22,801 nucleotides of DNA from the IMG/VR virus record IMGVR_UViG_3300030060_005340, positions 13,119-35,919 of that record; one strand, 5' to 3'. Position 1 is the first letter of the stretch, and the number at the start of each line of letters is the position of its first letter. Shown here piece by piece: positions 1 to 22,801 of this stretch. The DNA is from a virus. The position numbers were made by a program, and so were the translations under genes. A model generated the notes under the pieces. The model did not search any database. It was not told the origin of the DNA and saw only the letters and a program-made list of their open reading frames with translations.

Positions 1-3000
1 CCGATACTGAACTTCAATCTCTTGTTGGAAGAAAAATCACAACGACTGACGTAGTGTCAGATACGATTGCCACGGTTGTCTCTGTTCTTGGAACTCCGAC
101 TGGAACCCCTGATGAATCTGGTTTAACCAGTGATAATGAGCAAGTAGTATTTTTCGATTACAATACCTCGGGTGTCTTCTCGGGATCTGTTTTTTCAACC
201 ACCGCCGATGCCCTTCCGGGGATTACGTTTGACGCTGCGTCTCAGTTTGGTGCTCCAGTCACTGGGAACGCATCAACAATTGTTTCTGTTGAAAAAGGTC
301 TCTACTACCTGAGTGGTCACTTTTGTCTGAATGATCAACAAGCACTTCCAGCGTATTCAATTACAGGTGGGTATAGAGATTTTAATAACCCATCAGCAGC
401 AGTTGGGTTCGATGTTTTAAAGACTATTGTTGATTCTGATAGCGACGAAACACTCAACGATCCTGCGTCTGGATTCAATAACTTCAACGCCCCCGGTGCA
501 GATCGTTATTCGATTGTTCCGACTCTTGCACAAAGGACTCTTACTGGAACAGGAGACTCACCATCTCTTGGTATTTCTGGTGGCACACAAGACTATATTG
601 AACTTGTTAGAATTGATGGGGGAACAGTTTCGAGAAGAGTCAAATATGCAGAGTATGGTGACCTTCTCAGGACTCTTGCTCGAAGAACTTTTGATGAATC
701 TGGCAACTACACCGTCAGCCCATTCACTCTCACTGTAGATGACCACAACTCTGTGTACGGGTCAGTTGATAGCACAAAACTAGGTGCGGTGTTGTCCCCC
801 GGCAAAGCATACGTTTCTGGTTACGAGTTTGAAACCGCATCACCTTCTAGGTTTGTTCTCGATAAGGCTAGAGAAGAGTTGGAAATCAGAAATGAAATCC
901 TCGAAACTCCCGAAGGTCTTTTCATTAGATGTGAAGATGGACAATATAACTTACCATCTGATTCTACTTCGATAGACGCGGCAAAACTGGGTGCAAAACT
1001 TTTGATGGTTTCCACTGATGGTCAGGGCAATGATCAAATCATTGGCACTTGTCAATTCAAAACGTTTAGACCAGATCCAACGGCAACCACCACCTTAAGG
1101 TTTCATGTTCAACATATTGAAATGTTAACTAATCCAAACACTGGTAGACCATTCAACTTATTTGGAGTTGGTGCTATCACGTTTGTAGATCTATTAACAA
1201 CCGAAGGTGCTGTCACGGATCCTGCTGGTGTCTCTCTTCCTACTGGCTTTAGAACTGCCACAGATTTATTCAGATTTACAGCACAAGATGGTTCCCCACA
1301 AATCAGAAATCTCCGAGTGGGTAGAAACGTCTTTAAAATCCCCGGAACATTTGCAACAAAAGAAATCAAAGATGACCTTCCAATGCGGTTCAATGCCATT
1401 AAGATGTTCAGCGGAACAACTGATGCAAATGGTGTAGCCACAATCACGCTGCCGTCCGGCACTGGAAACGCAAGTTTCATCGACACGATTTCAGACTTTG
1501 TGGTGATGGCTCGAAAGCAGACATCTGATTCTGCTCTCACCCTTGTTCCTGTCGCAGATGCGGTAATCTCTGTCGCCGAGAGCGTTGTATCAATTGATGT
1601 CTCCGATGCAGCAACAGACGGTGACTTCCTATCACAAGATTTCCTAGTATCACTTCCTGTGAAATATGAGGAAGATCCGAACAACCGTACTATCAGAACT
1701 GCCTCTCTGGTTACAACGACTGTGACTTGCACAGAGAAGGTTGCTGGGTCTGGTGAATTTATTCTTGACGGTAGAAATGGAACTGGAGGACCAGTAACCG
1801 CCCTTTACGATGTCACCAGTATCATCTCGGCTGGCGTTGATGTTACCGAAAAGTTCTCAGTTGATAATGGACAGCGGGTTGACCTTTACGATTTTGCTAG
1901 AGTAAAACTTCGCTCTGGTGAGAGTATTTCTTCAACCGAAATCACAATCACTCTTCGAAAATTTAATTTTGCGTCAAACAATGTTGCCGGTCCTCTGACG
2001 CGAGAGAGTTATGCGGATGTGGTTGAATTGCAGACGTATGATAAGTCTCCTGTATTCCAAGATCCCGACACAGGAGAAAGACTCCGCTTGTATGATGCCA
2101 TTGACTTTAGACCTGTAAGAGATGGTGATCAATTAGATAAAGTCAACTTTGGAAACTTCGCTGCTTCATATGCGTTTGAAATTGCATCTGATCCATCAAG
2201 AGTTTCATATATCACATACCTTCCAAGAATTGACTCTTTGATTCTTGGGGATGATAGAATTCTTAGATTACAAAAAGGTGTTCCCGGTCCAGATCCAAAG
2301 CCACCTACAGTCAACGATACTGATCTTGAATTATATCAACTAATTCTGTCTGCATATACTTCAGATGATACTGAGGTCAAGGCTAAATTCATCAACAGTC
2401 AAAGATTTACGATGCAGGAAATCGGTGATCTTGAACAGTCAACATTTGCCGACCAAAATTTCATCTATCGTTCAGCACTTCAATCACAGGCAGTTTCTGC
2501 TGCTCTTGGATTGTTCCCCGGATCAGAAAGTGTTGACTCGGGCGTGTTTGTTGATGACTTTAGAGGACATGCATTTGCAGATGTCACGAAACCACAACAC
2601 AACTGTTCGATTGATCCAGTTGACACATCTTTGAGACTTCCTTTCCAAACGTTTAATAGAAGCGTGACCTGCGATGCATCTCAAAACGCTCAAGTTTTCG
2701 ATAGCCCATACGGTAGGATTCTTACTGCCGCTGGATCCACTCTTGCATATCTAAAAAACAGCACATCAACAGGGTCAACCCTCGCACCAAACCCGTTTGG
2801 TGTTGTTGACCACCTCGGTTCTTTGAAACTTTCACCCTCCTTCGACAGATATTGGAGTGAAACAAAAGCACCAAAGGTTCTTGTAAACGCTGCTGGGGAA
2901 AACAACGCTTGGGTCAAGGCTCTATCTGTGCCAACAGGAATTTCAGGTAAGCGACTTGGGTTCGGAACTCAATGGAAAGATTGGGAGTCAATTTGGTTTG

Positions 3001-5534
3001 GACGAACTGCACAAGAAGATGTTTCTCTTGATTCACTAAGTGATCCTGACAACAACAGATATAGTGGCAATGTTTCTAGATCCGCATTTGTTCAGAGAAC
3101 ACTGGCAGAAAAAATCACCAAGAAAATTGGTAACAAAATCATTGACCTCTCAGTGATTCCTTACATGGATGCACAAACAATTAAGTTCAGGGCTGAGGGA
3201 TGTAAGCCCGGAGCAACACACTATCTTTACTTTGATGGTGAACTGGTTGGTGCGACGGCAGATGGTTATGTTGCCGGAGCAACCGGTGCATTCGAAGACA
3301 CAGTTATTATTCCTGCTGACACATATCTTACTGGTGAGAAAATTGTTCGCGTATCAGATGGATTGACAACTGGTGACATTGCAACTGCAACATCATCCGC
3401 AGACGCATCTTTCTATGCTCTGGGTAATTACGAAACTATTAGAGATGGCATGGAGAGTGTTCGTCCTCCAATCAAGAGAAGAGATGCCGTGGATACTGAA
3501 AGTTTCCTCGGTGCTGAATACTTAGACTCACTTGGTGGACTTGGAGTTAACGTCTTCAATGCTCTTGATCCGTTAGCACAAACATTTACTGTTGATACAA
3601 GTAAAAATAACGGTTTATGTTTAGACACTGTGCGTCTCTTGTTTACCGAAAAACCAGAGACGTTAGGCTCCGTGATCACTGTTCAGATTAGACCAGTTGA
3701 TGGTAACGGAACTCCCAGACGAAACTTCGTTATTCCCTTTGCTGAAAAAACCCTCTCCCCAACTGATGTAAATGTTGACGGAACGTTGACAGATTTCACC
3801 TTCGACGCTCCAGTATATCTGTCACCGGGAGAGTATGCAATCTGTGTTATCACAAATGACTCGGGATATCATTTAAGAACACGGAGTCAGACCGATGATG
3901 TCAGACTAAACTCTTTGTTTGTTTCAAGAAATGATGGTGAGAGGACTGTCCTTGAGGATACTTACCTTTATCTTGAAATGTATCGACATACGTTCACTGC
4001 AAGTCAAATAACTAAGATCGCATGTGAGTTACACAGTAGTTTTGATACCGACATCACTGGTAATAAGGCGAGTGCTTTCTACTTTGCCAACGCCAGAAAC
4101 GTTCTCTCCTCCGCAGACATTACCGCGAAGATTACAACTGCTGCTGACGACATTACTGGACCTGTTAACACTACACTTAACACTGCTTTCCAGAGTGAAT
4201 GTAGTAACCCAACAGCGATTGAACTTTCGTTCCTTCCAGTCGCGGATGTGAGTCCAATCATTGATCAAGATCAATGTAAAATTTTGAATATTAATCAGTT
4301 TTCGTCTAGTGTCATCGATCAGACTTCTGAGGAAGATGGCAATGATGAAAAATCATCCAGCATTGCAAAATACTACTCCAAGATTGTTAGTCTTGAGACC
4401 CGTGCTGACAACTTAAATGTCAGGATATCTGGTGTATTCCCTGCTAATGCGACTCCAGAAGTTTATGTCAAGACTGGTGGTGGTACTAAAGGACCACTTG
4501 ATGACCAACAATATCAAAAACTGGTTATTCAAGAGGGTATTCAAAACTCTGATTTATCCACACGACAGGTGGTTGTGAAAAACTTTGCTTCACCTACTTC
4601 GGACGATGGTACTTCATCTGAACTTGGTACATTCACCGAGTATCAGATCAAAATTGTCATGCCCAACCGGTTTGAGAATAAGAACAAAGATCTACCAATC
4701 ATCGCAGGATTGAATGCAGTTGCTCTTGGTAAAAAGACTCAGGCAGCATTCTTCAATACCATCACCCCAATCGGCAGTATTTTAACATTCGCAGGTAATG
4801 CGAAGGATAACTGCCCGGAAGGCTTCCTGCCATGTGACGGAAGAATTCTTCCATCGGATGCTGGAGGAGATGATGAGTTTGATTTTACTCCACTGAGAAA
4901 CCTTCTTAACGATGCCGGTAACCCATTCGGTACAGGTTCGGATATTAGACTTCCAGACATGAGAGGTAGAGTCGCACTTGGTGCATCTGTTATGTCTGAC
5001 GCTGTTAATATTCCCACTCTGACTGATGAGCAAAGAAGAAGAGAAGGAAATGACCTCGGGAATGGTCTGGGGAATGCACCGTCAGTATACTTTGCCCGCA
5101 CTTTGGGTGATGCTGGGGGATCTCAACTATTACAGGCACATGATCACCAAAATCCGCGTGTCACTTTGTCTGATAGTGACAGATTTAATGCCAAACTTCG
5201 TGCTGATGTCTTTTCTGCTGAGGGCATTGACGGTTCTGAAAGAACGAAGGAAACAGGCGGCGGTGAAGGTAGTTCAAAAGAAGATAGACCTTTTGTCTTC
5301 TGCGGAGATTCTTTCAATGACGGAAGGGGCGGATTGCTCACTGGTGGTGGTGCTGTTCAAGGACGACTCCCGAAGGCTTCAGGTGAAGATGGGGGAGCGG
5401 GAAATGCAAGCGGTAAACTCGTGAGTAGAAACAAAAATGCAACCGCAGGTGTTAAAGTTGGAGTAGTTGAATATCATGAAGAAGGTGAGTCAATGCCACC
5501 ACACTTAGTTTGTCACTACATAATTAAGTTGTAA
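1..5534 (+). CDS. Giant virion structural protein, DUF4815-like N-terminus and tail-collar C-terminus (5' partial)
   Basis: The frame is open from the first complete codon (3-5), so the GTG at 54 is internal and the true start lies outside the window; 1843 residues are visible. The N-terminal part (roughly to 1900) reads like DUF4815 of marine T4-like phage structural proteins, with AAPGADRY-type and LARRTFDESGNY stretches. Further conserved-looking blocks are YLPRID (2217-2234) and VIPYMDAQTIKF (3153-3188). The C-terminus holds a phage tail-collar domain: CDGRILPSD near 4840, LPDMRGR at 4950-4970, an H-D-H at 5139-5147 and the typical ending MPPHLVCHYIIKL. Tail-collar domains are found in T4 gp12 and other fibres, so this is probably a baseplate-bound fibre or receptor-binding protein. 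Its position ahead of gp13 matches T4 genes 10-12. The tip (5230-5430) is glycine-rich. The structural role is likely; the exact place in the particle is inferred. Confidence 0.85.
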   Translation, partial: DTELQSLVGRKITTTDVVSDTIATVVSVLGTPTGTPDESGLTSDNEQVVFFDYNTSGVFSGSVFSTTADALPGITFDAASQFGAPVTGNASTIVSVEKGLYYLSGHFCLNDQQALPAYSITGGYRDFNNPSAAVGFDVLKTIVDSDSDETLNDPASGFNNFNAPGADRYSIVPTLAQRTLTGTGDSPSLGISGGTQDYIELVRIDGGTVSRRVKYAEYGDLLRTLARRTFDESGNYTVSPFTLTVDDHNSVYGSVDSTKLGAVLSPGKAYVSGYEFETASPSRFVLDKAREELEIRNEILETPEGLFIRCEDGQYNLPSDSTSIDAAKLGAKLLMVSTDGQGNDQIIGTCQFKTFRPDPTATTTLRFHVQHIEMLTNPNTGRPFNLFGVGAITFVDLLTTEGAVTDPAGVSLPTGFRTATDLFRFTAQDGSPQIRNLRVGRNVFKIPGTFATKEIKDDLPMRFNAIKMFSGTTDANGVATITLPSGTGNASFIDTISDFVVMARKQTSDSALTLVPVADAVISVAESVVSIDVSDAATDGDFLSQDFLVSLPVKYEEDPNNRTIRTASLVTTTVTCTEKVAGSGEFILDGRNGTGGPVTALYDVTSIISAGVDVTEKFSVDNGQRVDLYDFARVKLRSGESISSTEITITLRKFNFASNNVAGPLTRESYADVVELQTYDKSPVFQDPDTGERLRLYDAIDFRPVRDGDQLDKVNFGNFAASYAFEIASDPSRVSYITYLPRIDSLILGDDRILRLQKGVPGPDPKPPTVNDTDLELYQLILSAYTSDDTEVKAKFINSQRFTMQEIGDLEQSTFADQNFIYRSALQSQAVSAALGLFPGSESVDSGVFVDDFRGHAFADVTKPQHNCSIDPVDTSLRLPFQTFNRSVTCDASQNAQVFDSPYGRILTAAGSTLAYLKNSTSTGSTLAPNPFGVVDHLGSLKLSPSFDRYWSETKAPKVLVNAAGENNAWVKALSVPTGISGKRLGFGTQWKDWESIWFGRTAQEDVSLDSLSDPDNNRYSGNVSRSAFVQRTLAEKITKKIGNKIIDLSVIPYMDAQTIKFRAEGCKPGATHYLYFDGELVGATADGYVAGATGAFEDTVIIPADTYLTGEKIVRVSDGLTTGDIATATSSADASFYALGNYETIRDGMESVRPPIKRRDAVDTESFLGAEYLDSLGGLGVNVFNALDPLAQTFTVDTSKNNGLCLDTVRLLFTEKPETLGSVITVQIRPVDGNGTPRRNFVIPFAEKTLSPTDVNVDGTLTDFTFDAPVYLSPGEYAICVITNDSGYHLRTRSQTDDVRLNSLFVSRNDGERTVLEDTYLYLEMYRHTFTASQITKIACELHSSFDTDITGNKASAFYFANARNVLSSADITAKITTAADDITGPVNTTLNTAFQSECSNPTAIELSFLPVADVSPIIDQDQCKILNINQFSSSVIDQTSEEDGNDEKSSSIAKYYSKIVSLETRADNLNVRISGVFPANATPEVYVKTGGGTKGPLDDQQYQKLVIQEGIQNSDLSTRQVVVKNFASPTSDDGTSSELGTFTEYQIKIVMPNRFENKNKDLPIIAGLNAVALGKKTQAAFFNTITPIGSILTFAGNAKDNCPEGFLPCDGRILPSDAGGDDEFDFTPLRNLLNDAGNPFGTGSDIRLPDMRGRVALGASVMSDAVNIPTLTDEQRRREGNDLGNGLGNAPSVYFARTLGDAGGSQLLQAHDHQNPRVTLSDSDRFNAKLRADVFSAEGIDGSERTKETGGGEGSSKEDRPFVFCGDSFNDGRGGLLTGGGAVQGRLPKASGEDGGAGNASGKLVSRNKNATAGVKVGVVEYHEEGESMPPHLVCHYIIKL

Positions 5535-5552
5535 TACAAAGAAGGAAGATAG

Positions 5553-7520
5553 ATGGCTGGAAACGCATTCACCAATCTAAACACAATCAGCCTATCGGAT
5601 AACTTCCGGGCTTGGTTCGATAAAACCAACGAAATTGTTGGAGCATTAAATCCTGTTGAGGTGTACGGCATCACAATGGGATCTGGAATCACAGTTTCAG
5701 TTAATGCTGCCGGTATTGCAACTGTTGGTCTGTCTCTGGCTTCGTCGATTCCCGGCAATGCTAGTTTTACAGGTAGTATCACCTTTGCCAACGAAGTACG
5801 ATTCGGACTTGGCAAGACTGTTGACTTCCACGGGGCAACTCTATACGGAAATGTTGTAAGAAGTCTAAATGGTAAGACCGGCGATGTTGTTGTTGGTCTG
5901 ACCGGTATCAATGATCCAACCACAGCCGTTGGTGATTTGGTCATCAAGACGACCGGCAGCACCTTTACTGCCTACTCTTTGTTTAACGGGGACTATGTTC
6001 CGGGTGAAGGTAACAAGTCAATTCGGTTTGGCGGATCTGGCGGAATGCTTCTTGGTGGTTCAACAAGTGGAACTGCCGGTGTTCACAAATTTGCGTCTGC
6101 TTTCTCTGGAACAATCCAAGCCGCACATGACGCATCAACAGGGTCAACAACCGCATACATTCACTTCAAGGATCACGGCTACACTGGAGCAGACAATGCT
6201 GAAAGAGGATCACAGATCTTCTTCGGACACATCACCAACTCTGTTACTGCTCCTGTCGGTCTTGTGGTTAGAGGTGGTGGCTCAACAAATGGAACTGATG
6301 CGTATGATACTGCGGGACCAATGTTGGTCATTGACCAAACAAACAGAAGAATTGGTATTAATGGTGTAACCTCTGCGGGGGGACCATTACATATCATAAC
6401 AGAATCCACTGCGGCTACCTCAGCGAATGATCTTCTTCTTCAAAGCACGACAGGAAAAACAGCGGCAATCAGAACCGCACTTAGTGGATCCACTGGAGAG
6501 TATCTCGCTCTCGAAGGAAATGCGGGGACTACACTAACGCCTCGTTTCCGTGGCTTCCAAGACAAAGATAGGCTTAAGACTGTACTCACTGACTCGATGC
6601 CTGTTGCAGGTGTGGAACTACGACACACAACTCAAGTTTCAACTTTCACCATTCAGGGTCAAGAGTCTAGCGGGGCTTCCCTTTCACCTGTTTTAACTGC
6701 ACGCCAAGATGGCTCTGTGGTTGTTGGTGGTATTTCGCTTGACGATGGTTCGGCAACTGGCGGAAGCACTTTTGGTGACCTCAACCTAGCCACTGGTAAG
6801 ATTAGATTTGGTGGAACTCATGGTGCAACCCTTGCAGAATCTGGTGGCTTGATCACCATGCTGTCAAAGGGTGGGACCGTATCATACAAGAACATCTTTG
6901 CAGACGGACCAAACGGTGGCGGTTCAACATCAATTGTATCAAATGTTTCATTTAGTGGAAACATCACTGATGATATGGTTCTTGACCTCCGACAAGTCGA
7001 ACAAGACGGACAGGAATTACAAGCCGTAGATGAAACAGGATCTGCCATTGAAATAGGAAATGCAAGCAAGGTATTCCTAGAGTTTATCGATTTTGATTCG
7101 AGTGGAAACCAAAGACACGCTATGGGTAATTTTGATATTCAAATCACAATGCCTGCATATGTGTTTGTGAACGATATTCCAGCGGCTGGATCATCCGAAA
7201 CATTCCGCTCCGTAATTGGTGCTTTGGCACTGATCGATGGTGAGAAAACTGATCTTGTCCCCGGTGGTATCGATTTAAACAGTCGATCAGCCAAAGATGC
7301 TGTGCTGTTCAGCCCCTCCGATGGACAAAAATTATTAGGTACGGATGATCTTGCTTCACCTGTGCCACAAAGAATCACGTTTAACTTAAGAGGTAACTGT
7401 ATAACTGGTGTGCGAGTTGCCCTAATCGTATCTAAAACGCACGCAAAGTTAGGTAAACGAAACGGTTCACTTTACCGTGGTGCTGGATCATATAGTGCCA
7501 AGTTTACCAATGTGGAGTAA
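5553..7520 (+). CDS. Virion structural protein, fibre-like (655 aa)
   Basis: ATG preceded by GAAGGA (5541-5546), 18 bases after the previous stop. The N-terminus carries NFRAWFDKTNEIV (residues 17-29), which resembles the short 'W-x-D/R-T-N' opening seen in many marine phage fibre-type proteins. VRSLNGKTGDVV (102-113) is a motif common in phage tail fibre repeats. The rest is rich in Gly, Thr, Ser and Val with alternating polar and hydrophobic residues, as in beta-helical or beta-stranded fibres, and has no transmembrane segment or signal peptide. It lies between the giant fibre gene and the neck genes, where T4 has gene 12 and wac, so it could be an accessory tail or neck fibre. No enzymatic motif is seen. 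A virion role is likely; specific identity is unknown. Confidence 0.7.
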   Translation: MAGNAFTNLNTISLSDNFRAWFDKTNEIVGALNPVEVYGITMGSGITVSVNAAGIATVGLSLASSIPGNASFTGSITFANEVRFGLGKTVDFHGATLYGNVVRSLNGKTGDVVVGLTGINDPTTAVGDLVIKTTGSTFTAYSLFNGDYVPGEGNKSIRFGGSGGMLLGGSTSGTAGVHKFASAFSGTIQAAHDASTGSTTAYIHFKDHGYTGADNAERGSQIFFGHITNSVTAPVGLVVRGGGSTNGTDAYDTAGPMLVIDQTNRRIGINGVTSAGGPLHIITESTAATSANDLLLQSTTGKTAAIRTALSGSTGEYLALEGNAGTTLTPRFRGFQDKDRLKTVLTDSMPVAGVELRHTTQVSTFTIQGQESSGASLSPVLTARQDGSVVVGGISLDDGSATGGSTFGDLNLATGKIRFGGTHGATLAESGGLITMLSKGGTVSYKNIFADGPNGGGSTSIVSNVSFSGNITDDMVLDLRQVEQDGQELQAVDETGSAIEIGNASKVFLEFIDFDSSGNQRHAMGNFDIQITMPAYVFVNDIPAAGSSETFRSVIGALALIDGEKTDLVPGGIDLNSRSAKDAVLFSPSDGQKLLGTDDLASPVPQRITFNLRGNCITGVRVALIVSKTHAKLGKRNGSLYRGAGSYSAKFTNVE

Positions 7521-7522
7521 TT

Positions 7523-8575
7523 ATGACCTTTACGCATCAACCATATTCTGGAGATAAAAATGGTGACCTTTCTCTTCTTGTTTTCAATAACGGGAATTTG
7601 ATAACAATCACCAATACTGCATCAACGACACAAGAGTATGTCTCCGCCGGGGGAAATACTTTTGCCACGTTAGCAGAATTAAATCCGTTTAAAGCCAATG
7701 ATGCATTTCTAAATTACATTAAAGAGTCTGTTGAAACCTCCACTGTGAAAACAACAACCTCTGGTTTGTTTGCCAACAGTGCAACAACTCAAACAGGAAC
7801 CGGTAATGGTAGTGGTGATGTCAAACTACATGGGGATCCGAGAGTAACTCACAGAATTACTCTCGTCGGCGGTTCTACTAGCAGCATTGGTCTGTTGGGT
7901 CCGACTGGTCCAACTCATATGACCCAACTGGTCATTACAGATACCAGTGTCAGCAAAACTTTTGATTGTTACTTCGGTAGATACTTTGATGGATTAACAA
8001 CTGGCACGACTCTTGGTATGGAACTTCTGTTGGTTGGTGTAACGGGAGCAATCACTGGTGGGTTTGCAAGTAGGACTGGACCCTTCCTCATCGAAGAGCC
8101 GGGGGGCAAAACAGGACAATTCTTGAAGTCTAACGTAGTCTCCATTAAAAACTTGAACTCATTCAAGCAATTCATATCTGATCAGGTTGGTGCATCACTT
8201 AATGGTTCTACCTTTGATGGTATTACCTACGGAACTTCACGGACTGGTCATGCGGTCTTCTTCCGAGGAACCACTGATCTTAATGATCTCGCTACTATTA
8301 GTTCACTCGTACAGGCAAACCTCAAAGGTGAGACTGCGGATAGGATTGCATCAGTTCACCTTCCTCTTGTTGGCACTACAGTTTCTGCAATCGCTGGTAT
8401 TACCTTCAACTCACAAACTGGTGGGTGTGCGGCAGCGTCTGAGTTTGATGATGCAGTTGGACAATTGTTTAAGGCTAGACTCACAGCCCAAACTAATGTT
8501 GGTAAGCAATTGAGAGCGATGGAAGATGCCACGACAATCAGAGCGTTGGTCAATGATGCCAATCTCTCCTTCTGA
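7523..8575 (+). CDS. Putative virion structural protein (350 aa), unknown function
   Basis: ATG two bases after the preceding TAA, with GGAG at 7514-7517 inside the end of the upstream gene, so translation is probably coupled. The protein is rich in Thr, Gly, Ser and Val and has no signal peptide, membrane segment or recognised motif. Residues from about 205 onward look more globular (NSFKQFISDQVGASLNG and a helical C-terminus LFKARLTAQTNVGKQLRAMED). It is the last gene before gp13, the slot held by wac (fibritin) in T4, but it lacks the long heptad coiled coil of fibritin. A tail or neck decoration role is inferred from position only. Confidence 0.6.
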   Translation: MTFTHQPYSGDKNGDLSLLVFNNGNLITITNTASTTQEYVSAGGNTFATLAELNPFKANDAFLNYIKESVETSTVKTTTSGLFANSATTQTGTGNGSGDVKLHGDPRVTHRITLVGGSTSSIGLLGPTGPTHMTQLVITDTSVSKTFDCYFGRYFDGLTTGTTLGMELLLVGVTGAITGGFASRTGPFLIEEPGGKTGQFLKSNVVSIKNLNSFKQFISDQVGASLNGSTFDGITYGTSRTGHAVFFRGTTDLNDLATISSLVQANLKGETADRIASVHLPLVGTTVSAIAGITFNSQTGGCAAASEFDDAVGQLFKARLTAQTNVGKQLRAMEDATTIRALVNDANLSF

Positions 8576-8628
8576 TGCCGCGTAATCTAAGACTGAGCCA
8601 ACGGTAAAGTCAAGCGGCGTAAGAATGT

Positions 8629-8661
8629 TCGCTCCAATACATATAAAAGGACAAGGAGCGA
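8629..8661 (+). promoter_or_regulatory. Stem-loop overlapping the gp13 ribosome binding site
   Basis: TCGCTCC (8629-8635) is perfectly complementary to GGAGCGA (8655-8661), with a 19-base A-rich loop. The right arm covers GGAG of the AAGGAG Shine-Dalgarno sequence (8653-8658) that serves the gp13 ATG at 8667. If it folds, it would hide the ribosome binding site. It lies in a 91-base gap (8576-8666), the longest non-coding stretch between genes apart from the one after gp23. There is no T-tract, so it is not a terminator. The pairing is seen; the regulatory role is inferred. Confidence 0.35.
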
Positions 8662-8666
8662 CTTAG

Positions 8667-9461
8667 ATGGCGAAACCCACATCAAGAGAAGAACTAAAAC
8701 AGTACGCTCTGAGGAAACTGGGAGCACCGGTTATCGAGGTCAATGTTGATGATGCTCAACTTGAAGACTCGCTAGATGACGCACTTCAGATTTTTTCAGA
8801 GTACCATTTCGATGGTGTCCAGAAGGTTTTCTACAAGTATGAGATGACCACCACTGATCTTAGTAATGGCTTTATTGATGTAAACAATGTTGGTGCTACT
8901 GGACCCAACGATACAGTGCAACCTGCTGCCGGATCTAAAATCGTTTCGGTATACAAAGTATTTAAGTTTGATGAAACTGGAGCGGGAACTAATTTCTTCA
9001 GTCTGAATTATCAGATGGCACTAAATGATGCCTATGGAATTCGTGCTCCCGGCAACATGTCTGACTATGCAATAACTCAAAGTTATTTGTCAATGTTGTC
9101 TGATATGCTTTCCCCAGAAAAAGCAATTCGATTTAGCAGAGTTACAGATAGGCTTTACATTGACGCAGATATTAAAGATTTGCTTGATGCTGGAAACTTC
9201 TTAGGAATCGAAGCATATGCTGAACTTGACCCAGACACATACACTGGCATCTACAATGACATCCTTCTCAAGAAGTACGTTGTTGCATCTTTTAGAAAAC
9301 AGTGGGGCATGAACCTCATCAAGTATCAAGGCATCAATCTTCCGGGCGGTGTGCAGTTTGATGGTCAAGCGTTGATCAGTCAAGGGAATGAGGAAATGGA
9401 GCGAATTGAGGAAACGCTTCAAGACAAGTATGAACTTCCTCCTGACTTCTGGGTGGGATAA
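8667..9461 (+). CDS. 13: Neck protein gp13 (head completion)
   Basis: The protein is 264 aa (T4 gp13 is 309). Its opening, MAKPTSREELKQYALRKLG followed by APVIEVNVDD, matches the conserved start of T4-like gp13, and the aromatic-rich middle (FSEYHFDGVQKVFYKYEM) fits too. In T4, gp13 and gp14 form the neck that closes the filled head through the portal and offers the docking surface for the tail. The ATG at 8667 follows AAGGAG (8653-8658) at good spacing. The gene ends in TAATG, where TAA stops gp13 and the ATG opens gp14. It is the first gene of the neck-packaging-tail block. Identity rests on the N-terminus and on perfect synteny with T4. Confidence 0.88.
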   Translation: MAKPTSREELKQYALRKLGAPVIEVNVDDAQLEDSLDDALQIFSEYHFDGVQKVFYKYEMTTTDLSNGFIDVNNVGATGPNDTVQPAAGSKIVSVYKVFKFDETGAGTNFFSLNYQMALNDAYGIRAPGNMSDYAITQSYLSMLSDMLSPEKAIRFSRVTDRLYIDADIKDLLDAGNFLGIEAYAELDPDTYTGIYNDILLKKYVVASFRKQWGMNLIKYQGINLPGGVQFDGQALISQGNEEMERIEETLQDKYELPPDFWVG

Positions 9462-10339
9462 TGGCAACAAATCAATACTTCAATAAGTTTGCCGCTACCA
9501 ATGAGCAAACACTGGTGCAAGATCTAGTCGATGAAACAATTCGTATTCACGGCGTAGATATGGTCTACATTCCTCGCACCAGACAAAACGAAGATGAAGT
9601 ATTGGGAGATGCTAACCTCCCCCTCTTTGAAGAGGCAAGAGAAGTTGAGATGTATGTTGAAAATTATGATGGTTTTGACGGCGAGGGTGAAGTCATGACA
9701 CAGTTTGGTCTTGAGATTAAAGATGAACTTACCACGACAATCTCAAGTCGAAGATTCAAGACTTTATACGCCGACAAAAACTATGCGTCACCCAGAGAGG
9801 GAGACCTTATCTTTTTCCCTCTCAACAACTCATTATTTGAAATCAACTTTGTCGAACGTGAAAAGAATTTCTTTAGTTTTGGTAAGATATTCACATTCCA
9901 GATGAAGTGTAGTTTCTTCAAATATACCGGAGAAGACTTCACTACAGGATTCGATGCCATCGATGGTGTGACTGGCTCCGTATTCGACCAACTGGTGTCC
10001 GTAGGAGCCACCAACGGGACCGGAGAGTTCAGAGATGGGGAACGGGGTCACCTGTATACAAACGCAGCAGGGAGCGTTACAGGGGCTACAATCGACATCA
10101 TCGAATGGAACACTCTTACGGATACAGCGACCATTCGCGTCCTGCCCGGAGGCACTATTGGTGGTGCTACACTGATGATCGGGGAGACCTCTGGTGCGTC
10201 CTTTGGTATTGCAACAATCGGTGCAACCTTAGACTTCTTCGTCAAGGATGGACTTGAGGACAACACCGAGATCGATCTTGAGGCAGCAACATTCCTTGAC
10301 TTTACGGAAAATGATCCGTTCTCGGAGGGTAACTTTTAA
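9461..10339 (+). CDS. 14: Neck protein gp14 (head completion)
   Basis: The protein is 292 aa (T4 gp14 is 256). The conserved gp14 features are QTLVQDLVDETIRIHGVDM (16-34), VYIPRT (35-40), the ETIRIHG-D-x-x-YIPR pattern, and SSRRF (95-99). PREGDLIFFP (111-120) and the following FEINFVE segment are also typical. gp14 partners gp13 in the neck. The start overlaps the gp13 stop by one base, and the end overlaps gp15 the same way. Residues about 171-259 form a Gly/Thr-rich stretch with repeated 'G-x-x-x-G-x-T/S-G-A' pieces (IGETSGASFGIATIG) that looks like an inserted beta module and accounts for the greater length. Confidence 0.9.
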   Translation: MATNQYFNKFAATNEQTLVQDLVDETIRIHGVDMVYIPRTRQNEDEVLGDANLPLFEEAREVEMYVENYDGFDGEGEVMTQFGLEIKDELTTTISSRRFKTLYADKNYASPREGDLIFFPLNNSLFEINFVEREKNFFSFGKIFTFQMKCSFFKYTGEDFTTGFDAIDGVTGSVFDQLVSVGATNGTGEFRDGERGHLYTNAAGSVTGATIDIIEWNTLTDTATIRVLPGGTIGGATLMIGETSGASFGIATIGATLDFFVKDGLEDNTEIDLEAATFLDFTENDPFSEGNF

Positions 10340-11196
10340 TGTTTAGCACCTTCTACAACGAGACGATCAGAAAAACTGTTATCGGGTTTGCTAGTCTTTT
10401 TGATGATGTTCACATCCAGCGGTTTGATTCTGCTGGCACACTGAAGAAAAAGATTCTTGTTCCTATTTCGTATTCCCCAAAAGAGAAGTTTTTAAGAATG
10501 CTCCGAGAGTATCCTCTGTTGAAAGGGGATGATGGAGATGTTGATACTCACATTGGACAGATTCTCCCGCGTATGGGATTTAATATCAGCAGTATCGCTT
10601 ACGATGGAACAAGAAAACGAAATACAATTTTACGTCGATTTGTAACGAGCGAACCAGACGAGGATACTGGATTGGTTAAACAAACACAGTCACAGTTCAC
10701 CGAGGTTCCGTACAACATTAGTTTCAATCTGTCTGTTGCAACACGGACGACCGATGATGCTCTTCAGATTATTGAACAGATTCTTCCATACTTCACTCCA
10801 GAATTTACACTTAGTATCAACTATACCTCTGGGTTTAATACAAAGATTGACGTTCCAATTGTACTGAATGATGTTGCTCCCGAGTTTGAGTTTGAGGGGG
10901 ATACCTCCACACAACGAAATGTAATCTTTAATCTTGGGTTTACTGCTTTATCTTATGTCTTCTCACCGATCAAAACAAGCAAGATCATTCGTACCACAGA
11001 CGTTACTTCACTACTCAGCGACTTCACCGCGTTTGGTGGTATCAGTGGACCGACAGGTGCAGTCGCCAGAAGCATTTCCTCTATCACTGGACCATCCGGT
11101 GCGAGCAGTATGCCACCGAATGCATCTGTCACCACTGATAACTTTATCTTTGGTTCTATTACTAGTGGCTTGAGTGTGACCGGAGGCACGATGTGA
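10339..11196 (+). CDS. 15: Tail terminator / proximal sheath stabiliser gp15
   Basis: The protein is 285 aa (T4 gp15 is 272). MFSTFYNETIRKTVIGFASL is a typical gp15 start (T4 begins MFGYFYNSSFRR). VPISYSPKEKFLRML (37-51) matches the T4 VPITYASKEHF region, and IIEQILPYFTPEFTLSINY corresponds to T4 IVEQILPYFQPHF. In T4, gp15 forms a hexamer capping the tail tube and sheath and connecting the tail to the neck. The ATG is in a TAATG overlap with gp14 and is served by GGAGGG (10324-10329). The C-terminal 50 residues are Gly/Ser/Thr-rich (GPTGAVARS, TGPSGASS) and less conserved. Confidence 0.92.
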   Translation: MFSTFYNETIRKTVIGFASLFDDVHIQRFDSAGTLKKKILVPISYSPKEKFLRMLREYPLLKGDDGDVDTHIGQILPRMGFNISSIAYDGTRKRNTILRRFVTSEPDEDTGLVKQTQSQFTEVPYNISFNLSVATRTTDDALQIIEQILPYFTPEFTLSINYTSGFNTKIDVPIVLNDVAPEFEFEGDTSTQRNVIFNLGFTALSYVFSPIKTSKIIRTTDVTSLLSDFTAFGGISGPTGAVARSISSITGPSGASSMPPNASVTTDNFIFGSITSGLSVTGGTM

Positions 11197-11663
11197 TGAA
11201 AGAAGACCATCCTTTAGAGAAGGCATTAAATATTGAGCCGGTTGACATTCCCAAAGACACCACTCCAGTGGTTCGGAAACCTGTTGAAATAGACTTGTCT
11301 AATTTCTCTGACAAAAAGGAACTCCATCAAAGACAAGATTACTCTGAGATTAGAGAAAACTTAAAAGATTTGATTGAGAGTGGTAAGGTTGCCCTTGACG
11401 GTATAATCAAGGTTGCCTCTGAGAGTGACAGTCCACGGGCATTCGAGGTTGTTTCTCAATTGATGAAAACATCAGTTGAAGCAAACAAAGAACTTCTCGA
11501 TGTCCATAAGCAAATGAAGGAACTCGAAAAAGAGTCCGGTGCAAAGAATGTTACAAACAATGCGTTCTTCGTTGGATCCACGAAAGAACTTCAGGAGTTG
11601 GTGCAAAAACAACTCCCAGCGAATAAGGTGAAAAAGGTAAAGAACAATGACGAAGAGGCATGA
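11196..11663 (+). CDS. 16: Small terminase subunit gp16
   Basis: About 155 aa (T4 gp16 is 164). The central helical segment with SDSPRAFEVVSQLMKTSVEA and NKELLDVHKQMKELE matches T4 gp16 (NADSPRHMEVFATLM, NREILKLHKDMKD). The end FFVGSTKELQELV matches T4 VFMGSPTELMDEI. The subunit recognises phage DNA and stimulates gp17 during packaging. Two starts are possible: GTG at 11193 and ATG at 11196. I chose ATG because GGAGG (11182-11186) sits nine bases ahead of it. The gene overlaps the gp15 stop and runs 17 bases into gp17. The C-terminus is lysine-rich. Confidence 0.88.
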   Translation: MKEDHPLEKALNIEPVDIPKDTTPVVRKPVEIDLSNFSDKKELHQRQDYSEIRENLKDLIESGKVALDGIIKVASESDSPRAFEVVSQLMKTSVEANKELLDVHKQMKELEKESGAKNVTNNAFFVGSTKELQELVQKQLPANKVKKVKNNDEEA

Positions 11664-13290
11664 TGCCGATTCATATCTTGGAAACATCAATCTAAAAGCG
11701 GCAGGCGTAGAAACAGAATTTACAAAAGAACAGATTCAAGAATACGCAAAGTGTGCTTCGGATCCGATGTACTTCATCGAGAACTACATCAAAATTGTAT
11801 CTCTCGATGATGGATTGGTTCCCTTCAAAACATATGAATATCAAAGGAACATGATCGAAACGATTCACAGGGATCGCTTCGTTATTGCAAAACTACCGAG
11901 ACAGTCTGGCAAGTCTACTACTGTTGTTGCATATCTTTTACACTATGTTTTATTCAATCCTTCAAAGAATGTTGCAATTCTTGCAAACAAGCAGGTGACT
12001 GCACGCGAACTTCTGGGTCGTCTAAAGTTGGCATACGAGCATCTTCCCAAGTGGATTCAGCAGGGCATAATTGAATGGAATAAAGGCTCTATTCATCTCG
12101 AAAATGGCTCGAAGATTTTGGCATCATCAACGTCATCCTCCGCCGTTCGAGGTGGGTCTTTCAATATGCTGTTTCTTGATGAATTTGCATTCGTTCCAGA
12201 AAATGTTGCGGATGAGTTTTTCAGTTCTGTGTACCCCACGATCTCGGCGGGACAGGAAACTAAAGTTTTGATCATCAGCACGCCCAAAGGTTTGAACATG
12301 TATTACAAACTGTGGCGAGATGCTGAGGAAAAAAGAAACTCTTACACCCCCATTGAGGTCCACTGGTCTGAAGTGCCGGGAAGAGATGAAAAGTGGAAAA
12401 AAGAGACAATCAGAAATACGTCCGAGGAGCAGTTTCGTGCGGAGTTTGAATGTGAGTTCTTGGGGTCTCTGAATACTTTGATCACACCGTCAAAGTTAAA
12501 AACCTTGACCTACGAAAGACCGATTGCACAGTCTGAAGAGGGACTAAAGGTTTATGAAAATCCAATTCCCGGTGCAGAATACTTCCTCGGCTTAGATGTT
12601 TCACGCGGAAAAGAATTGGACTATCACGCATTTTCAATCATTCGATATGATCAGATGCCATACAAAGTAGTTGCAACATTTAAGAACAATGACATGCAAC
12701 CCTTCCTGTTGCCAACCCTTATCTACAACTTTGCCATGAGATACAACGAGGCAAATGTGCTAGTCGAAATCAACGATCTGGGACAAGAGGTGGTTGACCT
12801 ATTGTGGAACGAACTTGAATATGAAAACATTATTACCACGACTGTCCGTGGGCGAAAAGGGCAGGTAATGGATGCTGGATTCTCAAGACACGAACGACAA
12901 TATGGCGTGCGTATGAGTGCGAAGGTGAAACGAGTCGGCTGTGCCATGCTCAAGGAGATGGTAGAGCAAGACAAACTCATCATACCCGACTTTGATATCA
13001 TCAATGAACTTGCGTCCTTTGTCTCAAAACGTGGAGCATTCGAAGCAGAGGTGGGTCACCACGATGACTTGGTAATTAGTGTGTTGCTTTTTGCATGGGC
13101 ATCCAACCAAGAATATTTCAAAGATTTGACAGACATAAATATTCGTGAGGAACTCCTTAAAGAGAAGATCGCCAAAATGGAAGAAAATATTATGCCTTTT
13201 GGGTTTGTAGAAGATGGAGTTTCTGAGGACGTATTCGTAGACGATCAAGGGGATCGATGGTCTTTGAAGAATAATGAAGATATCCTCTAA
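11647..13290 (+). CDS. 17: Large terminase subunit gp17 (packaging ATPase and nuclease)
   Basis: The protein is 547 aa (T4 gp17 is 610). The N-terminal ATPase has a Walker A loop PRQSGKST (84-91, Lys89), a Walker B strand MLFLDE (174-179, Asp178 and catalytic Glu179) and the coupling motif IISTPKG (209-215). The C-terminal RNase H-fold nuclease shows the three expected acids: Asp317 in GLDVSRG, Glu374 in VLVEIND and Asp473/474 in HHDDLVIS. It cuts concatemeric DNA and pumps it through the gp20 portal. The start ATG lies within the end of gp16 (17-base overlap), with a weak AAGGT-type site ahead, so coupling to gp16 translation is likely. All catalytic positions are intact and there is no intron or intein. 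Confidence 0.97.
   Translation: MTKRHDADSYLGNINLKAAGVETEFTKEQIQEYAKCASDPMYFIENYIKIVSLDDGLVPFKTYEYQRNMIETIHRDRFVIAKLPRQSGKSTTVVAYLLHYVLFNPSKNVAILANKQVTARELLGRLKLAYEHLPKWIQQGIIEWNKGSIHLENGSKILASSTSSSAVRGGSFNMLFLDEFAFVPENVADEFFSSVYPTISAGQETKVLIISTPKGLNMYYKLWRDAEEKRNSYTPIEVHWSEVPGRDEKWKKETIRNTSEEQFRAEFECEFLGSLNTLITPSKLKTLTYERPIAQSEEGLKVYENPIPGAEYFLGLDVSRGKELDYHAFSIIRYDQMPYKVVATFKNNDMQPFLLPTLIYNFAMRYNEANVLVEINDLGQEVVDLLWNELEYENIITTTVRGRKGQVMDAGFSRHERQYGVRMSAKVKRVGCAMLKEMVEQDKLIIPDFDIINELASFVSKRGAFEAEVGHHDDLVISVLLFAWASNQEYFKDLTDINIREELLKEKIAKMEENIMPFGFVEDGVSEDVFVDDQGDRWSLKNNEDIL
13134..13141 (+). promoter_or_regulatory. Weak candidate T4-type late promoter element (CATAAATA)
   Basis: CATAAATA matches the T4 late -10 element TATAAATA in seven of eight positions. 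It lies inside the gp17 coding region, about 190 bases ahead of the gp18 start. A transcript from here would lead into the sheath and tube genes. A seven-base match is expected about once by chance in a window of this size, so support is weak. Confidence 0.2.
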
Positions 13291-13329
13291 ACCGCGTTAT
13301 CAATAGATAAGAAGCAACAGGAGAAAACC

Positions 13330-15840
13330 ATGACATTTCAAGTCAGCCCCGGCGTTCAAGTAAAAGAAATCGACCTTACATCAATTATTCCCTCTGTTTC
13401 TACCACCAGAGCGGGGTTTGCGGGTGTATTTAATCAGGGTCCAGTAGGATCAAGAACTCTCATCAGTAGCGTAAACCAACTTCGCTCCGTCTTCGGTGAT
13501 CCGACAGACGCTAATGCGGTGGACTGGTTCACGGCTGCCAACTTCCTTGCGTATACAAACAATCTTCAGGTTATTCGCGTTGTAGGCACGGGTTCAGTCA
13601 ATGCAAATGTTGCTGGACGATCTACTGATTCACTCATCAAAACTGTTTCTGACTATGATGCACAATTCGGCGTAATTGATAGCGATGGTTATGGTGTTTC
13701 AACTGGTACGACCTTCGGCACATTCGCCGCACGGGGTCCGGGTGGTGAAGTCAATCAGGGTGGAAATGCTATTCAGGTTTCTGTTGCAGATAGAACCACT
13801 CTGGGTGTTCGACTCATTGGAGCAACCGGAGCCGGAGTTGGTGGGGGAACAGACTCCGTGTCCGCCACTGCTGCAATCGGATCCGATAGCACTTCCCAAC
13901 TTACTGATCAAAACCCAATTGATACTGACAAGACCATGTTCTACATTGTAGAAAAAGGTGATATTGTTACCTCAGGACTTCCGTATGGTCTTACTGGTAA
14001 TAACACTGATGGTAAAAATGAAATTGCAAACGTGGGTGATACTGCCGGTGACAACCTTCGAATCAAGGGTCTTCCTGCTGAACCACTAAGAACAATCACA
14101 GGTATTACCCCCGGTTATGTTGCAGTAGTAAAAACCGGTGTGGACCTCAAGCCTAAAACAGGTGCAGTCTCCATAGACCTTCATGTCCCCTCAGGTACTA
14201 AGTACCTTGCCCAAGATGGTAACACTGGTGGATATGTCGTTATTCACGGTGGAACTGGTGGTGTGTCTCACGACATGATCGCTCGCGTTACTACAACATC
14301 TACAAGCACAGTTACAATGACTGTTGGAGTCACTGCTGCTACTCTCGGTATCGAGGGTGGTATCAGAGTGAACCCCGGAGACTTCGTTCAGTTTGTTGGA
14401 GAAATTGAAGTCGGAAGCACCGCAGCCGGACAGGGTGGTCTCACCGCCGCCTCTGTTGACTGGAGATATCGATCCAACTTCTCAAGAGACCTGCCAGCGA
14501 CCAGCATTGATGCACAAAACCGAGGTGCTACAAACGACCTCATCCACATCGCTGTCATGGACGAATTTGGGATCGGCACTGGTAATACATTCGAGGTTCT
14601 TGAAACCTTCGATTCTGTCTCGAAGGCAAGTAACGTACTCGATTCGTTTGGCAAGAACATCTTCATGCAGCAGCGAGTCCGGGGTGATTCCTCTCGCGTG
14701 TTCTTGACTGGGTTTGCTGATGTCGTGGGTGGAACTATGGGTGGTGTGACTGCATTTGGTGGTGGCGGTGGAAACACCGTTGGACCCCTTGCCAAAGCGG
14801 GTGTAACTCACGGGTCTCTCGCTCAAGCCGGTCGCGTGTTCAACACTCTAATTAAACCATCTACTGTATCACTTACTGGTGGTACTCTTGGTGCAGCGGT
14901 AACAAACAAGATCACAGACGGATACGATGCATTCGAAGATCCTGAGACCGTTGATGTTAATATTCTTGTTGCAGGTGATCTCAAGGGAGCACAAGCCAAG
15001 TCACTCGTCACCATTCTAGATAAGCGTAGAGATTGCCTCGGCTTCTTCTCTCCGCCTAGAGATGCAGTTCTTGACTCAAACGGTGCTGCACCCAAGTCAT
15101 CCATTAAAGCAACTGCTAACACGGTTGCCTACCGCAAGGGTACAAACGCCAACGAATCCGGTGGTGATCAAGACTTTACCTCTGAAAACCTAAACAGCGA
15201 TACGTCATTCGCAGTCATGGACAGTGGGTGGAAGTTAACCTTTGATCGCTACAACGATAAGTTCCGTTATATGCCACTTAATGCTGATACCGCAGGTGTC
15301 ACTGTTCGAACCGATGTAATCGCCGAACCGTGGTTCTCACCCGCTGGTTTCAACCGTGGTCAGATCTTGGGTGCAGTCGCACTCGCATACAGCCCAAATC
15401 AGGCAGAGCGAGATGATCTGTATACCAACAACATCAACCCTGTCGTGGCATTCCCCGGACAAGGAACAGTGTTGTTTGGTGATAAGACCATGCAACAGAG
15501 ACCGTCTGCATTCGACAGAATCAATGTTCGTCGTTTGTTCATCATCCTTGAGAAGGCAATTTCTACTGCTGCCAAGTTCCAACTCTTCGAAATCAATGAT
15601 GCGTTCACTAGAGCACAGTTCAAGAGCATCGTTGACCCATTCTTGAGAGATGTTCAGGCAAGAAGAGGAATTGTTGACTTCAAGGTGATCTGTGATACCA
15701 GCAATAACCCATCTTCGGTTGTTGATCGTAATGAGTTTGTGGCGAGTATCTTTATCAAACCATCTCGTTCGATTAACTTCATCACTCTCAACTTCGTTGC
15801 AACGGGTAGTGGAGTGAACTTCCAAGAAATTGGTGCGTAA
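13330..15840 (+). CDS. 18: Tail sheath protein gp18
   Basis: The protein is 836 aa, against 659 in T4. The N-terminus (FQVSPGVQVKEIDLTSIIP) and the C-terminus (VIAEPWFSPAGFNRGQI, NPVVAFPGQGTVLFGDKT, INVRRLFI, SINFITLNFVATGSGVNF) are canonical gp18. The protein polymerises as hexameric rings around the gp19 tube and contracts on infection. The start is served by AGGAG (13319-13323) six bases ahead of ATG. The extra length is mainly in residues about 110-400, a Gly/Thr-rich region that should correspond to the surface-exposed protruding domains of the sheath. A 39-base gap separates it from gp17. The next gene is the tube protein, as in T4. Confidence 0.96.
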   Translation: MTFQVSPGVQVKEIDLTSIIPSVSTTRAGFAGVFNQGPVGSRTLISSVNQLRSVFGDPTDANAVDWFTAANFLAYTNNLQVIRVVGTGSVNANVAGRSTDSLIKTVSDYDAQFGVIDSDGYGVSTGTTFGTFAARGPGGEVNQGGNAIQVSVADRTTLGVRLIGATGAGVGGGTDSVSATAAIGSDSTSQLTDQNPIDTDKTMFYIVEKGDIVTSGLPYGLTGNNTDGKNEIANVGDTAGDNLRIKGLPAEPLRTITGITPGYVAVVKTGVDLKPKTGAVSIDLHVPSGTKYLAQDGNTGGYVVIHGGTGGVSHDMIARVTTTSTSTVTMTVGVTAATLGIEGGIRVNPGDFVQFVGEIEVGSTAAGQGGLTAASVDWRYRSNFSRDLPATSIDAQNRGATNDLIHIAVMDEFGIGTGNTFEVLETFDSVSKASNVLDSFGKNIFMQQRVRGDSSRVFLTGFADVVGGTMGGVTAFGGGGGNTVGPLAKAGVTHGSLAQAGRVFNTLIKPSTVSLTGGTLGAAVTNKITDGYDAFEDPETVDVNILVAGDLKGAQAKSLVTILDKRRDCLGFFSPPRDAVLDSNGAAPKSSIKATANTVAYRKGTNANESGGDQDFTSENLNSDTSFAVMDSGWKLTFDRYNDKFRYMPLNADTAGVTVRTDVIAEPWFSPAGFNRGQILGAVALAYSPNQAERDDLYTNNINPVVAFPGQGTVLFGDKTMQQRPSAFDRINVRRLFIILEKAISTAAKFQLFEINDAFTRAQFKSIVDPFLRDVQARRGIVDFKVICDTSNNPSSVVDRNEFVASIFIKPSRSINFITLNFVATGSGVNFQEIGA

Positions 15841-15867
15841 CGCATACATAACTAAGGAGCATAACAA

Positions 15868-16419
15868 ATGAACATCGACAAGTTCAAAAACGCAATCGGG
15901 GGCGGGGTAAGACCCTCTCTCTTCAGAGTAAAAGGTAACATTGGTTCAACAACCAGTCCCGATGTTCTTAGTTTCTTGGTAACCGCAGCACAACTTCCTG
16001 CATCGACGCTTGGGGAAATTGCTGTTAACTATCGTGGTCGCCAGATCAAACTGCCCGGATCCAGAACCTTTGAACCGTGGACACTAACTGTTCTAAACGA
16101 CGAGGGGATGTTCCTTCGTTCAAGGTTTGAGAGATGGATTGAAGATCTTAACGGGGCAGAGTCCAATATTGCACAGAGACCTATTACACTAACCAACGCA
16201 GTTGACTTCCCAACATGGTCAATTGATCAGTTAAACAGAAACGGAAACCCAATCAAGTCATATGAATTGCTTTACTGTTTCCCGACATCAGTTAGTGCGA
16301 TGGATCTTTCAGCAGATGCAGATGGTTTGTCTGACTTCCAAGTGACACTCAACTACACATACTTCCTCACCAGTGGCGTGAACGGCATTCCTGTCGGAGC
16401 CGCACCTATTCGGGAGTAA
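15868..16419 (+). CDS. 19: Tail tube protein gp19
   Basis: The protein is 183 aa (T4 gp19 is 163). It carries the tube-protein pattern: PSLFRVKGNI, then LSFLVTAAQLPASTLGEI, then YRGRQIKLPGSRTFEPW and TLTVLNDEG. The corresponding T4 parts are NLFQVEI, KATALPAG, NRKINVAGDRTFDDWTVTVMNDE. It stacks in hexameric rings forming the channel inside the sheath through which DNA leaves. The ATG follows AAGGAG (15854-15859). A 27-base gap separates it from gp18, fitting joint expression of sheath and tube. Confidence 0.95.
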   Translation: MNIDKFKNAIGGGVRPSLFRVKGNIGSTTSPDVLSFLVTAAQLPASTLGEIAVNYRGRQIKLPGSRTFEPWTLTVLNDEGMFLRSRFERWIEDLNGAESNIAQRPITLTNAVDFPTWSIDQLNRNGNPIKSYELLYCFPTSVSAMDLSADADGLSDFQVTLNYTYFLTSGVNGIPVGAAPIRE

Positions 16420-16435
16420 TTTTTAGGGGAATACA

Positions 16436-17956
16436 ATGCCAGTTGATTTATTCGGGTTTTCCTTTGGTCGATCAAACAAAGGAAACAATGCAAGCACGAC
16501 ACCAACTTCTCCAGCAGCAAGAGCGGACGTTCCATCTTTCGTTTTACCTGACGTTGAAGATGCATACACCGTTGATGCCGGGGGAGTGTATGGTTATGGC
16601 GTTGACTTAGACGGCACTCTACGAAATGACAGTCAATATGTCTCAAAGTATCGAGACATGTCAATGCAACCAGAGATTGAAAAGGCTATTGAGGACATTT
16701 GCAACGAAGCAATTGTGTACGATGAGCAAAGATATCCGGTTGAGATTGTGCTTGATAATGTCAATCTTGCGGACAACATTAAAGATTCTATCAGAAAAGA
16801 ATTCAAGCATTTGCTACGTCTCTTGGACTTCAATAACAAGGGTTACGAAATCTTTAGACGGTGGTATGTTGATGGCAAAGGCTATTACCACATGATCGTT
16901 GATCCTAAGAATCCTAAAAAGGGTATTCTTGAAATGCGTGCAATTGATGCAGCAAAGATCAAAAAGATCGCCGAAGTCATTAAAGACAAAGATGAAAAAA
17001 CTGGGGCAGTAATTGTTCGGGGTGTAAAAGAAAAGTACATCTACAGGGATAAGCCCAACGAAGGCTCTGCGTTGGAGATCCCACCAGAGGCAATTTGTTA
17101 CTATCCGTCCGGGTTGTTTGATGCAAGTCGCTCGCGGGCAATTTCTTATCTACACAAAGCGATCAAACCTCTAAACCAATTGAGACTCGTGGAAGATGCA
17201 ACTGTTATCTACCGTCTATCGCGTGCTCCAGAGCGAAGAATCTTTTACGTTGACGTTGGTAACCTACCGAAGACCAAAGCCGAACAATATGTTCGTGAAT
17301 TGATGAATCGATACAAGAACAAGTTGGTATATGATGCCAACTCCGGTGAAATGAAAGATGACCGGAAGTTTATGTCAATGCTCGAAGACTACTGGCTACC
17401 TCGTCGTGAAGGTGGTAAGGGAACCGAAATCACCACTCTCGATGGTGGTGCAAATCTTGGTGAGATGGAAGACGTTGAGTATTTTGAAAAGAAACTCTAC
17501 AAGGCTCTTGATGTTCCACTATCTCGACTCGAAACAGATAGCGGTTTTAACATGGGTCGTGCATCTGAGATCAGCCGAGACGAACTCAACTTTCAAAAGT
17601 TCATCAACAGACTTCGAAACAAATTCAATACTCTCTTTGTTAACAGCCTTCGCGTGCAACTTGTACTCAAGGGTATCATTAATGACAAAGAGTTTTTCAA
17701 CATCCTTCAAGATCTTCGCTTCGAGTATGTTTCTGATTCATTCTTTGCAGAGAGCAAGGAATATGAGATTATTAAAGAACGCCTTGATGTAATGCGTGAA
17801 CTCAGCGAGTATATTGGTGAATACTACTCACGCGAGTGGGCGAGAAAGAACATCCTCAGACAGACCGATTCTGATATTAAGAAACAAGACGAAGATATAG
17901 ATAAAGAAAGAGAACTAGGACTTCTCCCTGAGAAAAACGGAGACGGCGGATTCTAA
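16436..17956 (+). CDS. 20: Portal vertex protein gp20
   Basis: The protein is 506 aa (T4 gp20 is 524). Typical gp20 stretches are YRDMSMQPEIEKAIEDIC (72-89), YPVEIVLDNV (100-109), and a region around residues 313-365 that combines YWLPRREGGKGTEI, MEDVEYF and LYKALDVPLSRLE; the T4 counterparts are YWLQRRDG, NMEDIRWF and LYMALRVPLSRI. Twelve copies form the DNA entry channel at one vertex, nucleate head assembly and dock gp17 and later gp13. AGGGGA (16425-16430) lies ahead of the ATG. The C-terminus is acidic and helical (KKQDEDIDKERELG). The stop overlaps the ATG of the next gene (TAATG). Confidence 0.96.
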   Translation: MPVDLFGFSFGRSNKGNNASTTPTSPAARADVPSFVLPDVEDAYTVDAGGVYGYGVDLDGTLRNDSQYVSKYRDMSMQPEIEKAIEDICNEAIVYDEQRYPVEIVLDNVNLADNIKDSIRKEFKHLLRLLDFNNKGYEIFRRWYVDGKGYYHMIVDPKNPKKGILEMRAIDAAKIKKIAEVIKDKDEKTGAVIVRGVKEKYIYRDKPNEGSALEIPPEAICYYPSGLFDASRSRAISYLHKAIKPLNQLRLVEDATVIYRLSRAPERRIFYVDVGNLPKTKAEQYVRELMNRYKNKLVYDANSGEMKDDRKFMSMLEDYWLPRREGGKGTEITTLDGGANLGEMEDVEYFEKKLYKALDVPLSRLETDSGFNMGRASEISRDELNFQKFINRLRNKFNTLFVNSLRVQLVLKGIINDKEFFNILQDLRFEYVSDSFFAESKEYEIIKERLDVMRELSEYIGEYYSREWARKNILRQTDSDIKKQDEDIDKERELGLLPEKNGDGGF

Positions 17957-18621
17957 TGCAAGAACATATTAAACATCTAGACTTGATTCTCAACGCCCCA
18001 AAAGAGGTGTCGGTTTCATATACGATGTCAATTCTTGCATCTAGAGCATTGTCTAGACTCGATGAGGAAGCCAAAAAACCTCAACCAGAGAAAAAAGAAC
18101 AGTCTCCAGAACTAAAGGCGGCGGAGGCAGATAAGGCTGAAGCCGAGGCTAAGAAGGCTGATGCTGAAGCCAACGCCTCTGATCCAACCCTTGATCCAGA
18201 CTTTCAAAAAGAGTTTTACCTCACATCCTTTGAACACAAAGGTAGAAAAATTGTTCTAAAGAAGGTTGGAATGGGGGCATCTGCCCCGGTCTCTGCTTAC
18301 GTTGATGGTAAAAGAAAAGAATTGTTCTTGACACAAAAACAAGCAGAGAGAGAAATCAAGAGACTAATTGATCTTGACATGGTTAGCGAATCGGTCGTTG
18401 ACACAATCAGGTCATTTGGATTACAGGGTGGTATCATCAAACACGATGATGGCACAGAAACTAAATTAGACTTTGATACTGCATCTTCAATCCTTGAAAT
18501 GTATGATCATCTAAATAATAAGCATAAAGAAGCCTTTGAAAGTAATTTGAAAACATCGCATGAAGATGCGATTCAAATGATTGGCTTTTTTCAAGAAAGA
18601 CTCAAAAGGGATCTAGTATGA
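17956..18621 (+). CDS. Head-region protein of unknown function (221 aa), in the gene 67 position
   Basis: The gene starts within the gp20 stop (TAATG) and ends in an ATGA overlap with the next one. Residues 36-75 are a charged Glu/Lys/Ala-rich stretch, probably helical and extended. It is followed by a compact part: FYLTSFEHKGRKIVLKKVGM, then APVSAYVDGKRKELFLT with a helix QKQAEREIKRLIDLDM. The C-terminal half is helical. There is no signal peptide, membrane segment or catalytic motif. In T4 this slot holds gene 67 (80 aa, prohead core), but this protein is nearly three times longer and I see no clear similarity. LDEE at residues 35-38 would fit cleavage by gp21. A prohead core or portal-associated role is inferred from position. 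Confidence 0.6.
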   Translation: MQEHIKHLDLILNAPKEVSVSYTMSILASRALSRLDEEAKKPQPEKKEQSPELKAAEADKAEAEAKKADAEANASDPTLDPDFQKEFYLTSFEHKGRKIVLKKVGMGASAPVSAYVDGKRKELFLTQKQAEREIKRLIDLDMVSESVVDTIRSFGLQGGIIKHDDGTETKLDFDTASSILEMYDHLNNKHKEAFESNLKTSHEDAIQMIGFFQERLKRDLV

Positions 18622-18998
18622 GTGCCAACACAGTTATTGACGCAATCGTAAATAAACAATACAACGCCGCAGAAGAGGCACTTACTGATCTCCTAAAGGG
18701 TAAGGTTTCTAACGCTCTCACCGGGCGTAAAGAAGAGGTCGCCAAACTCTTCGGGACAAAACTCGGTGAGGAAAAGACCGATACTGAGTATGAAAAGTTC
18801 TTCGCAAAAGCAATGAAAAAGTTTGGCATCTCGTCCCCGTCAGAACTAAAAGATGAGGACAAGAAGAAAGAGTTCTTTGATTATGTTGACAAGAACTACA
18901 AGTCTGACGTTGAGAAGGCGACTGGAAAAGACGATCCCGACGCAGATGACGACGAAAAGGTCGCACGCGAAAAGGCTGATAAGAAGGATAAAAAGTAA
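18618..18998 (+). CDS. Putative prohead core protein (126 aa), gp67/gp68-like
   Basis: Small, very charged protein. The start (TVIDAIVNKQYNAAEEALTD, then LLKGKVSNAL and RKEEVAKLFG) resembles the short helical N-terminal module of prohead core proteins in T4-like phages. The part SPSELKDEDKKKEFFDYVDK is a second helical segment. The last 30 residues are almost only Lys, Asp, Glu and Ala, as in T4 core proteins. LGEE (49-52) fits the gp21 cleavage consensus L-x-E. ATGA overlap with the preceding gene and TAATG overlap with gp21. In T4, genes 67 and 68 lie here and shape the scaffold core. The assignment rests on position, composition and the N-terminal pattern. Confidence 0.6.
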   Translation: MSANTVIDAIVNKQYNAAEEALTDLLKGKVSNALTGRKEEVAKLFGTKLGEEKTDTEYEKFFAKAMKKFGISSPSELKDEDKKKEFFDYVDKNYKSDVEKATGKDDPDADDDEKVAREKADKKDKK

Positions 18999-19651
18999 TG
19001 TTACTGATCACTGAACATACTGAAGATGTGAAACTAATCACCGAGGAAGTCAACGGTGAAAAGGTATATCATATTGATGGTATCTTCATGCAGGCAGAAC
19101 AAAAGAACCGCAATGGTCGGGTCTACCCATCCAAGATCCTCATGGATGAGGTCAAGAGATACAACAAAGAATATGTGAAATCAAGTCGAGCAATGGGAGA
19201 ACTCGGTCACCCCGATGGTCCACAGTTGAACCTTGAACGTGTTTCACACTTGATTAAAGAATTAAGAATCGATGGCAACGATGTATACGGAAAGGCAAAG
19301 ATTCTTGACACTCCCTACGGTAAGATCGTAAAGAGCCTTATCGGTGAAGGTGTTAAGATCGGCGTATCATCAAGAGGCATGGGTTCACTAAAGCAAAAAG
19401 ATGGTATCAACGAAGTGCAAGATGATTTTAGTCTCGCAGCCGTTGATATTGTCGCCGATCCTTCTGCTCCTAGTGCATTTGTCGAGGGCATTATGGAAGG
19501 TAAAGAGTGGGTGTGGGAAAATGGTATTCTCACCTCTAAAACCATTGATACTTACAAGAAGCATATTAAAACCGCTTGTAAGTCAGATTTAGAGGAAGCA
19601 AAGTTAGTCGCTTTCGCGGATTTCCTCTCAAAAATCATCAGAGATAAATAA
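18998..19651 (+). CDS. 21: Prohead core protease gp21
   Basis: The protein is 217 aa (T4 gp21 is 212). It aligns with T4 gp21 over its length: GIFMQAEQKNRNGRVYP (28-44) against GIFLQAEVVNRNKRLYP, MGELGHPDGP (66-75) against LGELNHPP, IGVSSRGMGSL (121-131) against PGVSSRGLGSL. His71 and Ser124 or Ser125 are the catalytic His and Ser of this serine protease family (MEROPS S80); an Asp in AAVDIVADPSAP (148-159) matches the T4 region VGVDAVWGPSAP. After prohead assembly it cleaves scaffold, core and capsid proteins at L/I-x-E sites and then itself. The start is in a TAATG overlap with the preceding gene. Confidence 0.95.
   Translation: MLLITEHTEDVKLITEEVNGEKVYHIDGIFMQAEQKNRNGRVYPSKILMDEVKRYNKEYVKSSRAMGELGHPDGPQLNLERVSHLIKELRIDGNDVYGKAKILDTPYGKIVKSLIGEGVKIGVSSRGMGSLKQKDGINEVQDDFSLAAVDIVADPSAPSAFVEGIMEGKEWVWENGILTSKTIDTYKKHIKTACKSDLEEAKLVAFADFLSKIIRDK
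19643..19650 (+). promoter_or_regulatory. Candidate T4-type late promoter ahead of gp22-gp23 (GATAAATA)
   Basis: GATAAATA matches the T4 late -10 element TATAAATA in seven of eight bases. It overlaps the last codons and stop of gp21 (gat aaa taa). By analogy with T4 late promoters, transcription would start near 19656, just ahead of the AAGGAG (19661-19666) of gp22 with ATG at 19673, so the geometry works. Extra transcription of scaffold and capsid genes would make sense because both are needed in many copies. The motif is seen; its activity is inferred. Confidence 0.45.
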
Positions 19652-19672
19652 GAAGACCATAAGGAGAGTAAA

Positions 19673-20749
19673 ATGAGTCTCAACAACGCTCTAGAAACTG
19701 CGAAGGAAATCCTCGAACAAGCATCGCTTGACGAAGGAATGCACGATAAGAAAAAGAAGAAGGCTGAAGGTGAGTCTGGCGAGGAAGTCGCTAAGGCTGC
19801 TGGTCTTGAAGGTGGACCCAAGTCTGCTGATGGTGAGGAGCCAGAAATTCCTGAACCAACTGATGCCTCCATCAAAGATAAGGCTAAGATGAAACCCTCC
19901 GCTGCAACCGGCGATGCCGATGCCGAAGAGGAAGAGTACGAGTACGAGATGGAAGACGAGATGGAAGAGGAAGAAGAGGAAATGAAGCCCAAGAAGAAGG
20001 TCTCTATGAAAGAGCAACTTGGAAGCCTTTTCTCCGATGAAGACCTTTCCGAAGAATTCAGAAACAAGGCAGAGACTGTCTTTGAGGCAGCAGTCAATCT
20101 TCGAATTGACGAGGTGCGTTCTGAACTCAACGAAGAGTTTGACGGTAAACTCGAAGAAGCCAAGACTGAAATGGCTGACAAACTTGATCAGTACCTCTCC
20201 TACGTTGTTGAAAACTGGATGAAGGAAAACGAAGTCGCCATCGAGGCTGGCATCAAGACTGATGTAACCGAGTCCTTTATGGCTGGTCTTAAGGATCTCT
20301 TCGAGACCCATTATGTCACCATGCCTGATGAATCTTATGATCTCATCGAAGGACTCAACAACAAGATTGATAGTCTCGAAAATAAACTCAACGAGTCCAC
20401 TGAAAAGAACCTTCAACTCTCCGAAGGTCTTGTCAAGGCTCAGTGTGAAGCACTCTACGAAGCAGCCGCAAAGGATCTTACTCAGTCAGATGAGACCAAG
20501 TTCCGTGGTTTGGTCGAGTCACTCGACTTTGATAACGTAGAAGACTTCAACGACAAACTCTCAACTCTCAAAGAAAACTTCTTTGATGGTGAAGAAACTG
20601 TGACATCCCCTCTTGTTGAGGAGATTGCAACTTCAGAAGAAGATGCACTTAAAGAAGAATCGAATGATATGTCACCGCAAATGTCCGCCTATTCTCAGGC
20701 TCTATCTCGGTCGGCAGTAATTCATAAAGCGACTTCGCTTAAGGACTAA
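19673..20749 (+). CDS. 22: Prohead scaffold protein gp22
   Basis: The protein is 358 aa (T4 gp22 is 269). The part LFSDEDLSEEFRNKAETVFE (119-138) and then AAVNLRIDEV, the segment YLSYVVENWMKENEVAIEAG (174-193), and the ending MSPQMSAYSQALSRSA (333-348) are typical of gp22 in T4-like phages. It forms the inner core on which gp23 assembles and is later degraded by gp21. The N-terminal third is unusual: a lysine run (26-30) and a run of acidic residues (81-103) with few other amino acids, encoded by a repeating GAGATGGAAGA unit (19946-19956 and 19958-19968). A coiled coil is likely near 225-255. Several L-x-E-E sites occur, including ALKEE at 325-329. Start set by AAGGAG at 19661-19666. Confidence 0.93.
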   Translation: MSLNNALETAKEILEQASLDEGMHDKKKKKAEGESGEEVAKAAGLEGGPKSADGEEPEIPEPTDASIKDKAKMKPSAATGDADAEEEEYEYEMEDEMEEEEEEMKPKKKVSMKEQLGSLFSDEDLSEEFRNKAETVFEAAVNLRIDEVRSELNEEFDGKLEEAKTEMADKLDQYLSYVVENWMKENEVAIEAGIKTDVTESFMAGLKDLFETHYVTMPDESYDLIEGLNNKIDSLENKLNESTEKNLQLSEGLVKAQCEALYEAAAKDLTQSDETKFRGLVESLDFDNVEDFNDKLSTLKENFFDGEETVTSPLVEEIATSEEDALKEESNDMSPQMSAYSQALSRSAVIHKATSLKD

Positions 20750-20771
20750 GACAAAGGAAAGGAACCCTAAA

Positions 20772-22217
20772 ATGTCTGATAACCTACTCGTAGAAAACCT
20801 ACGAACCAAGTGGCAGCCGGTCCTAGAACACGCCGACATGCCAGAAATTAAGGATGAGTATCGCAAGAACATCACTGCGATCATGCTTGAAAACCAAGAA
20901 AAGGCTCTTAAAGAAGAGACCATTTCGGGTGTTGATGCTCTACAGGCGGACGGTGTTGGAACTGTTCGTGGCTTCGACCCCGTTCTCATCTCACTCGTTC
21001 GTCGTGCGATGCCCAACCTGATTGCATACGATGTCTGTGGTGTCCAGCCCATGTCTGGTCCCACTGGACTTATCTTCGCAATGCGATCCAAGTTCACCTC
21101 AAGCACCGGTGCAGAGGCTCTCTTCAACGAAGCCCCAACCGAATACTCAGCAACTGCTGGACGAGGTGGTCAAACTACTGGTCGTGGCTTCCCAATCAAC
21201 GGTGGAACTGGTGACCCTCTGGGTGCGTTCAGTGCTACTCTGGCTGACTCACCACTTCCCGGTGCTGGTACTGACGGTCCTACTCAGGGCGGTGCAACCT
21301 TCTCTGTCGCTGGCTCACCCGCAAGTGATTTTGAGAATGGTACTTTCACCACTTTCAACGAAATGGCGTTCTCCATCGACCGTACTTCTGTCGTTGCGAA
21401 GACTCGTGCGTTGAAGGCTGAGTACACCTCAGAACTCGCTCAGGATCTCAAGGCTGTTCACGGTCTTGACGCAGAGACTGAACTTGCCAACATCCTCTCG
21501 GCTGAAATTCTTGCTGAAATCAACCGTGAAGTGATTCGCTCGATCTATGTCGGTGCGAAACTTGGAGCACAGCAGCCTGATCTTTCATTCAAGGCTACTT
21601 CTCTTACTGGTTCGTTCGGTGGAGCAGCGGGTATCGGTGGCATCTACAGTGTTGATGCTGACTCCGATGGTCGTTGGAGTGCTGAGAAGTTCCGTGGTCT
21701 CATGTTCCAAATCGAGCGTGAAGCCAACCAGATCGCTAAGGAAACTCGTCGCGGTAAGGGTAACTTCATCATCACCACTTCCGATGTCGCTTCGGCACTC
21801 GCCATGTCTGGCTTCCTCAACCTCACCCCTGCCCCAAGTGGCACTCTCGAAGTTGATGATGCTGGCAACACCTTTGCCGGTACTCTGAACGGTAAGATCA
21901 AGGTTTACATTGATCCTTACTCCGTCAGTGGTCGTGACTATGTGGTCGTTGGTTATAGAGGCTCTAGCCCCTATGACGCTGGTATGTTCTACTGCCCATA
22001 CGTCCCGCTCCAAATGGTGCGTGCTATTGGTGAGAGCGACTTCCAGCCGAAGATTGGCTTCAAGACCCGTTACGGTCTTGTCAACAACCCGTTCGTTGCC
22101 GATGGTGCAGCAAACGCAGCCGATCCTCACCACGCAGACGCAGAGCGGGCTAACCAATACTACAGAATCTTCCGTGTCGTTGATCTTCACGGCTCTGATG
22201 TGACTGCCGCATCCTGA
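20772..22217 (+). CDS. 23: Major capsid protein gp23
   Basis: The protein is 481 aa (T4 gp23 is 521). It shows the gp23 hallmark LVRRAMPNLIAYDVCGVQPM (75-94) followed by SGPTGLIFAMRSKF (95-108). AFSIDRTSVVAKTRALKAEY with ELAQDLKAVHGLDAE downstream is equally typical. Hexamers of it build the head shell. A propeptide is expected to be removed by gp21; ALKEE (45-49) fits the L-x-E rule, giving a mature start at Glu49. The start follows AAAGGAAAGGAA (20753-20764). Codon choice is strongly biased (16 of 18 lysines AAG by hand count), fitting very high expression. A strong terminator follows 38 bases downstream. Confidence 0.98.
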   Translation: MSDNLLVENLRTKWQPVLEHADMPEIKDEYRKNITAIMLENQEKALKEETISGVDALQADGVGTVRGFDPVLISLVRRAMPNLIAYDVCGVQPMSGPTGLIFAMRSKFTSSTGAEALFNEAPTEYSATAGRGGQTTGRGFPINGGTGDPLGAFSATLADSPLPGAGTDGPTQGGATFSVAGSPASDFENGTFTTFNEMAFSIDRTSVVAKTRALKAEYTSELAQDLKAVHGLDAETELANILSAEILAEINREVIRSIYVGAKLGAQQPDLSFKATSLTGSFGGAAGIGGIYSVDADSDGRWSAEKFRGLMFQIEREANQIAKETRRGKGNFIITTSDVASALAMSGFLNLTPAPSGTLEVDDAGNTFAGTLNGKIKVYIDPYSVSGRDYVVVGYRGSSPYDAGMFYCPYVPLQMVRAIGESDFQPKIGFKTRYGLVNNPFVADGAANAADPHHADAERANQYYRIFRVVDLHGSDVTAAS

Positions 22218-22255
22218 TTCTGACAACTAAAGAATTGTTTATTCCTTAGGACTGA

Positions 22256-22286
22256 GGCAAGGGGGCGAAAGCCCCCTTGTCTTTTT
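22256..22286 (+). terminator. Rho-independent terminator after gp23
   Basis: CAAGGGGGC (22258-22266) pairs perfectly with GCCCCCTTG (22271-22279) around a GAAA tetraloop, extendable by a G-T and a G-C pair at the base. A T-rich tail follows (TTTTT at 22282-22286). No A-tract precedes it, so it works in the + direction only. It closes the head gene unit and separates gp23 from the next gene. Confidence 0.93.
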
Positions 22287-22314
22287 CATACCTACATACT
22301 GATGGAGAAACTAC

Positions 22315-22801
22315 ATGAGTCAGTTTGATGCCAACCCCGGAAAAGGTGATCCCTCTTTTTCAAGAGGTGGTGATACCACTTTTTCAAAAGGTGATGCCGC
22401 CAGTCCACTTATCATTAATCCGTCAATCTCTGTTCTTCCGGGTGGTATTCTTACAACTTTTCAACTTGGTGTAAAAGAGTCTTTAAGCCCCATTATCACA
22501 GTTGGTGACAGTCCTGATGGTGGAACATTCAAACCAGACATAATTCGAATTGACCCATCAAACATTAACAGTGGTCGTGGCGACACACCACAAATAGGTG
22601 TAGATGCAGGTGGATCAAACCGACCAGAAGTTCCTATACTAACTGGCGGCATACCAAGCGGTCGTGCAGTAGACCCTACTATAATCGTTGATCGTCCCGG
22701 TTCAATTGATATTGGGGACTTCCGAAATCCAATTGCTGACGATGATGTTATTATTATTGATGATGGTGGTGATGGTGATAGACCTCCAGTTGATAATGAT
22801 G
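22315..22801 (+). CDS. Unrecognised Asp/Gly/Pro-rich protein (3' partial, at least 162 aa)
   Basis: The frame is open from ATG 22315 to the window edge, with GGAG at 22303-22306 as ribosome binding site. It opens MSQFDANPGKGD and has a near-tandem repeat GDPSFSRG / GDTTFSKG from a 24-base DNA repeat (22345-22392). It then continues with many Gly, Asp, Pro and Ile residues (VLPGGILTTFQLG, DPTIIVDRPGSIDIGD) and turns acidic near the edge (DDDVIIIDDGGDGD). No signal peptide or known motif is visible. Lying directly after gp23 it could be a capsid decoration or other virion protein, but nothing in the visible part proves this. T4 has gene 24 in this place; this protein is not gp24-like. Confidence 0.65.
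   Translation, partial: MSQFDANPGKGDPSFSRGGDTTFSKGDAASPLIINPSISVLPGGILTTFQLGVKESLSPIITVGDSPDGGTFKPDIIRIDPSNINSGRGDTPQIGVDAGGSNRPEVPILTGGIPSGRAVDPTIIVDRPGSIDIGDFRNPIADDDVIIIDDGGDGDRPPVDND
22345..22392 (+). repeat. Two-copy 24-base direct repeat in the gene after gp23
   Basis: Copies 22345-22368 and 22369-22392 are adjacent and differ at three of 24 positions. Each encodes an octapeptide, GDPSFSRG and GDTTFSKG, and the reading frame is kept. A partial third unit (AAAAGGT then GAT) flanks them on both sides. It looks like a recent in-frame duplication in a low-complexity N-terminus. Confidence 0.8.

Follow-up and report, generated by a model that had tools for sequence, protein, structure and literature searches.

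The stretch of DNA analysed here (22,801 nucleotides, hereafter the window) corresponds to positions 13119-35919 of a parent viral record of 35,919 bases, G000, and opens on the plus strand with a single reading frame of 1843 aa at 3-5534. Mapping to the parent record showed these to be the 3' 1843 codons of a gene of 1944 codons that starts with ATG, spans positions 12818-18652 of the record and begins 301 bp upstream of the window. The 101 codons at its 5' end, which lie outside the window, include ten N's (record positions 13109-13118, immediately 5' of the window) whose flanks both carry the 8-mer ccgatact. Because of this shared 8-mer we took the N's for a scaffold gap, at which the record does not fix the exact residues. 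An earlier note, made from the letters of the window, had described an open frame of at least 1843 residues at this place, which is confirmed, and had called the product very large. The latter description was not upheld, as the chains of this family measured in named phages range from 1151 aa (A511) to 2702 aa (S-CAM22) and 1944 aa is an ordinary size for the family.

Named after their PHROG matches, the genes of the record begin with a tail tube cap, a wedge subunit, a tail protein, a hub/lysozyme and two unmatched genes. Four wedge subunits follow, then the gene described here, a 655 aa gene and a 350 aa gene; after these come neck (connector) proteins, a sheath stabiliser, terminase, sheath, tube and portal, and finally two short genes, a protease, a scaffold and the major head protein. 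We take this order to be T4-like. The three genes preceding the one described here match the PHROG "baseplate wedge subunit" families 219, 17744 and 438 and the neck/connector genes come after it, so that it stands among the wedge genes within the tail module.

Pfam detected DUF4815 in the window chain with an E-value of 4.2e-32 (111.6 bits against a cut-off of 30) in two stretches, residues 89-298 (267-896, plus strand) and residues 733-955 (2199-2867, plus strand; record positions 15317-15985), the latter corresponding to profile positions 371-567, and a third stretch was seen upstream of the N gap when the whole record was searched. The chain also matches PHROG 358, of unknown function, at 4e-165. 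When a profile of 14 relatives was compared with the PDB at E-values up to 10, one distinct sequence was found, the DUF4815 protein ORF65 of phi812 (E 1.9e-71, 15 entries), which Foldseek matched as well (E 8e-12), and gp106 of phage A511 matched the VrlC core profile in a search of four sequences (E 5e-46). By this homology to a solved baseplate protein and to A511 gp106, the body of the chain belongs to the VrlC / A511 gp106 / phi812 ORF65 family, the arm proteins of double-layered baseplates, whose members are often labelled VrlC or structural protein in the records of named phages. According to the available text of two papers, A511 gp106 is a baseplate arm protein whose trimers are the pyramids of the double-layered baseplate, and these pyramids turn toward the cell once first binding has occurred (PMC9863714, PMC11406892). 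A pelagiphage paper, in its available part, sees VrlC instead as a substitute of T4 gp7 (PMC7029224).

Two further domains complete the body. In a structure model, residues 1186-1330 (3558-3992, plus strand) adopt a predicted lectin-like beta-sandwich that matches phi812 ORF65 and, among others, the lectin-like domain of Cwp84 (Z 11.1-11.2 for the Cwp84 entries). This fold is akin to the lectin-like folds of Deep-Blue gp176 and Vp4 gp120, VrlC proteins of Bacillus phages whose C-terminal lectin-like/CBM folds are predicted to touch the cell; the accessible portion of that report mentions no collar in them and gives a separate "chaperone" of 63-64 aa (PMC11406892). The last VrlC domain, delimited by alignment, domain profiles and the structure model, occupies residues 1452-1577 (4356-4733, plus strand).

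Behind this domain the chain continues into a fused C-terminal module (residues 1580-1843; 4740-5531, plus strand) made of a collar and a putative receptor-binding tip. Pfam Collar (PF07484) matched residues 1591-1657 (4773-4973, plus strand) with an E-value of 2.8e-5 and a score of 24.4 bits, barely over the cut-off of 24. We accepted this marginal score because relatives also match Collar with higher scores, namely 37.2, 42.1 and 37.3 bits in L006, L007 and L009 and 48.1-56.7 bits in L029-L032; altogether, Collar was matched by 8 of the 14 members of alignment A2 (window included) and by all four further loci. The profile search of the whole protein thus bears out the earlier note's proposal that DUF4815 and a gp12-type collar stand in one chain, and the same combination was found in 11 of the 12 contigs with fused chains. 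In the remaining one, the 5'-truncated L032, Pfam finds Collar only, and the VrlC core profile does match.

Within the module, an HxH motif (H1713, H1715; 5139-5147, plus strand), recognised in the alignment of fused chains, is invariant in 11 of 11 aligned chains, and the terminal PP..Y.IK residues, part of an E-x-M-P-P...YIIK motif in the window chain, are kept in the same 11. Identity comparison marks the segment from HxH to this terminal motif as a hypervariable tip (5139-5486, plus strand). T4 gp12, which is not known to have a DUF4815 part, has the collar, HxH and terminal strand in common with this module and, along with the A-1(L) fibre, scores highest among the known folds matched to the tip. 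In T4, as far as the consulted part of the source goes, gp12 is by contrast a separate protein in an apparently non-covalent gp10-gp11-gp12 unit, and its His445 and His447 bind zinc, with the metal on the threefold axis (PMC3004832). By comparison with these residues, H1713 and H1715 are putative metal ligands.

The structural matches to the tip are to be read with care. Beyond the phi812 ORF65 part, a model of residues 1175-1843 (mean pLDDT 65.6, pTM 0.39) matched the A-1(L) fibre with Z 6.6 and T4 gp12 with Z 6.1, and the tip folded alone, a poor model (mean pLDDT 49.3), had its best matches in the A-1(L) fibre (6.7), T4 gp12 (6.5), a T4 baseplate chain (6.0) and the T4 long-fibre tip (5.5), where both models are of low confidence and Z values of 6-7 against gp12 or the A-1(L) fibre fall in the range that the structure-search tool calls common. 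Compared with short-tail-fibre chains of the PDB, the C-terminal profile reached an E-value of 7.4e-6 over 43 positions with 9cuy and of only 0.056 with T4 gp12. Searches with tblastn for a donor among named phages, using the tip of the window chain or that of L007, returned no relative, although such searches could miss diverged tips, and the C-terminal part found among named phages two records of collar/minor tail proteins and no relative. Sixty-three loci of the genome collection that match the C-terminal alignment were set aside; they look like ordinary collar proteins, because the listed match begins at residue 215 or later of 504 in 62 of them and at residue 199 in L126. The best 50 of 410 matches in BFVD were VrlC/DUF4815 proteins with, lower down, two collar-type proteins, and no fused chain was recognisable among them.

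The site of fusion is short and sharp in an alignment of 14 chains. Phi812 ORF65 (PDB 9euf, 9eui, 9euj), a protein of 1152 aa, is matched by the model up to its last residue, 1152 (residues 1186-1577 of the model, Z 16.1-17.4), and ends where the collar starts in the fused chain; aligned sequence and modelled structure put the junction at the same point. To locate it in the gathered relatives, every plus-strand frame of at least 150 aa was scanned with short profiles for three regions, namely the core, the last VrlC domain and the collar module. The count took in chains in which the last domain was recognised and the frame was not truncated at the 3' end, and omitted repeat copies of L004, L016-L018 and L025-L028. 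All 83 unfused chains (three from named phages, both L098 copies and a second piece, of 513 aa, from L022 included) stopped 0-4 aa past the last VrlC domain, and all 12 fused ones continued for 194-266 aa. These counts do not represent natural prevalence, as the unfused set is chiefly the top 80 among 597 or more relatives found with mainly unfused chains as query. Besides that of the window, the fused contigs comprise 11 others (the set measures 11.8-74 kb and probably consists of fragments), each with a different IMG dataset number and with the same junction; three are 51% identical to the window chain, four 41%, and four 33-37% in the core. The close homologues found thus carry the collar in the same chain. 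The earlier note had also considered that all close homologues might share a fusion already described as a known fibre. The first half of this holds for the close homologues found; as to the second, our literature searches found no description of a VrlC arm with a built-in gp12-type tip, which is also absent in 14 of 14 named-phage chains tested. The parts themselves are known.

Among these 14 named-phage chains, eight end 1-3 residues past the last domain, four (L176, L177, L178 and L180; three of the records Ackermannviridae) extend 21-33 aa past a partial match to it, and in the two Herelleviridae chains (A511 and EF7H) the last-domain profile is unmatched. Because of the Ackermannviridae-like extensions and the unmatched A511 and EF7H chains, the clean cut at the last domain holds for the nearer relatives only. 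The collar profile matched none of the 14, and Pfam Collar none of eight of them; nor did any of the 1153 named-phage records that match the chain do so over 80% of its length in one place. In the Kyanoviridae HTVC008M, S-CAM22 and Melnitz-3, VrlC likewise contains DUF4815 and lies behind baseplate wedge genes, but it ends 1 aa past the common domain, and no Collar was detected in the protein nor, at an E-value of 0.001, anywhere in the three records.

A tree of the core region alone, made by a quick method from 101 rows (83 unfused chains, 7 unlabelled rows and 11 non-redundant fused chains), placed the fused chains on one side of a branch with an SH-aLRT of 100, and a careful tree of 14 rows agreed (100/100). 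L008, a separate contig counted among the 12 fused ones, was omitted from the larger tree as a near-copy of L009, and so were the repeat copies of L004, L016-L018 and L025-L028. In this sample the fused chains are one branch of uncultured T4-like phages, and a clade on the assumption that the root lies outside it. In the unfused relatives L020, L021, L036, L038, L039, L050, L051 and L062, the next gene of at least 150 aa matches the collar profile; checked with Pfam Collar, that of L020 was over the cut-off and that of L021 under it. Such separate collar genes nearby could have been the source of the collar domain, though no donor is proven. In L098, two DUF4815/VrlC genes stand in tandem (548-7972 and 7986-13727; 2475 and 1914 aa), which are sisters in the core tree, and neither matches the collar profile.

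A second difference between fused and unfused chains lies directly downstream. Twelve named phages have a gene of 62-83 aa directly behind VrlC, and four of these small genes, compared with PHROG, fell into family 473 or 4322, named "virion structural protein". In the window, the site which this small coiled-coil gene occupies in most unfused relatives is a gap of 18 bp (5535-5552, plus strand) where none was found. In the fused contigs the next gene follows after 11-23 bp; in most unfused ones, the next gene of 150 aa or longer lies about 180-270 bp away. A profile of the small genes of 12 isolates matched all 62 small frames (at least 45 aa) right behind unfused IMG/VR chains at E-values of 1e-3 or less, where the second-round profile contains the frames that it finds, so that the first round and a scan of whole contigs are the independent evidence. 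Seventeen unfused chains have no frame by that rule; six-frame translation revealed the small gene in 15 of them, the exceptions being L023 and L043. When whole contigs were scanned, the profile of 12 isolates detected the small gene in 10 of 12 unfused contigs, the misses being again L023 and L043, versus 0 of 12 fused ones. The small gene (phrog_473/4322), usual directly behind VrlC though not necessarily a defining feature of the family, was found in none of the 12 fused contigs.

L023 and L043 are unfused sisters in which about 240 bp separate VrlC from the next gene of 150 aa or longer; in L023 this stretch holds no similar frame. Because these two also are without the small gene, its loss does not require the tip; and because the fused set is one branch, the fusion and the absence of the small gene may be a single coincidence.

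The likely counterpart of the small protein in A511 is gp107 (73 aa), which adjoins gp106 and has an RDxxSxA motif and a coiled coil in common with the small protein, a weak match (E 2.5e-5) obtained in a four-sequence search of coiled-coil-rich proteins; Enterococcus phage phi EF7H has a similar gene of 68 aa one gene further on. A511 gp106 thus resembles the fused chain in its homologous core and differs from it in having no collar match and a separate gp107 behind it, of which no counterpart was found in the fused branch. The C-terminal half of the small protein is similar to coiled coils, including engineered trimeric ones (best E 0.004), and the matches listed for the small-protein profile and for A511 gp107 (phmmer) were mostly coiled coils or helical proteins, with no phage baseplate protein among them. 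In the accessible parts of the literature, gp107 is suggested as a possible cell-contact domain (PMC9863714, PMC11406892), and the small proteins of A511 and of Bacillus phages are called (putative) chaperones (PMC11406892).

Comparison of core and tip identities gave a pattern that fits the exchange of tips between lineages. L006 and L007 are 84% identical in the core and 19% identical in the tip behind HxH, which is chance level (shuffled mean 21%). Conversely, L007 and L030, which sit in opposite halves of the fused branch, are 37% identical in the core and 69% in the tip (shuffled maximum 25%), the one clear long-range pair out of 55. Values for the whole C-terminal part of L006, a segment cut at a spurious hit (1196 aa), were excluded from this comparison. 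As far as identity values can suggest it, receptor-binding tips that are exchanged would be expected to show such a pattern, and a mere folding cap would not.

Downstream of the 18-bp gap, and common to the fused branch, lies a gene for a 655 aa protein that is probably a second fibre (5553-7520, plus strand). Its homologues share the N-terminal part and reach 1428-1510 aa with collagen-like repeats in L030-L032; that of L029 is truncated. Behind the unfused VrlC of L037 there is a weak relative (E 3.5e-7), and a search of named phages found no relative. This probable neighbouring fibre could be the main adhesin instead of the fused tip.

Taken together, we think it probable that the protein is a VrlC arm whose receptor tip, of the gp12 type, is covalently attached and exchangeable and has taken over the job of the small protein. 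Collar and receptor-binding tip would be joined covalently to the C-terminus of a VrlC baseplate-wedge arm protein, of which three chains, by analogy with A511, would form one arm or "pyramid". Such an arm would be held away from the cell and, again as in A511, swing toward it after the first fibre binds. At the end of each arm, a trimeric tip with bound metal would grip the surface and help to lock the baseplate before sheath contraction, so that receptor contact would be coupled covalently to the baseplate arm. In this scheme the trimer, the metal on the threefold axis (T4 gp12) and the turning of the arm at attachment (A511) are borrowed from the named families. The fused tip would probably do the job of the small coiled-coil protein that occupies the position of A511 gp107, and would be swapped between phages as a host-range cassette. 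A direct link from baseplate to receptor, which the earlier note had raised as something a single chain could provide, is the best reading of the locus, in so far as the named families are a guide.

A competing explanation, which we regard as unlikely though the strongest of the alternatives, is that the collar module serves chiefly to cap the long arm and fold it into a trimer in place of the small protein, with the lectin-like domains or the neighbouring fibre contacting the receptor. It would agree with the coiled-coil-like C-terminal half of the small protein and its engineered trimeric matches, with the name of chaperone given to the A511 and Bacillus-phage proteins in the parts of the source at hand (PMC11406892), with the failure to find the small gene in contigs that have the collar and with the lectin-like domains kept upstream. 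A cap would be expected to be conserved, but no other part is less conserved than the tip behind HxH, where the pattern of exchange is also seen; moreover, the unfused L023 and L043 have neither collar nor small gene.

Two further readings are each very improbable. The earlier note compared the chain with T4 genes 10, 11 and 12, and in its full form this would make it a merged gp10-gp11-gp12 with DUF4815 as the counterpart of gp10/gp11. The gp12-type collar stands, the C-terminal domain of T4 gp10 is among the structural matches of the tip (2fkk, Z 2.6), and gp10, gp11 and gp12 are stated in the available text to have a motif in common (PMC3004832). In the Pfam, PHROG and PDB profile searches no gp10 or gp11 domain was listed for the body, 2fkk being a match of the tip only. 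The body does match A511 gp106 and phi812 ORF65, and T4 gp10 was dropped as its origin; the unfused relatives also point to a collar joined onto a protein that was complete without it. Alternatively, the chain might be cut at the junction after synthesis and the tip work as a separate subunit, an idea for which the short, sharp junction is the one point in favour. That the fusion is an artefact of assembly or annotation, as the scaffold gap inside the gene might suggest, is refuted for practical purposes, since some 1,580 codons separate the gap from the junction downstream of it and the same junction occurs in 11 other contigs with different IMG dataset numbers.

If the preferred reading of a VrlC arm with a covalent tip is extended to the relatives, the arm of double-layered baseplates might in general end in an exchangeable contact element, which would be a separate gp107-type protein in most phages (Herelle-, Ackermann- and Kyanoviridae) and would have been replaced once, here, by a covalent gp12-type tip, then swapped as a host-range cassette. 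We advance this only tentatively, and hold it to be rather less likely than the reading of the single protein; if true, the small "virion structural protein" products would show, throughout these phages, which end of the arm contacts the host. For the contact of the second layer with the cell in double-layered baseplates, the text available only suggests gp107, and a branch in which the small gene was not found and a recognisable receptor-type tip stands on the same protein offers a testable answer. It would also place a putative adhesin, distributed like a host-range cassette, on a conserved baseplate protein that is annotated as of "unknown function" (PHROG 358) or as the "virulence-associated" VrlC.

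Two other genes of the window deserve mention. The 350 aa gene behind the probable second fibre (7523-8575) is common to L006-L009 and L013-L015, with a best PHROG match at an E-value of 0.17; it was not found in L030-L032, and L029 is cut off before its site. Further downstream, the tail sheath gene (13330-15840) encodes 836 aa, of which residues 1-833 are spanned by positions 20-471 of the 496 in the PHROG 23 profile, a span that implies an insert of approximately 380 aa.
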